A stretch of DNA of 64,000 nt from Pseudofrankia saprophytica (lineage in GTDB: Bacteria; Actinomycetota; Actinomycetes; Frankiales; Frankiaceae): assembly GCF_000235425.2 (NCBI RefSeq), contig NZ_KI912266.1, positions 612,273 through 676,272 of the forward strand, in the 5' to 3' direction. Position 1 is the stretch's first letter; every line of letters begins with the position of its first letter. Positions 1 to 64,000 of this stretch are shown here, one piece after another. The position numbers and the translations under genes were made by a program. The notes below the pieces were generated by a model that saw only the letters and a list, made by a program, of their open reading frames with translations, was not told the origin of the DNA and ran no database searches.

Positions 1-492
1 AGGGACGGCCGCCCGTCCGGGCGGGACGCGATCGCCTCGCTCGCTCGCCACCCGGAGCTCGCGAAGGCCTTCCTGCCGTTCAACGGGTACGCCCTGCTGG
101 ACACCGAACTGCCGATCCGCGAGGTGGAGATCCTCATCCTGCGCGTCGCGGCGCGACGCCAGTCCCGCTACCTGTGGGGCCAGCACATCTTCGCCGGGCG
201 GGCAGCCGGACTCACCGACGAGGAGATCGCCCGCGTGGCCTATGGGCCGAACGCGCCGTTCCTCCCGCCGCTCGACAGCGTCCTGCTGCGGGCGGTCGAC
301 GAACTGATCGACGACGGTGTCATCTCGGACGACACCTGGTCGGCGTTGGCGACCGAACTCGACGAGAGAAGACTGCTCGACATCCTGTTCGTCACCGGCT
401 GCTACGAAACCATGGCCTGGGTAATGAACTCGCTCGACCTCGAGCCCGACCCGCGCATCCCGGAGTATCTGAAGATCTTGCCGTTGCCCTGA
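1..492 (+). CDS. Carboxymuconolactone decarboxylase (CMD) family protein, 5' end outside window
   Basis: The reading frame is open from base 1, so the start lies upstream; 163 codons are visible. Around residues 38-60 the segment EVEILILRVAARRQSRYLWG followed by QHIF matches the CMD/AhpD-like fold, in which helices carry ILR-type and YxWxQH motifs. The Cys-x-x-Cys/His pair of peroxidatic AhpD is absent, which points to the CMD subfamily found beside oxidoreductases and TetR regulators rather than to a peroxidase. Substrate cannot be told. The TetR gene at 613 follows on the same strand after a 120-bp gap. An internal GTG at 124 exists, but conserved sequence precedes it, so it is not the start. 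Confidence 0.8.
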   Translation, partial: RDGRPSGRDAIASLARHPELAKAFLPFNGYALLDTELPIREVEILILRVAARRQSRYLWGQHIFAGRAAGLTDEEIARVAYGPNAPFLPPLDSVLLRAVDELIDDGVISDDTWSALATELDERRLLDILFVTGCYETMAWVMNSLDLEPDPRIPEYLKILPLP

Positions 493-512
493 CGGCCATG
501 GATCGGGAGCCA

Positions 513-529
513 TACGCGACCGCCGCGTA
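513..529. promoter_or_regulatory. Perfect inverted repeat, candidate TetR operator
   Basis: TACGCG - 5 nt - CGCGTA lies in the gap between the CMD gene and the TetR gene, 84 bp upstream of the chosen TetR start. The position fits an autoregulatory operator. This is inference from symmetry and location only; six-base GC-rich arms can occur by chance. Confidence 0.35.
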
Positions 530-612
530 GCATGGTGGATCGGGAATCATCCAGGGCTGGATCTCACAGCGGACGTGGCGATCTTCCGAAAGTCGCTCCT
601 GAAAGGCGCCAG

Positions 613-1245
613 ATGACGACACCTCGCCGGGTCGGCGCGGAGACCTCGAAGACGCGCGCTCTCCTGTTGGAGAGCGCCGAACGGCTCATGCTCGACGAGG
701 GGTACGCCGCCGTCACCTACCGTGGCCTCGCCGCGAAGGCCGGAGTGACGCCAGGGCTGGTCCAGTATTATTTCCCGACCCTGGACGACCTGTTCATCGC
801 ACTGGTCCGGCACCGGACCGACCAGACCGTCGGCGCGCTCGTAGGAGCGCTCCGGACCGACCAGCCCCTGCGGGCGCTCTGGGAGTTCTCCAACAACCGG
901 TACGCCGCGGTGCTCATAGCGGAGCTTACGGCACTCGCGAATCACCACAAAGCAATCAGAGCCGAGATCGCGGCGGTCGGCGAGAAGGTACGCGAACTGA
1001 CCATGGAGGCTCTGGCCAGGTCCTCGAACGACTATTCACGCCCCTTGGGTTCGGTTCCCGCGGAGGTGCTCGTCTTTCTCATGACAAGCACTCCCCGGAT
1101 GATTCACATCGAAGACGCCGTGGGCATGTCGACATCCCACGCGGAAGCGGCCGAATTCCTCGAGCACTACCTGGACCAGGTTGAGCCCCAGCACACATCT
1201 CCTGCTTCGTCTCCGTCCACGTCGCAGACGAAGCACGCCGACTGA
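613..1245 (+). CDS. TetR/AcrR family transcriptional regulator
   Basis: A 210-aa one-component repressor candidate. The N-terminal helix-turn-helix spans about residues 10-60 and includes VTYRGLAAKAGVTPGLVQYY, followed by the typical FPTLDDLF hinge. The C-terminal ligand-binding half has no recognisable specificity. ATG at 613 is preferred over in-frame codons back to 532: the TetR core begins about 10 residues later and a purine-rich GAAAGG sits about 8 nt upstream. A perfect inverted repeat at 513-529 may be its operator. Likely targets are the CMD gene upstream or the convergent LLM oxidoreductase downstream. Confidence 0.88.
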   Translation: MTTPRRVGAETSKTRALLLESAERLMLDEGYAAVTYRGLAAKAGVTPGLVQYYFPTLDDLFIALVRHRTDQTVGALVGALRTDQPLRALWEFSNNRYAAVLIAELTALANHHKAIRAEIAAVGEKVRELTMEALARSSNDYSRPLGSVPAEVLVFLMTSTPRMIHIEDAVGMSTSHAEAAEFLEHYLDQVEPQHTSPASSPSTSQTKHAD

Positions 1246-1260
1246 CGACCTGCGCGGCGG

Positions 1261-2169
1261 TCAGCCCGTGAGAGAGGCCAACAGGTTCATGGTGCGCTGC
1301 CGGGAGGCCCGGCGGTCCGCCCCGACCGGCACGACGAACACCTGGATGTCCGTCGCCCCGGCGTCGAGCAGGCCCTGGAGCTGGCGGGTCACGCTCGCCT
1401 CGTCGCCGAGGACAGCGACGTCCGCCGGGCCCTCGGCGCCGCCGATCTCCATGATGCGGCGGTAGTTCGGCTGGCTCTCGTAGACGGCCGAGGTCGCCGC
1501 CACCGCCGCCCGGGCCTCGGCGAGGTCGTCATGCACCGCGACCGGCAGCCCGGCGACGACCCTCGGCTCCGGCCGCCCCGCCGCCACGGCGGCGGCATGA
1601 AGCCGGGGCACGACATGCGTCTCGATCGCCCGGGCCGAGGCCATGAACAGCACGACGCCGTCGGCGAGTTCACCGGCCACCCGCAGCAGCCGCGGGCCGA
1701 GCGCGGCGAGAAGCACCGGCACCGGCTGCGCCGTCGGCACTGTCGCGTCCTTCGCCGTCCAGTCCGTTCCCTCGAACGTCACGGTCTCGCCGCGCAGCAG
1801 GCCCGTCAGAATGCGGAGGTACTCCTCGGTGTTGCGGCCTGGGTGGTCGTAGGGCAGGCCGTACAGACCGGTGACGCGGGACGCGTGCGACGGCCCGATG
1901 CCCAGCGTGAAGCCGGGCCGTCCCATCGCCTCCGCGACGCCGGCGGCCCGGTTCGCCTGGAGAACCGGATGGCACGGGTACGTCTGGAGGACCGCCGTGC
2001 CCAGCTCGATCGCGGATGTCTCCCGGCCCGCGACCGCCATCGCCGCCAGCGGGTCGCCGAGGACCGTGCTGTCCAACCAGAGGGAGCTGAAACCGTCCTT
2101 CTCGGCCTCCTTCGCCTGCGCGACGAGCTTCTCCGTCGTCGACGGCCGACCTGTCAGACCAATTCTCAC
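1261..2169 (-). CDS. LLM class (luciferase-like) F420/flavin-dependent oxidoreductase
   Basis: 302 aa, the usual length for the family. The N-terminus MRIGLTGRPSTTEKLVAQAK and the segment near residues 82-100 containing MGRPGFTLGIGPSHA are typical of F420-dependent LLM proteins (TIM-barrel fold, deazaflavin hydride transfer). Substrate is unknown. The gene converges on the TetR gene at 613 with a 15-bp gap, and lies downstream of a second TetR gene (2384-2968) on the same strand. A decayed relative of the same superfamily lies at 5847. Confidence 0.88.
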   Translation of the reverse strand: MRIGLTGRPSTTEKLVAQAKEAEKDGFSSLWLDSTVLGDPLAAMAVAGRETSAIELGTAVLQTYPCHPVLQANRAAGVAEAMGRPGFTLGIGPSHASRVTGLYGLPYDHPGRNTEEYLRILTGLLRGETVTFEGTDWTAKDATVPTAQPVPVLLAALGPRLLRVAGELADGVVLFMASARAIETHVVPRLHAAAVAAGRPEPRVVAGLPVAVHDDLAEARAAVAATSAVYESQPNYRRIMEIGGAEGPADVAVLGDEASVTRQLQGLLDAGATDIQVFVVPVGADRRASRQRTMNLLASLTG

Positions 2170-2383
2170 GTGACAATATCCTCAGCGTCGAAAGTCATGA
2201 TCGGCAATAAGGTGTCGCACAGGGCCGCCATACATCCATACAGCATCGCCATACGACCGTCCAACATTGTCTATGGTCGTTGCCGCAAACCTGGGGGTCC
2301 CGATCGATGCCGAGCGGGCCGCGGCAGCCTGTGCGTGCGGTTCGCGCGAGATCGACGTCTGCGTTGACGTCGAGCGCCGGAGG

Positions 2384-2968
2384 TTATTTGGAGGAGATCA
2401 GGTCGATCAGCGTGGCGATCAGATCTGCCGGTGGCACCCGCCGGGCGGACCTTCTAAACGACTGGGTGTTCAGGTGATAGCCGATGAGCGTGCTTCTGAT
2501 CGTCACGGCGAGGGCCTGTGGGTCGCGTCGGGGAAGCTGCCCGGCTTCCATGAGCTGGCCCAGCCGGGCGGCGCTGGCGTCGAGGGCGGCGTTGTACAGG
2601 CCCTCCACCTCGTCGAAAAGGTCGCCCATCGCGGCGGCGTCCCGGTGGATGATCGCCTCGAGTCTGCCGAGCTGACCGAGCGTCGTGAGGGTCTGGTGGA
2701 ACTCCAACGCCAGTGTGATCTTCACATCGGCCACGGCCGACTCGCCGGGCGTCGCGTCGCCGATCGAGGCGCGGAACCGGTCGAGTTCCTGCCGGACGAC
2801 GGCCTCGAAGAGAGCCTCTTTCGAGGTGAAGTGGCGATAGAACGAGCCAGCTCCGGCCCGGAGCCCGGCACGGGCCTCTAGATCGGAGACCGTGGTGCCG
2901 GCGAGGCCCTTGCCTGCGAACAGGGCGAGTCCCGCGTCCAGCAGGCGCTCGCGGGTATCCCGGGCCAT
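2384..2968 (-). CDS. TetR family transcriptional regulator
   Basis: 194 aa. The N-terminal helix-turn-helix (about residues 8-52) contains TTVSDLEARAGLRAGAGSFY followed by RHFTSKEALFEAV, a standard TetR signature. The C-terminal part resembles TetR_C families of unknown ligand. Start ATG at 2968 places the HTH at the usual distance from the N-terminus. It sits upstream of the LLM gene on the same strand with a 214-bp gap, so it may control that gene. The gap holds three direct CCATAC copies around 2228-2256, of unproven meaning. Confidence 0.88.
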   Translation of the reverse strand: MARDTRERLLDAGLALFAGKGLAGTTVSDLEARAGLRAGAGSFYRHFTSKEALFEAVVRQELDRFRASIGDATPGESAVADVKITLALEFHQTLTTLGQLGRLEAIIHRDAAAMGDLFDEVEGLYNAALDASAARLGQLMEAGQLPRRDPQALAVTIRSTLIGYHLNTQSFRRSARRVPPADLIATLIDLISSK

Positions 2969-3149
2969 GTCTCATCCTATGGGCGGTCCTTAGCGGATCT
3001 TCGGGTGCGAGGTGACGCCCGGAGCGCCCGGCCGCGGATGCGGCCGGGCCTGCGCTCGCACCGACCAAGACACCTTCACCCCCTCCGGCAGCCAGAATAG
3101 TGCCAGAAGATCCTTTCTAATGCCAGTAGATTCTTGCGCTGCTGGGTCG

Positions 3150-3256
3150 GCCGGTGGTACGAACGCATGGCCCCAGATCGCGCGAACCGTCGCGAGGTGG
3201 CCGTCGGGGCAGTCGCGGCGCGCGAGCCCAGCCGCCTCCAGGTGCGTCACCCGCGG
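3150..3256 (-). pseudogene. Possible MarR-family regulator remnant
   Basis: Within the 323-bp gap 2969-3291, the minus strand reads RVTHLEAAGLARRD and then CPDGHLATVRAI. The first piece matches the wing-adjacent helix of MarR proteins (RVTRLEAAGLVRR-type). The second matches the segment after the wing (APGHLATVR-type), with the intervening wing missing. No start and no HTH upstream are present. I read it as a deletion remnant. The match is short and from memory of the family. The rest of the gap holds only the ribosome-binding site of the dioxygenase gene. Confidence 0.35.
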
Positions 3257-3291
3257 CGCCGAGTCCCTCTCTCAGCTAGTCGGAGGAAGTC

Positions 3292-4131
3292 ATGTCCATC
3301 ACGGTCACCAGGCTGGCGCCCGAGATCGGTGCCGAGATCAGCGGCTGGAGGGGAAGTGATCTCGTCAATGAGGCGGTAGCTGCCGACTGCAAGGCCGCTC
3401 TGGACCAGTACGGCGTGCTGGTGTACCGCGAGGTTCACATCGAGGACGGCGACCTGGTCCGGTTCAGCCGGCTGCTGGGCGAGGTCGTCGTGCCCAAGGT
3501 CAACGACCCCGGCGAGCACCCTGAGATCGCCCGGATCACGCTCGACCCCGACAAGAGCGTGCTGGCCGGCTACCGGCAGGGGAACTTCCTCTGGCACATC
3601 GACGGCGCGACCGACGAGCTTCCCCAGAAGGCGACGCTGCTGACCGCCCACGAGGTCGACCCCGCCGGCGGCGACACGCAGTTCGCCAACACCTACGCCG
3701 CCTACGACGCCCTGTCCGACGAGGAGAAGGCCGAGATCGCCGACCTGCGGGTGGCTCACAGCTTCGCGACCGCCCAGCGGATCGCCTATCCCGACGCCAC
3801 GGACAAGCAGCGGGCCAGCTGGGAGAAGGTGCCGACAAGGGTGCACCCGCTCGTGTGGACCCGCGCGAACGGGCGAAAGTCCCTGCTGATCGGAGCGACC
3901 GCGGGCACGGTCGTCGGCTGGCCAGAAGACCGCGGCAGGGCACTGCTCGACCGCCTGCTCGCATGGTCCACCAGCCCGCGGTTCACCCTCCGGCACCGGT
4001 GGCGCCGCGGCGACCTGGTGATCTGGGACAACACCGGCATGCTCCACCGCGCCCTGCCCTTCGAACCGACCTCACGCCGGCTGATGCACCGCACCACGCT
4101 CGTCGGCCAGGAACTCGTCACCACCCGATGA
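3292..4131 (+). CDS. TauD/TfdA family Fe(II)/2-oxoglutarate dioxygenase
   Basis: 279 aa, full length for the family. The metal triad is visible: H102-x-D104 in LWHIDGATDE and the distal His near residue 252 in WDNTGMLHRA, with a conserved Arg about 15 residues later for 2-oxoglutarate binding. The enzyme would hydroxylate or oxidatively cleave an organic substrate using O2 and 2-oxoglutarate; TfdA (aryloxyacetates) and TauD (taurine) are the archetypes, and the substrate here is unknown. ATG 3292 has GGAGGA upstream. It heads a run with the SMP-30 (31-bp gap) and SDR (57-bp gap) genes, suggesting one catabolic operon. Confidence 0.92.
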   Translation: MSITVTRLAPEIGAEISGWRGSDLVNEAVAADCKAALDQYGVLVYREVHIEDGDLVRFSRLLGEVVVPKVNDPGEHPEIARITLDPDKSVLAGYRQGNFLWHIDGATDELPQKATLLTAHEVDPAGGDTQFANTYAAYDALSDEEKAEIADLRVAHSFATAQRIAYPDATDKQRASWEKVPTRVHPLVWTRANGRKSLLIGATAGTVVGWPEDRGRALLDRLLAWSTSPRFTLRHRWRRGDLVIWDNTGMLHRALPFEPTSRRLMHRTTLVGQELVTTR

Positions 4132-4162
4132 CAGCGCGCGAAAGCAGGAAAGCAGGAAGGTC

Positions 4163-5047
4163 ATGGTAGACGTGCGCCTCGTCACCGACGCACGCATGAC
4201 GATGGGCGAAGGACCGGTCTGGGACGTCGACCGGGACCGGCTCTCCTGGATCGACGTCTTCCAGGCGACAGTGCACCAATGCAATCTTGACGGCGGCGAC
4301 GCGCGGAGCACGAAGTTCCCCGGACGCGTCATCGCCTCGCTGTCCTTACGCAAGGGCGGCGGAGCCGTCGTGACCTCCGGCAGCGAGATCCACCTGTTCG
4401 ACCTCGACTCAGGCGAGACCGAGCTGATCTTCGACGCCGATGGAGGCCCGGGTTTCGGGTTCAACGACGGAACCGTCGACCGCCAGGGCCGTTTCGTCAC
4501 CGGCATGGCCGACATGGCGCTCGTGAGAGCGATCGAGTCCGGGCAGGGCGACCTCACACCGTCAGGCAGCCTGTACCGCGTCGACACAGACCTGAGCGTG
4601 CACGTCACCGCAGACCCCATCGGCGTCACCAATGGCCCCTGCTTCGACGAAACGGGCACGACCTTCTACTGCAACGACAGCGCGTTCCGGCGCATCTATG
4701 CCTGGGACTACGACCCCGCGTCCGGCGAGGCCACCGACCGCCGGGTCGTCGCCCAGTTCGAGGACGGCGCCGTCGTCCCGGACGGCACCACCGTCGACGA
4801 GCAGGGCTGTCTTTGGGTGGCCGCCTACCGCGGCGGCGAGATCCGCAGATATGCGCCGGACGGCACCCTCGACCGGCGCGTACCCGTGCCGGTGGCCAGC
4901 CCGACGAGCGTCGCGTTCGCCGGACCGCAACTCGACGTCCTCGTGGTGACCTCCCGTGGCGGCACCACCGCTGGAGGCGACAACGGCCGAGTCCTCGCCC
5001 TTCGCGGGCTCGGCGTTCGAGGGCTGCCGGAGCCGAAGTTCGGATAG
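4163..5047 (+). CDS. SMP-30/gluconolactonase/LRE family protein
   Basis: 294 aa six-bladed beta-propeller hydrolase of the SMP-30 family, which opens sugar or other lactones using a divalent metal. Metal ligands can be placed: Glu16 in GEGPVWD, an Asn/Asp pair around VTNGPCFDETG and CNDSAF, and Asp in VPDGTTVDEQG. Start ATG follows AGCAGGAAGGTC. It lies between the dioxygenase and SDR genes, so the three could act in sequence (hydroxylation, lactone opening, alcohol oxidation). That order is inference. Confidence 0.9.
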   Translation: MVDVRLVTDARMTMGEGPVWDVDRDRLSWIDVFQATVHQCNLDGGDARSTKFPGRVIASLSLRKGGGAVVTSGSEIHLFDLDSGETELIFDADGGPGFGFNDGTVDRQGRFVTGMADMALVRAIESGQGDLTPSGSLYRVDTDLSVHVTADPIGVTNGPCFDETGTTFYCNDSAFRRIYAWDYDPASGEATDRRVVAQFEDGAVVPDGTTVDEQGCLWVAAYRGGEIRRYAPDGTLDRRVPVPVASPTSVAFAGPQLDVLVVTSRGGTTAGGDNGRVLALRGLGVRGLPEPKFG

Positions 5048-5104
5048 GCCGCGGCCAGCCAGCGATACCGGACACGCTCCATCGATCCGAAGGGACCTCA
5101 AGGC

Positions 5105-5854
5105 ATGGCGGGAAAGCTCGACGGCAAGGTCGCGATCATCACCGGAGCCGGCTCCGGCATCGGGCGGGCGAGCGCCCACCTCTTCGCCACGGAAGGCGCG
5201 AAGGTCATCTGTGCGGACTTCAGCGGCCAGGAGGAGCGGACGGCCGACGAGATCGGGGCCGTCGGCGTGGCAGTTCACGTCGATGTCGCGGTGGAGGCCG
5301 ACGTCGAGCGGATGGTCGCCACCGCGGAAGACCGGTTCGGAAAGCTCGACATCCTCTTCAACAACGCCGGTATCGCCGGACCAAAGGCGCTGATCACCGA
5401 GCAGAAGGAGGAGGACTTCGACCGCGTCGTCGCGGTCAACCTGAAGGGTGTGTTCCTCGGGATGAAGCACGGCATCCAGGCGATGCTTCGTAGCGGCGAC
5501 GGCTCCGTGATCAACACCGCGTCGGCGGCCGGGTTGGTCGGGTGGCGGAAGAACGCCGTCTACGGCGCGTCCAAGGGCGGCGTCATCCAGATGACCAAGG
5601 CGGTCGCGCTCGATTTCGCGGACCAGGGCGTCCGGGTCAACGCCATCTGCCCGGGCATGACCTGGACCGGAATGGTCCCAGGATCAGACGACCTCCTGGA
5701 CCCCCCCGCCGGCGTGCCGGCGCCTCCCCAGCCGATGCGCCGGTGGGGCCTGCCACGCGAACTCGCGACCGCCGCCCTGTTCCTCGCGAGCGACGACTCG
5801 TCGTTCGTCACCGGTGTCGCCCTTCCCGTCGACGGCGGCTATGTCATTGGCTGA
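5105..5854 (+). CDS. SDR family NAD(P)-dependent oxidoreductase
   Basis: 249-aa classical short-chain dehydrogenase. The TGAGSGIG cofactor motif is at residues 13-20, NNAG lies near 88, the catalytic Ser is in NTASAAG, and Tyr153-x3-Lys157 is in YGASK. The C-terminus ends in the usual VTG...DGGY pattern. Asp near residue 38 (CADFSG) after beta-2 favours NAD over NADP. Last gene of the dioxygenase/SMP-30/SDR run. An LLM pseudogene overlaps its last codons in another frame. Confidence 0.93.
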   Translation: MAGKLDGKVAIITGAGSGIGRASAHLFATEGAKVICADFSGQEERTADEIGAVGVAVHVDVAVEADVERMVATAEDRFGKLDILFNNAGIAGPKALITEQKEEDFDRVVAVNLKGVFLGMKHGIQAMLRSGDGSVINTASAAGLVGWRKNAVYGASKGGVIQMTKAVALDFADQGVRVNAICPGMTWTGMVPGSDDLLDPPAGVPAPPQPMRRWGLPRELATAALFLASDDSSFVTGVALPVDGGYVIG

Positions 5855-6000
5855 CGTCCGGCCCTTCCGTTTCGCGGTCCAGACCACAACCGCGACCTCG
5901 GCCACCAAATAGCGCGATCTCGCGCCCCGGATCGAGGACCCCGGCTACTCGACCCTGTTCCTCGCCGACCACCACCTCGCACCAGGACCCGTCAGCGCCC
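5847..6000 (+). pseudogene. LLM class F420-dependent oxidoreductase, N-terminal fragment with in-frame stop
   Basis: In the frame of base 5853 the sequence reads DVRPFRFAVQTTTATSATK, then TAG at 5910-5912, then RDLAPRIEDPGYSTLFLADH. This is the start of a typical actinomycete LLM protein (family form: RPFRFAVQ...EWRDKARRIEDLGYSTLFLADH). TAG most simply replaces TGG (Trp). Similarity fades after about 6000 into low-complexity sequence, so only the first 50 or so codons survive. It overlaps the end of the SDR gene by 8 bp, suggesting it was once translationally coupled to that operon. Confidence 0.7.
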
Positions 6001-6111
6001 AGACCCTGCCGCGCCCACAGCGCCTCGCCCCATCGCCCCATCGCCCCAACATCATCGAGCCGGCCGGAGCGAGTACCGGCCGGGTTGGCCCGGCCGGTAC
6101 CGTGCCGTCGG

Positions 6112-7213
6112 TCAGTCGGGAATCGGCGAGCTCCCAAGCACCTGGAACTCGGTGGGTTGGCCCTTGTCATCAAGGGTCGTGGACAGCCCGCCGCGTACGC
6201 ACACCGCGGGGGCTTGTGCGCTGGCCTTGCCGTTGCAGCGGAACTTCATCCCGGCCGCGCCCGGCAGTTCGCTCTCCGGCATGGCCTTGATGGTCGCCGT
6301 GACCGTCGCCGGCGTGATGTCACCCGAGATGCCCTCGAGCGCGGTCTGCAGGCCCCCGAGTGTCACGAACACGTACGGCCGGTCGTGGAGCTGATGTCGA
6401 TGTCGTCGCCGTAGGTCTCCATCGCCGTCTGGTAGAGAACGGCCGAGGGATCGGTGCCGCCGGCCGGCGCGAGTGTCGCGACGACCATTCCGCTCAGGAT
6501 GTCCGACGACACGGCCTTACGGGTGGCGTCCGTGATGCATTGCGAGATCGCGCTGATCTGGCCGTCGTACCCGACCGCCCGCAACCCGTTGAACGCGCTG
6601 ATGCAGAACGAGTCGTTGCCCACGACGAACACGATCCCGGGATGGCCGGCGACAGCGCTCTGCATCTGCGGCGTCATGTCGGCGGTGCCCGGCGGCACCC
6701 GGACGAGCTCGTACTCGATGCCCGCGTCTTTGAACGCTTTGGGCGCGAGGTTCTGCGGGACGTCCAGCGCGGCGGGCACGTCGATGACCACAAGGGTCAC
6801 CTTGTCGACGCCCTTTTTCTCCGCGAGACCGACCGGCAGAAGAGGGCCGACGGCGTCGCACGCCGCCTTGCCCAGATTCCCAGCGATAACCGGCTCAGCG
6901 ATGTTGAGCGCCAAGGTCACGAGGCTCGCGAACACCAGCAGCCGACGCGCCGGCCGGATCTCCGCGCGAGACGCACCCCGCATCGCAAGCTCGCGGATCG
7001 CGACCAACAAGCCAAGAACCGACAGATCCACCGCCGGCGCCACCAACGGCGCCACATAGCCCGGCACCCCCAACCGCAACCCCAGCAGCCACACATTGCC
7101 GAACCGAACAAGAACGTCAGACCCACCACCATGGCCATGATCACAGTCACGGCTGTGAACGCCACACCACGCCCACGTGCTTCCGACGCCGGAACCGGCG
7201 ATGATGCGCTCAT
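6112..7213 (-). pseudogene. Frameshifted chimera: DUF2637 membrane protein N-terminus joined to an ABC solute-binding protein C-terminus
   Basis: Read on the minus strand. An ATG at 7213 starts MSASSPVPASEARGRG and a membrane helix (VTVIMAMVVGLTFLFG). The frame shifts near 7098-7112 and resumes FGNVWLLGLRLGVPGYV, then ELAMRGASRAEIRPARR and VTLALNIAEPVIAG, a recognisable DUF2637 segment. At about DAVGPLLPVG it passes without a stop into the C-terminal lobe of a branched-chain-amino-acid-type solute-binding protein (VVFVVGNDSFCISAFNGLRA). A second frameshift near 6363-6372 separates the final 80 residues (TLGGLQTALEGISGDITPAT to SSPIPD). The solute-binding N-terminal lobe and signal peptide are missing, so the product cannot work as a binding protein. 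Confidence 0.7.
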
Positions 7214-7687
7214 CGCCTGCCCTGCCGGACCTCGAAACTGGCCTCCACGACCAGCTGCCCGACGGAAACACCCAGGGCAGCGCCTCCCCCTTCTACGAGG
7301 CGCCCCGCCGGGGGCACGCGATCGGGATCTTCCTGTTCGCGAAGCCTTCGGGTCCGCTCCCGGACTCCCGCGCCATGTTGCTCCGGGCCGAGCCCCGGAC
7401 CCCACGCCGAAAGCCGCGTGGATGCTGTACGAACCTGCCCGGGGCACTTTCATCACTTGGCCTGCACGTTGTGCCGCTCGCCGATTTCAAGCGAACAAGC
7501 GCTCCGGTCGCAGGCCTATTAACCTTCAGCGCCCGGCACTACGGCTCGGGGCGGGGGCGCCGAGCCGGTGACTCTGCGATCCACCTCGACCTCGGCACCA
7601 CCGGGAAACTGGCCGTCCGCGCCTGGCCGCGCCCGCCGGAGTAGAGCCCCGGCTTCGACACCGTCGCCCTGGCCCTCTTCAGGGGAT
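7214..7687. other. 474-bp stretch without a convincing gene
   Basis: It lies between the DUF2637 chimera and the DUF574 methyltransferase. Reading frames on both strands are Arg/Pro/Gly-rich shadow-type sequence with no family I recognise. Together with the pseudogenes to the left it looks like decayed sequence. It should also hold the promoter of the chimera, which I cannot locate. Confidence 0.5.
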
Positions 7688-8560
7688 CTAGGGCTTCTGT
7701 GCCACGGCGGACCAGACGATGTTGCCGCCGGCCTCGGTGACGAAGTCACCAGCGGCCGCGGTGTCGTCAGGGCGCCACAGGTGCACGGGGACCAGCCCCG
7801 GAGGGACGAGGTCAAGACCCTGGAAGAACCGGGCGACCTCCGCCCGGGTCCGGGCAGTGACGTCGATGCCCTGGGCCCGGTAGGCGCTGACGAGTTTGGC
7901 GACCTGGTCAGGATTGCGGTCGGCGGTCAGGTACGACATCGTCAGGTAGCTGCCGGACGGAAGCACGTCGACCAGCGTGCGGATGATGCCGTACTGGTCG
8001 TGCTCGACGGGGACGAAATGCAGCACGGCGATGACGGACAGGGCGACGGGCTGGGTCAGGTCGAGGGTGTCCCGGAGTTCCGGGGCGTTCAGGATGCGGC
8101 CGGGGTCGCGCAGGTCGGCGTCCAGGTAGGCGGTGCGGCCTCGCGGGTCGCTGGTGAGCAGGGCGCGGGCGTGGGCGAGCACGATCGGGTCGTTGTCGGC
8201 GTAGACGACCCGGGACTGCGGCGCGACCGCCTGGACGACCTCGTGCAGGTTCGGACTGGTGGGGATGCCGGTACCGATGTCGAGAAACTGGCGGATGCCG
8301 GCCTCGCCCGCCAGGTACCGGGTGGTGCGCACGAGGAAGGCGCGGTTCTGCACGGCCGCGGCCGGGGTGTGCGGGAACGCCGCCTGGATCTGCGCCGCCG
8401 CCTGACGGTCCGCGGGGAAGTTGTCCTTCCCGCCGAGGAAGTAGTCGTAGATGCGCGCGGAGTGCGCGACATCGGTTCTCAGGTCGACCGTTGCCCGGGG
8501 ACCTTCGACCAACGACTCTTGCAACGAGGAGAACCCCTCCGGCTCGCTGTCCACCACCAC
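7688..8560 (-). CDS. SAM-dependent methyltransferase, DUF574 type (PF04672)
   Basis: 290 aa. DUF574 hallmarks are clear: ARIYDYFLGGKDNFPADR near residues 35-52, the SAM-binding motif FLDIGTGIPTSPNLHEV near residues 91-107, the acidic ribose-binding VVYADNDPIVLAHARALL, and a C-terminal PGLVPVHLWRP segment. This family is expanded in actinomycetes and most members have no known substrate. A paralogue with the same layout lies at 54889-55722. The gene is monocistronic, with low-complexity sequence on both sides. Confidence 0.92.
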   Translation of the reverse strand: MVVDSEPEGFSSLQESLVEGPRATVDLRTDVAHSARIYDYFLGGKDNFPADRQAAAQIQAAFPHTPAAAVQNRAFLVRTTRYLAGEAGIRQFLDIGTGIPTSPNLHEVVQAVAPQSRVVYADNDPIVLAHARALLTSDPRGRTAYLDADLRDPGRILNAPELRDTLDLTQPVALSVIAVLHFVPVEHDQYGIIRTLVDVLPSGSYLTMSYLTADRNPDQVAKLVSAYRAQGIDVTARTRAEVARFFQGLDLVPPGLVPVHLWRPDDTAAAGDFVTEAGGNIVWSAVAQKP

Positions 8561-8718
8561 AGCCCGCTCCCCATCGCCCGATTTCCCCTTTTCGGCAGCC
8601 TAGCGGTCACGGTGGCCCTTCTAGGCGGCGCATGGCTAGCTGGCGTAGCACTTGGCGAGGGTGGCGAAGGCCGCCTTGGGCTCCCAGGCCAGGCCAGGAT
8701 GGGTCTACGGTTGGTCAG

Positions 8719-9654
8719 TTATGGGCGGGGGTAGAGGCGGGTGAGGGTCGCGTATCCGGCGTTGAAGGCGCCGACTTCGTCGCTGGGTTTGTTCGTGGAG
8801 GTGCAGTCCTGGTTCTGTCGTGCGAGGGCTGGGTCGGGGATCTGTGGTTCGGTGTCGGTTTCGAGGAGTCCGCGGACTGTGCCGCCGGCGAAGCAGTTGG
8901 GGACGTTGAGGTTGGTGACCATGGTCTGGCGGGGTTTGGTGTCGGAGAGCAGGCTGGCGCGGTTCTTGGTGATCCAGTTCTGGACCAGTGTGACGGCGGG
9001 GGTGTAGTCGTAGGTGTCGCCGAGGCCGAGGCTGACGGCGAGGGCGGGGATGCCGCGTTGGGCGGCGGCGCGGGCGGCGCCGATGGTGCCGGACTCGTCG
9101 ACGTCGGGGCCGAGGGCTTGGCCTTCGTGGATGCCGGCGATGACGAGGTCGGGGTGCATGCCCAGGTCGTCGAGGGCGACGTTGACCGCGTCGGCGGGGA
9201 AGCCGTTCACCTCGGTGACGGGGGTGCCGTTGGACGCGTCGCTCTTGGTGTAGTTGACCGGGCCGTCGGTGGTCTTCCCGCCGGTGCCGCTTTGGTTCGC
9301 CGCCGGCGCGACGATCTCTATGGTGACGTCCCCGATGGTGGCCGACAGTCTGCCCACGCCCTGGACGATCGCCTCGATGCCTTCGGCGCCGACTCCGTCG
9401 TCGCTGGTGACGAGCACGTCGAGCACAGTGTCCGCCGAGTTGGCGGTTGGGTCGCCTGTCGCGGAGCCACCGGCGCCCGCGCCGCCGCCGGTGGCTGTGT
9501 CGGTGGCTGTGTCCGTCGGCGCCGCGGCGGCTGTGGCCGCGGTGGTGGACGTGGGCGCGGTCGTTCCCGCGTCCTCGGGCATACACGCGATGGCACCGAG
9601 CAGCACCGCGGCGCTGGCGATCGCGACGGACAGACGGACAGGCTTCCCGGGCAT
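8719..9654 (-). CDS. SurE-like 5'/3'-nucleotidase lipoprotein
   Basis: 311 aa from ATG 9654, which has AGGAGGG 5-6 nt upstream. Residues 1-25 form a lipoprotein signal (VAIASAAVLLGAIAC, lipobox LGAIAC), followed by a Thr/Ala-rich linker. The mature domain matches SurE: VLVTSDDGVGAEGI resembles the metal-binding LLTNDDGxxAPGI motif, and GIHEGQALGPDVDESGTIGA resembles GxNxGxNxGxxxxYSGTVGA. SurE is normally a cytoplasmic metal-dependent phosphatase; here Asn before DDG is Ser, and the protein should be exported and lipid-anchored. About 60 bp of non-coding DNA separates it from the secreted protein gene upstream. Confidence 0.85.
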   Translation of the reverse strand: MPGKPVRLSVAIASAAVLLGAIACMPEDAGTTAPTSTTAATAAAAPTDTATDTATGGGAGAGGSATGDPTANSADTVLDVLVTSDDGVGAEGIEAIVQGVGRLSATIGDVTIEIVAPAANQSGTGGKTTDGPVNYTKSDASNGTPVTEVNGFPADAVNVALDDLGMHPDLVIAGIHEGQALGPDVDESGTIGAARAAAQRGIPALAVSLGLGDTYDYTPAVTLVQNWITKNRASLLSDTKPRQTMVTNLNVPNCFAGGTVRGLLETDTEPQIPDPALARQNQDCTSTNKPSDEVGAFNAGYATLTRLYPRP

Positions 9655-9772
9655 GGGACCCTCCTGACGGTTGAGGTGTGAGGTCGTGTCGGCGCGGCGG
9701 GGCGCCACGGCGCCGTGAGCGGCCCGGCCCGGCGCCCCCCTGGACGCGCCGGGCCGGGCCGAGTCGCGGCGG

Positions 9773-10396
9773 TCAGCGGCCGTAGCGGCTGTAGCTCTCA
9801 GTGCCGGAGGTCGAGCTGGTCCCGTTGGTGTAGTACTCGGTGTTCTTGGCCCTGAGGGTGGAGCCGTTGGCCGCGGGAAGGATGTAGACCTTCTCGACCA
9901 GGCCGCTCTGGAAGTAGTAGGTCAGGGTGACCGACGTGCCCAGGTAGCCCCAGCTGATGTTCTTGGCGTAGCCCCAGTCGGTGTACTTGGTCCCGAGGCC
10001 CATCCAGGGGCGGGAGACGATCCGGAACTTGGCGGTGTTGAGGCGGTCGCAGTCGGTCTGCGAGATCGTGATGCTGGCGATGAACGCCTTCGAGTTGTTC
10101 GCCACCCAGACGCCGGCGTAGCCGTTGTCGCAGTTCGTCGACGCGCCGCCCGCGAACGCCGGGCCGCCCGTCGAGACGGCCTGCTCGACCGGCACCGGCG
10201 TCCCCGGCGCCGTGACCTCCGGCGCCGTCGGACCAGACGGCGGCGCCGACACCGCGGCCGACGCCGCGGCCGGGGGCGGCGCCGCGTCGCTGGTGCTCTC
10301 CGAGCTGCACGCGGCGGTAGCCAGGCCCAGTGCCAGGGCACTGACCGCCAGCGCGGCGCCGACCCGGCGGGAAAACGGAGCGAGAATGCGGTTCAC
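9773..10396 (-). CDS. Secreted lipoprotein of unknown function
   Basis: 207 aa from GTG 10396, chosen because AGGAGAAG lies about 6 nt upstream and a signal peptide follows at once. After the signal (AVSALALGLATAAC lipobox) comes an Ala/Pro/Ser-rich linker to about residue 75, then a compact domain with CDNGYAGVWVANNSKAF and a Cys in ISQTDCDRL, probably forming a disulfide, and Tyr/Trp/Thr-rich strands to the end. The mature domain looks beta-rich. I do not recognise a family. Confidence 0.7.
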   Translation of the reverse strand: MNRILAPFSRRVGAALAVSALALGLATAACSSESTSDAAPPPAAASAAVSAPPSGPTAPEVTAPGTPVPVEQAVSTGGPAFAGGASTNCDNGYAGVWVANNSKAFIASITISQTDCDRLNTAKFRIVSRPWMGLGTKYTDWGYAKNISWGYLGTSVTLTYYFQSGLVEKVYILPAANGSTLRAKNTEYYTNGTSSTSGTESYSRYGR

Positions 10397-10733
10397 GTTT
10401 ACTTCTCCTGTCGGCCGCGCTGCGTCTTTCGGCAGCGCTTTACGGTTACGGGGAGCACCCCGGGTCTCCTCGCCGAGCACCGGCCGGCGATGTGGTCGAT
10501 ATTCGCAAAGGCCGAGCTCCGGCCGGAAGGGAGCGCATTCCCGACCTGCCCGGAGTGGGATAGGAACAGGGCCCTACGATCGCCGGGACATCTCGGAAGA
10601 AGCCCAGTTGGAGGCCAGACGACGAGGCGAGACAGGGTTCCGCCTGACAATCTGTCGGCCAGCCGACACCACGGCCCAGAACCGCGCCCGGAAACCGCAC
10701 CGCTATTGGTCTTGGCGATCCGGGACCGCCTTC
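10397..10733. other. 337-bp intergenic region, no gene seen
   Basis: It lies between two minus-strand genes and should carry the promoter of the secreted protein gene at its left end. I see no conserved ORF, strong hairpin or repeat here. Confidence 0.5.
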
Positions 10734-11333
10734 TCATGACATCGCCGACGCTGTCGTGCTCCCGTCGACGATGGGATCGCCATCCGCCGGCGGTACGGGC
10801 ACTCGCCGCACGGCCAACGCGCCGAAACCGATGACGGTGGCGACGCTGTCCGCGATGCCGAGGGCGGGGATGTTGCCGATGTTCGCGATCGGGAACGCCA
10901 CCGCCGCGAGCCCGATCAGGATCGCCACCCACCGTGGCGCGACGCGTCGCAGCGCGATCGCGCACAGCAGGAGCATCAGCGGGAAGCCCAGCCCGAGTGG
11001 TTTGATCAGGACGGCCGCACCGTCCCGATCGACGAGGGAGACGTCGCCGAGCGCGACGTGGATCGCGTCGAAGCCGTAGGCGACGTTGCCGGCGATCCCG
11101 ATCGAGCCCACGACCAACAGCACGGCGGCGAACGTGCCGGACGTCCAGGTCGCGATCCGGATCAGCACGAGCGTGTAGGCGACGGCGCCGAGCACGTGGA
11201 AGATCCCGCCGGCCGAGTCGGACTCCCAGCCGCGCAGGGCGTAGAGGACGTTGGAGATCAGGTAGAGGACGGGCGCGACCACGAGGGACGCGTTCAGGAG
11301 CCGATCGGCGGGTGAGCCGGGGACGGCGTTCAC
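10734..11333 (-). CDS. Multi-pass membrane protein of unknown function
   Basis: 199 aa with five or six hydrophobic segments (VVAPVLYLISNVLYAL, HVLGAVAYTLVLIRIA, AVLLVVGSIGIAGNVAYGF, LGFPLMLLLCAIALRR, WVAILIGLAAVAFPIANIG, VATVIGFGALAV) and short loops. No catalytic motif is visible and I do not recognise the family. It is divergent from the histidine kinase gene; the two starts are separated by about 140 bp, so they probably share a promoter region, and the membrane protein may be a target of that two-component system. Confidence 0.72.
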   Translation of the reverse strand: MNAVPGSPADRLLNASLVVAPVLYLISNVLYALRGWESDSAGGIFHVLGAVAYTLVLIRIATWTSGTFAAVLLVVGSIGIAGNVAYGFDAIHVALGDVSLVDRDGAAVLIKPLGLGFPLMLLLCAIALRRVAPRWVAILIGLAAVAFPIANIGNIPALGIADSVATVIGFGALAVRRVPVPPADGDPIVDGSTTASAMS

Positions 11334-11473
11334 GGGAAGCTCCTTGCGGTCGGAGCGGATCGGTCCCGATCAGGGTCGCGGCGCGACCGCACCGGCACAT
11401 CCGGGCAGACCCGGCGGAATGGCAAGGGTTGTCCCGGTACCGCGCGCAGAGTGCGCTGTTGCACCATGTCGCT

Positions 11474-13411
11474 GTGCTTCGGATCTCGCCGCGTGTGGCG
11501 GGGCCGGCGTGCGGTGCCGCCGTCACGGCGCTGGTGGCGGGTGGGTTCGCCCTCGGAGCCTGGCTCGACAACCTGCACAACGGCCTGCTCGCCGTCGCCT
11601 TCACCGCCGTGGGGCTCTACGTCGTGTGGCAGCGCCCGGCCAACCGCGAGGCCTGGCTGTTCGTCGCCACCGGGGTGGCGCAGGCGGTGATGTTCGCGGC
11701 CCGCCAGTACGGCCTGCGCAGCCCCGCGCTGCCCGCCTCCTCCTGGGTCGGCTGGCTCGGGGTGTGGACGCTCCCGCTGGTGTTCGTGCTGACGGCGGTC
11801 ACGCTCATGAGCTTCCCGACCGGGCGCCTGCCCTCGCCGACGTGGCGCAGGGTCATCGGGGCGCTGGCCGTGCTGGGCGTCGCGCTCGCGGCGATGTCGG
11901 CGCTGTGGCCGGTCGAGTACGCCCGGGTGCCGCTGGCCGCGCCACATCCGCTGCACCTCCCGGGCGCCGCGGCCGCGGCCGACATCCATCCCATCGCGAT
12001 AGCTATCGGCTACCCGGCGTTCCAACTCGTCTGGGTGGTGTGCGCGATCAGGCGGCTGGCACGCGCGCAGGGCGACGAGTCCCGGCAGTTGCGCTGGTTC
12101 GTGTTCGCCGTGGCGGCGACGGGGGCGGTGATGGCCGCGGGGCTGATCGGGTGGCGCACCCCCGTGCCCGGGCTGCTGGCCGTGCCGCTGGTGCCGCTGG
12201 CAGCGGGAGCGGCCATCCTCAAGTACCGCCTCTACGACGTCGACCCGGTGATCAACGCGACGCTCGTCTGGGGCGCGATGGCGGCGGTGGTCACCCTCGG
12301 GTACGCCGTCGTGGTCGTCGCCGTCGGCAACCTGATCGGCGGTTCGGGCACGCTGCTCGCGCTGCTGGCCACCGCGCTGGTGGCCGTGGCGTTCGACCCG
12401 CTGCGCCGCCGCGCGCAGCGGGTGGCGGACCGGATCGTCTACGGCCGCCGCGCCACCCCGTACGAAGCCCTGTCACGGCTGTCCGCCCAGCTGACGGGCC
12501 CGTCCAGCGGACTGCTCGACGGGCTGTGTGCCACGGTGGCCGAAGGCACGGGCGCGCGGCAGGTCGTGCTGTGGACGGGATCCGCGGACGAGCTGCGCGC
12601 GGTGTCGGCGTGGCCGGCGGGGCGTCCGGACGAGGTACGGACCCTCGACGAGCTGACGCTCGGCGGGCGCGCGGTGCCGGTGGCACACGGTGGCCGGACC
12701 GTCGGCGCGCTCGCCGTGACGACGGGGGCGCGCGGCTCGTTGACCTCCCAGGAACGCGGTCTGCTCGCCGACCTCGCCGCCCAGGCGGGCCTCGTCCTGG
12801 AGCTGCGCGCGAGCGCCCAGCGGCTGGTCGCCGCGGGCGACGAGGCCCGGCGCCGGCTGGAGCGCGACCTGCACGACGGCGCCCAACAGCGGCTGGTCAC
12901 CGTCGCGATGGAGCTGGGCGCGCTCGCGGGGGCCGCCGACGGCGCCACCGCGTTCGCCGGACGGGCCGAGGCGGCCCGCCAGCAACTGCTGCAGGCGACC
13001 GCCGAGCTGCGGGAGACCGCGCGCGGACTGCACCCGGCCGTGCTCACCCAGGACGGGCTGGAGGCCGCGCTCGGCTACCTCGCCGACCGCTCCGCCCTTC
13101 CGGTGCGGCTGCACGTCACCGTGGACCGCCGGCTGGCACCCGCCGTGGAGGCCACGGCGTACTTCGTCGTCAGCGAGGGACTCACGAACGCGGCCAGGCA
13201 CGCCGGCGCCCGGATCACGACCGTCACCGCCGAGCTGACCGCGCAGGGGCTGCTGCTGGAGGTCCGCGACGACGGCCGAGGCGGGGCGCAGGCGCGCCCG
13301 GGATCCGGCCTGGAAGGACTCACCGACCGCCTCGCCGCCCTCGACGCCAGGCTGGTCGTCGAGACCGGACTCGGCGGAACTCGGCTGCGGACGGTGATCC
13401 CATGCGGGTGA
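11474..13411 (+). CDS. NarL-type sensor histidine kinase with N-terminal membrane domain
   Basis: About 645 aa. Multiple membrane helices occupy roughly residues 10-290, followed by a GAF-like sensory region. The HisKA_3 dimerisation box (RRRLERDLHDGAQQRLVTVA) has its phosphoacceptor at about His467. The HATPase_c domain has FVVSEGLTNAARHAGA (N box) and the G boxes DDGRGG and GSGLEGLTDRL. The start is uncertain: GTG 11474 gives a direct entry into the first helix, while TTG 11459 and codons back to 11312 are in frame but none has a clear Shine-Dalgarno. Its stop overlaps the response regulator start by 10 bp, so the two are translationally coupled. Confidence 0.87.
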   Translation: MLRISPRVAGPACGAAVTALVAGGFALGAWLDNLHNGLLAVAFTAVGLYVVWQRPANREAWLFVATGVAQAVMFAARQYGLRSPALPASSWVGWLGVWTLPLVFVLTAVTLMSFPTGRLPSPTWRRVIGALAVLGVALAAMSALWPVEYARVPLAAPHPLHLPGAAAAADIHPIAIAIGYPAFQLVWVVCAIRRLARAQGDESRQLRWFVFAVAATGAVMAAGLIGWRTPVPGLLAVPLVPLAAGAAILKYRLYDVDPVINATLVWGAMAAVVTLGYAVVVVAVGNLIGGSGTLLALLATALVAVAFDPLRRRAQRVADRIVYGRRATPYEALSRLSAQLTGPSSGLLDGLCATVAEGTGARQVVLWTGSADELRAVSAWPAGRPDEVRTLDELTLGGRAVPVAHGGRTVGALAVTTGARGSLTSQERGLLADLAAQAGLVLELRASAQRLVAAGDEARRRLERDLHDGAQQRLVTVAMELGALAGAADGATAFAGRAEAARQQLLQATAELRETARGLHPAVLTQDGLEAALGYLADRSALPVRLHVTVDRRLAPAVEATAYFVVSEGLTNAARHAGARITTVTAELTAQGLLLEVRDDGRGGAQARPGSGLEGLTDRLAALDARLVVETGLGGTRLRTVIPCG

Positions 13412-14046
13412 TGCTGGCGGACGACGCCGTTCTGTTCCGCGAAGGGCTCGCCCGCATCCTGACCGAGATGGGCTTCGACGTCACCGGCCAGTACGCCGAC
13501 GGAGACACTCTGGTCGCCGGGGTGCGCGACGACCCACCCGAGGTCGCGGTACTGGACCTGCGCATGCCACCCGGCTTCGCCAACGAGGGCATCGAGGCGG
13601 CCATGGCGATCCGGGCCGCGGCACCGACGGTCGGGCTGATGCTCCTGTCGCAGTACGTCGAGGTGCACCACGCCCTCCGGCTGATGACCGAGTTCGACGG
13701 CGGAGTCGGCTACCTGCTCAAGGACCGCGTCTCCGACCTGCGCGTCCTCGGCGCCGAACTGCGCAACATCGCTTCCGGAGGCACGGTGATCGACCCCGAC
13801 CTGGTGGTCCGCCTCGTCACCCGCCGCCGCGAGGACGACCCACTGGCCAGGCTCACGGACCGGGAACGGGCAGTACTGGGCCTGATGGCACGCGGGCACT
13901 CCAACGCCGCCATCGCCGCCGACCTCTACCTCGCGGTGAAGACCGTCGAGGCCTACGTGACCTCCATCTTCACGAAACTGGATCTGGCACCAGGCGACCG
14001 CGAACACCGACGCGTACTCGCGGTCCTCCGCTTCCTACGCGCATAA
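13402..14046 (+). CDS. LuxR/NarL family response regulator
   Basis: 214 aa. The receiver domain (about 1-120) has the acidic pair DD near residue 6-7, phosphoacceptor Asp52 in VAVLDLRMPP and Lys in YLLKDRV. The C-terminal LuxR HTH spans about residues 150-200 (LTDRERAVLGLMARGHSNAA, then KTVEAYVTSIF). ATG 13402 overlaps the end of the kinase gene, so it is its cognate partner. The target may be the divergent membrane protein gene at 10734-11333; I see no operator that proves it. Confidence 0.92.
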   Translation: MRVMLADDAVLFREGLARILTEMGFDVTGQYADGDTLVAGVRDDPPEVAVLDLRMPPGFANEGIEAAMAIRAAAPTVGLMLLSQYVEVHHALRLMTEFDGGVGYLLKDRVSDLRVLGAELRNIASGGTVIDPDLVVRLVTRRREDDPLARLTDRERAVLGLMARGHSNAAIAADLYLAVKTVEAYVTSIFTKLDLAPGDREHRRVLAVLRFLRA

Positions 14047-14153
14047 GTCCCGCGCCTGACGATCGCCACCGCTGGCGTCCAGGCCCTTGCCAGCGGCTCG
14101 CCCGATCTCTTGACCCGGCCGGAGCCGTCGAGCATCGTACGTCTGGTCAAATG

Positions 14154-14178
14154 CATACAAGATACATGATCTTGTATG
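14154..14178. promoter_or_regulatory. 25-bp operator: perfect 10-bp inverted repeat
   Basis: CATACAAGAT - ACATG - ATCTTGTATG, centred 42 bp upstream of the metal-hydrolase start at 14208, is a near-perfect palindrome and AT-rich against a very GC-rich background. A related element with CATAC on the left and TTGTGTG on the right lies at 17042-17066, upstream of the TetR gene 16354-16962. The size and symmetry fit a TetR dimer or dimer-pair site. The inference is that this TetR controls both promoters. Confidence 0.65.
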
Positions 14179-14207
14179 GTTCATGCGTCAGCCCCCTAGG
14201 AGACCGC

Positions 14208-15125
14208 ATGACGACCTTGCAGGTGCGGCGCGTGCCCTTCGACTTCGACGGCGACATCCCCTTCCTGTGGAACCCCGACAACCCCGAGTTCTCGCTGCAG
14301 GCCAATGCGACGGGCATCATCGCGATCGCGTTCGAGAAGTACATCGTGGCCGCGGTGAAGGAGGCGATTCCCCAGCTCACCGACCCCGACGTCGCCGCGG
14401 AGGCGGACGCGTTCCTCCGCCAGGAGGCACAGCACGCCAGGGCCCACCGCCAGCACCTGAGGGCGCTGGCCCGGACCTACCCCGGGCTCCAGGGGACGGC
14501 CAACGCCGCGATGGCGCTGTACGACGAGCTGCTGGAATCGAAGCCGTTGAAGTTCCATCTGGCCTACATCGCCGATCTCGAGTCGGCCTTCACCCCGACG
14601 TTCAAGCTCTTCCTCGATCATGAGGACCGGCTGTTCGCCCCCGGCGACGACCGCGTCGCGTCGCTGTTCCTGTGGCATTTCACCGAGGAGGTCGAGCACC
14701 GCAGCTCCGGCCTACGGATCTACCGGGAGTTCGGCGGCGAGGCCTACCGCCTCCGCGCGCTGCCCGCGGTGCTGTGGCACATCAACCGCCTGATCAAGGT
14801 CATCGCGGAGGGCTTCAACGAGCATGTCCCGTTCGAGGACCGGAAGGTCGACGCACGCTCCATGATCCCCGCTGTCGGGCTGCGGCAGGGGCTGCACCAG
14901 AAGCTGGCGTTCCGGCGCCGCGGCGCCGGCGCCCAGGGCTCGGGGGGTCTCGACTTCGTGCCGAAGAGCGAACGCCGCGCCGCGGCTCGCCGCGTCCTGC
15001 GCGCCCAGCTCCCGGGGCACGACCCCGAACACCAGCCGCTGCCGGAGTTCGTCGGCACCTGGCTGGGCCGCTACGACGACGGCGCGCCCGTCGCCACCTG
15101 GTACTCCGCCACCAAGGCCGGCTGA
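14208..15125 (+). CDS. Predicted metal-dependent hydrolase, PF10118 (Metal_hydrol) type
   Basis: 305 aa from ATG 14208, preceded by CTAGGAGA. The N-terminus (VPFDFDGDIPFLWNPDNPEF), a helical core with EAQHARAHRQH near residue 75, and WHFTEEVEHRSSG near residue 160 match PF10118, a ferritin-like helical family with conserved Glu/His residues expected to bind a di-metal site. Biochemical function is poorly known. The next gene (15135, membrane protein) follows after 9 bp and should be cotranscribed. Expression is probably controlled through the palindrome at 14154-14178. Confidence 0.85.
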   Translation: MTTLQVRRVPFDFDGDIPFLWNPDNPEFSLQANATGIIAIAFEKYIVAAVKEAIPQLTDPDVAAEADAFLRQEAQHARAHRQHLRALARTYPGLQGTANAAMALYDELLESKPLKFHLAYIADLESAFTPTFKLFLDHEDRLFAPGDDRVASLFLWHFTEEVEHRSSGLRIYREFGGEAYRLRALPAVLWHINRLIKVIAEGFNEHVPFEDRKVDARSMIPAVGLRQGLHQKLAFRRRGAGAQGSGGLDFVPKSERRAAARRVLRAQLPGHDPEHQPLPEFVGTWLGRYDDGAPVATWYSATKAG

Positions 15126-15134
15126 GGACGCCCC

Positions 15135-16301
15135 ATGTCCAGTAGCTGCGACCCCGCCTTCGAACGGCTCGCCGGGAAGATCGGAAGCTTCTCCTGTGAC
15201 TCGGTCGAACCCGTCATCCACCTGCGCGATCCGTTCGACCTGAGCAACGGGACGCTTCCCGTCGTCGAAACGCTCCTGATCGCCGGCGCGATACTCGCCC
15301 TGGTCCATGCCATACGGCGCTGGCGCCGGCACGGCGACCCGTCGAACCTGGCGATCTGGCTCGGGGCGATCGTCTACCTCGCCGTCACCGAGCCGCCCCT
15401 GTTCTTCTCCCGGAACCTGGGGCTGCCCGACAACATGCACGAGGTGTTCGCCCACAACGTCTTCACGATCCAGCTGGTGTACGACCGCATCCCGCTCTAC
15501 ATCGTCGCCCTGTACACGGCCCTCACCTCGCTGGCCTACGAGATCGTCCGGTCGCTCGGCGGCTTCCGCCGCAACGTCTTCCTCGGCGCGATCTGCGTCG
15601 GGTTCGTCCACCACCTCTTCTACGAGATCTTCGACCAGCTCGGACCCCAGCTGCGCTGGTGGATCTGGAACGACGACCTGGCCATCAACCAGCCACAGCT
15701 GGCGTCGGTACCGATGACCAGCGTCTTCATCTTCGCCGCGCTCGGCCCGGCCGCGCTCACCCTGCTGGTCCGGCTGTTCGTGGGGCGCAGGGCCGACCGG
15801 GGCGAACCCCCGCGCGGCTGGGGCCTCGCCGGCCGCACGATCGCGGCGGGGGTGCTCGTACCGCCGCTGATCGCCGTCGGCAGCCTGCCGTCCTCGGTGG
15901 TCGGCGACGACAACAACGAGGCCCAGGCGGTCGTCATGTGGCTGTGCGTCGCGGCCTTCGCCGTCGTCGCCGTGCCGGTCCTCTACCAGCAGTGGCGGTC
16001 CACCCGCGCGGCCCCGGTCCCGCCGGCGGCCGAACGTCCGTGGTTCGCCCTCGGGTATGGCGGCGTCTTCCTGGCGGCCTTCGTCGTTCTGTGGGCCACC
16101 GCGCTCCCCGACTACCTCTCGGCCACCGACGGCGTCACCACCGACGCCACCCCCACCGGCAGCCTGCCCTACGCCGTCGGATGCTTCCTGGCCGCGGCCG
16201 TCGTACTGGCCGGCCTCGCGACGGCGTCACCAGTCCTCGTCAGCCGCCGGCCGTCACGGTCGGCGCCGCGGGAACCATTGCCGGAGAAGTCGCCCGCCTG
16301 A
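15135..16301 (+). CDS. Multi-pass membrane protein of unknown function, in operon with PF10118 protein
   Basis: 388 aa. The soluble N-terminus (about 40 aa) has Cys5 and Cys21. At least eight hydrophobic segments follow, beginning with VVETLLIAGAILALVHAI. Conserved-looking loop features include FFSRNLGLPDNMHEVFAHNV, FVHHLFYEIFDQLGP and the Trp-rich LRWWIWND, where His and Glu residues near membrane faces could bind metal or cofactor. I do not recognise a family. The 9-bp spacing to the upstream hydrolase gene implies joint expression, so the pair may form one membrane-associated oxidase or hydrolase system; that is inference. Confidence 0.75.
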   Translation: MSSSCDPAFERLAGKIGSFSCDSVEPVIHLRDPFDLSNGTLPVVETLLIAGAILALVHAIRRWRRHGDPSNLAIWLGAIVYLAVTEPPLFFSRNLGLPDNMHEVFAHNVFTIQLVYDRIPLYIVALYTALTSLAYEIVRSLGGFRRNVFLGAICVGFVHHLFYEIFDQLGPQLRWWIWNDDLAINQPQLASVPMTSVFIFAALGPAALTLLVRLFVGRRADRGEPPRGWGLAGRTIAAGVLVPPLIAVGSLPSSVVGDDNNEAQAVVMWLCVAAFAVVAVPVLYQQWRSTRAAPVPPAAERPWFALGYGGVFLAAFVVLWATALPDYLSATDGVTTDATPTGSLPYAVGCFLAAAVVLAGLATASPVLVSRRPSRSAPREPLPEKSPA

Positions 16302-16353
16302 CACGATGATCTTGGTCGAACCGTAGCCCGCGGCCCGCAGTCCTCGGCCCGCG

Positions 16354-16962
16354 TCATACGGACCCGGGGGCGACGGCCGGCGCTATCCAGCGTTCCAGAT
16401 AGCCGCGTAGGTCGGGCCCCGTGCGCGGCGGATCGGGTGGGTCGATCGTCATCGACTGGAGGATCCGCAGCATCAGCTCGATCAGCTCGTCGAGCCGGCG
16501 ATCGTCGTAGCCGGCAGCCACCCAGTCGATCTCCGAACGGTGGAACAGGTCCTTCCCGAACTCCATCGCCACGGTCGAGGTGACGCCGCGCGTGAACGGA
16601 CCGGGGCGGCCGGCGGCGAGCAGCAGGGTGAGGTGCGCCCTCGTGGGGAGCCATTCGATCGCCGTCGCGAGCGCCTCGACGACCCAGTCCGCGGGACGGG
16701 TGACCCGGCGCAGGTGCCGCGTGAGCTCATCGACGAAGGAACCGACGGCCGCCTGCCCGACGGCGATGAACAGCTCGTCCGTGCTGGCGTAGTACCGGTA
16801 CACGGTCTGACGGATGACGCCGAGCTCCATCGCCACGTCGTGCAGCGTGAACGCCGCCGCGCCGTTGCGGTCGACGCACCGCATCGCCGCCTCGATGATC
16901 CGCGCGCGCGCCTCGTGCTCATCCGCGGGCGGCGAGCCCGCCCAGCCGTGACGCCTCGCCAT
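16354..16962 (-). CDS. TetR family transcriptional regulator
   Basis: 202 aa from ATG 16962, which has AAGAGGA about 8 nt upstream; an in-frame codon at 17022 would add a basic leader of 20 residues and is less likely. The HTH region (about residues 20-65) reads AAFTLHDVAMELGVIRQTVY then RYYASTDELF. It is convergent with the hydrolase/membrane operon. A degenerate copy of the 14154 palindrome lies upstream of it at 17042-17066, so it probably represses itself and that operon. Confidence 0.9.
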   Translation of the reverse strand: MARRHGWAGSPPADEHEARARIIEAAMRCVDRNGAAAFTLHDVAMELGVIRQTVYRYYASTDELFIAVGQAAVGSFVDELTRHLRRVTRPADWVVEALATAIEWLPTRAHLTLLLAAGRPGPFTRGVTSTVAMEFGKDLFHRSEIDWVAAGYDDRRLDELIELMLRILQSMTIDPPDPPRTGPDLRGYLERWIAPAVAPGSV

Positions 16963-17041
16963 GACCCGATTCCTCTTGCGTCGACAACCCGAGCTCTCGC
17001 CACCCACCGACCCCGCGGCCAACCTACAGGGCCGCCATCAC

Positions 17042-17066
17042 CATACGAAGAAGATCAATTTGTGTG
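17042..17066. promoter_or_regulatory. Degenerate copy of the 14154 operator, upstream of TetR gene
   Basis: This 25-bp segment starts CATAC and ends TTGTGTG. It is an imperfect inverted repeat and agrees with the 14154-14178 palindrome at about 16 of 25 positions, including both outer half-site cores. It overlaps the last codons of the PAP2 gene and lies about 80 bp upstream of the TetR start, as expected for an autoregulatory site. Confidence 0.45.
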
Positions 17067-17939
17067 GTGAGGTGCCGCCGAAACGGAACTGGTCGCGGTG
17101 GCCACCGGGACGGGCGCCGACGGCGTCGCGGACAGTCGGGCCGCGAGCTGGCCGGTCCGGCCGGGCGCGGTGATCCATACCGCGCCGGCCACCAGCAGGC
17201 CGCCCACGATGCCGTCCAGCCAGTAGTGGTTACCGGTCAGCACGACGACGAGCGTGGTCACGACCGGGTGGGCGAGCGCGGCCCACCGCGCCCGGGACCG
17301 CAGGATCGTGACGACCCCCCATGCCTCCAGGATCGCCCAGCCGACGTGCATGCTCGGCATTGCCGCGTACTGGTTCGCCGAACCGCCCGTCGACGACGGG
17401 TATGGCGACGGGCCGATGAGCTGGCCGGTGTCGACGATGCCGACGTCCGGCAGCACTCCGGACAGGAAACGCGGGGGCGCGAGCGGGTAAGCCAGGTGGA
17501 TCGCCAGCGCGGCGCCGGTCAGCGCGATCAGCGCGTTACGCACCCGAGCCCAGTGGTCGCGGTGGCGGAGCAGTACCCAGGCCAGAAAGACAATCGATGC
17601 CGGGAAATGGACGTACATGTAGAACCGGTTTGCCAGTTCCACCAGCGTGGTCGAGTGGAGGGCCCAGCGCTGCACGGTCTCCTCGCTCGGCAGGCCAAGC
17701 GCCCGTTCCAGCTGCCAGACCTCCCGGGCGTGTCCCAGCGCGACGCTCTCGTGCCCGGCCGCCAGTCGCCGCCCGAGCCGGTAGACCATGAACAGTCCGG
17801 CCATCAGCAGCGCCTGGCCGAGGGCGTATCCAAGCCACCGACCGAGCGTCCGCACCCGCCTCGGCGGCTCCTCGGCGGGCGGCGACGAGCCCACGTCCGC
17901 CGTCTCCCGTCCGCCAGCACCCACCGCCGCCGCGCTCAT
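17055..17939 (-). CDS. PAP2-superfamily phosphatase (AUR1-like), integral membrane
   Basis: 294 aa from ATG 17939 with GGGAGGAG about 5 nt upstream; the frame stays open further upstream but that part is shadow-like. The membrane topology and the motifs FYMYVHFPASIVFLAW, AMPSMHVGWAI (phosphatase motif 2 with catalytic His) and GNHYWLDGIVGG (motif 3) place it in the PAP2/AUR1-type family. These act on lipid phosphates or transfer phospho-headgroups; the exact substrate is unknown. It lies upstream of the TetR gene on the same strand. The C-terminal tail is Ala/Thr/Pro-rich and probably disordered. Confidence 0.88.
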   Translation of the reverse strand: MSAAAVGAGGRETADVGSSPPAEEPPRRVRTLGRWLGYALGQALLMAGLFMVYRLGRRLAAGHESVALGHAREVWQLERALGLPSEETVQRWALHSTTLVELANRFYMYVHFPASIVFLAWVLLRHRDHWARVRNALIALTGAALAIHLAYPLAPPRFLSGVLPDVGIVDTGQLIGPSPYPSSTGGSANQYAAMPSMHVGWAILEAWGVVTILRSRARWAALAHPVVTTLVVVLTGNHYWLDGIVGGLLVAGAVWITAPGRTGQLAARLSATPSAPVPVATATSSVSAAPHHTN

Positions 17940-18304
17940 CGCACTCCTCCCGCTCTCCCGCCCGCGCGGCCGGCGCATTTCGTACCAGGCCCCATGTGGC
18001 GAGCCCCGCCGGCCATGGCCGCGCGCCCGGTCCGCGCGCCTGGCGCAGACATGAACTCCGGGCGTTCCACCGATGTCTGATTCATGAACCCTAGGCGGCG
18101 CACGTCCGTGACGTACCACCACCAAGGCAGCTAAAACGCCCCAGCGACGCCCGCGGACCGGCACGGGCGGACGACGCCGCCCTCAACCGCGCCGAGCAGA
18201 TGCGGGCCGGCCGGCGCGCACGGTGTCAGAGTGCCGATGCCGATGCCAGGGCCGCCGCCCCGCGGGTGGAGTGGCGCAGATGCTGACGAGGAGTGCGATG
18301 CCGC
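17940..18304. other. 365-bp divergent intergenic region
   Basis: It separates the divergent PAP2 and amidotransferase genes and must hold both promoters. I see no strong palindrome or clear sigma-70 hexamer pair. The open frames across it are Arg/Pro-rich shadows. Confidence 0.45.
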
Positions 18305-19174
18305 ATGTGTCGCCTGTTCGGAATGAGCAGCGCTCCGCGGCGTACTCACGCCACCTTCTGGCTGCTCGACGCCCCCGACAGCCTCAGCGACCAGAGCCGG
18401 CGTGAGCCAGACGGCACCGGGCTCGGCTTTTTCGACGCGGACGGCACTCCGCGGCTACACAAAGAACCCATCGCCGCCTATGAGGACCGAAGTTTCGCCG
18501 AGGCGGCCAGACAGGTCGAGTCGGCGACGTTCCTTGCCCATATCCGTTTCGCTTCCACGGGAGGCGTGGAAAAACGCAACACTCACCCCTTCGACCAGGA
18601 CGGTCGCCTGTTCGCGCACAACGGGGTGGTCGAAGGCCTGGCCGAGCTGGACGCCGAGCTCGGCCCCGACCTGTCGGCGGTGAAAGGTGACACCGATTCC
18701 GAAAGGTTCTTCGCCCTCGTCACCCGCGAGATCAGATCGGCCGACGGCGACGTGGCCGCCGGCATCACCCGCGCCGCCCGCTGGGTCGCCCAGCAGGTGC
18801 CCGTGTACGCCCTCAACGTGATCCTCACGACCCCACAGGGGCTGTGGGCGTTGCGCTATCCCGACACCCACCCGCTGTACGTCCTCGAACGCCCGGCCGG
18901 CGGACACCATGGCGACCGGCATCTCGACCACAGCGGCACCGGCGGCCACATGCGCGTCCGCTCCCGCGACCTGGCCGACGTTCCCGCGCTCGTGGTCGCC
19001 AGCGAACGCATGGACGACAGCCCCGCCTGGCGCCTGATGGAGCCCGGCGAGCTCCTACACGCAGGGCCCGACCTCCGTGTCACCCGCCAGATCGCGCTTT
19101 CCGACGGGCCTGCGCACCAGCTCTCACTGAAGGATCTCCGACCTGAGGCCGCCGCCTCGCAGCGGCACGGATAG
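18305..19174 (+). CDS. Class II glutamine amidotransferase (YafJ-like)
   Basis: 289 aa. ATG 18305 is chosen because it yields MCRLFGM, placing the catalytic nucleophile Cys at position 2 for N-terminal processing, as in Ntn-type glutaminases. Further motifs are FLAHIRFASTGGVEKRNTHP (glutamine-binding Arg) and LFAHNGVVEG (oxyanion Asn-Gly). The protein is stand-alone, with no synthetase domain; family members are often linked to gamma-glutamyl hydrolysis or ergothioneine-like pathways, but no such neighbours are present. GAGGAG lies about 11 nt upstream, slightly far. Confidence 0.88.
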   Translation: MCRLFGMSSAPRRTHATFWLLDAPDSLSDQSRREPDGTGLGFFDADGTPRLHKEPIAAYEDRSFAEAARQVESATFLAHIRFASTGGVEKRNTHPFDQDGRLFAHNGVVEGLAELDAELGPDLSAVKGDTDSERFFALVTREIRSADGDVAAGITRAARWVAQQVPVYALNVILTTPQGLWALRYPDTHPLYVLERPAGGHHGDRHLDHSGTGGHMRVRSRDLADVPALVVASERMDDSPAWRLMEPGELLHAGPDLRVTRQIALSDGPAHQLSLKDLRPEAAASQRHG

Positions 19175-19193
19175 CGGCCATGGCAAGCGCAAG

Positions 19194-19247
19194 CCGCCAC
19201 CCGCGGTCGAGCCGCCACCCGCGGTCGAGCCGCCACCCGCGGTCGAG
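19194..19247. repeat. Three tandem 18-bp repeats
   Basis: The unit CCGCCACCCGCGGTCGAG occurs three times without mismatch between the convergent amidotransferase and VOC genes. Each copy contains the palindromic CCGCGG, so folded transcripts could act as a weak bidirectional terminator. No T-tract follows. Confidence 0.8.
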
Positions 19248-19271
19248 CACCGCGCGGCCGTGCCTGCCCGG

Positions 19272-19655
19272 CTACCGGCCGAGCATGGCCTCGAGCGCGA
19301 TGTTGTCGGGGTCGCGGAACGCGAGCAGCCAGCCATAGGGCAGCTCTCGCTTCGGCGTGAACGTGGCGCCCGCATTGGTGAGGTTTTTCTCGAGCTCGTC
19401 GAGATCGGCCTCCGTCTCCACGGAGAACGAAAGATGATCGAGGCCGGGGCGTGTCTCATCGAACGGCTCCGCGATGCGCTGGTCGTGTTCGCGCAGGACG
19501 AGGCTCAGTCCGCCGGGCAGCACGCCATGAGCGAAGGACGTCGTGTCGCCGCGGCCTCGGGCCAGCTCCTTCCAGCCCAGGACCTCGGTGTACCAGGCGC
19601 AGCTTCGATTCAGATCCGTCACCGTAAGACCCACGTGTGACACCCCGTACGGCAT
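19272..19655 (-). CDS. VOC (glyoxalase/bleomycin-resistance) family protein
   Basis: 127 aa, one VOC module. Beta-alpha-beta units are evident: GVSHVGLTVTDLNRSCAWYT with metal-ligand type His7, then a central PGLDHLSFSVETEADLDELE and a terminal FRDPDNIALEAM in which Glu is the usual last ligand. Such proteins range from lyases and dioxygenases to drug-binding proteins; substrate unknown. It converges on the amidotransferase gene. ATG 19655 is directly followed by the canonical first strand. Confidence 0.9.
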   Translation of the reverse strand: MPYGVSHVGLTVTDLNRSCAWYTEVLGWKELARGRGDTTSFAHGVLPGGLSLVLREHDQRIAEPFDETRPGLDHLSFSVETEADLDELEKNLTNAGATFTPKRELPYGWLLAFRDPDNIALEAMLGR

Positions 19656-19912
19656 CTCGATCCTCCAAACAGGTGCGTCGACGGTCGCCGGCTCCGCGCC
19701 GGTCGGCCAGGTTGAGTCCAGGACGGGACGCCGGGCCTTTACCTCGAGACCTCGGACATGTGGCGTCGGACCCGACCGACTGTAGGCAGGGGCCGCCGCG
19801 GGTGTACGACCCGGACGGCCTTCCTCGGCACCGATCCGGCCGCGCTCCGGCCCCGATCCGGCCGCGCTTCGACCGCGCTCCGGGCCGTGGCGGGGCGGCC
19901 TACGATCGCGTC

Positions 19913-20743
19913 GTGACCGCCGCGCCGCTCATCGCCATGCGCCGGTGCGCCACGGTGGTCGCGGGCACGGTGGAGCACCGCGCGACCGAGGTGATCTCGT
20001 ACTGGCACCGCCACGACCTGCACGAGATCGAGTACGCCGTATCCGGCTGCGCCGAGATTCGCACCCCGACGACGCACTACCTGCTGCCGCCGTCCCATGC
20101 GGCGTGGGTGCCCGCCGGAGTCGAACACGCCCCGCTGCTCAGGGACGTGACCACCATCGCGGTGTTCTTCGACCCCGCCGTCTTCGACTTTCCACGCGTG
20201 GGGGCCGCCATCATTCCGGTGCCGCCGGTGATGCGCGAGATGATGAGATACGCCGCCCGGTGGCCCATCGGTCGGACCCACGAGGACGCGGCGGCCAACG
20301 CGGAGGCCAGCGGCTTCTTCACGGCGCTTGCCGGCGTCGTCCGTCGCCAGCTCGCCTACGAGGCGCCGCTGTCACTGCCGGTCTCGGACGATCCCGTCGT
20401 CCGCGACGTGATCGCCTATACCGCCGCGCACCTGGCCGATGCCAGGTCCGCCGCGGTCTGCCGTGCCGTCGGCATCTCCGAACGCGTACTGCGCAGACGG
20501 TTCGCGACCGTCCTGGGCCAGACCTGGCAGGAGCACCTGCGGCAGGCTCGGCTGGTCCGGGCCATGGCGCTGCTCAGCACGTCGACGATGTCGGTCAGCC
20601 AGATCGCCGCCGCGGTGGGTTTTGGGAGCGCGAGCGCGTTGGCCCGCGCCTTCCGGGCTTGGACGGGAGAGACCCCTTCCGCCTATCGCGACCGCTCCCT
20701 CACCAGCGTCGACCCGGATGAGAGCGGACCGAACCAGACGTAA
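19913..20743 (+). CDS. AraC family transcriptional regulator
   Basis: 276 aa from GTG 19913. The N-terminal cupin-like sensor (about 20-110) includes YWHRHDLHEIEYAVSG and HYLLPPSHAAWVPAGVEH. The C-terminal double HTH (about 160-260) includes AAVCRAVGISERVLRRRFAT and MSVSQIAAAVGFGSASALAR then FRAWTGETPSAYR. The start is preferred because the sensor begins within 15 residues; the frame runs open upstream through GC-rich repeats. The cytochrome P450 gene is next, 296 bp downstream on the same strand, and is a possible target. Confidence 0.9.
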   Translation: MTAAPLIAMRRCATVVAGTVEHRATEVISYWHRHDLHEIEYAVSGCAEIRTPTTHYLLPPSHAAWVPAGVEHAPLLRDVTTIAVFFDPAVFDFPRVGAAIIPVPPVMREMMRYAARWPIGRTHEDAAANAEASGFFTALAGVVRRQLAYEAPLSLPVSDDPVVRDVIAYTAAHLADARSAAVCRAVGISERVLRRRFATVLGQTWQEHLRQARLVRAMALLSTSTMSVSQIAAAVGFGSASALARAFRAWTGETPSAYRDRSLTSVDPDESGPNQT

Positions 20744-20975
20744 AGCGGATGGCCGCCAGGTTCCCCGCGCCGTCATGTGCCGGTCCCCAGGCGGCCGTCA
20801 TGGGCTCGACGGGTTCTCCACATGCCCCCGCGCTCTGCCCCATCACCTGTTCCCTCACCCGGCAACGCCGTCGAACGACGTCGGACGACCGGGGAACCGC
20901 GGCCTCGTGAGGGCTGTACGCAGCGGTTTTCGCGCGCCACCCATGACATGCTTGCCAGTCGGCGTCATCGACGTA

Positions 20976-21010
20976 GTTGTCAGTTCCTGTGTTGTATGTA
21001 AACTGACGAC
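20976..21010. promoter_or_regulatory. Inverted repeat upstream of cytochrome P450 gene
   Basis: GTTGTCAGTT and AACTGACGAC form arms matching at 9 of 10 positions around a 15-nt AT-richer spacer, ending 29 bp before the P450 start. This is a good candidate operator, possibly for the flanking AraC or TetR regulator. Neither link is shown by the sequence. Confidence 0.45.
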
Positions 21011-21039
21011 GCCTGGTACCGCCGGCCCCTGGGGGATTG

Positions 21040-22290
21040 ATGGCGACGGACAGCACGACGACCGGCGGTTCCACGTCGGACGTACTCCCCGAGGACAAGC
21101 CCGACACTCGTCTGATCAGCGGCGATTTCTGGGGGGACGACCCGCATCGCGGGCTGGCCTGGCTCCGGGCGAACGACCCGGTCCACTGGGACCCGGACGG
21201 CGAGATCTGGGGCGTCACCAAGTACCTGGACGTCCGCGAGGTCTCCAAGCACCCGGAGATCTATTCGAGCGCAAGCGGCTTCCGGCCCGATGTCAGCGGC
21301 TTCCCGATGATGATCGAGATGGACGATCCGGCGCACTGGCACCGTCGCAAACTGCTGAACAAGGGCTTCACGCCCCGGCGCGTCCAGGACCAGCGGGCCC
21401 GTATCCAGACAGTCGCGCACGCGCTGGTCGACCAGGTCTGCGAGCGCGGCGAATGCGACTTCGTCTGGGACGTCGCCGCCTGGCTGCCGCTCATCGTCAT
21501 CGGCGACCTGCTCGGCGCGGTTCCCGAGATGTACCCGGACCTGCTGCGCTGGTCCGACGACATGATGCGAGGCCAGGGCCAGTCCGACAACGCCGAGGCC
21601 GCCGGAAAGATGATGACCGCCGCCGCCGAGTACTCCACGTACTTCACCGGGGTGCTGGCCGACCGGCGGGCGCACCCGCGCGACGACCTGCTCGGCGTCC
21701 TCGCGCACGCCGAGGCCGACGGCGACCGGCTCGACGACGAGTCGATGTTCTACGAGTCGCTGCTCCTGCTGATCGGCGGCGACGAGACCACCCGCCACGT
21801 CATCACCGGCGGGCTCTACCAGCTGCTGGCGGACCGGGCGAACTGGGAGCGGCTGCGCGCGAACCGCGCACTGCTGCCGAGGGCCGTCGAGGAGATGCTC
21901 CGCTGGGTCAGCCCGATCCGGAACATGGCCCGCACGCTGACCCAGGACGCGACGCTGCGCGGCAGGCAGCTTCGCGAGGGCCAGAAACTGCTGCTGCTCT
22001 ACCCGTCGGCCAACCGCGACGAGGACGTGTTCGCGGACCCGTTCCGGTTCGATATCGAGCGCACCCCGAACGAGCACCTCGCCTTCGGCCTGGGCACGCA
22101 TTTCTGCCTGGGCAACTCGCTCGCGCGCCTCGAGCTGAGCATCATCTTCGACACCCTGCTCGACCGGCTGCCCGATCTCGAGCTCGTCACCCCCGACGAG
22201 CCGGCGCTGCGCCCGGCGAACTTCGTCAGCGGATACGAGTCGCTCAAGGTCACCTTCACCCCGACGAAGCCGGTAGGCGCGACGCTGTGA
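21040..22290 (+). CDS. Cytochrome P450
   Basis: 416 aa, typical for a soluble actinobacterial P450. The I-helix LLLIGGDETTRH has the O2-activating acid-Thr pair (Thr250). The K-helix E-x-x-R is in VEEMLRWVSPIRNMAR. The heme loop FGLGTHFCLGNSLARLE carries ligand Cys356. The GGDETT and RNMAR forms resemble CYP families acting on steroids or branched lipids (CYP142/CYP125/CYP124-like). It needs ferredoxin and reductase partners, which are not adjacent. ATG 21040 is preceded by CTGGGGG. The enoyl-CoA hydratase-like gene downstream suggests lipid or steroid side-chain oxidation. Confidence 0.92.
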   Translation: MATDSTTTGGSTSDVLPEDKPDTRLISGDFWGDDPHRGLAWLRANDPVHWDPDGEIWGVTKYLDVREVSKHPEIYSSASGFRPDVSGFPMMIEMDDPAHWHRRKLLNKGFTPRRVQDQRARIQTVAHALVDQVCERGECDFVWDVAAWLPLIVIGDLLGAVPEMYPDLLRWSDDMMRGQGQSDNAEAAGKMMTAAAEYSTYFTGVLADRRAHPRDDLLGVLAHAEADGDRLDDESMFYESLLLLIGGDETTRHVITGGLYQLLADRANWERLRANRALLPRAVEEMLRWVSPIRNMARTLTQDATLRGRQLREGQKLLLLYPSANRDEDVFADPFRFDIERTPNEHLAFGLGTHFCLGNSLARLELSIIFDTLLDRLPDLELVTPDEPALRPANFVSGYESLKVTFTPTKPVGATL

Positions 22291-22395
22291 CCGACGGGGT
22301 ACGGACGCGCGGCGTCGGTGGCGGCGCCGCGGGCAGGCGCCGCCGAGAGCGGGAGCTCTCGACCGGGATGGCGCCTCGGGTCGACACTGCGGGAC

Positions 22396-23448
22396 GTGCC
22401 TGAGACAACCGCGGCGCCCCGCGCCGCCGACGAACCGGAGTCCAGGGCCGCCGAATCCGGGGCCGCCGAATTCAGGGCCGCCGAGTCCGAGCCGACCGAG
22501 TCCGCGTTAGCCGAGCCTGAGTTAGCCGAGCCCGTGTCAGCGGCGGCTTCCGAAGCGGCGGCGCCCACGACGCCGGGCGACGTGCTGCTGACGTCCACGA
22601 CCGGTCGAGTACGGCTGCTCACCCTGAACCGGCCCCGGCAGGCCAACGCCTTCAGCTCCGCGCTCTACCTGGCCGCCGCCGAGGCGCTGCGCGCGGCGGC
22701 CGCCGACGACGGGATCGGCGCCGTCGTCCTGACCGGCGCCGGCAAGTACTTCTCCGCGGGTACCGACCTCGTCGAGATGGCCGCCCAGGCCTCCGCGGTC
22801 GCGGCCGGGAACGCCGCGACCGCCGCGAATGGCAGAGCCACGGAGACCGCGGCCACGGACACGGACACGGCGGACACGGCGCAGACGGCGCAGACGGCGG
22901 GCACGACCGGCGGCGGCCCCTTCAACGCCTTCCTGGACGCGCTGACGACATTCCCGAAACCGCTGCTCGCGGCAGTCAACGGCGCGGGCGTCGGGCTCGG
23001 CCTGACCATGCTCGCCCACTGCGACATCGTGTTCATCTCCGAGGAGGCCCGCCTCCTGGCGCCGTTCACCACGATGGGCGTCGCTCCGGAGGCCGGGAGC
23101 AGCTACCTGCTCCCTCGCCGGATGGGCCGGCAGCGGGCGGCGCGGGCCCTGCTGGCGGCGGAATGGATCTCGGCGGCCGAGGCGGTGGAGACGGGTCTGG
23201 CGCTGCGAGCCTGCCCGGCGGGCACGCTGCTGGCCGAGACGTTGGCGCTCGCCGCGACGATCGCTGACAAGCCGCTCGCCTCCGTGCTCGCGACCACCCG
23301 GCTGATCCGGGATGCCGAACGGGCGGGCATCGAGCGAGCTCGGCAGGTCGAGGGCATCGCATTCCGCGAGCTGATGCGCCGTCCCGACCTTGGCACCACC
23401 ATCCTGGACCGGCTAGGGCCCTCCGCGCGCGACGAGCGGCGGAGCTGA
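22396..23448 (+). CDS. Enoyl-CoA hydratase/isomerase family protein with low-complexity insertions
   Basis: About 350 aa, longer than the usual 255-290 because of two low-complexity parts: an N-terminal Ala/Glu repeat tract (about residues 10-50) and an Ala/Thr/Asp-rich insert (about 135-172) within the crotonase fold. The crotonase core is clear: VVLTGAGKYFSAGTDL, the oxyanion-hole VNGAGVGLGLTMLAHCDIVF and the catalytic-loop GVAPEAGSSYLLPRRMG, a PaaG/ECI-like form. The start is uncertain (GTG 22396 chosen; frame open from 22318). It is expected to hydrate or isomerise an enoyl-CoA. It follows the P450 gene on the same strand. Confidence 0.85.
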   Translation: MPETTAAPRAADEPESRAAESGAAEFRAAESEPTESALAEPELAEPVSAAASEAAAPTTPGDVLLTSTTGRVRLLTLNRPRQANAFSSALYLAAAEALRAAAADDGIGAVVLTGAGKYFSAGTDLVEMAAQASAVAAGNAATAANGRATETAATDTDTADTAQTAQTAGTTGGGPFNAFLDALTTFPKPLLAAVNGAGVGLGLTMLAHCDIVFISEEARLLAPFTTMGVAPEAGSSYLLPRRMGRQRAARALLAAEWISAAEAVETGLALRACPAGTLLAETLALAATIADKPLASVLATTRLIRDAERAGIERARQVEGIAFRELMRRPDLGTTILDRLGPSARDERRS

Positions 23449-23739
23449 CGGCGGCGGAAGCAGGCAGCGCGCGAGCAGGCACCAAAGAGTTGCGGCGCGA
23501 CCAGGCAGGCCCGAGCCGGGCGCCCGGCAACGGAGCTGGTCACGCGCGCGGCGCGGGCCGCCGGCCGCGTTCCGACGACAAATTCCGCCCATTCCACATA
23601 CCTAAAGTCACGCAAGCCACTACCGCCTTGGCGGGGCGGATAGGCTGTAGATTTCCTCGGCAATAGCCTGTCGCGTTGCCTAACAGGCACGACACCTCGC
23701 ACGCTGCCACACCCGATACACGTCCGATACAAGAGGAGC

Positions 23740-24483
23740 ATGGTGGAACCGATCCGCGAGCGCGCGGCCGACGCGCAGCCGCGGCCGGTCCGCCGCGCGC
23801 CCTGGTCGGGCCGCTCCCCCGCCGCCGCCGCCGAGTCGGCCCGAGAAAAGATCATCGACGCCACGTTGGCCTGCATCCGGCGGCACGGCCTGGAACGCAC
23901 CTCGATCAGCGCGATCGCGACGATCGCCGGCGTCTCCCGGCCGACCGTCTACGCGTACTTCGACACCCGCGAGGCGCTGGTCTCCGTCGCGCTCGAGCAG
24001 GCGGGCGCGTCGATCGCCGAACGGGTCGTCGCCGCGGCCCGGCGCCGGTCGAGGACGGCCGGCGACTTCGCGGTGGAGGCGTTGATCGCCGCCCGCCGGG
24101 AGTTCCGCGCCGAGCCGGCGCTGCACCCGATCAGCCAGGCCCCGGCGGACCCGTGGGCCGCGAACGAGGCGCTGTCCGAGAACTCCCTGGAGATCGCCAG
24201 GACCATCCTCGAGCCGATCACCAGCTACGACCCGTCGCTGGAGTCCCGGCTGGACGAGATCACCGAGACGCTGATCCGCTGGCTGCTCTCGCTGCTCATC
24301 TTCGACAGCGACCGCACGTCCAGCGACACCAAACTGCGCGCCTACCTGCGCCGCAGCGTCGTCCCGGCGATCCTTCCCGAGTCCCTGGAAGGCTCCGCCG
24401 AGCCCGATGACTCCGGGGCCGCCAGCGCGGCGGCGGACGCACCGGTCGCCGACGAGCCCGTCCCCGCCGACCACACCCCCTGA
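23740..24483 (+). CDS. TetR family transcriptional regulator
   Basis: 247 aa. After a 33-residue basic leader, the HTH region reads SISAIATIAGVSRPTVYAYF followed by DTREALVSVAL. A proline/acid-rich C-terminal tail extends beyond the ligand domain. ATG 23740 has AAGAGGAG directly upstream. Two direct copies of CCGATACA lie just before it (about 23712-23731). It converges on the DHA2 exporter gene, with a strong hairpin between, and is the likely local regulator of the exporter or of the P450/hydratase pair. Confidence 0.9.
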   Translation: MVEPIRERAADAQPRPVRRAPWSGRSPAAAAESAREKIIDATLACIRRHGLERTSISAIATIAGVSRPTVYAYFDTREALVSVALEQAGASIAERVVAAARRRSRTAGDFAVEALIAARREFRAEPALHPISQAPADPWAANEALSENSLEIARTILEPITSYDPSLESRLDEITETLIRWLLSLLIFDSDRTSSDTKLRAYLRRSVVPAILPESLEGSAEPDDSGAASAAADAPVADEPVPADHTP

Positions 24484-24490
24484 CACTCCT

Positions 24491-24538
24491 CGCCGGGTGG
24501 CGCCGGCGATCCACCGGCCCACCCGGCGCCACCCGGCG
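24491..24538. terminator. Bidirectional terminator hairpin
   Basis: Perfect 16-bp arms (CGCCGGGTGGCGCCGG and its complement) around a 16-nt loop lie exactly between the convergent TetR (ends 24483) and MFS (ends 24548) genes. No T-run is present, as is common in high-GC actinomycetes. It should stop transcription from both sides. Confidence 0.75.
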
Positions 24539-24547
24539 GCGGGCGGC

Positions 24548-26092
24548 TCAGGTCGACGACGAGACGGTCTCGAGTTCATCCGTCCGGCCGGTGCCTACGG
24601 CCGCCGCCGCCTCCGGCCGGGCCGGGCGCATGAGGATCAGGACGAGGATCGCGGCGAGGACGCCGACGGCGCCAGCTACGAGGAAGGTCGCCTGGACGCC
24701 GCTGACGGCCGCGGTGTGCGCCGCCGTGTCCAGTGCCGGCCTGGCCTGCGCCGGCGCGGCGTTCAGCAGGCCGGGGGTCTGGCCGCCGGCGATGGCGTGG
24801 GCCACCCGGCCGCCGGCCGCGGGGATGGCCTTGCCCGCCAGGCTGTCCTGCGCGCGGGCGACGAAGACGCTGCCGAGCGCCGCGATGCCGAAGGCGTAGC
24901 CCAGCTGGCGCATGGTGTTCACCGCTCCCGCGGCCATCCCGGTGCGCTCGAACGGGACCAGCGACATGGACACCGATCCGAGCATCGGGGTCGTCATGCC
25001 GACGCCGATACCGATGATCGCGAAGCCGGGAATCAGTGCCGGCCAGCTGGCCGACCCGTGCACGAGCAGGGCGACCACGAGGGCGCCGACGCCGATGAAC
25101 GCGAGTCCGCTGCCGATCACCAGGTCCGGCCGGCGCTCGTGCAGCAGCCGGCCGAGCAGCGCGGAGACGAGGAACGCGGTGATCGAGAGCGGCAGGCCGG
25201 TGAGGCCGGCCTCCAGTGGGCTCATCCGCAGCACCGACTGCAGCCAGATCGACGTGTAGGTGAAGGCGGAGAAGGCCGCGAACGTCATCAGCAGGCCGGC
25301 GAGCAGCACGGCGACGAAGGAACGGTTGCGCAGCAGCGCCAGGTCGAACATCGGGTGTGACGAGTGCGCCTCGAGAGCGACGAACGCCGCCAGCAGCACC
25401 ACCGTCGCGCCGAGCAGCAGCCAGACGCCCGCGTCCGACCAGCCGTCGTCGTTCGCCCTGATCAGCGCGTACGTGGCGGCGGCGGCCGCGGCGGTGAAGC
25501 TGGCGATGCCCGGGACGTCCACGCGCACGCGCTGCTGCGCCCGCGCGTCCGTGAGGACCGTCAGCGCGAGCACGACCGCGATGGCGCTGACGGGCAGGTT
25601 GACGAAGAAGATCCACCGCCACGAGATGTACTCGGTGAGCACCCCGCCGACGATCGGGCCGATGGCCGACGAAGCGCCGGCGACCGCTCCCCAGATCCCG
25701 TAGGCGGCGCCCCGGTCCCGGCCTGTGTAGGAGGCGTTGAGCAGCGGGAAGTTGGTCGCGAACATGGCGGCGGCGCCGATTCCCTGGACCGCGCGGGCCG
25801 CGACCAGCAGCCCGTCGTTCGGGGCGAGGCCGCACATCAACGACGACAGGGCGAACAACACGAGCCCGACGACGTAGGCGCGGCGGTGCCCGACGATGTC
25901 CGCGACCGAGCCGGCGCCAAGCACCAGCGCGGCCAGTGCGAGCGCGTAGGCGTCGATGACCCATTGCAGCGCTCCGAAGGATGCGTGCAGATCGTCGACC
26001 ATGCTCGGCAGCGCGACGTTCACGATGGTGACGTCGATCAGCAGCATGAACGTGCCCAGGCAGACGGTCAGCAGTGGCAGCCACTTGCGCAT
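24548..26092 (-). CDS. MFS transporter, DHA2 (EmrB/QacA) drug:H+ antiporter family
   Basis: 514 aa with about 14 hydrophobic helices. Family motifs: LIDVTIVNVALPSM in TM1 (DHA2 motif D1), GSVADIVGHRRAYVVG (motif A loop), RAVQGIGAAAMF (motif B Arg) and the antiporter motif C region GPIVGGVLTEYISWRW. It is predicted to export hydrophobic compounds or drugs by proton exchange at the cytoplasmic membrane. The initiator ATG is directly followed by the first helix (KWLPLLTVCLGTFMLL). The convergent TetR gene is its most likely regulator by proximity. Confidence 0.92.
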   Translation of the reverse strand: MRKWLPLLTVCLGTFMLLIDVTIVNVALPSMVDDLHASFGALQWVIDAYALALAALVLGAGSVADIVGHRRAYVVGLVLFALSSLMCGLAPNDGLLVAARAVQGIGAAAMFATNFPLLNASYTGRDRGAAYGIWGAVAGASSAIGPIVGGVLTEYISWRWIFFVNLPVSAIAVVLALTVLTDARAQQRVRVDVPGIASFTAAAAAATYALIRANDDGWSDAGVWLLLGATVVLLAAFVALEAHSSHPMFDLALLRNRSFVAVLLAGLLMTFAAFSAFTYTSIWLQSVLRMSPLEAGLTGLPLSITAFLVSALLGRLLHERRPDLVIGSGLAFIGVGALVVALLVHGSASWPALIPGFAIIGIGVGMTTPMLGSVSMSLVPFERTGMAAGAVNTMRQLGYAFGIAALGSVFVARAQDSLAGKAIPAAGGRVAHAIAGGQTPGLLNAAPAQARPALDTAAHTAAVSGVQATFLVAGAVGVLAAILVLILMRPARPEAAAAVGTGRTDELETVSSST

Positions 26093-26377
26093 CGTGATAC
26101 CTGCGATTCTGGCGAGACAGTGGTACGCGGTTGGGCCCCTCGTGGGCGGCTCGGTCCCCCAGCATGCTCCACGGGTCCGACAAGTCGGCCGTTCCGGGCG
26201 GCGGGCCGGGCGGCTGTTCCGGGCACCGTCCGGGGCGGCCGGTCCAGGCCTCCCGAGACCGCGCGGTCGACGGAGGACCGCCGAGTCCCGGGCGTCAGTG
26301 CGCGGATTTCCCCAGATAGGCGCACCTAAGCAGCCCGAACGGGCCGTCCTGGCGGGCCTGTGTGGATCTTTGGTCCG

Positions 26378-26917
26378 TCAGCCGACGACTCGCAGCCAGA
26401 GCCAGGAGGCGGTTGGCAGGGAAGCGGCCTGGATGGGCTCGAGCTTGACGGTGGCACCGCCGGGGTGGGCGAACAGCCGGGTGCCATCGCCGAGGAGGAT
26501 CGGGGCGACGAAGACGAGGATCTCGTCGACGTGGCCGGCCTCGAGACACTGACGGGCGACGTCGGCGCCCAGGACGTTGACGTAGCCGTCGCCGGCCGCC
26601 TCCTTGGCCGCGGCCACGGCGCGACCGAGATCGTCGACGAAGGTGACACCCGGGACCGGGGTGGCCGGGGGGCGGTGAGTGAGCACGACCTGCGGCCCCT
26701 GCCAGGCGCCCTGGAAGGCGCCTTCCTTGTCGGTGCCGCGGTTCGGGTCGTCGCCGTCGAACGTGCGCCGGCCGGCGAGGATCACCTTGATCCTGCTGAC
26801 CAGGTCGTCGATGAACGGATCCTCGACGAGGAACTCCGCCAGCCACGACATGTCGCCACCAGGCCCCGCGATGAAACCGTCCAGCGACATCGTGGCCGAG
26901 TACAGCACCTTCGCCAT
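26378..26917 (-). CDS. Dihydrofolate reductase-like (RibD C-terminal domain) protein
   Basis: 179 aa. The start MAKVLYSATMSLDGFIAGPG, then KVILAGRRTFDG, and the C-terminal VDEILVFVAPILLGDGTRLF match the RibD_C/DHFR-like family, NADPH-dependent reductases of unknown substrate common in actinomycetes. AGGTGGATC lies a few nt upstream of ATG 26917. The gene is divergent from the regulator gene at 27214; the 296-bp gap between them must hold both promoters, but no operator is obvious. Confidence 0.9.
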   Translation of the reverse strand: MAKVLYSATMSLDGFIAGPGGDMSWLAEFLVEDPFIDDLVSRIKVILAGRRTFDGDDPNRGTDKEGAFQGAWQGPQVVLTHRPPATPVPGVTFVDDLGRAVAAAKEAAGDGYVNVLGADVARQCLEAGHVDEILVFVAPILLGDGTRLFAHPGGATVKLEPIQAASLPTASWLWLRVVG

Positions 26918-27213
26918 GATCCACCTCCGTCGACAACCGCTTTGCCGACAGAATCCGGCCCAACCGGACGCCGCCGCCTCCAGTATCGAAGGCTACGGCA
27001 CCGCGGAACTCTGAATTCGCCGTATATCTCATCGTCGTCGCCTTGGTTCTTTCTTCTCCGCGCGGTCCCGCTCGGGCCGTGCAGTCGGGGATAGTTGTGC
27101 ACCACCCCTTTCGGGGCCTGTGAGAGGCCCACTACTCTGCGCCCCCGCAGACATATGAGAACTCACCTTTGCGCCCCACTCGTCCAGGGCGGCGGCGCGA
27201 CACGAGAGGATTC

Positions 27214-28713
27214 ATGTCCACCTCGGCGTCATCTGAGGACGATGTCAGCCCGACGCTGTTCGCCCGGCTGCTGTCGGAGGCGGGCCTGTCGGACACCCGT
27301 TTCGCCCGCCAGGTCAATCTCCGTGCCCGTCGCCAGCGACGGGTGGAGCTCGGGCTGTCGCGTTCGACGGTCGGGCACTGGCGGCGCGGAATGCGCCCCC
27401 GCAATCCCATGGTCGCCGAGCTGGCGGCCGCCGAGATTTCCGCGGCGATGGGCTACCCGATCACACCCGCAGATTTCGGCTGGCGAGGCGAACAGCGCAC
27501 ACGTCACGATCTCGAGCTGAGCATCGCCGGCTCGCCACAGGAGACCCTCGGTATCCTCGCCGGGCTGTCTGGCCGGGACGTCCATCGGGGCGGCCTGTTA
27601 CCCGAGATCCCGGCGTTCACGGCCACCGCGTTCGCGCAGCCAGCGCTGTCGAGTCTCACCGGGATCGTCGCCCGCGTCGAGCAGGCGTCGCCCTCCTCTC
27701 CTGACCGAGGCCAGGATCCCTTGGACCGAGGCCAGGACCGGGCTCGAGATTCCGGCGATCCCACGACCAGCGCGGCCATGATCAGAGAGGTGACCGCGTC
27801 CTTCCGAAAGCTGGACGCCCGGCTGGGCAGCCGGGAAATCCGTTCCCACGCTGTGACCTTCCTGCACGACCGTCTCCGGGCCGTGAAGAACGGGCCGACG
27901 AGCGCCGATCTGTGCGGCGCCTTCGGTGACCTCGCCCAGTTCAGCGGATGGTTGTCCCAGGAGTGTGAGCACCAAGCGCTGGCGCAGCGCTACTACATCC
28001 AGGCGCTCGGCCTCGCCGAACATGCGGGCGACGCGATGCTGGCCGGACGGGTGCTGGCGGCGATGAGCGACCAGACCGCCTGGCTCGGGCACCCGCGGCA
28101 GAGCCTCGCCTTGGCGATCACCGCGCTCGATCGCGCCGGGCCGGCGGCCACGCCGCTGGTGGCGGCTATGTTGCACGACAAGCACGCTTGGGCGTTGGCC
28201 CGGACGGGTGACGAAGGTGGCTGCATGGCCGCCCTGCGGGAGCTGGAAAAGGCTGTCAGCCGTGCGACGCCCGGCGACGGGCCGGTGTGGGCCAGCCACT
28301 ACAACGCCGGTGACGTGGCCGAATGCCAGGGCCATTGTCTCAGGCTGCTCGGACGACCGGCGCAGGCCGAGCGGTCGCTCGTGGAATCCAGGGCGTTACA
28401 GGACCCGGCGCGTGTCCGTAGCCGTGCCTATGGTGAGGCCGATCTGGCGCTGGCATTCCTGCAACGGCCGGCGCCGGACCTGGAGGGCGCGCTGGAGGCC
28501 GCCTACCACGCCGTCACGCTGGCGTCTGGCCTCTCCTCGGCCCGCATCACCGCGAAGCTGCGGGAGCTGGACAACGCGTTCGCCGAACACCGGACGTTGG
28601 CCACCCAGAGATGGCGGCGCGCGGCGGCGCCTTTGTTGGCGGGCGGTCGGCACCGGCAAGCGGCGAAACCGGTGCCTGCCGGTGCCGACCTCAGTTCGAC
28701 AGCACCAAAATGA
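27214..28713 (+). CDS. Putative transcriptional regulator, XRE-like N-terminus with TPR-like helical repeats
   Basis: 499 aa from ATG 27214, with GAGAGGA upstream. An N-terminal XRE-like region (LFARLLSEAGLSDTRFARQV ... STVGHWRRGMRPRNPMVAEL, about 12-75) resembles the helix-turn-helix of actinomycete regulators. The remainder (about 170-470) is helical with TPR-like pairs, for example QRYYIQALGLAEHAGDAMLA and NAGDVAECQGHCLRLLGRPA. Such proteins often control development or secondary metabolism. An acidic/Asp-Arg-rich linker lies near residue 160-185. The sigma-like membrane protein gene follows after 84 bp on the same strand. Confidence 0.75.
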   Translation: MSTSASSEDDVSPTLFARLLSEAGLSDTRFARQVNLRARRQRRVELGLSRSTVGHWRRGMRPRNPMVAELAAAEISAAMGYPITPADFGWRGEQRTRHDLELSIAGSPQETLGILAGLSGRDVHRGGLLPEIPAFTATAFAQPALSSLTGIVARVEQASPSSPDRGQDPLDRGQDRARDSGDPTTSAAMIREVTASFRKLDARLGSREIRSHAVTFLHDRLRAVKNGPTSADLCGAFGDLAQFSGWLSQECEHQALAQRYYIQALGLAEHAGDAMLAGRVLAAMSDQTAWLGHPRQSLALAITALDRAGPAATPLVAAMLHDKHAWALARTGDEGGCMAALRELEKAVSRATPGDGPVWASHYNAGDVAECQGHCLRLLGRPAQAERSLVESRALQDPARVRSRAYGEADLALAFLQRPAPDLEGALEAAYHAVTLASGLSSARITAKLRELDNAFAEHRTLATQRWRRAAAPLLAGGRHRQAAKPVPAGADLSSTAPK

Positions 28714-28797
28714 CGCGGCGTCCGAAGGCGGTGACTTGAGATCCGGAGTCGGAAGCGGAAGATCGCACATGGTGACCCGTTTCACCTACGGCGCATT

Positions 28798-30045
28798 TTG
28801 TCCGCGGCGAGGGAGGGGGACGAGGATGCGTTCAGGAATTTTTATCGGAACGTCCACCCCAGGTTGTTGCGTGACCTGCGAGCCCTCTCCGCCGATGACG
28901 CCGACGACGCCGAGATAACGGCGGCGGCGGCCAGGATGTGGCCACGGATCATCGGGTCCCTGGACACGTTCCGGGCGGACGCGCTCGGTGGCCTGGCCGC
29001 CCCGGCTCCGCCCGGCGAGCTTGCCGGCGAGAGCGCCGCGGTGCTCGCCTTCCGGGGATCCCGCCGCGCGGTCGTGCCGCTGTCCCGCGCGGCCGTGCCA
29101 TCGCGCACATCCGTCGTGCGCAGGCTGGTCGCGGTCAAGACCGCGGCCGCCATCTCGCTCGCCGCCATTGGCGGTGTCGCGGCGGCGACCGGCGCCGTAC
29201 CGGCCCCGTTCGGCGGCGACGGAACCCATGCGACCAGCACCCCGCCCGTCCGGTCGCCGGAACCGAACGCCTTAGCCGCCACCGGCGGACCGGGAATGCC
29301 TCCCGGGTACGGTCCAGGCGCTGGCACACCAGCCACCCCCCTGGGGGGCCCGGTCTGCAGCGCGTATGACGGCACCGCCAGGGGTGGTCCCTCCCCGATC
29401 GCCGCCGCCGGTGGCCCGCAGTACGTGAGCACCTCCTGCGCCGGGCTGGCCGGCCAGCAGCCGGAACCCACATCGCCCCCGGCCCCATCCGCGACGCCAC
29501 GCAAGCACGGCAGCGACAGCGACAGCGACAGCCCAGGCCACCCGGCCGGCAAGCCCAGCGAGCTGCCTGGCACCCCCGGCAAGTCACCGGAGAAGCCCGA
29601 TGCGGGTAAGCCTGGCCACGCGCCCGAGAATTCTGGCGGGGGTAAGCCCAGTCGGGCACCCGAAAACCCCGCCCCGGGCAAACCCAGCCAGGCACCCGAA
29701 AACGCCGCCCCAGGCAAACCCAGCCAGGCACCCGAAAACGCCGCCCCAGGCAAACCCAGCCAGGCACCCGAAAACGCCGCCCCAGGCAAACCCAGCCAGG
29801 CACCCGAAAACGCCGCCCCAGGCAAACCCAGCCAGCCGGGCGGCGGACCTGCGCAGTCTCCGGGCAGCCCCAACGCCGGCGCACCCGGCAGGCCGGACGG
29901 CGGACCGGATCAGGGCAAACCCAGCCAGCCCGCCAGCGTGGGGGGACCCTCCGACGATGGATCCCGCAACGGAGCCGGCGGTGGACCTGGCCAGGCGCCC
30001 AACAGCGGCCCGGACCGCAACCCGGGGAACTCGCTGGGGCGGTAG
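28798..30045 (+). CDS. Sigma-factor-like N-terminus + one membrane helix + Pro-rich repeat tail, unknown function
   Basis: 415 aa from TTG 28798. Residues 1-60 resemble region 2 of ECF sigma factors (AREGDEDAFRNFYRNVHPRL, then ARMWPRIIGSLDTFRAD where ECF proteins have ...W..I...L..FRGD), but no region 4 follows. A membrane helix lies near residues 115-140 (VAVKTAAAISLAAIGGVAAA). The rest is Gly/Pro/Ser-rich and probably outside the cell, with a short Ser-Asp run and a 12-residue repeat GKPSQAPENAAP (about residues 270-346). It may be a degenerate membrane-tethered sigma or sigma-like sensor. No Shine-Dalgarno is clear, and no other start fits the sigma-like segment. Confidence 0.62.
   Translation: MSAAREGDEDAFRNFYRNVHPRLLRDLRALSADDADDAEITAAAARMWPRIIGSLDTFRADALGGLAAPAPPGELAGESAAVLAFRGSRRAVVPLSRAAVPSRTSVVRRLVAVKTAAAISLAAIGGVAAATGAVPAPFGGDGTHATSTPPVRSPEPNALAATGGPGMPPGYGPGAGTPATPLGGPVCSAYDGTARGGPSPIAAAGGPQYVSTSCAGLAGQQPEPTSPPAPSATPRKHGSDSDSDSPGHPAGKPSELPGTPGKSPEKPDAGKPGHAPENSGGGKPSRAPENPAPGKPSQAPENAAPGKPSQAPENAAPGKPSQAPENAAPGKPSQAPENAAPGKPSQPGGGPAQSPGSPNAGAPGRPDGGPDQGKPSQPASVGGPSDDGSRNGAGGGPGQAPNSGPDRNPGNSLGR
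29674..29835 (+). repeat. 36-bp tandem repeats coding for PGKPSQAPENAA
   Basis: Four copies with near-identical DNA at 29674-29709, 29710-29745, 29746-29781 and 29782-29817, then a half copy to about 29835. Two more diverged copies precede them (GKPGHAPENSGG and GKPSRAPENPA). Near-identity at the DNA level implies recent expansion or homogenisation; copy number probably varies between strains. Confidence 0.9.
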
Positions 30046-30201
30046 AAAGCCGACATCGGCGCCAAGGGCGTTGTCGACAACCGCTTCGCACCGGATGTCG
30101 GCGCGGCCCGCCGGCGCACCCGCCTCCATGAGACTGTTCGCCACGACTGAACTCATCGCACGTCCGGAGCGGGAACGGGCCAGCCGGCGGCCGGTCAGCC
30201 C

Positions 30202-32097
30202 TCAGCCGGTCGGTTGGGCGGTGCCGCCGAAGTAGCTCTCCTCGATGAGCTCGGGGTGGGCGGCCAGGTGAGCGGCGTCCTCATGGAGGGCGATGCGGCC
30301 GCGGTCCAGGACGTAGGCCCGGTCGGCGACCCGCAGCGCGAGCGAGACGTGCTGCTCGACGAGCAGCACCCCCAGGCCCGTCTCGTCCGCGACCCGGCGC
30401 AGCGCCGCGAGCAGCGGCGGCACGATGCCGGGCGCCAGGCCGAAGGAGAACTCGTCGACCAGCAGCAGCGCGGGCCGGCGGACCAGCGCGAGGGCGAGCG
30501 CGAGCTGCTGGCGCTCGCCGCCCGAGAGCGCGCCGGCCGGCCGGCCGAGCAGCGCGCGCAACGCCGGGAACAGGTCGAGAACGGCCGCGATCCGATCCCC
30601 GGCCCGCTGGGCGCCGATAGACGGGGTGGCATCGGCGGAGCGGGTGCGCTCGCCGTCGGAGGGGCCGACGCCGGCCGAAGCGCCAGTGCCCTTGGCGGGG
30701 CCGGCCGCGGCGTCGGGGACGGGCCAGCCCGCCCCGGCGGCGCCGCGCGGCGCGGGATGGCGGACGGCCAGCCGCAGGTTCTCCCGGACGGTCAGGGTCG
30801 GGACCGAGCCGTGTCCCTGCGGCACGACGGCGAGGCCTCGCCTGGCGAGTTTGTCGGGAGCCGCGCGCCGGGTGGGCGCGCCAAGCAGGGTCACCGTGCC
30901 GGCGACCGGGGGCAGCAACCCGGAGATCATGCGGATGAGCGTCGTCTTGCCGGCCCCGTTCGGGCCGAGCAGCGCGACGATCTCCCCGGGGCTGACGGTG
31001 AGCGAGACGTCGCGCACCACTGGTGCCCCGGCAGGGGCAGCGCCGCCCGCGATCGCGAGCACGCCGCGTCGCCGCCCGCCGTAGCGCCCGACGACCCGGT
31101 CGACGTCCAGCAGCACGGGCGGCAGCGCCCGCGCCGCGGCCGAGCCTGGCCTGGCGGGCGTGGTGTCACCGCTGGCCGCCGGCTGGCGGGGCCGCGGCGG
31201 GGCGGGCGTGTCCGCGCCGTCCGACCCGGTGCCGAGGTAGGCGGTCCGCACGGCGGGGTGCACCCGGACCCGCTCGGGCGGGCCCTGGGCGACCACCCGC
31301 CCGCCGTCGAGCACGACCACCTCGTCGCAGACGGAGAAGACGAGCTCGACGTCGTGGTCGATGAGTAGCACACCTATGCCGGCGGCGGCGAGCGCGCGCA
31401 GGCGGGTGGACAGGGTCGCTCGTCCCGGCGCGTCGAGGCCGGCGGCCGGCTCGTCGAGCAGCACCGCTCGCGGCCTGCCGGCGAGTGCCCGGCCGAACGC
31501 GAGCGCCGCGCGCTCGTCGTGGGTCAACGTGTCCGGCAGGCGGTTGGCCACGGCGGCGAGCTCGACCCCGCCGCGCCCCGCCCGGGCGATCCCGTCGGTG
31601 ATCGCCGCGCCGATGGCCAGCGGCCCGGTGGCCGGGCCGATGGTGATCGGCCCGGTCGTGGCCGGGCCGACGGTGGCGGAGACCGCGGACGCCAGCTGTG
31701 AGGACGCGGCCGAGGAGGTCGGTCCGCCCGCGGCGGCACCGCCGGCGACGGCCAGGTTCTCGGAGACGGACAGGTCCTCGAACAGCTCCAACGACTGGAA
31801 CGTGCGGGCCAGGCCGCGCCGGAACCGCTCGTGCGGCGGCAGCGACTCGATCCGGGCGCCGTCGAGCAGTATCGACCCGTCGGTGTCGGATCCAGGCACG
31901 AAGCCGGTGATCGCATCGATCAGGGTGGTCTTGCCGGCGCCGTTCGGGCCGATCAGGCCGATGATCGTGCCGGCCGGCACGACGAACGACACGTCGTCGA
32001 CGACGGTCACACGCCCGTACCGGACGGTCAGGCCATCGACGGCGAGCCCGCGCTCGGGTGCCACCAGCGCGCCCATGTTCGGCAGCGATCCGCTCAT
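30202..32097 (-). CDS. Fused LivG-LivF type branched-chain amino-acid ABC transporter ATPases
   Basis: 631 aa, about the sum of two ATPases. NBD1 (LivG-like) has Walker A GPNGAGKTTLIDAITGF near residue 52 and Walker B RAVLLDEPAAGLD, but its signature is degenerate (THDERAALAFGRAL where LSGGQ is expected). NBD2 (LivF-like) has GPNGAGKTTLIRMISGLLPP near residue 370, intact LSGGERQQLALALAL and LLLVDEFSFGL. A disordered linker joins them, and a further Ala/Gly-rich insert lies in NBD2. It powers import through the fused permease encoded just upstream; the start codon overlaps the permease stop by 4 bp (translational coupling). Confidence 0.9.
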   Translation of the reverse strand: MSGSLPNMGALVAPERGLAVDGLTVRYGRVTVVDDVSFVVPAGTIIGLIGPNGAGKTTLIDAITGFVPGSDTDGSILLDGARIESLPPHERFRRGLARTFQSLELFEDLSVSENLAVAGGAAAGGPTSSAASSQLASAVSATVGPATTGPITIGPATGPLAIGAAITDGIARAGRGGVELAAVANRLPDTLTHDERAALAFGRALAGRPRAVLLDEPAAGLDAPGRATLSTRLRALAAAGIGVLLIDHDVELVFSVCDEVVVLDGGRVVAQGPPERVRVHPAVRTAYLGTGSDGADTPAPPRPRQPAASGDTTPARPGSAAARALPPVLLDVDRVVGRYGGRRRGVLAIAGGAAPAGAPVVRDVSLTVSPGEIVALLGPNGAGKTTLIRMISGLLPPVAGTVTLLGAPTRRAAPDKLARRGLAVVPQGHGSVPTLTVRENLRLAVRHPAPRGAAGAGWPVPDAAAGPAKGTGASAGVGPSDGERTRSADATPSIGAQRAGDRIAAVLDLFPALRALLGRPAGALSGGERQQLALALALVRRPALLLVDEFSFGLAPGIVPPLLAALRRVADETGLGVLLVEQHVSLALRVADRAYVLDRGRIALHEDAAHLAAHPELIEESYFGGTAQPTG

Positions 32098-34262
32098 CGG
32101 GCGTCTCCCTCCGGCGTCGCCCCACCGGTCACACCGGTCCCGGGCCGCCGATCGCCCGGCGCACTCGGCTCCCCCGCGGGGACCGCGGGGACCGCGCCGG
32201 CCGGCGGGTCCGGTCGTCTCAATGGACCCGTCCAGCTGCCCGGTCTCCGCGGGGCGGGGCCGCCGCGCGCCCCGCCCGACCGGGCGCCGCCGCGGCCGGC
32301 CCGGTGCGCACCGGCGACAGCGGGCGTCGCCGGGCGCCGGTAGGCGAGCCCCGCGGGCCGCAGCACCGCGAACACCACGACGGCGAGCCCGCAGATCAGC
32401 GACTGGTAGGTGCCCAGGCCGGCCACGTCGTCGAGCGCGGTGAACAGCAGCCCGCCCGGCACCAGCAGCCCGGCGGCCAGCGCGCCGGACACCGTCGTCA
32501 CCCCGCCGACCGCGACGACGGCCAGGAAGAACAGCGACGCGGTGACGCCGAACGAGTCAAAGGAGAGTGTGCCCTGGCCGTAGCCGATGAGGCAGCCCCC
32601 CAGGCCGGCGATCCCGGCCGAGATCCCGAAGGCGAGGACCTTGGTGCGCCGGACGTCGACGCCGGCCGCCGACGCGGCGCGCTCGTTGGCCCGGACGGCG
32701 AGCATCTGCCGCCCGAACCGGGAGCCGCGCAGCCGGACGACGCCGTAGCAGCAGGCGGCCAGCACGACCAGCGACAGCAGCCCGTACTGCACGCGGGGGA
32801 AGCCCCGACCGGCGACACCGAAGTCAAGGCCGAACACCTTCGGCGCCGGCACCTTGGAACCGGCGAGCCCACCCGTGATGAGTGGGTTGGCGAACACCGC
32901 CTCCTGGATCGCGACGCCGGCGGCAAGCGTGATCACCGCGAGGTCGATGCCGCGTACCCGGCGGGCGACGAATCCCAGCAGCAGGCCGACGGCGGCGGCC
33001 ACCGCCGTGGCGAGCAGCGGCGCGACCGGGAACGGGATGTGCAGGCTGCGCTGCAGGCGGGCGAGCAGGAAGCCGGCGACGCCGGCGATCGACATCTGCG
33101 CGAGCGAGAGCTGGCCGACGTAGCCGACCAGGACGACGAACGACAGGCAGACGACCGCGCCGGCGAGGCTGCGCTCCAGGCCGAGCCGGTAGGTGCCCTG
33201 CAGGAGGAACAGCGCGCCGACCCCGACGGCGACGCCGACGAGCAGCGTGAGCGCCGACCGGCGCGCGCCGATCGGCGGGCTGACCGGTGGCAGCCGGGCG
33301 GTGGCCGCGGCGGCCGAGACCCGGCCCGGCACCAGCTGCCCGCGCGAGACGGCGACCCCGATGAGCAGCAGCAGCGGCAGCAGCGCGCGCAGGCCCGGCT
33401 GGTCGAGCCAGCTCACGTCCCGCTGGACCTGCAGCAGCGCCGACTGGGCCATGCCGAGCGCGAGCGCGCCCGCCACGGTCGCGCCGAACGACGACAGGCC
33501 ACCGAGCAGCGCCGCCGCGAGCGCGGGCACGACGAACAGCGAGTACGTCGTCGGGTTGAGGGCCGAGACCGGCGCGATCAGGATGCCGGCCGCCGCCGCC
33601 AGCACCGCGGCCACCACCCAGTTCGCGGCGGCGATCAGCTCGGTGCGGTAGCCCCACAGCGCCACCGTGTCCGCGTCGGCGGCTACGGCCCGGGTGGCGA
33701 GCCCGAACCGGGTCCAGCGGGAGACCGCCCACAGCACCAGCCCGGCGGCGACCGCGAGCGCGGCGAGCAGCAGCCGGTCGCTGGGGACCGTCGTGCCGAA
33801 CACCTTGACGGGCTTCTGGGTCAGCACCGGATCGAGGAACCGGCTGTCCGTACCCGACGACCCGGAGACGAACTGGATCACGGCCACCGCCTGCAGCGCG
33901 ATCATCAGCCCGACGGCGGCCACGACGGCGGTCATCGGCGGCGCGGAGCGCAATGGCCGGAACACCAGCAGATAAGCGATGAGCCCGAACAGCCCGGCGA
34001 GCGCCAGCGAGACGGTGAACGCGAGGGTGAATGACGGGTGGTCGGTCAGATGAATTCGTGGTGGCACGCCGACGATGGGAAAGACGATGTCGCCGACCTC
34101 ACGCAGCTCGGCGTACTGGTACGTCGCGTACATGGCGAAGGCACCATGCGCGACGTTGACCACGCCAGATGCCCGATAGGTCAGCACAAGACCGAGCCCG
34201 AGTGCTGCGTACACGGCCCCGGTGCCAAGCCCGAGAACCAACGCGGCTAGATACGTGGACAC
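32094..34262 (-). CDS. Fused LivH-LivM type branched-chain amino-acid ABC transporter permeases
   Basis: 722 aa from GTG 34262; the frame is open to 34436 but that would run into the divergent gene and adds a basic leader. The first half is LivH-like (VLTYRASGVVNVAHGAFAMY; later SSFGATVAGALALGMAQSAL). The second half is LivM-like (LVGYVGQLSLAQMSIAGVAG; RANERAASAAGVDVRRTKVL, the EAA-type loop). A Pro/Gly/Arg-rich tail of about 75 residues extends beyond the last helix. It forms the membrane channel for the divergently encoded binding protein and the fused ATPase. Substrate may be an amino acid, urea or an aromatic acid; motifs do not decide. Confidence 0.9.
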   Translation of the reverse strand: MSTYLAALVLGLGTGAVYAALGLGLVLTYRASGVVNVAHGAFAMYATYQYAELREVGDIVFPIVGVPPRIHLTDHPSFTLAFTVSLALAGLFGLIAYLLVFRPLRSAPPMTAVVAAVGLMIALQAVAVIQFVSGSSGTDSRFLDPVLTQKPVKVFGTTVPSDRLLLAALAVAAGLVLWAVSRWTRFGLATRAVAADADTVALWGYRTELIAAANWVVAAVLAAAAGILIAPVSALNPTTYSLFVVPALAAALLGGLSSFGATVAGALALGMAQSALLQVQRDVSWLDQPGLRALLPLLLLIGVAVSRGQLVPGRVSAAAATARLPPVSPPIGARRSALTLLVGVAVGVGALFLLQGTYRLGLERSLAGAVVCLSFVVLVGYVGQLSLAQMSIAGVAGFLLARLQRSLHIPFPVAPLLATAVAAAVGLLLGFVARRVRGIDLAVITLAAGVAIQEAVFANPLITGGLAGSKVPAPKVFGLDFGVAGRGFPRVQYGLLSLVVLAACCYGVVRLRGSRFGRQMLAVRANERAASAAGVDVRRTKVLAFGISAGIAGLGGCLIGYGQGTLSFDSFGVTASLFFLAVVAVGGVTTVSGALAAGLLVPGGLLFTALDDVAGLGTYQSLICGLAVVVFAVLRPAGLAYRRPATPAVAGAHRAGRGGARSGGARGGPAPRRPGSWTGPLRRPDPPAGAVPAVPAGEPSAPGDRRPGTGVTGGATPEGDAR

Positions 34263-34323
34263 ACCAGTCCCCAAGCTCGACTCGACCGCGCCCGGCTGCC
34301 GACGGGAGTGTAGCTTCCTGGGC

Positions 34324-35556
34324 GTGATCCGTTTTGCGCGTGTTCTCGCGGCTGGCTGCGTAGCGCTGGTGATGGTTCTCGCCGGGTGTACGAGCGAACG
34401 CGGAGGGGGTTCGTCGGACGGCGGGACGAACGGCACGCCCGCGGCCCAGCCGACCGGGGCACCCCTGCTGCTCGGCTACGTGACCCAGGAGAACAGCGCG
34501 GTCGGCTCGTTCCCGGAGACCCGGATCGCCGCGCAGGCGGCCGCCGCGTACGCGAACTCGGACCTGAACGGGGTCAAGGGCCGGCCGATCAAGCTGGTGA
34601 CCTGCGCGACGAACGGCTCGCCCGAGTCGTCGCAGGACTGCGCGAACAAGCTCGTCTCGCAGCACCCGGTCGCCGTCGTAGGCGGGATCGACGTCGGCGC
34701 CGAGGCGGCGATGGACGTCTACAAGAACGCCGGCATCCCGTACGTGAGCGGCTCACCGCAGCTCAACGGGGAGCTCAACTCGACGAACTCGTTCTCGCTG
34801 ACCGGCGGCACCGCGGCCGAGCTGCTCGGCATCACCGACTACCTCACGTCGGTGAAGAAGGTCCACAGCGTGCACGCGCTGTACGTCGACCTGTCCGGGC
34901 TGCTCTCCATCGCGATCGACTACTCGAAGCGGATTCTGAACAAAAAGGGTGTGACGGACGTCACACTCACGTCGGAGAAGGCTGACGCCGCCGACTTCGC
35001 CCCGGCGCTCAGCAACGCGGCCAAGGGCAACCCCGACGCGATCGTCGTCGTGTTCCAGGCGCAGGCCTGCGCCCGCATCGTCCAGGCGGCGAGCGCGCTC
35101 AACATCAAGACACCGATGTACCTGATCGGTTCCTGCGCGAGCCCCGCCGTCGCCAGGGCGGCCGGCGGGCACACCGACAACCTGGTGTTCGCCTCCGGCT
35201 ACGTGCCGGCGACCGACGGGGACAAGGACGCCGCCGCGGCTGCGTTCGCCAAGCGGGTGCCGGCCGAGCAGCGGACGTCCGGTTCGGAGGGCTCGTTCTC
35301 GGCGGTGCTGGTGGTCCGCAACCTGCTCGAGACCCTGCCGGACCCGACGCCGGCGGCGCTGACCACCACGCTGCGGGCGACCACGGAGTACCCGAACGTC
35401 ATGGCGCACCCGTTCACCTGCGACGGCAAGCAGATCGTGATCCTGCCGTCGATCTGCAACTCCGCCGTGCGCCTGCTCACCTGGAACGGCAACGGCTTCA
35501 CCGACCTCACCGGGAACTGGATAGACGGCCGCAAGCTCGTCGACCTCGTCAGCTGA
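34324..35556 (+). CDS. ABC transporter substrate-binding lipoprotein (branched-chain amino-acid type)
   Basis: 410 aa from GTG 34324, which gives a normal lipoprotein signal (ARVLAAGCVALVMVLAGC; lipidated Cys near 25). The mature part is a periplasmic-binding-protein type I fold: LLLGYVTQENSAVGSFPETR near 50, then VAVVGGIDVGAEAAMDVYKN, the effector-pocket-type GIPYVSGSPQLN, and FSAVLVVRNLL near the end. It should deliver ligand to the fused LivHM/LivGF importer divergently encoded 61 bp away. The short gap must hold both promoters. Confidence 0.9.
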   Translation: MIRFARVLAAGCVALVMVLAGCTSERGGGSSDGGTNGTPAAQPTGAPLLLGYVTQENSAVGSFPETRIAAQAAAAYANSDLNGVKGRPIKLVTCATNGSPESSQDCANKLVSQHPVAVVGGIDVGAEAAMDVYKNAGIPYVSGSPQLNGELNSTNSFSLTGGTAAELLGITDYLTSVKKVHSVHALYVDLSGLLSIAIDYSKRILNKKGVTDVTLTSEKADAADFAPALSNAAKGNPDAIVVVFQAQACARIVQAASALNIKTPMYLIGSCASPAVARAAGGHTDNLVFASGYVPATDGDKDAAAAAFAKRVPAEQRTSGSEGSFSAVLVVRNLLETLPDPTPAALTTTLRATTEYPNVMAHPFTCDGKQIVILPSICNSAVRLLTWNGNGFTDLTGNWIDGRKLVDLVS

Positions 35557-35648
35557 CACCCGAGCCCGACCCCAGCCCGACCCCAGCCCGCGCCCTTCGG
35601 CCTGACACCCGAGCCCGCGGGCCTTCGCCCGAACGAACCCGTACCCGC

Positions 35649-36323
35649 TTGTCCCTCGGCGGCCTGGCCCTGGTGGGCCAGGCCGCCGAGTCGTTCGGCG
35701 CGCACCCGGCCGATGAATCGTCTGGCTGCGGTTGCCTTTTCGTCGCGTTAGGCTGGCTGCTGACCAGGGAGGACGGAACCATCGCCGCCGAGAAGGTCAC
35801 GCCGCGCCAGTACGACCGCTGGCCGGAGGACCACCGTGCCGACGTCGAGATCGCTGACGGCCGAGCCGTCGCGACCGCCGTCCCGTCAGCCCGGCGCCGA
35901 AGAGCGGCGCGGCTCATCGCGAACGCCCTGGACGCCGCCGGCGGGTCCGAGTGGAACGCGGACGTCGCCGTCGAGATACGGCTGACCGAGGCGCCGCTGA
36001 CGGTCCGCCGCCCGGATGTCGTCGTCTACCGCGCCGACGCGCTCGACGCCGCCCCAATGCACGCGGACCAGGTGCTGTGCGTCGTCGAGCTGGTCTCTAG
36101 CAACTCCCTGGCGACCGGCCGGATCGTCGGCGTGCACCGTTACGCCCAGGCCGGCATCGGCCACTACTGGCGGATCGAGTGGTCGGCCACCGGGGTTCCC
36201 GTCGCCTGCGCCTACGACCTCGACCCCGCGTCGCAGGTCTACCAGGAGCACGCCATCCAGAGCGGGCTGGTGCACGTCACCACCCCGTTCCCGGTGACGA
36301 TCAATCTGACCCAGCTGTCCTAG
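35649..36323 (+). CDS. Uma2-family (DUF820) putative endonuclease-fold protein
   Basis: Up to 224 aa. The core matches Uma2: TPRQYDRWPEDHRADVEIAD near residue 50, RRPDVVVYRADAL, QVLCVVELVSSNS and YAQAGIGHYWRIEW. The PD-(D/E)xK-like residues (Asp in RRPDVVV, Glu in VVELVS) are present. The start is uncertain: TTG 35649 or GTG 35673 are the only standard in-frame starts, yet the family usually begins near residue 40, so a non-standard start is possible. The biological role of Uma2 proteins is unknown. Confidence 0.78.
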   Translation: MSLGGLALVGQAAESFGAHPADESSGCGCLFVALGWLLTREDGTIAAEKVTPRQYDRWPEDHRADVEIADGRAVATAVPSARRRRAARLIANALDAAGGSEWNADVAVEIRLTEAPLTVRRPDVVVYRADALDAAPMHADQVLCVVELVSSNSLATGRIVGVHRYAQAGIGHYWRIEWSATGVPVACAYDLDPASQVYQEHAIQSGLVHVTTPFPVTINLTQLS

Positions 36324-36434
36324 CGCCGCACCCAGCACCCGACCCCCGGCACCTCTCACGCAGCGCGAGCGCCGGCGCCCGGCGCCCGGCGCCCGGGAGG
36401 CTGGCGCTGGAACGCGACGTGCCATCGACTGATT

Positions 36435-36486
36435 GGTTGATGGGCCTATCAACCGGCCCGCGGCCGATGACGGCCGGACGGTTGAT
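36435..36486. promoter_or_regulatory. Inverted repeat plus third half-site upstream of ABC exporter
   Basis: GGTTGAT - 6 nt - ATCAACC (36435-36454) is a perfect 7-bp inverted repeat. A third GGTTGAT half-site lies at 36480-36486, 36 bp before the ATPase start. The arrangement suggests a dimeric regulator site with an accessory half-site. The downstream two-component system (38361-40503) is a candidate regulator, since NarL-type proteins bind short inverted heptamers. Confidence 0.5.
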
Positions 36487-36521
36487 CCACAACGGGGGCC
36501 GATGGCGGCAGGGTTTGAGCC

Positions 36522-37526
36522 ATGGCTGGTTCAGGCTCCACCACGATCGAGGTAGACGGCCTCGAGAAGCGTTACGGCGACCGCGAGGTGCTGCGCGGAG
36601 TGTCGTTCAGCGTGCGGCAGGGTGAGATCTTCGGCGTCCTCGGGCCCAACGGCGCCGGCAAGACGACGACGGTAGAGATCATCGAAGGGCTGCGCAGGCA
36701 GGACGGGGGCACGGTCCGCGTCCTCGGGCTGGACCCGTGGGCGGACCGGCGGACGCTCACGCCCCAGCTCGGCGTCCAGCTGCAGGAGAGCGAACTGCCC
36801 GCGCGGATGACCGTCGACGAGGCGCTGGCGCTGCAGGCCGCGTTCTACGACGCCCCGGTCGACACCGCCGCGCTGCGCGACGAGCTCGGCCTCACCGAGG
36901 TGCGCCGGACCCGGTTCGGCAAGCTGTCCGGCGGGCAGCGCCAACGCCTCTCGCTCGCGCTCGCGCTGGTCGGCGACCCGCGGATAGCGGTGCTCGACGA
37001 GCTGACCACGGGCGTCGACCCGCACGGCCGGCGCGACGTGTGGGACCTCGTCGAGCGGATCCGCGAACGCGGCGTGACGATCCTGCTCGTCACGCATCTG
37101 CTCGAGGAGGCCGAGCGGCTCTGCGACCGGGTCGCGGTGCTCGACGCCGGCCGGGTCGTCGCCCTCGACACCCCGGCCGGGCTGGTCCGCGCCGCCGAGG
37201 GCACGTCAACGATCCGGTTCCGGCCGTCCGCGGCGATCGACGACGCCCTCCTCACCGCCATTCCCGAGGTCGCCACGGTGACCCACGCCGGGCCGACCGT
37301 CCGGGTGACCGGCAAGGGCGAGCTGGTGCACGCCGTGGTCGCCGTGCTCGCCCGCCACCAGATCGTCGCCCAGGACCTGCGCATCGAGCAGGCCACGCTG
37401 GACGACGCCTACCTGTCGCTGACCAGGTCGCCGGCCCCGGAACCCACGGGCGCGGGCGAGACCACGCCCCAGGCGCAGGCGCAGGTCGAGGGAAGCACCG
37501 CCGACGACGAAACGAGGAGGTCCTGA
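36522..37526 (+). CDS. ABC transporter ATP-binding protein (DrrA-like exporter)
   Basis: 334 aa. Walker A GPNGAGKTTTVEI near residue 42, Q-loop in LGVQLQESELP, signature KLSGGQRQRLSLALAL near 142, Walker B IAVLDELTTGVDP (second residue of the usual DEPT motif changed to DELT), and the H-loop in LLVTHLLEEAERL. A DrrA-type C-terminal extension follows. With the adjacent permease it forms an ABC-2 type exporter for drugs, lipids or antibiotics. Its stop overlaps the permease ATG by one base. Confidence 0.93.
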   Translation: MAGSGSTTIEVDGLEKRYGDREVLRGVSFSVRQGEIFGVLGPNGAGKTTTVEIIEGLRRQDGGTVRVLGLDPWADRRTLTPQLGVQLQESELPARMTVDEALALQAAFYDAPVDTAALRDELGLTEVRRTRFGKLSGGQRQRLSLALALVGDPRIAVLDELTTGVDPHGRRDVWDLVERIRERGVTILLVTHLLEEAERLCDRVAVLDAGRVVALDTPAGLVRAAEGTSTIRFRPSAAIDDALLTAIPEVATVTHAGPTVRVTGKGELVHAVVAVLARHQIVAQDLRIEQATLDDAYLSLTRSPAPEPTGAGETTPQAQAQVEGSTADDETRRS

Positions 37527-38272
37527 TGTCCCGGATGGCGTTCGGAGCGCTGACGCGCAGCGAGGCACGACTGGCGCTGCGCGACCCCGGCACGACGCTG
37601 TTCGGCGTCGGCCTGCCTGTCGTGCTCGTCGTGATCCTCGGCTGCGTCCCGTCCTTCCGCGAGCCCAGCGCCGATCTCGACGGAGCGCGGGTCATCGACC
37701 TCTACCTCCCGATCACGATCGTCATGGTCGTCGCGCTGCTGGGGCTGAGCCTGACGCCGGGGACCCTGGCGAGGTACCGGGAGAAGGGGGTGCTCAAGCG
37801 GCTCGCGACCACGCCGGCGAGCCCCGCGCTGCTGCTGGCGGCGCAGGGTGCCGTGATCGCGGTCATCGCGGTCGTCGTCGCGGCGCTGCTCCACGTGGTC
37901 GGCGCGGCCGCGTTCCACGTGCCCGCGCCGGAACAGCCCGTCGGCTACGTGCTGGCGCTCCTGCTGACGATCGCGACCCTCATCGCGCTCGGCCTGCTGA
38001 TCGCGTCCGTGGCGCCGAGCGGCGGGGTCGCGAACGGCATCGGGGTCGGGCTTTTCTACCCGCTGATGTTCTTCGCCGGGCTGTGGGTGCCCCGAGAGGC
38101 GATGCCGCACCTGCTCGTGCGCATCGGGGACGCGACCCCTCTCGGAGCGGCCGTCGGCGCGTTGCAGGACTCGATGTCCGGGTCGTGGCCGAGCGCGGCG
38201 CACGTCGGGGTGATGGCCGCCTACATCGTGCTGTGCGGTATCGGCGCGGCCCGCTGGTTCCGCTGGACGTGA
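37526..38272 (+). CDS. ABC-2 type transporter permease
   Basis: 248 aa with six hydrophobic helices, the first being FGVGLPVVLVVILGCV. The family segment YREKGVLKRLATTPASPALL near residue 90 and FYPLMFFAGLWVPREAMPHL near 180 are typical of ABC-2 exporters such as DrrB. GAGGAGG precedes ATG 37526, which overlaps the ATPase stop. It forms the membrane part of the exporter; the kinase/regulator pair downstream probably controls it. Confidence 0.93.
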   Translation: MSRMAFGALTRSEARLALRDPGTTLFGVGLPVVLVVILGCVPSFREPSADLDGARVIDLYLPITIVMVVALLGLSLTPGTLARYREKGVLKRLATTPASPALLLAAQGAVIAVIAVVVAALLHVVGAAAFHVPAPEQPVGYVLALLLTIATLIALGLLIASVAPSGGVANGIGVGLFYPLMFFAGLWVPREAMPHLLVRIGDATPLGAAVGALQDSMSGSWPSAAHVGVMAAYIVLCGIGAARWFRWT

Positions 38273-38360
38273 GAACCTGTCGGGGCTGTTGTCCCCGATC
38301 GGCGTGAATTCGGGAGACGGGTGCCAGCCCGGAAGATCGGAATCGGGAAAGAGGTGTCAC

Positions 38361-39821
38361 ATGTCCGGCTCGACCGGCTCGACCGGCTCGTCCGCCCCGA
38401 CCGGCCCGTCGGACGGGTCGACAGTGCCCGGTCCGCCCGGCGCGCCCGTCCCGCGGGAGGCTCCGGCTGGCCTGGGCGTCCTCACCGAGCCCTGGGAGTC
38501 ACGGGAGCTGCGCGCCTACCGGATCATCCCGTATGTCGGGCTGGTCGTCTCGGCCCTGCTGACCTGCCTGGTGCCGCTCCAGGCAGGCTGGTCGCACCGG
38601 GCGGTGGATCTCGGCCTGTCCGCCGTCGCCGCGGCCTGGATGGTGTGGTTCCGTACCGCGCATCCGGCCTGGGTCAGCAGGCGACGGCTGATGACCGGCT
38701 ACCTGGTCGTCCTGCTGGCGTTGATCGCGGTTCTGGTCGTCAGGTCGCCCTGGTTCGGTTTCTTCGCCTTCACGGGCTACCTGGAGTCGACCGCGTTGCT
38801 GGTCGGGTGGTGGCGGCTGGCCGGCGCGGCGGTGACCGCCCTGATCGCGGCGACGTCGCAGGTCGGCGGGGTGCCGACGACCTGGGGCTACCTCGTGCTC
38901 TACCTGGTCGTCGTCATCTTCAACGTCGGCGTGGCCGGCACCATGACCTGGTTCGCCGTCGTCGCCAACGAGCAGAGGGAGGCTCGCGGACGCGCGATCG
39001 CGGAGCTCGGCGACGCCAACCGACGGCTGCAGGCCGCGCTGACCGAGAACGCCGGCCTGCACGCTCAGCTCGTGGTCCAGGCCCGAGAGGCCGGCATCCT
39101 GGACGAACGGGCCCGGCTTGCCCGGGAGATCCACGACACCCTGGCGCAGGGACTGACCGGGATCATCACCCAGCTGCAGGCCGCCGAGCAGGCCGGGGCA
39201 CGCGGGCGACACATATCAACCGCGCTGCGGCTGGCCCGCGAAAGCCTGACCGAGGCTCGCCGGTCGGTGCAGGCGCTGCGCCCCGCCGAGCTCGCCGAGG
39301 CTGCGCTGCCCGACGCGCTGGCAGACGTCGCGGCCCGGTGGACGCAGGCGAACGGGGTGCCGGTCGAGGTGTCGGCCACCGGGCTGGTCGTCGCGCTGCA
39401 CCCGGAGGTGGAGGCGACGGTGCTGCGGGTAGTCCAGGAGTCGCTGGCCAACGTCGCCAAGCACGCGGCCGCCAACCGGGTGGGGCTCACGCTGTCCTAC
39501 ATGTCCGACGTGGTGACCGTCGACATCCGCGACGACGGCGTCGGCTTCGACACCGACGAGGCCGGCCCCGGCCAGGCCGAGGGCGGTGGGGACACGCGTG
39601 GCGGCGGGTTCGGGCTGGCTGCGATGCGCCAACGGGTCGCCCGGCTTGCCGGCGGCTTCAGCGTCGAGTCGGAGCCGGGCGCGGGCACCGCGGTGTCCGC
39701 GGCACTTCCGGCGATCCCCGCGCCGCGCGGCGACGCCGAGACGCTGGGAGCCGAGACGGTAGGAGCCGAGATCGTGGGAGCCGGGATGGTCGAGACAACC
39801 GCGTGGGCCGTCGATGCCTGA
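38361..39821 (+). CDS. NarL-type sensor histidine kinase
   Basis: 486 aa from ATG 38361. A disordered Gly/Ser/Thr/Pro leader (about 45 aa) precedes four to six membrane helices (about 65-200). HisKA_3 box: RLAREIHDTLAQGLTGIITQ, phosphoacceptor His about 260. HATPase_c: VVQESLANVAKHAAANRVGL, DDGVGFD and GFGLAAMRQRVARL. It lies 88 bp after the exporter genes and its stop overlaps the response regulator start by 8 bp. This exporter-plus-kinase layout resembles self-resistance or cell-envelope stress modules (LiaRS/DesKR-like). Confidence 0.92.
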   Translation: MSGSTGSTGSSAPTGPSDGSTVPGPPGAPVPREAPAGLGVLTEPWESRELRAYRIIPYVGLVVSALLTCLVPLQAGWSHRAVDLGLSAVAAAWMVWFRTAHPAWVSRRRLMTGYLVVLLALIAVLVVRSPWFGFFAFTGYLESTALLVGWWRLAGAAVTALIAATSQVGGVPTTWGYLVLYLVVVIFNVGVAGTMTWFAVVANEQREARGRAIAELGDANRRLQAALTENAGLHAQLVVQAREAGILDERARLAREIHDTLAQGLTGIITQLQAAEQAGARGRHISTALRLARESLTEARRSVQALRPAELAEAALPDALADVAARWTQANGVPVEVSATGLVVALHPEVEATVLRVVQESLANVAKHAAANRVGLTLSYMSDVVTVDIRDDGVGFDTDEAGPGQAEGGGDTRGGGFGLAAMRQRVARLAGGFSVESEPGAGTAVSAALPAIPAPRGDAETLGAETVGAEIVGAGMVETTAWAVDA

Positions 39822-40503
39822 GCCGTCTCCTCCCGGCCGCGAGGAGCAGGGCGACCACCCGGTGCGGGTGCTGCTCGTCGACGACCACCCCGTGGTGCGC
39901 GACGGGTTGCGCGGCATGTTCGCCGACACCCCGTCGATCGAGGTGGTCGGCGAGGCCGGTGACGGCGCCGCCGCCGTCCGGCTCGCCGGGGCGCTGCGAC
40001 CGGACGTGGTGCTCATGGACCTGCGGATGCCGCGGCTCGACGGGGTCAGCGCGATCACCGCGCTGCGCGACGCGGGCAGCGAGGCCCGGGTGCTGGTCCT
40101 GACGACGTATGACACCGACAGCGACGTGGTCCCGGCGATCGAGGCGGGTGCCACCGGCTACCTGCTCAAGGACGCGCCTCGCGACGACCTGATCCGCGCC
40201 GTGCGCGCGGCCGCCCGAGGCGAGGCGGTGCTCTCACCGTCGGTCGCGACCAGGCTGCTCGGCCAGATGCGCGCCGCGCCGGCGCCGACCCGCGACCCCC
40301 TGAGCACCCGCGAGCTGGAGATCCTGGCGATCGTGGCCCGCGGCGCCACGAACCGGGAGGTCGCCCGGAAGCTGTTCATCAGCGAGGCGACGGTGAAGAC
40401 CCACCTGCTACACATCTACGCCAAGCTGGACGTGAACGACCGGGCGGCCGCCGTCGCCGAGGCGTTCGGCAGGGGACTGCTGCCCACCCGCCGCCCGGGC
40501 TGA
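39814..40503 (+). CDS. LuxR/NarL family response regulator
   Basis: 229 aa. The receiver domain starts near residue 17 (VRVLLVDDHPVVRDGLRGMF), with the phosphoacceptor in VVLMDLRMPRLDG (Asp about 69) and Lys in YLLKDAP. The LuxR HTH near the C-terminus reads LSTRELEILAIVARGATNRE then SEATVKTHLLHIYAKL. It is coupled to the kinase gene by overlap and probably regulates the exporter operon through the repeat at 36435-36486. Confidence 0.93.
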   Translation: MPEPSPPGREEQGDHPVRVLLVDDHPVVRDGLRGMFADTPSIEVVGEAGDGAAAVRLAGALRPDVVLMDLRMPRLDGVSAITALRDAGSEARVLVLTTYDTDSDVVPAIEAGATGYLLKDAPRDDLIRAVRAAARGEAVLSPSVATRLLGQMRAAPAPTRDPLSTRELEILAIVARGATNREVARKLFISEATVKTHLLHIYAKLDVNDRAAAVAEAFGRGLLPTRRPG

Positions 40504-40524
40504 GCGCTGGGGAGGACCCGCGGG

Positions 40525-40567
40525 CGGACCGGCGGGCGGCGGTCCGAACCGGCGGCCGGGCGCCGCC
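40525..40567. terminator. Two adjacent hairpins between convergent genes
   Basis: CGGACC - 10 nt - GGTCCG (40525-40546) and GGCGGC - 5 nt - GCCGCC (40551-40567) lie between the response regulator (ends 40503) and the small minus-strand gene (ends 40574). There is no T-run. The placement suits a bidirectional terminator. Confidence 0.4.
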
Positions 40568-40573
40568 CTGGGA

Positions 40574-40714
40574 TCAGCGGCGCCTGAGCCCCTGCACCAT
40601 CTTTGCCACGGTGCAGAAGTACTGGCGGTGGATCTCCAACAGCTGAGCGGCCTCGGCGCGTGTCGCCACCTTGTCGGACCTGGTCTTGCAGCCGGGGCAA
40701 ACGTAGTGAGCCAT
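40574..40714 (-). CDS. Small Cys-containing protein (46 aa)
   Basis: ATG 40714 has GGAGGAGGA about 8 nt upstream, a strong site that supports translation. The sequence begins MAHYVCPGCKTRSDKVATRA, with CPGC resembling half of a zinc ribbon; only one further Cys follows (near residue 34), so a full four-Cys site would need a dimer or a His ligand (His3, His28). Basic C-terminus (GLRRR). Function unknown. Confidence 0.6.
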   Translation of the reverse strand: MAHYVCPGCKTRSDKVATRAEAAQLLEIHRQYFCTVAKMVQGLRRR

Positions 40715-40980
40715 GACGGGGATCCTCCTCCGGAAGTTCCGACCCAGGGGATTGGTGTGTTCCCTGGCGAGTCGCCCGCTACGCCACCAGTTTGGGTGGA
40801 TTTTAGGCAAGCCGATCAGGGTAAGTCTCGGAGTTGCGGTCAGTGCCGAGTCTCCCGCAGCCGGTCCCGCCGTCGACGCGGCCCCGCGCGCGCTTGGTCC
40901 GCGTTGAACTCGCGGGGCCGGAGCCACCCTCATGATCACCCAGGTCCCCCCAACCTGGACGGCGACGGTCCCCAGCTATA

Positions 40981-40995
40981 GCAACCGATGGTTGC
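40981..40995. promoter_or_regulatory. Operator 1 of the SRPBCC/ArsR operon
   Basis: GCAACCGATGGTTGC: 6-bp arms GCAACC/GGTTGC around 3 nt. It differs from operator 2 at a single base and overlaps the -35 element. It should bind the ArsR-type regulator encoded at 41519. Confidence 0.7.
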
Positions 40996-41020
40996 ACTTC
41001 CGCGGAAGCGGCGATAGCCT
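40992..41020 (+). promoter_or_regulatory. Sigma-70-like promoter of the SRPBCC/ArsR operon
   Basis: TTGCAC (40992-40997), 17 nt, then TAGCCT (41015-41020): a near-consensus -35 at ideal spacing with a moderate -10. Transcription would start near 41027, inside operator 2, about 30 bp before the SRPBCC ATG. Confidence 0.55.
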
Positions 41021-41025
41021 GACTA

Positions 41026-41040
41026 GCAACCAATGGTTGC
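41026..41040. promoter_or_regulatory. Operator 2 of the SRPBCC/ArsR operon
   Basis: GCAACCAATGGTTGC, the same palindrome as operator 1, 45 bp apart centre to centre. It covers the expected transcription start, so a bound repressor would block initiation. Two sites 45 bp apart flanking the -10 also allow looping or cooperative binding. Confidence 0.7.
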
Positions 41041-41057
41041 GATAGCCGGGAGACCCC

Positions 41058-41522
41058 ATGGAGTACGCGAGCATCGAGCGCGAGATCCACGTCGACGCCC
41101 CGCCCGAGGTGGTGTTCGAAGTGATCAGCCAGCCCGAGCACGTCCGGGACTGGTGGTACGCCGAATCCGACGTCCAGCCGATCCCCGGCGCAACGGGGGA
41201 ACTGGCGTGGGCCGACGGCGACAACCCCCGAGCCCAGGTCGTCCCCATGACCGTGCTGGTCGCCGAGCCGCCACGGTTGTTCACCTTCCGCTGGACGCAT
41301 CCGGCGGGAGAAAAGGCGGTCGACGGCAACTCGCTGCTGGTCACCTTCGAACTCGTTCCATCCGGCTCGGGCACGCTGCTCCGGCTCACCGAGACCGGGT
41401 TCCGGGAGCAGGGCTGGGAGATCGCGGTCCTGGAGCAGCAGTACAACGACCACGTCGCCGGCTGGGGCACCTACGTTCCCCGCATCGGGGCGTGCGCCGA
41501 ACGCCTGGTCTCGGCGCGATGA
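41058..41522 (+). CDS. SRPBCC (AHSA1/START-like) domain protein
   Basis: 154 aa. AHSA1-type features: IEREIHVDAPPEVVFEVISQ at the N-terminus, then PEHVRDWWYA and TFRWTHP, and a C-terminal helix (YNDHVAGWGTYVPRI). The fold has a hydrophobic ligand pocket; ligand unknown. ATG follows GGGAGACCCC. Its stop overlaps the ArsR start (ATGA), a well-known pairing of SRPBCC and ArsR genes in actinobacteria. Confidence 0.92.
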   Translation: MEYASIEREIHVDAPPEVVFEVISQPEHVRDWWYAESDVQPIPGATGELAWADGDNPRAQVVPMTVLVAEPPRLFTFRWTHPAGEKAVDGNSLLVTFELVPSGSGTLLRLTETGFREQGWEIAVLEQQYNDHVAGWGTYVPRIGACAERLVSAR

Positions 41523-41851
41523 CGCTCGCGATCAACGACGACCTGTGGTCGGCGATCGGGGATCCGACCCGCAGGCGTCTGCTCGACCTGCTGTTGACCA
41601 CCGACGCCGGGACCGCCACCTCGCTCAGCGAGCAGCTGCCGGTGACCCGGCAGGCGGTGGCCAAACACCTCGGCGTCCTCGATCGCGTCGGCCTGGTCCA
41701 GGCGACGCCGGCCGGGCGAGAGAAGCGCTACCGCGTCGACGAGGCCCAGCTCGCGCGCGCCGTGGCACAGCTGAACGCCGTCGGCAACGCCTGGGATGCC
41801 CGGCTGCGGCGGATCAAGCAGATCGCCGAAGCCATCCAGAAGAACAGTTGA
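41519..41851 (+). CDS. ArsR-family HTH transcriptional regulator
   Basis: 110 aa winged helix: DDLWSAIGDPTRRRLLDLLL, recognition region LPVTRQAVAKHLGVLDRVGL and wing AGREKRYRVD. No metal-binding Cys pair is present, so it probably senses a small molecule or works constitutively, as SRPBCC-linked ArsR proteins do. Overlaps the SRPBCC gene by 4 bp. It is predicted to bind the GCAACC palindromes at 40981 and 41026 and repress its own operon. Confidence 0.93.
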   Translation: MTLAINDDLWSAIGDPTRRRLLDLLLTTDAGTATSLSEQLPVTRQAVAKHLGVLDRVGLVQATPAGREKRYRVDEAQLARAVAQLNAVGNAWDARLRRIKQIAEAIQKNS

Positions 41852-41910
41852 ACGCGCCCCGGCCGCGACCGCGGCCGGGCGGAGAACCGGATCGGGAAGA
41901 GGAGAGAACA

Positions 41911-42354
41911 ATGGCGGACATTCTGCACCGCGTGGGGGTCGTAGCATCCCGCGAAGCCGTTTTCCGTGCGCTGACGACGCGGGAGGACCTGGCGGGTTGG
42001 TGGACCGAGGACACGCACGGGGACGGCGAGGCCGGCGGCGTTCTCAAATTCCGCTTCGGGGCCGCCGGCGGTTTCGACATGAAGGTTCTCGAGACCCAGC
42101 CGGCCGAGCGCGTCCTCTGGGAGGTCATCGACGGCCCGGACGAGTGGGTCGGCACCCAGGTCAGCTGGGAACTGCGGACCGCGGGCGAATTCACGATCAT
42201 CCTGTTCGCTCACCAGGGATGGCGTGAGCCCGTGGAGTTCATGTACCACTGCAGCACCAAGTGGGCGACGTTCCTGATGAGCCTGAAGGCGTTCCTGGAA
42301 ACGGGAACCGGCGAACCGGCGCCCCGCGACGTGCAGATCAGCGACTGGCACTGA
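41911..42354 (+). CDS. Second SRPBCC (AHSA1-like) domain protein
   Basis: 147 aa from ATG 41911, with AAGAGGAGAG upstream. The AHSA1 pattern is evident: LHRVGVVASREAVFRALTTR, then DLAGWWTEDT, VLWEVIDGPDEWVGTQVSWE and the terminal helix CSTKWATFLMSLKAFLETG. It lies 59 bp behind the ArsR gene and probably belongs to the same operon. Its divergence from the first SRPBCC copy suggests a different ligand. Confidence 0.9.
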   Translation: MADILHRVGVVASREAVFRALTTREDLAGWWTEDTHGDGEAGGVLKFRFGAAGGFDMKVLETQPAERVLWEVIDGPDEWVGTQVSWELRTAGEFTIILFAHQGWREPVEFMYHCSTKWATFLMSLKAFLETGTGEPAPRDVQISDWH

Positions 42355-42481
42355 CCGAAAGCCGCGTCGCCCTGGTCGTCATCTTCGAACGGGTCACACC
42401 GGGAATCAGGAATCCAGTGACCTGGTGACTTGGTGGCGCCGACGAGTCCGCCGATGGCATCCGGTCCATCCCCAGATGGCA

Positions 42482-42518
42482 GCGCCCCCGCCCGGCCGTC
42501 AGAGCCAGGTGGGGGCGC
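42482..42518. terminator. Hairpin between convergent genes
   Basis: GCGCCCCC and GGGGGCGC form perfect 8-bp arms around 21 nt, between the SRPBCC gene (ends 42354) and the minus-strand pseudogene (ends 42539). The location suits a terminator; there is no T-run. Confidence 0.45.
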
Positions 42519-42538
42519 GCATCGGGTCGGGTGTCGGG

Positions 42539-42981
42539 TCAGCGGGCGGGCTGCAGGGCCCAGCCGCGGTCCTCGTCGAAGATGGGCGAGAGGGCGACCA
42601 TCGGCGGGAAGACGAGCGCCGGGTGCAGGCCGAGGGTCAGGTCGTTGTCGACGACGCCGATGGTGAACGTGCCGGGCAGCGGGCCCTCGGTGATCCGCCA
42701 TTCCCGGGGCTCCGGAAGCGGCCGGACCCGCTCGAACACGTCCGGCTCACCGTCGAAACCGACGAACAGCGGGTCGGCGGCGCGGCGGATCGTGTAGGTG
42801 CTGTCGCCGTTGCGGCCCTTGCCGGCGTTCCGGATCTCCCAGTCCTGCGGCCCTCGTCTTCGGCATAGCCGTAGTCGAGGGCGACGGAAGAGAGCTTGCG
42901 GTTCCGCGCAGTCCCCACGGCCAGCATCGCAGCGGCAACGCCGCGGGCGGTCGCCGGATCTGCGGTGTGGATGGTCGTCAC
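42539..42981 (-). pseudogene. Hypothetical protein gene interrupted by one frameshift
   Basis: From GTG 42981 the frame reads MTTIHTADPATARGVAAAML to YGYAEDEG, then degrades into Arg/Thr-rich shadow. In the neighbouring frame a protein-like sequence starts at PQDWEIRNAGKGRNGDSTYT and continues through LFVGFDGEPDVFERVRPLPE to RGWALQPAR. A single shift near 42845-42860 joins them into a protein of about 146 aa. The start overlaps the stop of the upstream gene (GTGA), so the pair was translationally coupled. No family recognised. A sequencing error is possible. Confidence 0.65.
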
Positions 42982-43427
42982 TGCTCGTCGTCCTCTGCCT
43001 GGGCGGCAAGGATCAGCGCGATGTTTTCCAGACTGGGCCGCCCTTCGCCATTCAGCGTGGCGGCAAGGTAGGCGACCGCGGCGATACGTATCGCGGACTC
43101 TTCGATGATCTTCCCGGTAGCCTCGGCAAGCGCGTCGGGATTGCTCGCGGCCAGGTCGCGCAACAGTCGTAGGGCCGACTGGCCGTCATCCGGACCGCCA
43201 TTGTCCACGTCGCTGGACGGCTCCGGCAGGCCGGCGGCGAGGATGATCGCCCGGCGGATCTCCGCGGACATCTGCGTCAAGTCATGGGACGCAGCGGCGG
43301 TGATCAGCGCGATGCCCTCGACCAGCCGATCGTTTGCCTCGGTCACGATGTCCTCACTGGTGGATACGGGCGCGGAACCTGCCGCGGCGTCACAGGGCTG
43401 CCGATGGCGGCGTTCCCATGTCACCAC
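42978..43427 (-). CDS. Small helical protein of unknown function
   Basis: Up to 149 aa. The credible part starts near residue 21 (STSEDIVTEANDRLVEGIAL) and is almost wholly helical and acidic, with a C-terminus ending DDEQ. No motif or signal peptide is visible. The start is uncertain: GTG 43427 or GTG near 43346 (VTEANDRL). It is coupled through GTGA to the frameshifted gene downstream, so the two products probably worked together. Confidence 0.6.
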   Translation of the reverse strand: MVTWERRHRQPCDAAAGSAPVSTSEDIVTEANDRLVEGIALITAAASHDLTQMSAEIRRAIILAAGLPEPSSDVDNGGPDDGQSALRLLRDLAASNPDALAEATGKIIEESAIRIAAVAYLAATLNGEGRPSLENIALILAAQAEDDEQ

Positions 43428-43689
43428 CTCGGCCGAGTAGGGCGGAGCGTCGTGTCAGGCGTCAGGGGCACGGCCAGCACCGTTTCGTGACCCTGAGGTC
43501 TGACCGGACGCCCGGGATCCCTCAGGAGGCGAAGCCGACCTCGCCGACCTTGCCCGAATCAACATCATTCCTGTTGGGGTCATCCTTGGGCCATCCACAG
43601 CCAGTTTTAGATCTTGGAGACGACTCAGGGGCCCGACCCGAAGATCCACTCTCGCGAGTGAACCAGCAGGTCAGACCCCTGATCAAGGG

Positions 43690-43779
43690 CGGAGGCTCGG
43701 GGATTTGAACCCCGGATGGGTTGTAGACCCAAACCGCATTAGCAGTGCGGCGCCATAGACCGGACTAGGCGAAGCCTCC
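43690..43779 (-). tRNA. tRNA-Ser(GCU)
   Basis: The minus strand folds as a serine tRNA of about 90 nt: acceptor GGAGGCT/AGCCTCC, anticodon stem-loop CCGCACTGCTAATGCGG with anticodon GCT, a long variable arm as in class II tRNAs, T-loop GGTTCAAATCC, and discriminator G73. The 3' CCA is not encoded. It reads AGC/AGU codons. Its 5' end faces the type VII-like locus, whose first gene starts 158 bp away on the other strand. Confidence 0.95.
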
Positions 43780-43936
43780 CAGCGTGCTCGCCAATCATAG
43801 CGGCTCGACCGAGGGGTGTGGCGGCCGGCCGGGCGGCGGGTGCCGTCGCGCGAGGCGGATCTGTCAAGCGTCCGAGTCGGGGCGGGAGGTCCGGTCTGGT
43901 GGGGTTCGCGGTGGTCCTGGACGTACCTTGCGCGGC

Positions 43937-46900
43937 ATGCGAGTGGTACTGAGCGTTGCCGATCCGGTTCGCGGGGTCAGCACGGACGTCATGGTGGAGG
44001 CGGACGAGGAGACACCTGTCCGAGAGGTGGGGCGGGCGCTCGCCGGCCGCCTCCGCGCCGGGGCGGACCGTGCGCCCGTCGTGTTCGTCGACGGGCGCAC
44101 GGTGGACGGACGGCTCGATCTGCGGGAGTCGCCGCTGGTCGACGGGGTCGTGGTCGGCCTGGGGTCGGCGGCGGGGTGCCCCGCCGTGGGCGAGCCGGTC
44201 GGGCTGGTGGAGGCGCGGGTCGTCGGCGGACCGGGTGCCGGCGTGGTGCACCGGCTCGGGCCGGGCCGGTTTCTGATCGGCACCGGGCCGGACTGCGCCG
44301 TGCCGCTCGATGACCCGACGGTCGCGGACGTCGCGCTGGAGCTCATCGTCGGGGCGGATGGTTCGTGCGCCGTCGTCCCGGCGGGGGCGGGCGACGGGTT
44401 CGACGAGGTGCTCCTCGACGGGGAGCCGTTGCCGGCGGCCGGACGGCTGCTTCCTCTGCCGCTCGTCGCCGAGCGCGACGATGCCGCGCCGTTGCGGCCC
44501 GCGCCGATGTTGGCGGTGGGGGCGGTGTTGTTGACCGTGGCGGTCGCCGGGCCGCAGGATCTGGCGACCCGGCCGGCCGAGGACGGCCACCGGCGCGACG
44601 TGAACCGGCCGCCCCGGATGTCCCCGCCGCGGCCCGACGTCCGCTTCCGGCTGCCGCCCGCGCCCGCGCGACCCGAACGCCGCCCGATGCCGATCCTCGG
44701 GGCGCTGCTGCCGGCGGTGGGCGCGGGCGCGATGGCGTTCGCCCTGCACATCTACTACCTGCTGCTGCTCGCGCTGCTGGCACCGCTGGGCATGGTCGCC
44801 TCGCACCTGAGCGGCGGCCGGCTGGCCCGCCGGGCCCATCGCCGCGACCTCGCCGAGCACCGGCGCCGGCTGGCCGAGACGGAACGCGAGATCCACGCGG
44901 CGCTGGCGCGCGAGTGCGCCGAGCGGCGCCTGGGCGCACCGGACCCGGCCCAGGTGCTGCTCACCGCGGTCGGGCCGCGGCGACGGCTGTGGGAACGCCG
45001 CCGTGGCGATCCGGACTACCTGCGGCTGCGGCTCGGCACCGCCGACCTGCCGAGCGACCTGACGGTCGAGGACCCCGCCGATCAGCGACGGCATGACGGG
45101 CGCCAGCTACAGGGGTGGAGCCGGACCGTGCCGGACGTCCCGGTCACCGTGGCGCTCGCGGAGCACGGCGTGCTCGGTGTCGCCGGCCGTGGCGAGCTGC
45201 CGCGGGTGGTCGGCTGCTGGCTGCTCGCCCAGGCCGCCGTCCTGCACAGCCCGCTGGACCTGGTCGTCTACCTGCTGACCTGGTCGGACGGCGCGTCGGC
45301 CTGGGAGTGGGCTCGCTGGCTGCCGCATGCCCGCCCGTCGGCTGAGACTGACGGCCAGGAGGCCGCCCTCCGGGTCGGCCTGGACGAGGTCAGCAGGGCG
45401 CGCCGGATCGGGGAGCTGGCCCAGCTGGTCGCCGCACGGACCGCGGATCGGGGTGGCCGCCCCGGTGCCCCCGGCTCCCACGGCGGCACCCCCGTTGGAC
45501 TGCGGGGGCCGTCAGGCGCGCTCCCCGGTGAGCCGGACGTGCTCGTGATCCTCGACGGGGCGCGGGCGCTGCGCGGGTTGCCCGGCATGGTGTCGGTGCT
45601 GCGCGACGGGCCGGCGGTCGGGGTGTATTCGATCTGCCTGGACCGCGACGTCCGGCTGCTGCCCGCCGAGTGCCAGGCGGTGGCGGAGCAGGTCCCGAGC
45701 GGCCTGCGCGTCAGCCAGGCGAGTGGGGTCGTCGTCGACGACGCCCGGCCGGACCTGGTCGCGACCGCGGCGACGCTGGACCCGTCCGGCCAGACGCTCG
45801 ATGAGTCGGTCGTCACGGGTGGCGCGGCGGCCTGGTGCGAGCGGCTGGCCCGCGGGCTCGCCGCGCTGCGCGACGTCGGCGGCGATCGGGACGAGTCGAC
45901 GCTGCCCGCGGCGGCGCGGCTGCTCGACGTCCTCGCCCTCGATCCCCCGACGCCGGCCGCGGTCGCCGCCCGCTGGGCGGCAGCGCCCGGCGGGGACACC
46001 TCCTTCACGGTCGGGGTGGGGCACGGCGGGCCGTTCACGCTGGACCTGCGGCGGGATGGGCCGCACGGGCTGATCGCCGGCACGACCGGGTCGGGAAAGT
46101 CGGAGCTGCTGCAGTCGATCGTCGCGTCGCTCGCCGTGGCGAACCGGCCGGACGCGCTTACGTTCGTGCTCGTCGATTACAAAGGCGGAAGCGCTTTCGC
46201 CGACTGCATCGACCTTCCGCACTGCGTGGGACTCGTCACCGACCTGGACAGCCACCTGGTCGCCCGGGCACTCACCTCCCTGAACGCGGAACTTCGCCGA
46301 CGCGAGCACCTGCTCGCCGCCGCCGGCGCGAAGGACCTCGAGGACTATGACCGCCTGACCGGTCTTTCCCGTCCGAGTGCTTCTGCCCGTCCAGGTATCT
46401 CCGGCGCCGCCGGCCGGATCCCCGAGTTGCCGTGGCTGCCCGATCTACCACGGCCACCCGAGCTACCACGGCCACCCGAGCTACCACGGCTACCCGCGCC
46501 GCCACGGCTACCGCGGCTGGTGATCGTGATCGACGAGTTCGCCTCGCTGGCGAGGGAGCTGCCGGAGTTCGTCGCCGGTCTGGTGAACCTCGCGCAGCGC
46601 GGCCGGTCGCTGGGCATTCACCTGCTGCTCGCCACCCAGCGGCCCGCCGGCGTGGTCTCCCCGGAGATCAGGGCGAACACGAACCTGCGGATCGGCCTGC
46701 GGATGACCGACGCCGGCGAAAGCGCCGACGTGCTCGACGCGCCGAACGCCGCCCGGATCGGCCGGTCGACACCGGGACGGGCATTCGCGCGGCTCGGGCA
46801 CGCGTCGCTGGTGGCGTTCCAGACCGGCCGCGTCGGCGGCCGGCCGACGTCGCCGGGCCCAGCGACGGATGGAGGCGCGGGTGGCGGCGGGGGCGGCGCC

Positions 46901-49108
46901 GCGGGCGGGGCCGCGCGGGCGCCGTGGGTGGTCGAGCTGCCATGGGCGGCGCTGGGCGGGCCGCTTCCCCGCCGGCCGACGGAGGCGGCGGACGACGGCG
47001 CCGCCAGCGACCTGCGGCTGCTCGTCGACGCGGTGCGCGCCGCGGCCGAGCTGACCGGTGTCCCCCGGCAGCCTGGCCCATGGCTGCCGCCGCTGCCGCC
47101 GGTGGTCACGTTGGGCGACCTACTCGCCGACGCGGCACGCACACCGGCCGACCCGAGCGCCGCCCGTAGCGCCGTCCGCGGCGCCGCTGGCGGTGAGCAC
47201 GCGCGGCTGGCACCGGTCCCGGTCGGGCTGTCGGACCTGCCGGACGACCAGGACCAGCGTCCCTACCTGGTCGACCTCGACGGGCACGGTCACCTGCTGG
47301 TCGTCGGGTCAGCGCGATCCGGCCGGTCGACCGTGCTGCGGACGTTCGCGGGCGCGCTCGCGGCCACCGTGTCGTCCCGCGACGCTCATCTGTTCGGTCT
47401 CGACTGCGGCAACAACGCGCTGCTGGCTCTCACCGCGCTGCCGCACACCGGCGCCGTGGTCAGCGCGGACGCGCCCGAGCGGGTGGAACGGCTGTTCGCC
47501 CGGCTGCGCGCGGAGGTCGCCGGCCGGCAGGAGGCGTTCGCCAGCCGTGGCTACGCCGACCTGGGCGAGCAGCGCGCGGCCGAGCCGGCGGCCGCGCTGC
47601 CCTATCTGGTGCTGTTGCTCGACAGGTTCGAGGGCTTCCTGACCGCCTTCGAGAACGTCGACGGCGGACGGCTCGTCGACGAGCTGTCGCGACTGTTACG
47701 CGAAGGCCCGGCGGTCGGCCTGCGGGTGCTGGTCACCGCCGACCGGCGCGGGCTGACCGGCCGGGTCGCGTCCGCGATCGAGAACCGGCTGGTGCTGCGC
47801 CTCGCCGACCGGGGCGACTATCCCCTGGTTGGCCTGGCGAGCTCAGCCGTGCCGGACGGCGTGACGCCGGGACGCGGGTTCCGGCTCGGCGACGCCGTCG
47901 AGAACGCCCTGGGAGGCGCCGGCGGAGACCCTGGGCCACCTGGGTCTCGGCCACCTGGTGCGGCCCCGGCGGTCGAGACCCAGGTCGCGCTGCTCGCCCC
48001 CGATCCGGCCGGCAGGGCGCAGGTGGCCGCGCTCGCCCGGCTCGGCGGGTGGGCGGCCGCGCGGGATGGCGTGCCGCCCGGCCCGGCGACCGGTCCGCGC
48101 ACCGACCAGCGCCGGCCGATGCGGATCGACCCCCTGCCGTCCCGGATCACGCTGGCCGAGGCGGCAGCGCTCCCGGGGTCGCCATGGCCGGCGCTGGGAC
48201 GTGGCGGTGCGCCGGAGACACCGACACCGGCGCGGCGGGGTCTCGCGGAGGCGCCCGGAGGGGCTGGAACGGCGGCACCGTGGGCGGCCACGGCCACGGC
48301 ACCGGCAACGCCACCGCCACCTCCAGTGCCGCTGCTGGGTCTGGTCGGGGTCGGTGGCGACGAGCTGGGTCCGCTGATCGTGGACCTGGCCGCGGACGGC
48401 CCTGGCTTCACGGTCGCCGGGCCCGCGCGCTCCGGGCGCAGCACCGCGTTGGTCACCCTGGCGACGACCCTGCTCGCCGGCGGAACCCGGCTGGTCCTGA
48501 TCACGCCCCGGCCCTCGCCGCTGCGCGGACTGGCCGGCGCGCCGGGCGTGCTCGGCTCGCTGGGGGCCGACGCCGCCGCCGATGCCGACGAGGTGGCTCG
48601 GCTGCTGCCGGCCGCCGGCCGGCGCGACGACGCGCGGGCCGTGGCGGTGATGGTCGACGACGCGGAGCTGCTCGCCGACATGCCGCTGGCCGGCTGGCTC
48701 GCCGATTTCCTGCGCCGGGCGCGCGACACCGGGTCCGCGCTGGTCGCAGCCGGGACCACCGAGGATCTACTCGGCCAGTTCCGCGGATTCCTGGTGGACC
48801 TGCGCCGCTCCGGATCCGGACTGCTGCTCTGGCCCGGCGGACCGGCGGACGGCGAGTTGTTCGGCCGGCGGCTGTCCCGCGCGGCCGGAGGCGCCCGTCC
48901 CCCGGGGCGGGGGCTGTACTTCCGGCGCGGCCTGCCAGCACCCATCCAGGTCCAGGTCCCGGTCGGGGCCGGAGCCGGGGATGCCCAGATCGGGGGGTCT
49001 CACCCCCGAATGACGTACCGCCCTCGATCACCTACGCTCGCCCCGCCACCCGCCCTCGACGTCTACCGAGACGCGGGCGCCTGGATCCCCTTTCCCCGCG
49101 AACGGTGA
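43937..49108 (+). CDS. FHA-FtsK/SpoIIIE ATPase, EssC/EccC-like type VII secretion protein
   Basis: 1723 aa. Order: ubiquitin-like/EsaB-type strand pattern (about 1-80), FHA-like domain (about 95-185; GPGRFLIGTGPDCAVPLDDP), two membrane helices (about 250-290), then three FtsK-type ATPase modules. Module 1 has intact Walker A GTTGSGKSEL (Lys721) and Walker B LVIVIDEFASL, with a repeated Pro-Leu-Glu-Arg linker between them. Modules 2 and 3 have Arg for the Walker A Lys (R1130 in GSARSGRST and R1501 in GPARSGRST), as expected for degenerate regulatory sites. The N-terminal FHA resembles Firmicutes EssC more than mycobacterial EccC. It would drive export of the WXG100 proteins encoded just downstream. 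Confidence 0.9.
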   Translation: MRVVLSVADPVRGVSTDVMVEADEETPVREVGRALAGRLRAGADRAPVVFVDGRTVDGRLDLRESPLVDGVVVGLGSAAGCPAVGEPVGLVEARVVGGPGAGVVHRLGPGRFLIGTGPDCAVPLDDPTVADVALELIVGADGSCAVVPAGAGDGFDEVLLDGEPLPAAGRLLPLPLVAERDDAAPLRPAPMLAVGAVLLTVAVAGPQDLATRPAEDGHRRDVNRPPRMSPPRPDVRFRLPPAPARPERRPMPILGALLPAVGAGAMAFALHIYYLLLLALLAPLGMVASHLSGGRLARRAHRRDLAEHRRRLAETEREIHAALARECAERRLGAPDPAQVLLTAVGPRRRLWERRRGDPDYLRLRLGTADLPSDLTVEDPADQRRHDGRQLQGWSRTVPDVPVTVALAEHGVLGVAGRGELPRVVGCWLLAQAAVLHSPLDLVVYLLTWSDGASAWEWARWLPHARPSAETDGQEAALRVGLDEVSRARRIGELAQLVAARTADRGGRPGAPGSHGGTPVGLRGPSGALPGEPDVLVILDGARALRGLPGMVSVLRDGPAVGVYSICLDRDVRLLPAECQAVAEQVPSGLRVSQASGVVVDDARPDLVATAATLDPSGQTLDESVVTGGAAAWCERLARGLAALRDVGGDRDESTLPAAARLLDVLALDPPTPAAVAARWAAAPGGDTSFTVGVGHGGPFTLDLRRDGPHGLIAGTTGSGKSELLQSIVASLAVANRPDALTFVLVDYKGGSAFADCIDLPHCVGLVTDLDSHLVARALTSLNAELRRREHLLAAAGAKDLEDYDRLTGLSRPSASARPGISGAAGRIPELPWLPDLPRPPELPRPPELPRLPAPPRLPRLVIVIDEFASLARELPEFVAGLVNLAQRGRSLGIHLLLATQRPAGVVSPEIRANTNLRIGLRMTDAGESADVLDAPNAARIGRSTPGRAFARLGHASLVAFQTGRVGGRPTSPGPATDGGAGGGGGGAAGGAARAPWVVELPWAALGGPLPRRPTEAADDGAASDLRLLVDAVRAAAELTGVPRQPGPWLPPLPPVVTLGDLLADAARTPADPSAARSAVRGAAGGEHARLAPVPVGLSDLPDDQDQRPYLVDLDGHGHLLVVGSARSGRSTVLRTFAGALAATVSSRDAHLFGLDCGNNALLALTALPHTGAVVSADAPERVERLFARLRAEVAGRQEAFASRGYADLGEQRAAEPAAALPYLVLLLDRFEGFLTAFENVDGGRLVDELSRLLREGPAVGLRVLVTADRRGLTGRVASAIENRLVLRLADRGDYPLVGLASSAVPDGVTPGRGFRLGDAVENALGGAGGDPGPPGSRPPGAAPAVETQVALLAPDPAGRAQVAALARLGGWAAARDGVPPGPATGPRTDQRRPMRIDPLPSRITLAEAAALPGSPWPALGRGGAPETPTPARRGLAEAPGGAGTAAPWAATATAPATPPPPPVPLLGLVGVGGDELGPLIVDLAADGPGFTVAGPARSGRSTALVTLATTLLAGGTRLVLITPRPSPLRGLAGAPGVLGSLGADAAADADEVARLLPAAGRRDDARAVAVMVDDAELLADMPLAGWLADFLRRARDTGSALVAAGTTEDLLGQFRGFLVDLRRSGSGLLLWPGGPADGELFGRRLSRAAGGARPPGRGLYFRRGLPAPIQVQVPVGAGAGDAQIGGSHPRMTYRPRSPTLAPPPALDVYRDAGAWIPFPRER

Positions 49109-49120
49109 AGGAGCCGCCTC

Positions 49121-49390
49121 ATGAGAACGGTGACGACCCCGGCGGCGCAGGCCGCGGCCCGCGGCCTCGGCGACGAGCTGCCCGGCCTTGCCACGATCAC
49201 GACCGACCTGAGCCGTCACGGCGGCGTGCTGGCCGACCCGAAGAACTGGGAGGGCCCCAAGGCCCAGTCCTTCCGCACGCAGGTGTGGCCGGAGGTGGAG
49301 ACCACCCTGACGAACCTGCGGACCAACCTCGACGAGCTCGCGAGATCCATAGCGGAGATCAACCGCCGGATCGCCGACGCGGGCGCCTGA
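49121..49390 (+). CDS. WXG100-like protein (EsxA/EsxB-type), first of pair
   Basis: 89 aa, the standard size. Helix-turn-helix hairpin with the WXG motif in KNWEGPKAQSFR near residue 44. The first helix spans about 10-40 and the second about 50-88. No signal peptide. It starts 12 bp after the ATPase gene with AAGGAG upstream. Such proteins form four-helix dimers and are exported by type VII systems. The C-terminal YxxxD/E export signal is not evident (RIADAGA ends the protein); the signal may lie in the partner or elsewhere. Confidence 0.85.
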   Translation: MRTVTTPAAQAAARGLGDELPGLATITTDLSRHGGVLADPKNWEGPKAQSFRTQVWPEVETTLTNLRTNLDELARSIAEINRRIADAGA

Positions 49391-49474
49391 AGCTACGCCG
49401 GCCAGCCCTCGACGCCGTCCCGCTCGACGTTCGAGGACTCCACGTTCAAGGACTCGACGCCCAAGGAGATACCC

Positions 49475-49759
49475 ATGTCCGCCTCGGATGGGACCGTCCG
49501 CGGCACGCCGGAGGCCGTCACCGCGGTCGCCGGGCTCGGTGCCCTCGTCAACGGACCGCTGCTGAGAAAGTTCGACGACCTGCGTCGGCACGCGAACGTG
49601 CTCACCGACCCGGACAACTGGGACGGTCGCACGGCCACCGACTTCCGTTCGACCGTCTGGCCGTCCTATGAGCGGGCGCTCACCGACCTGCACGCACAGC
49701 TCGGCCGGCTGCGCACCCGGCTTGGCGAGATTCAGGACGACATCCAGAGCGCCGGCTAG
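49475..49759 (+). CDS. WXG100-like protein, second of pair
   Basis: 94 aa. WXG turn in DNWDGRTATDFRSTVWP near residue 49, flanked by two amphipathic helices (KFDDLRRHANVL and YERALTDLHAQLGRLRTRLG). ATG 49475 has AAGGAG upstream. It probably heterodimerises with the 89-aa protein 84 bp upstream; the gap holds three imperfect 15-bp direct repeats (GGACTC-rich, about 49425-49468). No obvious YxxxD/E tail. Confidence 0.85.
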   Translation: MSASDGTVRGTPEAVTAVAGLGALVNGPLLRKFDDLRRHANVLTDPDNWDGRTATDFRSTVWPSYERALTDLHAQLGRLRTRLGEIQDDIQSAG

Positions 49760-50016
49760 CCTCCCCACCAATCGGGTCTTTCGCGCCGGCTGGCCGGGCA
49801 GGGGCCCGACAGGTGTTGGCACATCCGGCCGATAGCACCGGGCAGCCACACCAGCCCGCCGGGAAATCCGAGCTTCTCGCGGAAGGTTCTGGGTAGAGGA
49901 CTGGCTGCCTGGTACCAGGTCGTCGGGCTACAACACCCTTGTCGGCATACACCACGATGACGCACAGTGATCAGACGGCGAACACGGTGATCAGACGGCG
50001 GGAAGGAGAGTCGCGA

Positions 50017-52947
50017 GTGGCCTTCGGGGGCGTGGGCAGGCGAAGGAACGGACGGCATGCCCGGCCGGCGCGGCCGAGCATCCCAGACCGGTGGCCCGAC
50101 GATGGGACGGCGCCGAGCCATCCGGGCCCGCCGTCGACCGGCGGCGGCGCCGAACCCGTCGCGCGCCAGCCGGCGCCAAGCCGAGGGCCGGGTGGCCGGT
50201 CGCTGCTTGCCGCCGGTCTGGTGGCCGCGCTGACCAGGCACGGCATGTCGACGCTGGCGGCCCGGCACCGCGCGGTCGGCGAGTCCCTGCGGCTGGCGGC
50301 CGACGTCGAGGCCGCGAATTTCCTCGACCGCGCCACCCGGCTGCTGTCCGCGGAGCTGGCCGCGCAGGGCAGGCCCCTGCCGCCGGTGTTCGCGGCGACG
50401 CTCACCGACGCCGCGTTGATCCTGCACCTGGCGCCGGCGCCGCTCGACCCGCCGCCCACGCCGTGGTGGAAGGCCGGCGCGCCCGGCACGTGGCGGATCG
50501 CACGTCTACCCGAGGCGCCGGACGGGCTGCCGGCCGCCGCGGTCGCGGCGATCCCGCCCGCGGTCCCGGCACCGTTCCCCGGCCTGGCGACCGTCGGGCA
50601 TGACGGGAACCGGGCCAGGATTCTCGTCGACATCGAGGGAGCGCCAGGCATCATCGCGATCGGCGGTGATGAGGGACGCGCCCGCGAGATCGCCATGTCG
50701 ATCGCCGTCGAACTGGCCACCAACCGGTGGTCGGACCAGCTGCGCATCCACCTGGTCGGATTCCCCGACGACCCGCCCGCGGTCGCGCCGGACCGGCTGC
50801 GCGCGGCCGCGACCGTCGACGACGCGCTGGCCGAGCTCGCGGCGCACGAGGAGGTGCGAGCCCGCGCGACGGGTTCGCCCTGGGATGGCTCCGACGCGGC
50901 GGGCGTGCTGCGAGGCCGGCAGGAGGCCAGGACCCAGGCGCTCTGGACGCCTGACCTGCTGGTGCTGGCCAGTACACCGGACGAGGCCGACGCGGCTGCG
51001 CTGGCGCGGTTCGCGCGCGGGCGGGGCCAGGCCGTCGGCGTGATCGTCGTCGGCGAGCTGGCGGCGGCCCGCTGGGTGTTCACCGCCACCCGGGACGGCC
51101 GGCTCTCGCTGGGAGTGCTCGGCATCGAGGTCACGGCGCAGCTTCTGCCTGTCGCGCAGCACGCGGTACTCGTCGACCTGTTCCGTTCCGTGGGCGGTGA
51201 CCCACCGGGTGACCCGTCGGGCGGCCCGCCGGCCGCGACCGACGAGGCCGGGCCGATTCCCCCACCGATCGGGGGCCGGGAGCGCGTCGCCGAAGACGGC
51301 GTCGGCCCTACCCGATCGGGCGACCGGACGCCTCCGGCCAGACCGGCCGTCGCTGCCAGGCCCATCGCCCCGGCGAGGCCCATCGCCCCGGCCAGGCTCG
51401 CCGCCCCCGCCGAGCCCGTCGCACCTCCCGGGCCCGGCGCACCGGCCAAGCCTGTCGCCCCGACCAGGCCCGCCGCCCCCGCCGCGCCTCCCAGGCCCGT
51501 CGCCCCCGGGGGCGGACCGCGGACCGCGGCCGCCACGTTCCTGCCCGCGGAACCGTTCCTGCCGACGGTGCCCGACGAGAGCCCACCCACCCAGCAGGCG
51601 CCTGTCGACCCCACCCGACCCGACGCTTCCTCCCCAGACCTGGGAGTTCCCGCCGCGCCACCCGCCGGTCTGGCTCCGCCGACGCGTCCCAGCCCCGCCG
51701 CGCCACCGCCCGGCCCGCCGGCGCCGGCGCCGGCGCCGACCGATCCGGGCACGACCGTTGGCCCGACCGATACCGACTCCGAGGCCCGCCCGACGCCGCC
51801 CGGCGCACCGGGCACGCTACCCAGCGGGGGCGGCCCCGCCGCTCCCCCGCCGACGGACTTCCCCGGCCGGCCGCCAGCCAGGCGGCCGCTGTCGGTGCTG
51901 GTTCCCACGACCCGTCACCGCGCTCCGCCGGACCCGGACGACACGGCCCCACCCGGCCTCGGGCAGCGGCACCGGGTGGCCGGGCTCCCCAACTCCGGCC
52001 CGCGGCCCGCCCCGGCGGGCCCGGTGTCGCCGCTCCACCTTCCCTACGCGGCCGCCACGCCACCCGCCGAGTTCGCCGGCCCGGGCGACGCGGAGATCCA
52101 GGTGCTCGGCCGGCCCGCCGTCCACGCACCGGGACCGGTGGCACGCGACCAGGTCGAGCCGTTGACGGAGCTAATCGTCTATCTGGCCCTGCATCCGGAC
52201 GGCGCACACCCGCGGGCGCTCTCGGCCGCGCTCCGGCAGGAGGGCGCCAGGAGCGCGAGCTCGGGCGGGGCCACTCCCGACGACGTCACGGCGGCCTCCC
52301 TCGGTCGCGCCAGAGACTGGCTCGGGACCGGCCCATCCGGCCATCCCCGGCTGGTCGCCGGCGCCGACGGGCGGCTACGGCTCGGCCAGGACGTCCACTG
52401 CGACTGGTGGGCGTTCGCCGCCCACGCCCATCGGGCGAGCCAGCCACCGAGGGCAGCCTCCAGTGGCACCGCCATCGCGACGGTCGGCAACGAGGCCGAC
52501 GCGGAGCTCGCGGCGGCACTGGGCCTGGTCACCGGCCCGCTCCTGGCGGACCTCCCGGCCGGCAGGTATGGCTGGCTGCGCTCGACCGGGCTCGAGGCCG
52601 GCCTGCGCGCGGCGGTCGTCGACGTCGCCCACCGCCTGGCCGAACGCAGCCTGCAGGCGGGCGACACCGCGACCGCGATGGCCGCGTGCCGGACCGGGCT
52701 TCGCGCCGTCCCGGCCGCCGAGTCCCTCTGGCGCGACCTGCTGCGCACGGTCGCCGCCCGCGGCGACCGTCACACCCTCGAGGCCGTCGCCGCCGAGATG
52801 TACCGGGCGCTGCCAGCCGCGACGGCGTCCCGGCCCGGAGGCGGCCTGCCGCGTGGGCGCCGTGCCCAGAACCGTCCGACCGAGCCCGAGACGAACGCCC
52901 TCGTCAAGGCCCTCCTGCCCGGCTACCGCCACCGCGACCGGCGCTAG
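50017..52947 (+). CDS. Large BTAD-domain protein at the type VII locus
   Basis: 976 aa from GTG 50017, chosen for GGAAGGAGAG 6 nt upstream; the frame is open to 49939. Residues about 20-70 are disordered and basic; a hydrophobic LLAAGLVAAL lies near 70. A folded region (about 80-395) resembles the alpha/beta part of actinomycete BTAD membrane regulators (RILVDIEGAPGIIAIGGDEG). A Pro/Ala-rich disordered stretch (about 400-680) follows. The C-terminus (about 690-960) is a winged-helix plus BTAD module: DAEIQVLGRPAVHAPGPVAR, LIVYLALHPDGAHPRALSAA, then helical repeats. It may couple export status to transcription, or act as a structural partner. Confidence 0.72.
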   Translation: MAFGGVGRRRNGRHARPARPSIPDRWPDDGTAPSHPGPPSTGGGAEPVARQPAPSRGPGGRSLLAAGLVAALTRHGMSTLAARHRAVGESLRLAADVEAANFLDRATRLLSAELAAQGRPLPPVFAATLTDAALILHLAPAPLDPPPTPWWKAGAPGTWRIARLPEAPDGLPAAAVAAIPPAVPAPFPGLATVGHDGNRARILVDIEGAPGIIAIGGDEGRAREIAMSIAVELATNRWSDQLRIHLVGFPDDPPAVAPDRLRAAATVDDALAELAAHEEVRARATGSPWDGSDAAGVLRGRQEARTQALWTPDLLVLASTPDEADAAALARFARGRGQAVGVIVVGELAAARWVFTATRDGRLSLGVLGIEVTAQLLPVAQHAVLVDLFRSVGGDPPGDPSGGPPAATDEAGPIPPPIGGRERVAEDGVGPTRSGDRTPPARPAVAARPIAPARPIAPARLAAPAEPVAPPGPGAPAKPVAPTRPAAPAAPPRPVAPGGGPRTAAATFLPAEPFLPTVPDESPPTQQAPVDPTRPDASSPDLGVPAAPPAGLAPPTRPSPAAPPPGPPAPAPAPTDPGTTVGPTDTDSEARPTPPGAPGTLPSGGGPAAPPPTDFPGRPPARRPLSVLVPTTRHRAPPDPDDTAPPGLGQRHRVAGLPNSGPRPAPAGPVSPLHLPYAAATPPAEFAGPGDAEIQVLGRPAVHAPGPVARDQVEPLTELIVYLALHPDGAHPRALSAALRQEGARSASSGGATPDDVTAASLGRARDWLGTGPSGHPRLVAGADGRLRLGQDVHCDWWAFAAHAHRASQPPRAASSGTAIATVGNEADAELAAALGLVTGPLLADLPAGRYGWLRSTGLEAGLRAAVVDVAHRLAERSLQAGDTATAMAACRTGLRAVPAAESLWRDLLRTVAARGDRHTLEAVAAEMYRALPAATASRPGGGLPRGRRAQNRPTEPETNALVKALLPGYRHRDRR

Positions 52948-53003
52948 CTGAGCTGAGCTAGAAATGGAACCGGACTGGGTCTGGAATGGGAAGAGGTATC
53001 CGC

Positions 53004-54557
53004 GTGAACGTGCACCGGCTGCTCGGCACCGCGGACAGCGTCGCGGCGACCGGGGGGCTGGCCGACCGAACGGCGGTGCGCGTCGCGGGTGAGGCGCTGC
53101 GGCGCGAAGAGCTCTGGGCCGCCGCGGCCGCCGTCGCCGACGAGGTCGCCGGAGCGCGGGTCGTGGCGATACCCGGATCGGCGAGCCTGCCGACGGTCGT
53201 CGGGATCGTCGGCTGCCTGCTCGCCGGGGTGGCCGTGGTGCCGGTGCCAGCCGACGCGGGCCCGCGGGAACGGGCGCACATCCTCACGGACTCCCAGGCC
53301 GAGCTGTGGCTCGGCGAACCGCCCGCCGAGCACGGCGCGGCGGGCGCGGGCGACAGCGGCCCCGGGCTGCCGGTGGTGCCGGTCGACCCCGCCCGCCGGT
53401 CCGGCACCGCCTTTCCGGAGCCGGCCCCGGACTCGACCGCGATGGTCCTCTACACATCCGGGACGACCGGAGCACCCAAGGGTGTCGTGACGTCCAGGCG
53501 GGCGATCGCCGCCTGCCTGGACGCGCTCACCGACGCCTGGGCGTGGACGCCCGACGACGTGCTCGTCCACGGACTGCCGCTGTTCCACGTGCACGGGCTG
53601 GTTCTCGGGATGCTGGGCGCGCTGCGAGTCGGCAGCCCGCTGGTTCACACCCGCCGGCCGCGCCCCGCGGACTACGCCGCGGCCGCGGAGCGGGACGGCG
53701 GAAGCCTCTACTTCGGCGTGCCGACGGTCTGGTCACGGGTCTGCGACGACCCGGCGGCCGCGGCGGCGCTCGGCCGGGCCCGACTGCTGGTCTCCGGCAG
53801 CGCCCCGCTGCCGGTCCCAGTGGCCCAGCGGCTGCACGAGCTGACCGGGCTCGTGCCCGTCGAGCGCTACGGGATGACCGAAAGCCTGATCACCGTGGCG
53901 GTTCGCGCCGACGGCGAGCGCAGGCCCGGCTGGGTCGGCCTGTCGCTGCCCACGGTGACCACCCGGCTCGCGCCGATCCCCGACGCCACCCATGACGCCG
54001 ACACCACCAACACCATCAACACCACCGACGGCGCCGACGCGCCGCGCGGCCTGGACGGCGGTGGCCGCGTGGCGGACGTGCCGCGCGACGGCGAGTCCGT
54101 CGGTGAGCTGCAGGTCCGTGGCTCGACCCTGTTCGACGGCTACCTGGGCCTCGCGGAGGCGACCGCGGCCAGCTGGACGTCCGACGGCTGGTTCCGGACC
54201 GGCGACGCGGCAGTCATCGGCCCCGACGGCTGGCACCGGATCGTCGGCCGGACCTCCGTCGACCTCATCAAGAGCGGCGGCTACCGGATCGGCGCTGGCG
54301 AGGTCGAGGCGGCGCTGCTCGCCCATCCCGCGATCACCGAGGCCGCAGTCGTCGGCGTCGCGGACGCCGACCTGGGCCAGCGCATCGTCGCCTACGTCGT
54401 CGGGGACGGCACCGCGCCGGTCGACCCGGACGCCGTGTCCGCGTTCGTCGCCGAGCAGTTGTCGGTCCACAAGCGCCCCCGCGAGGTCCGCGTCGTCGAA
54501 GGCCTCCCGCGCAACGCCATGGGCAAGGTCCAGAAGAAGCTCCTCGCCAGCCCCTGA
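53004..54557 (+). CDS. Acyl-CoA synthetase, AMP-forming (MatB/FadD36-like)
   Basis: 517 aa from GTG 53004 (AAGAGG about 7 nt upstream). Motifs of the ANL superfamily: P-loop YTSGTTGAPKGVV near residue 150, VERYGMTES near 290, GWFRTGDAAVIGPDGWHRIV near 395, hinge GRTSVDLIKSGGYRIGAGEV, and the catalytic Lys in RNAMGKVQKK at the C-terminus. The length and short motifs resemble malonyl/methylmalonyl-CoA synthetases (MatB) and mycobacterial FadD36. A Thr/Asn/Asp-rich insert lies near residue 330-345. It could feed extender units to the cluster hinted at by the ACP/FkbH genes at the right edge. Confidence 0.9.
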   Translation: MNVHRLLGTADSVAATGGLADRTAVRVAGEALRREELWAAAAAVADEVAGARVVAIPGSASLPTVVGIVGCLLAGVAVVPVPADAGPRERAHILTDSQAELWLGEPPAEHGAAGAGDSGPGLPVVPVDPARRSGTAFPEPAPDSTAMVLYTSGTTGAPKGVVTSRRAIAACLDALTDAWAWTPDDVLVHGLPLFHVHGLVLGMLGALRVGSPLVHTRRPRPADYAAAAERDGGSLYFGVPTVWSRVCDDPAAAAALGRARLLVSGSAPLPVPVAQRLHELTGLVPVERYGMTESLITVAVRADGERRPGWVGLSLPTVTTRLAPIPDATHDADTTNTINTTDGADAPRGLDGGGRVADVPRDGESVGELQVRGSTLFDGYLGLAEATAASWTSDGWFRTGDAAVIGPDGWHRIVGRTSVDLIKSGGYRIGAGEVEAALLAHPAITEAAVVGVADADLGQRIVAYVVGDGTAPVDPDAVSAFVAEQLSVHKRPREVRVVEGLPRNAMGKVQKKLLASP

Positions 54558-54596
54558 CCACCGCGCCCACCGACCGCCGCCCTCGGCTCGACGCGA

Positions 54597-54641
54597 GGCG
54601 CCGCGGGGCGGGGCGCCGCGGGGCGGGGCGCCGCGGGGCGG
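54597..54641. repeat. Three tandem 15-bp GC-rich repeats
   Basis: GGCGCCGCGGGGCGG occurs three times without mismatch, 40 bp after the acyl-CoA synthetase gene. Each copy contains GGCGCC, so hairpins are possible. Probably a slippage product and possible weak terminator. Confidence 0.85.
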
Positions 54642-54728
54642 GGGCGAGTTGCGTTGAGTTGAGACCACCGCGTGGCCCCAGCCGGCGACCGGTCCGCCAT
54701 AACACGGCCACCAGCACAGACATACAGA

Positions 54729-54774
54729 TAGTGAAATCAGTTAGTGAAATCTTCACCCATAGTGATGGGAGAAG
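54729..54774. promoter_or_regulatory. AT-rich control region: direct repeat plus near-palindrome
   Basis: TAGTGAAATC is repeated at 54729-54738 and 54742-54751 (13-bp period), followed at once by a 24-bp near-palindrome (54751-54774) with arms CTTC.CCCAT and ATGGG.GAAG. The stretch is strikingly AT-rich for this genome and lies 115 bp upstream of the DUF574 methyltransferase. It probably holds its promoter and a regulator site. Confidence 0.45.
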
Positions 54775-54888
54775 CGAATCCAGTCGACCACCGCCTTTAT
54801 TCCACACGCTTGCGCCGCTAAGGTGCGACGAGCACCTACCCAGCGAAACCGCCGGAATCACCGGCGCCGATCCGAACTGGCGGCGCGG

Positions 54889-55722
54889 ATGTCAGGCTGG
54901 AACTTCAGGTCGGCGGTTCCCGAACCGCAGCCACCCCCCGGAGCCTCCGCCATCCAGACGGACAGGCCCACCCCCGCGCGGATATACGACTATCTGCTCG
55001 GCGGCAAGGACAACTTCGAGGTCGACCGTCAGGCGGTCGCCACCATCACCGCCGCGATCGGCGAGACAGCGGCGGTGGATGTCCCCAGGGAGAACCGGCG
55101 GTTCCTGCAACGCGGAACCCGCTGGCTGGCGAACACCGGGATCGACCAGTTCCTCGACATCGGCACCGGCCTGCCGACCGCCGGAAACGTGCACGAGGTG
55201 GCCCAGGAGGTCAACCCGAGGGCACGGGTGGTCTACGTGGACTACGACCCGATCGTGCTTGCATATGGTCGAGCCTTGCTCGCGGACGACAAGTCGACGG
55301 CAATCATCACCGCCGACACGCGAGACCCCGAGTCGATCATCACTCACCCGGACACCGCCGCCCTCCTGGACTTCTCGCGGCCCGTCGGCGTTCTCATGGC
55401 CGCCGTTCTCCACTTCGTCGAGGACGACGAGGACCCGGCGGGCATCGTCGCGAAAATCATGGGAGCCGTCCCGTCAGGCTCGTATCTCCTGCTCTCGCAC
55501 ATGACGTCGGACGGCCCGCCGGCCGACGCCGTCGCCAGGACGGCGGCGGTCATGAGGGCGGCCACCTCACCCATGATCTTCCGCTCGCGCGCCACGATCC
55601 AGAGCTACTTCGCCGGGCTGGAGCTCCTCGAGCCGGGCGTCGTCCGGCCCTGGCAGTGGCACCCCGCCGGCGACAGCCCCCAGACCGACTGGCTGTTGGC
55701 TGGGGTGGCCCGAAAGCCCTGA
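54889..55722 (+). CDS. SAM-dependent methyltransferase, DUF574 type (PF04672)
   Basis: 277 aa from ATG 54889; an in-frame GTG 54823 would add an Arg-rich leader. Hallmarks: ARIYDYLLGGKDNFEVDRQA near residue 32, FLDIGTGLPTAGNVHEV near 90, VVYVDYDPIVLAYGRALL, and the C-terminal ELLEPGVVRPWQWHP. It is a paralogue of the 7688-8560 gene with the same motif order. Substrate unknown. It is followed by a hairpin separating it from the convergent demethylase operon, so it is probably an independent unit. Confidence 0.92.
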   Translation: MSGWNFRSAVPEPQPPPGASAIQTDRPTPARIYDYLLGGKDNFEVDRQAVATITAAIGETAAVDVPRENRRFLQRGTRWLANTGIDQFLDIGTGLPTAGNVHEVAQEVNPRARVVYVDYDPIVLAYGRALLADDKSTAIITADTRDPESIITHPDTAALLDFSRPVGVLMAAVLHFVEDDEDPAGIVAKIMGAVPSGSYLLLSHMTSDGPPADAVARTAAVMRAATSPMIFRSRATIQSYFAGLELLEPGVVRPWQWHPAGDSPQTDWLLAGVARKP

Positions 55723-55768
55723 TCTTGCGCGCCCCGGTCGCCCTGGCCGTGCCGTGCTGACGGCCCCT

Positions 55769-55800
55769 GGCCGGGCCGTGCCGACGGTCCCTGCCCGGCC
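55769..55800. terminator. Hairpin between convergent genes
   Basis: GGCCGGGC - 16 nt - GCCCGGCC, perfect 8-bp arms, lies between the methyltransferase (ends 55722) and the DUF3445 gene (ends 55815). Probable bidirectional terminator without a T-run. Confidence 0.5.
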
Positions 55801-55814
55801 GGTTCGGCCCCGGG

Positions 55815-56867
55815 TCAGTTCGGTGCCAGGGCGGCGGGCGGCGGGCCTGCGGCGCGCAGCCAGGCGACGGCCCGGTCGCGAAAGTCGGCGAGGCCCTTGT
55901 AGTCGGCGACGTCGCCCGGCAGGTGCGCCAGAACGTCGGCGGTACGGCGACGCCAGGGCTCGACGGCCGCGAGCTGCTCGAACGAGAGCAGGTAGGTGCG
56001 GATGAGGAACATGACCGCGCCGGAGTCCGGCAGCCGCATTAGGTGCTGAACCTCGACCCGCAGGTGGAGCAGCCGCCCGAATGCCTCGTCGTCGGCCCGC
56101 TGTAGCCGCGCCCGGTCCGGCGCCCAGTCGGGGTAGCGCTCGAGGGAGACGTCTAGGCGCCGGCCGACGGTCATCCCCCAGTTGGTCCGGCGGTATGGCT
56201 GATGCGGCTGGAGTCGCCTGATGAACTCCTGGGCCCGACTGATGACGCCCTCTGCGTGGATACGCGGAACCGGGCCGTGGATCTCCAGAAAACTCATGCC
56301 CAGGTCGAACCCGAAGCTCCAGGCGGCCGCGAAGGTCACGACGCCGGCGTCGACCCAGAGCTGGCCCGCCCGCTCGTCGAGCAGAACGACGTCCTCCTGA
56401 ACCTGGTTCGCGACCCAGCGCAGCGGCCCGCCGGGCAGTGTCGCGTCCTCTCCGTAGACGAGATCGGCCTCGACGCCGAGCCGGCGGTTCTCCCAGTGCC
56501 AGCGGTCGGTGCCTGTCCGGGTGAGGAACATGTCGGCCGGGTAGCTCGCGCCCAGCTCGCGCAGCAGGATCAGCGTGGCGTCCCACGCCGCCGTTCGCAT
56601 GTGCGTGGGGACCGCGTGCCGTGTCGGGTCCTGAGCGAGAATCCGGGCGCGCTCGGTCAGCTCACGGTGATATTCGCCGTCGATGTCGACGACCGCCGCG
56701 CCCCATCGGCCGGCCGCGGTGTGGACCGGTATGCGGGCGGGCTCGACGTTGGTGCTGTACCGGAAACGCTCGTCGGTGAAGGGGAACGGGAAGCCGTGGC
56801 GCAGCGGCGACGATTCCGCGACGCTCGGCGGCGACGACGGCGACGGCGACGGTTCCGGGACGGCCAT
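55815..56867 (-). CDS. Heme-dependent oxidative N-demethylase-like protein (DUF3445)
   Basis: 350 aa from ATG 56867, whose A overlaps the stop of the reductase gene (TGATG), so the genes are coupled. After a Ser/Pro-rich start comes a DUF3445-like body: HGFPFPFTDERFRYSTNVEP, RWVANQVQEDVVLLDERAGQ, HGPVPRIHAEGVISRAQEFI, RTNWGMTVGR and FLIRTYLLSFEQLAAVEPW. The family includes the catalytic subunit of dimethylamine monooxygenase and a fungal heme-dependent N-demethylase, which remove N-methyl groups as formaldehyde. The two genes upstream encode the expected electron-transfer and accessory subunits. Confidence 0.78.
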   Translation of the reverse strand: MAVPEPSPSPSSPPSVAESSPLRHGFPFPFTDERFRYSTNVEPARIPVHTAAGRWGAAVVDIDGEYHRELTERARILAQDPTRHAVPTHMRTAAWDATLILLRELGASYPADMFLTRTGTDRWHWENRRLGVEADLVYGEDATLPGGPLRWVANQVQEDVVLLDERAGQLWVDAGVVTFAAAWSFGFDLGMSFLEIHGPVPRIHAEGVISRAQEFIRRLQPHQPYRRTNWGMTVGRRLDVSLERYPDWAPDRARLQRADDEAFGRLLHLRVEVQHLMRLPDSGAVMFLIRTYLLSFEQLAAVEPWRRRTADVLAHLPGDVADYKGLADFRDRAVAWLRAAGPPPAALAPN

Positions 56868-57838
56868 CAGAGCGGGACCTCCAGGTGGGAGCCGTCTGCC
56901 CGGGAGACGCAGGGCATGACCCAGGCGCCGGAGGATCTCTCCTCCTCGGACAGGAACAGGTCGCGGTGCAGTGGACGCCCGGCCGTGACCGGGATCCGGC
57001 ACTCACCGCACACGCCGTGGCGGCAACGGCTCGCGACGTCGAGGCCGGCGGACTCGAGCGCCTCGAGCAGGCTGGTGCCGCCGGGGACCGTCAGCGTCCC
57101 GCCGGTCCTCGCGAGGACGACGTCGAAGGAGGCGCCGGGCTCCAGCACGGCCGCGCCGAACCGCTCGGTATGGATCCGCGACGCCGGCCAGCCGAGTCCA
57201 GCCGCGGTGGCGACGACCTGGTCGGTCAACGCGGCGGGGCCGCAGACGTACAGATGCGTTCCCAGCGGCTGGTCGGCGAGTGCCTCCTCGACCCGGGTGG
57301 AGAACGCCCGGCGGTCGGTGAAGAGCTCGGCGCGGCCGTCGGAGAGCCCGATGACGTCGTCGACGTGGGCGCCGCGCCCGGGGCGGTGGACGTAGAGGAC
57401 CTGCGCGTCGTGACCGCGCCGCCGGGCGGCCCGCAGATGCGCGACGATCGGCGTCACCCCGATGCCACCCGCGACCAGCAGGTGCCGACGGGCGCGCGCG
57501 ACCGGCGGAAACGCGCTGCGCGGCAGGCGGGCGGCCAACCGGTCGCCCGGGGCGAGACGCTCGTGTATCCAGCGCGATCCGCCGAGGCCGTTCGCCACCA
57601 GCAGCACCGAGACGGCGTACTCGCTGGGGCCGAGGCCGGCGGAGGTGAGGCTGTAGGCGTTGACCCGGCCGCCGCAGTCCAGCAGGAGGTGGCTGCCGGG
57701 GACGAAGCCCGGCAGCTCGCGCCCGTCGGGCGCGGCCAGCCGGATGCTCCGGACTCCCGGCACCGGCTCGTCGACGGCGACGACGACCAGTTCGAGATCC
57801 AGGCCGCCGGTCATTCGGCGCCTGCGCTGCTCATCCAT
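56867..57838 (-). CDS. PDR/VanB-type oxidoreductase (FNR domain + C-terminal 2Fe-2S ferredoxin)
   Basis: 323 aa. FAD/FMN-binding barrel near residue 40-110 (GSHLLLDCGG, VNAYSLTS), the NAD-binding GIGVTPIVAHLRAARRRG near 130, and a C-terminal plant-type 2Fe-2S cluster: CRHGVCGEC near 273 and a distant fourth Cys in WVMPCVS. It passes electrons from NAD(P)H to the terminal oxygenase. It lies between the DmmA-like and DUF3445 genes, overlapping the latter by one base. It matches the reductase subunit of dimethylamine-monooxygenase-type systems; vanillate demethylase-like use is the alternative. Confidence 0.9.
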   Translation of the reverse strand: MDEQRRRRMTGGLDLELVVVAVDEPVPGVRSIRLAAPDGRELPGFVPGSHLLLDCGGRVNAYSLTSAGLGPSEYAVSVLLVANGLGGSRWIHERLAPGDRLAARLPRSAFPPVARARRHLLVAGGIGVTPIVAHLRAARRRGHDAQVLYVHRPGRGAHVDDVIGLSDGRAELFTDRRAFSTRVEEALADQPLGTHLYVCGPAALTDQVVATAAGLGWPASRIHTERFGAAVLEPGASFDVVLARTGGTLTVPGGTSLLEALESAGLDVASRCRHGVCGECRIPVTAGRPLHRDLFLSEEERSSGAWVMPCVSRADGSHLEVPL

Positions 57839-57870
57839 GGCCCGCGATGTTCATCCAGAACCCGCGCTGG

Positions 57871-58542
57871 TCATTCGGCGCTCGCCCCGGCATCCGCCTG
57901 GAATCCCAGGAAGCGGCCCAATCGGCGGGAAACGTGGTGGTAGATGACCAGGCCACGCCCGCAGCCCGGGCAGCCGACGACGTCGCCGATCGCGGCTTCG
58001 ACCGAGGCGACACCGCCGCAGTGGACACAGGCCACCTCGATCGGTCCGGCTCCCGTCGGGGCGACGGACAGCTCGTCGTCCTCGAGACCGGCCGCGATCG
58101 CCGTCGCCCGCAGGGCGAGGCAGCAACCGACGGAACCAGCCAGCCGCACCCGGACGCCGACCCGCGCCTCGGCCAGGGCCGCCGCGAGCCGTTCGCCCGC
58201 CGTCGCCACGTCGGCGGCGCACAGCACCACCGGGTCTGGACGGCCGGGGCGCGGGGCGAGCTCATCCCACCACGACGCCAGTACGCCCGCCGCCTCCGGG
58301 CCCACGCCGACCAGGACGTACGCGGCGCCCCCGCCGTCGTCGGCGCTCGCGACGGCGTCGGCGTTCGCGACGGCGTCGGCGTTCGCGACGGCGTCGACGG
58401 GCGAGGACGCCGGAGCACCCGGACGCGCCCACGGCGGCACGCTCGTATGAGCCAGGTTCGGCACCGACCAACAGTAGGCCGACGCCGCGAGGCGCGTCAG
58501 CGGCGGCGACAGCCGCTCGGGCGATGTCCACGCGATGTCCAC
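57871..58542 (-). CDS. DmmA-like subunit of dimethylamine monooxygenase family
   Basis: 223 aa from GTG 58542. The N-terminal half binds no clear motif and contains a DAVANA repeat (18-bp DNA repeats at 58349-58396). The middle, VLVGVGPEAAGVLASWWDEL, looks Rossmann-like. The C-terminus is a zinc ribbon CVHCGG ... CPGCGRG followed by the signature VIYHHVSRRLGRFLGFQADA, which I recognise from the DmmA family. With the reductase (32-bp gap) and DUF3445 genes it completes a three-subunit secondary-amine demethylase. Divergent from the SRPBCC gene at 58609. Confidence 0.75.
   Translation of the reverse strand: MDIAWTSPERLSPPLTRLAASAYCWSVPNLAHTSVPPWARPGAPASSPVDAVANADAVANADAVASADDGGGAAYVLVGVGPEAAGVLASWWDELAPRPGRPDPVVLCAADVATAGERLAAALAEARVGVRVRLAGSVGCCLALRATAIAAGLEDDELSVAPTGAGPIEVACVHCGGVASVEAAIGDVVGCPGCGRGLVIYHHVSRRLGRFLGFQADAGASAE
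58349..58396. repeat. 18-bp tandem repeat inside the DmmA-like gene
   Basis: GCGACGGCGTCGGCGTTC at 58349-58366 and 58367-58384, then a 12-bp partial copy. It encodes the repeated VANADA/DAVANA residues of a linker and probably arose by slippage. Confidence 0.85.
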
Positions 58543-58581
58543 GCGACCGCGTCGGAGCAGGTCCTACCCACCCGCCATTAA

Positions 58582-58597
58582 ATAAGTGGTGGCTTAT
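58582..58597. promoter_or_regulatory. ArsR-type operator upstream of the second SRPBCC/ArsR module
   Basis: ATAAG - TGGTGG - CTTAT, an AT-rich palindrome 12 bp before the SRPBCC start at 58609, within the 66-bp divergent gap to the DmmA-like gene. The arrangement parallels the operators of the first module. It is predicted to bind the ArsR regulator at 59350 and could also affect the divergent demethylase operon. Confidence 0.6.
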
Positions 58598-58608
58598 ATA
58601 GTCGAGCC

Positions 58609-59349
58609 ATGAACACCATCGATCCCGTCGCCGCCGCCGGGCTGGTCGCCCGCGAGGTCCGCGGCGGCTCCCGGAACGGCCAGCCTACGAAGATCGCCGT
58701 CGCCCGTCGGACGTATAGCACCGACCAGGCCGATCTCTGGGACGCCGTGACCGACGTCGACCGCATCCCCCGCTGGTTCCTGCCCGTCAGCGGCGATCTG
58801 GTGCTGGGCGGCCGCTACCAGCTAGAGGGCAACGCCGGCGGTGTCGTCGAGCGCTGCGAGGAGCCCGAGTCGTTCGCCGTGACCTGGGAGTTCGGCGGCC
58901 TGGTGTCCTGGCTGGAGGTCACCCTCACGCCGGCCGGCGCCGGCACCATCCTCGAGCTGGTCCACGAGTCGCCCGTAGACCCCGACTTCTGGAAGCAGTT
59001 CGGTCCCGGCGCCGTCGGCGTCGGCTGGGACCTGGCTCTGATGGGTCTCGGCCTGCACCTCGACAGCGGAATGCCGGTCGACCCGGCGGAGGGGGCAGCC
59101 TTCGCCACGACGCCGAACGGCGTCGAGTTCGTGCGGCGCTGCGCGGTGGGCTGGGCCGATGCCGCGGTCCGCGACGGCGACGAGCCGGGGCCGGCGCATG
59201 AGGCCGCCGCGCGCACCGTGACCTTCTACACCGTCGTCCCCGACGATGCCGTTCCCCCGGATGCCGCCGCCCCGGATGCCGCCGCCCCGGATGCCGTGGT
59301 CGCGGATGCCGTGCCCGCGACGGGCGAGGACGAGAGCGCCGGGAGCTAG
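58609..59349 (+). CDS. SRPBCC (AHSA1-like) domain protein with low-complexity tail
   Basis: 246 aa. AHSA1-like core: RRTYSTDQADLWDAVTDVDR near residue 33, IPRWFLPVSGDLVLGGRYQL, TWEFGGLVSWLEVTLTP and the late helix FVRRCAVGWADAAV. A repeated Pro-Asp-Ala tail follows near residues 215-235 (DAAAPDAAAPDA). The ArsR gene starts at the next base after its stop, so the two form a coupled operon. Ligand unknown. Confidence 0.9.
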   Translation: MNTIDPVAAAGLVAREVRGGSRNGQPTKIAVARRTYSTDQADLWDAVTDVDRIPRWFLPVSGDLVLGGRYQLEGNAGGVVERCEEPESFAVTWEFGGLVSWLEVTLTPAGAGTILELVHESPVDPDFWKQFGPGAVGVGWDLALMGLGLHLDSGMPVDPAEGAAFATTPNGVEFVRRCAVGWADAAVRDGDEPGPAHEAAARTVTFYTVVPDDAVPPDAAAPDAAAPDAVVADAVPATGEDESAGS

Positions 59350-59727
59350 GTGGACGGCGTCTTCGAGGCGCTCGGCGAACCGGTCCGCCGGCAGATCCTG
59401 GAGCTCCTCGCCACCGGCGAGCAGCCCGTCGGATCGGTCGTCGCGACGCTGCGGGCCCGGGCGCCGATCTCGCAGCCCGCCGTCTCGCAGCATCTCAAGG
59501 TGCTGCGCGCGGCCGGGCTGGTGACCGTGCGCGCCGAGGGCACTCACCGGTACTACGCCCTCGACCAGGCCGGTCTCGCCGCCGCGCGGGACTGGCTGGC
59601 CGCTCTGCTCGCCGACCCGCTGGCGCCGTTCGCCCAGCCGCTCGACGCGCTCGCCACCGAGGTCGCCCGCGGCCGCCGCGCCCACCAGGCTCGGACGTCG
59701 GGAGCGCGGCGCAGCGAGTCCGCCTGA
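59350..59727 (+). CDS. ArsR-family HTH transcriptional regulator
   Basis: 125 aa from GTG 59350, directly adjacent to the SRPBCC stop. Winged helix: VFEALGEPVRRQILELLATG, recognition region ISQPAVSQHLKVLRAAGLVT, wing VRAEGTHRYYALDQ. No metal-sensing Cys residues. Predicted to bind ATAAG-N6-CTTAT at 58582 and repress its own operon. Confidence 0.93.
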   Translation: MDGVFEALGEPVRRQILELLATGEQPVGSVVATLRARAPISQPAVSQHLKVLRAAGLVTVRAEGTHRYYALDQAGLAAARDWLAALLADPLAPFAQPLDALATEVARGRRAHQARTSGARRSESA

Positions 59728-59922
59728 GGCCCACCTCGGACACTCAGCACCGGCCCTTGCCCTCTTCGCCGACCAGCGGCGAACCAGCCTCCTCGTGCAC
59801 GGATTCGTGCACAGGGGTTCTGGTCGCCGTCCGTCGGACCGAGGGTAACCCCCTCCCTGTCGGTCTCGGGTGAGACACCCGCTGGATGCGGGTTGGCCAT
59901 GGGGGCGTGATCGGAGATCGTT

Positions 59923-60075
59923 GTGTTCGTGGAGTCAGAGTCGCGGGAACGTGGGGGCGGGTTGTCGCCGCGGGGTGATCCGGCGCCGCGTCCGTCGCGG
60001 CGGGTGTTTAGCAACGCGTACAAGCTGCGGATCGCCACCCACTTTCATGATCTGGTGGCATTTTCGGCGCGATAG
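59923..60075 (+). pseudogene. Transposase N-terminal fragment (IS3/HTH_21-like)
   Basis: A 50-codon frame from GTG reads ...RGDPAPRPSRRVFSNAYKLR and then diverges. RRVFSNAYKLRI resembles the RR.FS.EYKLRIV start of IS3-type OrfA or related transposases. The match stops at ATHFHD, where the 15-bp inverted repeat begins, and TAG follows at 60073. So it was truncated at that point. The identification rests on about 12 residues. Confidence 0.45.
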
Positions 60076-60101
60076 CTCCGACGATCCCACCAGATCATGA
60101 A
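60044..60101. repeat. Perfect 15-bp inverted repeats around 28 nt
   Basis: TTCATGATCTGGTGG (60044-60058) and CCACCAGATCATGAA (60087-60101). It begins exactly where the transposase-like fragment loses similarity. It could be a miniature inverted-repeat element, a recombination site remnant or a terminator-like hairpin. It lacks the GC bias of other hairpins here. Confidence 0.75.
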
Positions 60102-60318
60102 CGGCGCAGGCGACCACCGGTCGCTTCGAACGCAGCGAGGCCCGCCGAGATCCCATCCGAACAACCCTTCACGTTTCGGAGTCATACAGTTGCATCCCGC
60201 CACCTGTCGACTCGGTCCGTTCCTGTTGCCGCAGGTAGCGGTCAAGATCGGGTCCAATTTCTACCGCCTGAGGCCAGGCCAGTTCGCCTGGACGATTCGG
60301 TACGGGTGACGCGGTCGG

Positions 60319-61644
60319 TCACACCTTCCGCCGGATCCATTGGGAGATTCCCCACCCCGCCCGCTGGGCCCCGTCAGCGGGCGGAAAGGACTGGCGGTGC
60401 GGCTCGTCGCTCATCCCGTGGCGCCGCGCGATCTCGGCGAACATCGCGTTGTGCGGGCGACGGGCGCGCGCCGCCCGGAGCAGGCGACGATATGCGTCCT
60501 GGACGATTCCGGAGTCAAGGTTGTCGAATACCTGGCTCCACCAGATCTCGGGGTTGCTGCCGTGCCAGCTGGGTCGCCGCCCACGGGGAAAGTCGATGGA
60601 GTCGAGCACCATCCCGGCCTCGGCCGCCTCATGGAATATCTCGGCGAGAGTGATACACAGCCGATGCCGGTCGTCGCCGGAAAGAATGAGCCCCGGCTCT
60701 CCCACCGTCGCTGGTCCTTGCCGCTCAGACGCGAGGTATCCGAGGTCTCCCGCCGTCCCCCCGGATGACGGACCTGTTCGCGGCCCGTCATCCGGCGGAA
60801 CGGCGGCCAGCGCGTCGATGATCCGGGGGAGGTCCCGGAAACGGTGCTGGACGAGCGCGGCGAGAGCGTCGCCGAGTGCCGGGAGCAGCCGCGCGAGCTC
60901 GTCCGGCGAGCCCGAGACCGCGAGCACCTGCCAACCCCGGAAGCCAGCCGCGATGTCTTCCGCCTGCGCGGTCACCAGACGCAGCTCGTCTTTGCCGGCC
61001 AGCATCGGAAGAGCCTTTCCGATCAGGCGCCGGACGTATCCGGCCGCCGATCGGAGCTGGCCGCTCAGCTCCCGCCGGACTGCCACCTGGTCGATCCCCG
61101 CCAGATCCGCGGCCACCCGCGCACGGTCAAGGTCCACGACGAGCTCGGCGGCACGTAACAGGCTGTAGGCGGCGAAGTAGTCAGCGTTCCAGTTGTAAAT
61201 CTGACGCTGCACCAGCAGGCACATCCCGACCAGGGCGAGGTAGCCCACCATCAGCCCGGCCAGCTTCAGTTCTGGCTGTTCTTCCGCCGCCGATCGCCAA
61301 GGTCCCATTCTCCACAGCTGGCCGGTCGCGGCGACGATGACGCCAAGGCTCGCGACGACGAACCCGGGGGCCACGAGGGCGAGCGCCCGGCGGGCGACCT
61401 GGTCGCGGCAGGCGAGCGCGGCCGACACGTCGGCCACTGGCAGCCATCGGCCCGTCCGCTCGAACGCGGTGACGACCGAGTCCAGCCGGGCCTTCGTTCT
61501 CCTCGCCGCTCGTCCACCTCTGCGTGGCCTCCTGCCGGCCAGCGGCATAAGGACGACGGAGACGCCATCCAGCATCAGCGCGATGGCCATCAACGTGATG
61601 CCCGATATAAACAGCTCACTCGCCGTGTCGGCCGGCGCCGTCAT
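60319..61644 (-). CDS. Membrane protein with C-terminal effector-associated-like domain
   Basis: 441 aa from ATG 61644; GTG 61722 in the same frame would add 26 residues. An N-terminal helix (LFISGITLMAIALMLDGVSV) is followed by an Arg-rich loop, then two or three more helices (VAPGFVVASLGVIVAATG and LAGLMVGYLALVGMCLLVQR). A helical cytoplasmic region comes next (about 200-330). The C-terminus (about 345-430) reads LAEIFHEAAEAGMVLDSIDF, RGRRPSWHGSNPEIWWSQVF and NLDSGIVQDAYRRLLRAARA, resembling the small helical effector-associated (death-like adaptor) domains of actinobacterial conflict systems. No effector gene is adjacent. Function unknown. Confidence 0.65.
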   Translation of the reverse strand: MTAPADTASELFISGITLMAIALMLDGVSVVLMPLAGRRPRRGGRAARRTKARLDSVVTAFERTGRWLPVADVSAALACRDQVARRALALVAPGFVVASLGVIVAATGQLWRMGPWRSAAEEQPELKLAGLMVGYLALVGMCLLVQRQIYNWNADYFAAYSLLRAAELVVDLDRARVAADLAGIDQVAVRRELSGQLRSAAGYVRRLIGKALPMLAGKDELRLVTAQAEDIAAGFRGWQVLAVSGSPDELARLLPALGDALAALVQHRFRDLPRIIDALAAVPPDDGPRTGPSSGGTAGDLGYLASERQGPATVGEPGLILSGDDRHRLCITLAEIFHEAAEAGMVLDSIDFPRGRRPSWHGSNPEIWWSQVFDNLDSGIVQDAYRRLLRAARARRPHNAMFAEIARRHGMSDEPHRQSFPPADGAQRAGWGISQWIRRKV

Positions 61645-61912
61645 CCCGGCGAATGCCCGTGGCCGGCCGTCGGCGGCGCCTCCGGCGGATCTGCGTCGGG
61701 ACCGTGCCGCACTCGGACGCACCTCCCCGAAGCCAGGCTCGCGCCCGTCCAGCGGGCCATTCCCGCTCGTTTATATCGGAGGTGTTGGCGCCTTCCTCAG
61801 GCCGATGAGTACCGGGTGCGAGACGAGGGTTGTGACGAGGGGTCTCTCGCGGGCCGGACGGCCACCGCTCGGCGGTGCTCGCCCAGCTCAGCCGCTCAGC
61901 CGCTCGCCCAGC

Positions 61913-62146
61913 TCAGCGGGCGACGGCTCGCGCCTCGAGGAACCGACGCAGCTCACCGACGGTGCCGAAGGAGCCGAGCCGATCGTCGGGGATCTCGATC
62001 TCGAACTCGTTCTCGACGGCGAACATGAGATTGATGTGCGCCAGCGAGTCCCAGGCGGGGATGTCGGCGGCGGTCGTGTCGTCGGAGACGACGAGGGCGT
62101 CGTCAGCGAAGATCTCCCGAAAGACCTGCTGCAGTCGATCGTCCAT
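61913..62146 (-). CDS. Acyl carrier protein
   Basis: 77 aa. Phosphopantetheine attachment Ser is in AWDSLAHINLM (near residue 33), followed by the helix-II acid-rich NEFEIEIPDDRLGSFGTVGE. The length is that of a free ACP. ATG 62146 lies 2 bp after the stop of the FkbH-like gene, so both are cotranscribed. Stand-alone ACPs beside FkbH enzymes carry the three-carbon glyceryl unit made from 1,3-bisphosphoglycerate. Confidence 0.93.
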   Translation of the reverse strand: MDDRLQQVFREIFADDALVVSDDTTAADIPAWDSLAHINLMFAVENEFEIEIPDDRLGSFGTVGELRRFLEARAVAR

Positions 62147-62148
62147 GG

Positions 62149-63990
62149 TCAGCTCGTGCTCCCTTCGAGTTCCCGGTCGGTTCGGGTGATCTGGATGAGG
62201 CCGGGCGGGCTGCCGGCGTCGTCGACGGCGAGCAGCCAGGAGACGGCGCCGGACTGGTGTTCGGGCGAACGAACGCCCCCGGTGGGGGCCGGCTCGGCGG
62301 GGGCGGGGGCGAATCCGAGACGGCTGAACAAATCGCTGACCAGTCCGTTCTTGGCCGTGGGTACGTAGTGCCCACGCAGGTAGCGGCAACCGCGGCGGCG
62401 AGCCTCGGCAATGAGAAGCCCGGCCGTCTCGTCCTCCAGCGTCCGGCCGATCACTCGGCAGCTCATCAGCCAGGTGTCGATGTCGAGTACGTCGTGCTCC
62501 TGGCGGGCGATCGCGACGGCGACCAGGCCGTGGTCGGCGAACTGGTCGGTGAGCCGGACGCAGAGCACCGCGGTGGCCGGGTCGGCGGCGAGCTCGGCGA
62601 GCTCGGCCTGGCTTCGGCGCCGGCCGGTGAGGTTGAACTGGTTGGTCTTGACGACCAGCTGCGCGACCCGCGGCAGGGTCACCTCGTCGAGCGGGACGAC
62701 GGTGGCGACCATCGCGAGGCTTCGGTGGAAGTCCTCCAGCGACGTGGCGCCGGCGGCGAGCTGGGCGGCCTGGGCGCGGGCGCGGTACTGGGCGGCGCGG
62801 TCCGCGTCCTCCGTGGTGAGGGCCGGGGTCTCGAAGAACGGATAGGACGCCAGCGCCCGCACGTAGCCGTGTGGGTCGGGCGGCAGATCGATCACGTCGA
62901 CCTCGCCGACCAGCTGGCGCACGACCTCCCGCTCGGCGGCGTTGTCGTCGACGAAGACCAGCGAGTCCAGGCCGATGCCGAGCGTGCTCGCGATCTGGCG
63001 GATCTGCGCCGGCTTGTCCGCCCAGGACGCGGAGAACATCGCGATGTCGTCGAGCCGCAGCCGCATGCCGGGGTGGCGTTCGAACACCTCACGGGCGTCG
63101 GCGTCGTTGTTCTTCGAGCAGACCGCGAGGATCACACCCTTGGCCTTCAGTTCCAGGATGTGGTCCTGAAACGCGGTGAACGCCTCGCCGGCGGGGCCGT
63201 CGCCCAGGGCGATGCCGCCGAGGCCCTCCTCGCCCAGCACACCACCCCAGAGCGTGTTGTCCAGGTCGAGCACCAGGCACTTGCGGCTGGCGCCGAGCTG
63301 GGCGCCGAGCACCGCGGCGGTGTGCCGGGCCAGCAGCGGCACGCAGCCGAGCGAGACCGCCTGCTTGGCCCGGTGCCAGTAACGGGCGTCGAACCAGCGG
63401 CGCTTGCCGACCTCGGCCGCGAGCCGGTCGCAGTCGACCAGCGCCACGCGGCTGCCGGTGGCCCGCCCGAGCGCGGCGTTCACCGCGGCGAGCATCGTGG
63501 CCCGGCAGCCCGGAGTGCGCGCGGCCAGGTGCCCCAGCGCCACGTCCGGCGGGACGGCGAACAGGTGCTGCACGACCCTGGCCCCGGTCCGGTCGACGAG
63601 CAGGTCCCACAGCGACGTCCAACGGGCGGCCTCGGCCGCCACGTCCGCGTCCGGGTCCTCGCTCATCGCCGGCAGCTGGGCCTCGCCGGCGTGCACCGCG
63701 AGGACGACGACGTCCGGGCCGAACCGGTACAGCCCGCTCGACGGGTCGAGGATCTCCTGGCGGTACTGGCCGTAGCCACACTCGTAGAGCTCGACCGCCA
63801 CCCCCGCCCGCGCCGCCGCCACCGGCAGCAGCGCCGAGAGCTGCGACGTCGTGTAGCTGCCGAGCACGGCCACCCGCGCCGTTCGGGCCAGCGGCGCCAC
63901 CCTCGGCAGGCAGCGTGCCACGACACCGGCGGCCGCCGACCAGGCGGCCAGGTCGTCGCCCGCGTCGGTCGCGACCAGCGCCCACCGCAC
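62149..63990 (-). CDS. FkbH-like HAD-IIIC family protein (glyceryl-ACP forming)
   Basis: 613 aa from GTG 63990; the frame is open to the window edge, so the true start may lie beyond. The middle has the HAD nucleophile motif LDLDNTLWGGVLGEEG near residue 241-250, motif II/III regions VILAVCSKNN and FVDDNAAEREVVRQ, and a C-terminal GNAT-like acyltransferase part (VIGRTLEDETAGLLIAEARR). FkbH proteins dephosphorylate 1,3-bisphosphoglycerate and load the glyceryl group onto an ACP, for methoxymalonyl extender units or tetronate/glycerate-derived moieties. The adjacent ACP is the partner. A polyketide or similar cluster probably continues to the right. Confidence 0.9.
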   Translation of the reverse strand: MRWALVATDAGDDLAAWSAAAGVVARCLPRVAPLARTARVAVLGSYTTSQLSALLPVAAARAGVAVELYECGYGQYRQEILDPSSGLYRFGPDVVVLAVHAGEAQLPAMSEDPDADVAAEAARWTSLWDLLVDRTGARVVQHLFAVPPDVALGHLAARTPGCRATMLAAVNAALGRATGSRVALVDCDRLAAEVGKRRWFDARYWHRAKQAVSLGCVPLLARHTAAVLGAQLGASRKCLVLDLDNTLWGGVLGEEGLGGIALGDGPAGEAFTAFQDHILELKAKGVILAVCSKNNDADAREVFERHPGMRLRLDDIAMFSASWADKPAQIRQIASTLGIGLDSLVFVDDNAAEREVVRQLVGEVDVIDLPPDPHGYVRALASYPFFETPALTTEDADRAAQYRARAQAAQLAAGATSLEDFHRSLAMVATVVPLDEVTLPRVAQLVVKTNQFNLTGRRRSQAELAELAADPATAVLCVRLTDQFADHGLVAVAIARQEHDVLDIDTWLMSCRVIGRTLEDETAGLLIAEARRRGCRYLRGHYVPTAKNGLVSDLFSRLGFAPAPAEPAPTGGVRSPEHQSGAVSWLLAVDDAGSPPGLIQITRTDRELEGSTS

Positions 63991-64000
63991 CGCGCCGGCG

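Follow-up and report, generated by a model that had tools for sequence, protein, structure and literature searches.

The 2024 catalogue of type VII secretion subtypes lists only T7SSa and T7SSd for the Actinomycetota and mentions neither Frankia nor BTAD (PMC11217815). T7SSd, described from Olsenella and Bifidobacterium, comprises the kinase TsdD together with TsdH and TsdI, and its FHA phosphothreonine residues are conserved (Garrett et al. 2024, PMC11217815). In ESX-5, the ubiquitin-like domain of EccD acts at the first ATPase domain, as discussed in the same catalogue (PMC11217815), while T7SSg and T7SSh of the Bacillota are adjacent to Tad genes and have ATPases without FHA and a separate ubiquitin-like protein (PMC11217815). 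The Frankiales have been reported to carry ESX-4, Frankia alni ACN14a included (PMC4791881), and ESX is said, in a title cited in PMC4182475, to modulate development in Streptomyces scabies.

The locus described here lies in a 64,000-nucleotide stretch (the window) of the genome of Pseudofrankia saprophytica, which measures 9.98 Mb and belongs to a family that includes Pseudofrankia and Frankia.

Organization and conservation of the locus

Genes for an FtsK/EccC-type ATPase, two WXG100-like proteins and a BTAD protein follow one another in that order, all on the forward strand (Table 1). All four open reading frames of the first-pass annotation were present as it had given them, and its description of a compact type VII-like locus held good, with profile matches to an FtsK/EccC-type ATPase and WXG100-like genes. 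The intergenic gaps are 12 bp between the ATPase and first WXG genes, 84 bp between the two WXG genes and 257 bp before the BTAD gene. The BTAD open reading frame can be extended upstream as far as 49939, and its GTG is preceded by a good ribosome-binding site; a scan for promoters and terminators of the locus gave nothing usable. The tRNA-Ser(GCT) gene holds the left-neighbour place in 5 of 5 Pseudofrankia-type loci checked and is a fixed Pseudofrankia neighbour, outside the machine, while the right neighbour of the block is an AMP-binding enzyme gene. Also present in the window (60319-61722, reverse strand) is a gene for an EAD1 (Effector-associated domain 1) protein, EAD1 being a domain of predicted conflict and signalling systems.

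Table 1. Features of the locus; positions are counted from the first letter of the window.
Feature	Position	Strand	Remarks
tRNA-Ser(GCT)	43688..43779	-	directly upstream of ATPase gene
FtsK/EccC-type ATPase	43937..49108	+	ATG start, 1,723 aa
Ubiquitin-like (beta-grasp) domain of ATPase	43937..44176	+	N-terminal; profile searches and AlphaFold model
FHA domain (single) of ATPase	44198..44536	+	without the G-R-S...S-x-x-H phosphothreonine residues
Two predicted transmembrane segments of ATPase	44687..44821	+	hydropathy; aligns with EccC3/YukB membrane region
EccC/YukB-like domain (D0/DUF) preceding first ATPase domain	44966..45853	+	profile search
ATPase domain 1	45986..46858	+	intact Walker A GTTGSGKS (46079-46102), Walker B IDEF
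ATPase domain 2	47171..47899	+	Walker A GSARSGRS, Arg replaces Lys
ATPase domain 3	48326..49105	+	Walker A GPARSGRS, Arg replaces Lys
WXG100-like protein 1	49121..49390	+	89 aa; AAGGAG ahead of ATG
WXG100-like protein 2	49475..49759	+	94 aa; AAGGAG ahead of ATG
BTAD protein	50017..52947	+	976 aa; GTG start after GGAAGGAG
Predicted FtsK/EccC-type RecA-like domain of BTAD protein, Walker-less (pseudo-ATPase)	50260..51198	+	AlphaFold pTM 0.89; Foldseek
Proline-rich, fast-evolving linker of BTAD protein	51199..52053	+	dN/dS
EmbR/SARP-like winged helix and BTAD (TPR-like) module	52054..52944	+	profile search, Pfam

The gene order of the block was kept in Pseudofrankia asymbiotica, Pseudofrankia sp. 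BMG5.36, Frankia nepalensis and Frankia genomes, with more cases in genera g1 and g2. In g2 and g6 the second WXG gene and the BTAD gene may be separated by other genes or by as much as 2.5 kb, and in genus g7 just one of five loci was seen to have WXG genes, the pair not being found beside the ATPase gene at L058-L061. Against two relatives, the ATPase and WXG genes gave dN/dS values of 0.23-0.36 and all conserved parts of the four genes 0.23-0.41; only the proline-rich linker of the BTAD protein was higher (0.63, against L001). On these values, the four genes are maintained under purifying selection.

The matches of the two small proteins to WXG100 profiles are weak (E=3e-3 and 1e-2) and below the Pfam and NCBIfam cut-offs, with the WXG motif present. 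The YxxxD/E tail, already noted as lacking in the first-pass annotation, is absent from both and from all 16 close homologues of each. Beside the block there is no gene for an evident toxin or other cargo, and no known channel protein (EccB, EccD, EccE, EsaA or EssB) was found near it.

The annotation had also stated that no EccB, EccD, EccE or mycosin gene was in the window, in agreement with the absence of EccB, EccE and mycosin among the 20 open reading frames at 27-64 kb (Pfam scan) and of EccD across the whole window (phmmer). YukD/EccD had no match in the entire host genome, with the same profile (PF08817) detecting EccD elsewhere at E of about 1e-20 as a positive control. Pfam further revealed no EsaA, EssA, EssB or EsaB in the scanned flanks and no Ser/Thr kinase in the flanks. 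Linkage of EccB, EccD or mycosin genes to the block in relatives, which the annotation had named as refuting its reading, was seen in none of those inspected, and neither was linkage of EccE. One genome (G001) has an ESX-4-like locus with EccB, WXG genes and an EccC-type ATPase (L213 7699-15400) far from the block, and the two coexist in that genome.

Domains of the ATPase

The ATPase is matched by Pfam FtsK_SpoIIIE (E=3e-56) and by both the EssC and EccC models of NCBIfam, each below its own cut-off. Matches to EccC and YukB/EssC structures extend over its membrane region, D0 and NTPase domains, the D0/DUF profile matching EccC 4nh0 (E=1.5e-20) as well as EccC5 and YukB. The Walker A and B motifs of domain 1 are intact in 17 of 17 homologues aligned.

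The FHA and ubiquitin-like regions previously proposed at the N-terminus were recovered both in profile searches and in an AlphaFold model. The N-terminal family profile matched FHA structures with E down to 3e-7, ubiquitin designs at E=1e-3 and the EccD protein Snm4 at E=0.09, and Pfam YukD matched the ubiquitin-like region of one homologue (E=0.0098). In the AlphaFold model, the head runs strand-strand-helix-strands, the beta-grasp order, at a pLDDT of about 90, and leads into an FHA fold. In a control search of 195 other (decoy) open reading frames, the profile of the ubiquitin-like domain alone placed two same-clade ATPases first, followed by EccD proteins (E=7e-4, 2e-3 and 2e-2), of which that at L184 is annotated eccD and the others were confirmed by Pfam. 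EsaB/YukD was also considered as the nearest kin of the domain and was rejected, the hhalign match being weak (E=0.09) compared with that to EccD (E=0.0018). The ubiquitin-like domain, whose profile picks out EccD, is kin of that of EccD, so that part of the "missing" EccD is fused to the ATPase. The phosphothreonine motif of the FHA domain is missing in 26 of 27 aligned homologues, the sole exception being an Rhs-linked paralogue.

Phylogeny, distribution and neighbours of the ATPase

Two trees were built with EccC and EssC references, the first of 72 rows and the second of domain 1 only with FtsK as outgroup. The block ATPase fell outside both the EccC and the EssC clade in each, forming a separate clade beside them with SH-aLRT 100 in the first tree and an ultrafast bootstrap of 91 in the second, where the clade was monophyletic in 94% of 200 bootstrap trees. 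With the FtsK root, the branching order of the block, EccC and EssC clades is an unsupported three-way split, with neither EccC nor EssC favoured as the nearer sister. The earlier suggestion that the N-terminal region resembles EssC rather than EccC was not supported, given this third clade, the single FHA domain and a ubiquitin-like part that resembles EccD.

All 35 Frankiaceae genomes contained an ATPase match, and by our own count an ATPase of this branch occurs in about 69 of the 148 genomes of the class sample at E<=1e-31, a cut-off that excludes the EccC-type matches of that list (1e-20 to 1e-25). The neighbours of clade ATPases vary, and may be WXG100 genes, an Rhs protein, a "T7SS-secreted protein" or Tad genes. 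On plasmids of Streptomyces atratus and Curtobacterium (L015 4456-15444 and L016 6583-15414, both forward), one or more WXG100 genes lie 5' of an ATPase of the same type, with a "T7SS-secreted protein" of about 2,030 aa near that of S. atratus. In some Frankiaceae, a PAS-GGDEF diguanylate cyclase gene lies directly 5' of the ATPase gene (L057 11815-12879, reverse; L068 6265-7497, forward), which may hint at c-di-GMP control.

The host genome has further ATPases. A second member of the clade with a ubiquitin-FHA head (L020, C2:1503000-1522999; 1082-6256, forward) has intact FHA phosphothreonine residues and lies near a gene for a 1,724-aa Rhs protein (8284-13002, reverse) that begins WXG-like and ends in an HYD1 ADP-ribosyltransferase-type region; genomes G029 (L165) and G031 (L164) show Rhs linkage too. 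A third clade ATPase of 1,669 aa (L019, C1:3850000-3869999; 7409-12418, forward) has no adjoining WXG or BTAD gene, a WXG-like gene being 7 kb off. Two further ATPases, EccC-like and about 1,000 aa long, sit on very long tree branches (L021 8086-12722, forward; L023 8225-12929, reverse); next to each are encoded an unknown protein of medium size and a small helical protein that is WXG-like, and ATPase matches of the same size recur in most Frankiaceae. No EccB, EccD, EccE or mycosin was found among the scanned neighbours of the genome's other EccC-like ATPases.

The BTAD protein and its linkage to Tad pilus genes

Pfam BTAD matches the last protein of the block just below its cut-off (E=4e-4), and the profile of its C-terminal 297 aa matches EmbR 2fez over winged helix and BTAD (E=2.6e-5), with the winged helix N-terminal to BTAD as in SARP/EmbR activators. 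Foldseek returned TcpA, FtsK, EssC and EccC as the best matches of the first half, with E from 7e-7 and TM-scores of 0.4-0.55, mostly 0.4-0.5, and this half is without the Walker A Lys. When its profile was compared with the ATPase domains of the locus, domain 2 was best and in the same register, the match being weak (E=7e-4, probability 26%). The first half is thus predicted from the model to be an FtsK/EccC-type pseudo-ATPase.

Homologues of the BTAD protein are annotated as LysM proteins and stand last in Tad pilus operons of Streptomyces and Microbacterium plasmids, and the homology to this family spans both the pseudo-ATPase and the winged-helix/BTAD parts. Judged by hydropathy only, the Frankia homologues have several transmembrane segments, in addition to a LysM region, and that of Frankia nepalensis keeps such segments, while the Pseudofrankia and window proteins have none and no LysM. 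The transmembrane/LysM part has been lost in the window's lineage. A literature search on BTAD/LysM-Tad proteins, or on the Frankia locus, found no paper.

The first-pass annotation called the BTAD protein fixed at the locus, and its gene is kept with the block in Frankiaceae and linked more widely. In 29 genomes of the class sample the ATPase and BTAD genes lie 4-39 kb apart on one contig, with one genome (G118) in which they are unlinked and a few in which they are on separate contigs. With the two genes within 40 kb in genomes of 3-11 Mb, the linkage is far beyond chance. At L119-L121 a TadZ-CpaF-TadB-TadC-TadE-TadG-BTAD run is followed directly by the ATPase, except that at L119 and L120 a WXG100 gene of 90-91 aa lies between BTAD and ATPase, giving an unbroken Tad-BTAD-WXG-ATPase series. 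Comparable neighbourhoods were seen in Nonomuraea and in families f17, f18 and f26.

Tad genes were sought beside the block in the window genome and not found, their orthologues being absent from the genome. Its own Tad locus (C1:118-121 kb) is of another lineage, with a CpaF of 163 bits, compared with 704 bits (76% identity) for the orthologous CpaF of G015; this is the one family member that has it, together with TadB, TadC and TadG on the same short contig. From the divergent CpaF of the host and the restriction of the orthologue to G015, it seems that the pilus half was lost from the window's lineage and that the ATPase, WXG pair and regulator-like protein were kept.

Interpretation and rival explanations

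The locus may be a minimal type VII-like export module whose ATPase belongs to a branch so far found in Actinomycetota, a reading to which we give an even chance; that the WXG pair is exported, and that there is any link to transcription or a pilus, we infer. The kept gene order, the close ATPase-BTAD linkage in 29 genomes, the Tad-BTAD-WXG-ATPase loci, the EccD-like head, the intact domain 1, the separate clade, the RecA-like fold of the BTAD protein's first half and the purifying selection all count for it. Against it count the lack of a cargo or channel gene nearby, WXG proteins that are tailless and below profile cut-offs, the WXG pair not found beside the ATPase in several g7 genomes, the loss of the Tad linkage in the host's own lineage, and a pseudo-ATPase assignment for which the model gives TM-scores of 0.4-0.55 and sequence support is weak. 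In such a module, the WXG proteins would pair as a heterodimer, bind the ATPase and serve as its substrate or activator, while the fused ubiquitin-like domain would work in cis on ATPase domain 1 as that of EccD does in trans, and the FHA domain would be a docking surface independent of phosphorylation. The BTAD protein might dock on the ATPase ring via its pseudo-ATPase domain as a subunit for assembly or regulation; it would in most actinomycetes be anchored in membrane and wall beside the Tad pilus, and in the window's lineage, with the anchor and matching Tad genes lost, it is probably cytoplasmic.

The first-pass annotation suggested export coupled to gene expression, which would set the secretion ATPase and WXG substrates under a transcription activator. 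The match to EmbR across winged helix and BTAD in the C-terminal 297 aa speaks for this, and the window-lineage protein, without transmembrane segments and LysM, could reach DNA; however, in relatives the protein is membrane-anchored, carries LysM and is part of a Tad operon, half of it is a predicted pseudo-ATPase, and it has no known DNA target. As the full account of the locus, this is unlikely, and for the BTAD protein itself a structural or regulatory role within the machine is as likely as such coupling. It is similarly improbable that the ATPase and WXG proteins are accessories of envelope or pilus (Tad-type) biogenesis, or of hyphal or spore development, and not an effector exporter, the Pseudofrankia set being a remnant with a new role. 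The linkage of BTAD and ATPase genes to Tad operons in Nonomuraea and families f17, f18, f19 and f26 is consistent with this role, as are the reported effect of ESX on Streptomyces scabies development (title cited in PMC4182475) and the lack of a cargo gene, but many clade ATPases adjoin WXG100 or toxin-like genes without Tad, and the window genome is without Tad orthologues.

That the block is an ESX-4 locus decayed by loss of EccB, EccD, EccE and mycosin was rejected as very improbable, even though Frankiales are reported to have ESX-4 (PMC4791881) and in G001 an EccC-type gene is adjoined by EccB and WXG genes. The block of that genome occupies a different site from its ESX-4-like locus, the block ATPase is of another clade with a different head, no relative seen has EccB, EccD or mycosin adjoining the block, and the genes are under purifying selection. 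Slighter still is the chance that the ATPase is an FtsK/TraB-like DNA translocase beside two small helical proteins by coincidence: it does have an FtsK_SpoIIIE domain, and protein cargo is so far only inferred, but its similarity to EccC/YukB runs along the membrane, D0, D1 and D2 regions, and WXG genes are conserved beside it.

Beyond the export reading preferred above, we tentatively suggest, with rather less than even confidence, a distinct and unnamed type VII subtype of Actinomycetes, in which a ubiquitin-FHA-ATPase fusion and WXG100 proteins would work with a Tad pilus via a state-sensing pseudo-ATPase/SARP fusion protein, Frankiaceae having lost the corresponding Tad genes and retained the export half. 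Nearly half of the class genomes sampled have an ATPase of this branch, yet the branch is not described in the 2024 catalogue (PMC11217815). Its fused head is an alternative to a ubiquitin-like component that stands alone as a protein or belongs to EccD, and the locus makes the smallest working type VII exporter a testable question. It also adds a separate instance of the association of type VII and Tad genes that has been noted, so far unexplained, in Bacillota, and the joining of a pseudo-EccC domain to a SARP-like module makes the BTAD protein a concrete candidate for connecting a secretion or pilus machine with transcription.

Comparison with known type VII systems

The block is a member of none of T7SSa, T7SSb, T7SSd and T7SSg/h, each falling short in one or more of the features tested. 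Like T7SSa (ESX), it has an EccC-type membrane ATPase with several NTPase domains, a non-identical WXG100 pair (EsxA/EsxB there) and a ubiquitin-like domain that is kin of EccD's; unlike T7SSa, it is without EccB, the EccD membrane part, EccE and mycosin (MycP) and without YxxxD/E tails, and its ATPase, of a separate clade, is fused to the ubiquitin-like domain and FHA. With T7SSb (Ess/Yuk) it shares an FHA domain at the ATPase N-terminus and degenerate later NTPase domains, but there EssC carries a pair of FHA domains and EsaB is a separate protein, whereas the block has one FHA domain and a ubiquitin-like head, no EsaA, EssA or EssB, and an ATPase clade of its own.

T7SSd resembles the block in occurring in Actinomycetota, in its FHA ATPase and in having no separate ubiquitin-like gene, and differs in that the block has no Ser/Thr kinase in its flanks by Pfam and lacks the FHA phosphothreonine residues. 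A candidate T7SSd-like system from the Actinomycetota outside the class (L195 3076-14899, forward) combines WXG100 and LXG-domain genes with an FtsK-type ATPase; this is the sole LXG-linked actinobacterial ATPase in the trees, which include no certified TsdC, and it groups with EssC, apart from the block.

T7SSg and T7SSh are similar in that a WXG100-ATPase set is associated with a Tad pilus, as in the block's relatives of other families, but no LysM-BTAD protein is reported there and the window locus has no adjacent Tad genes. The LysM-BTAD proteins of Tad operons are homologous to the window protein in both conserved parts, whereas the window protein is without LysM, transmembrane segments and adjacent Tad genes. 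Set against EmbR/SARP proteins, it has a pseudo-ATPase domain that EmbR does not, joined to a C-terminus in which winged helix and BTAD are alike.
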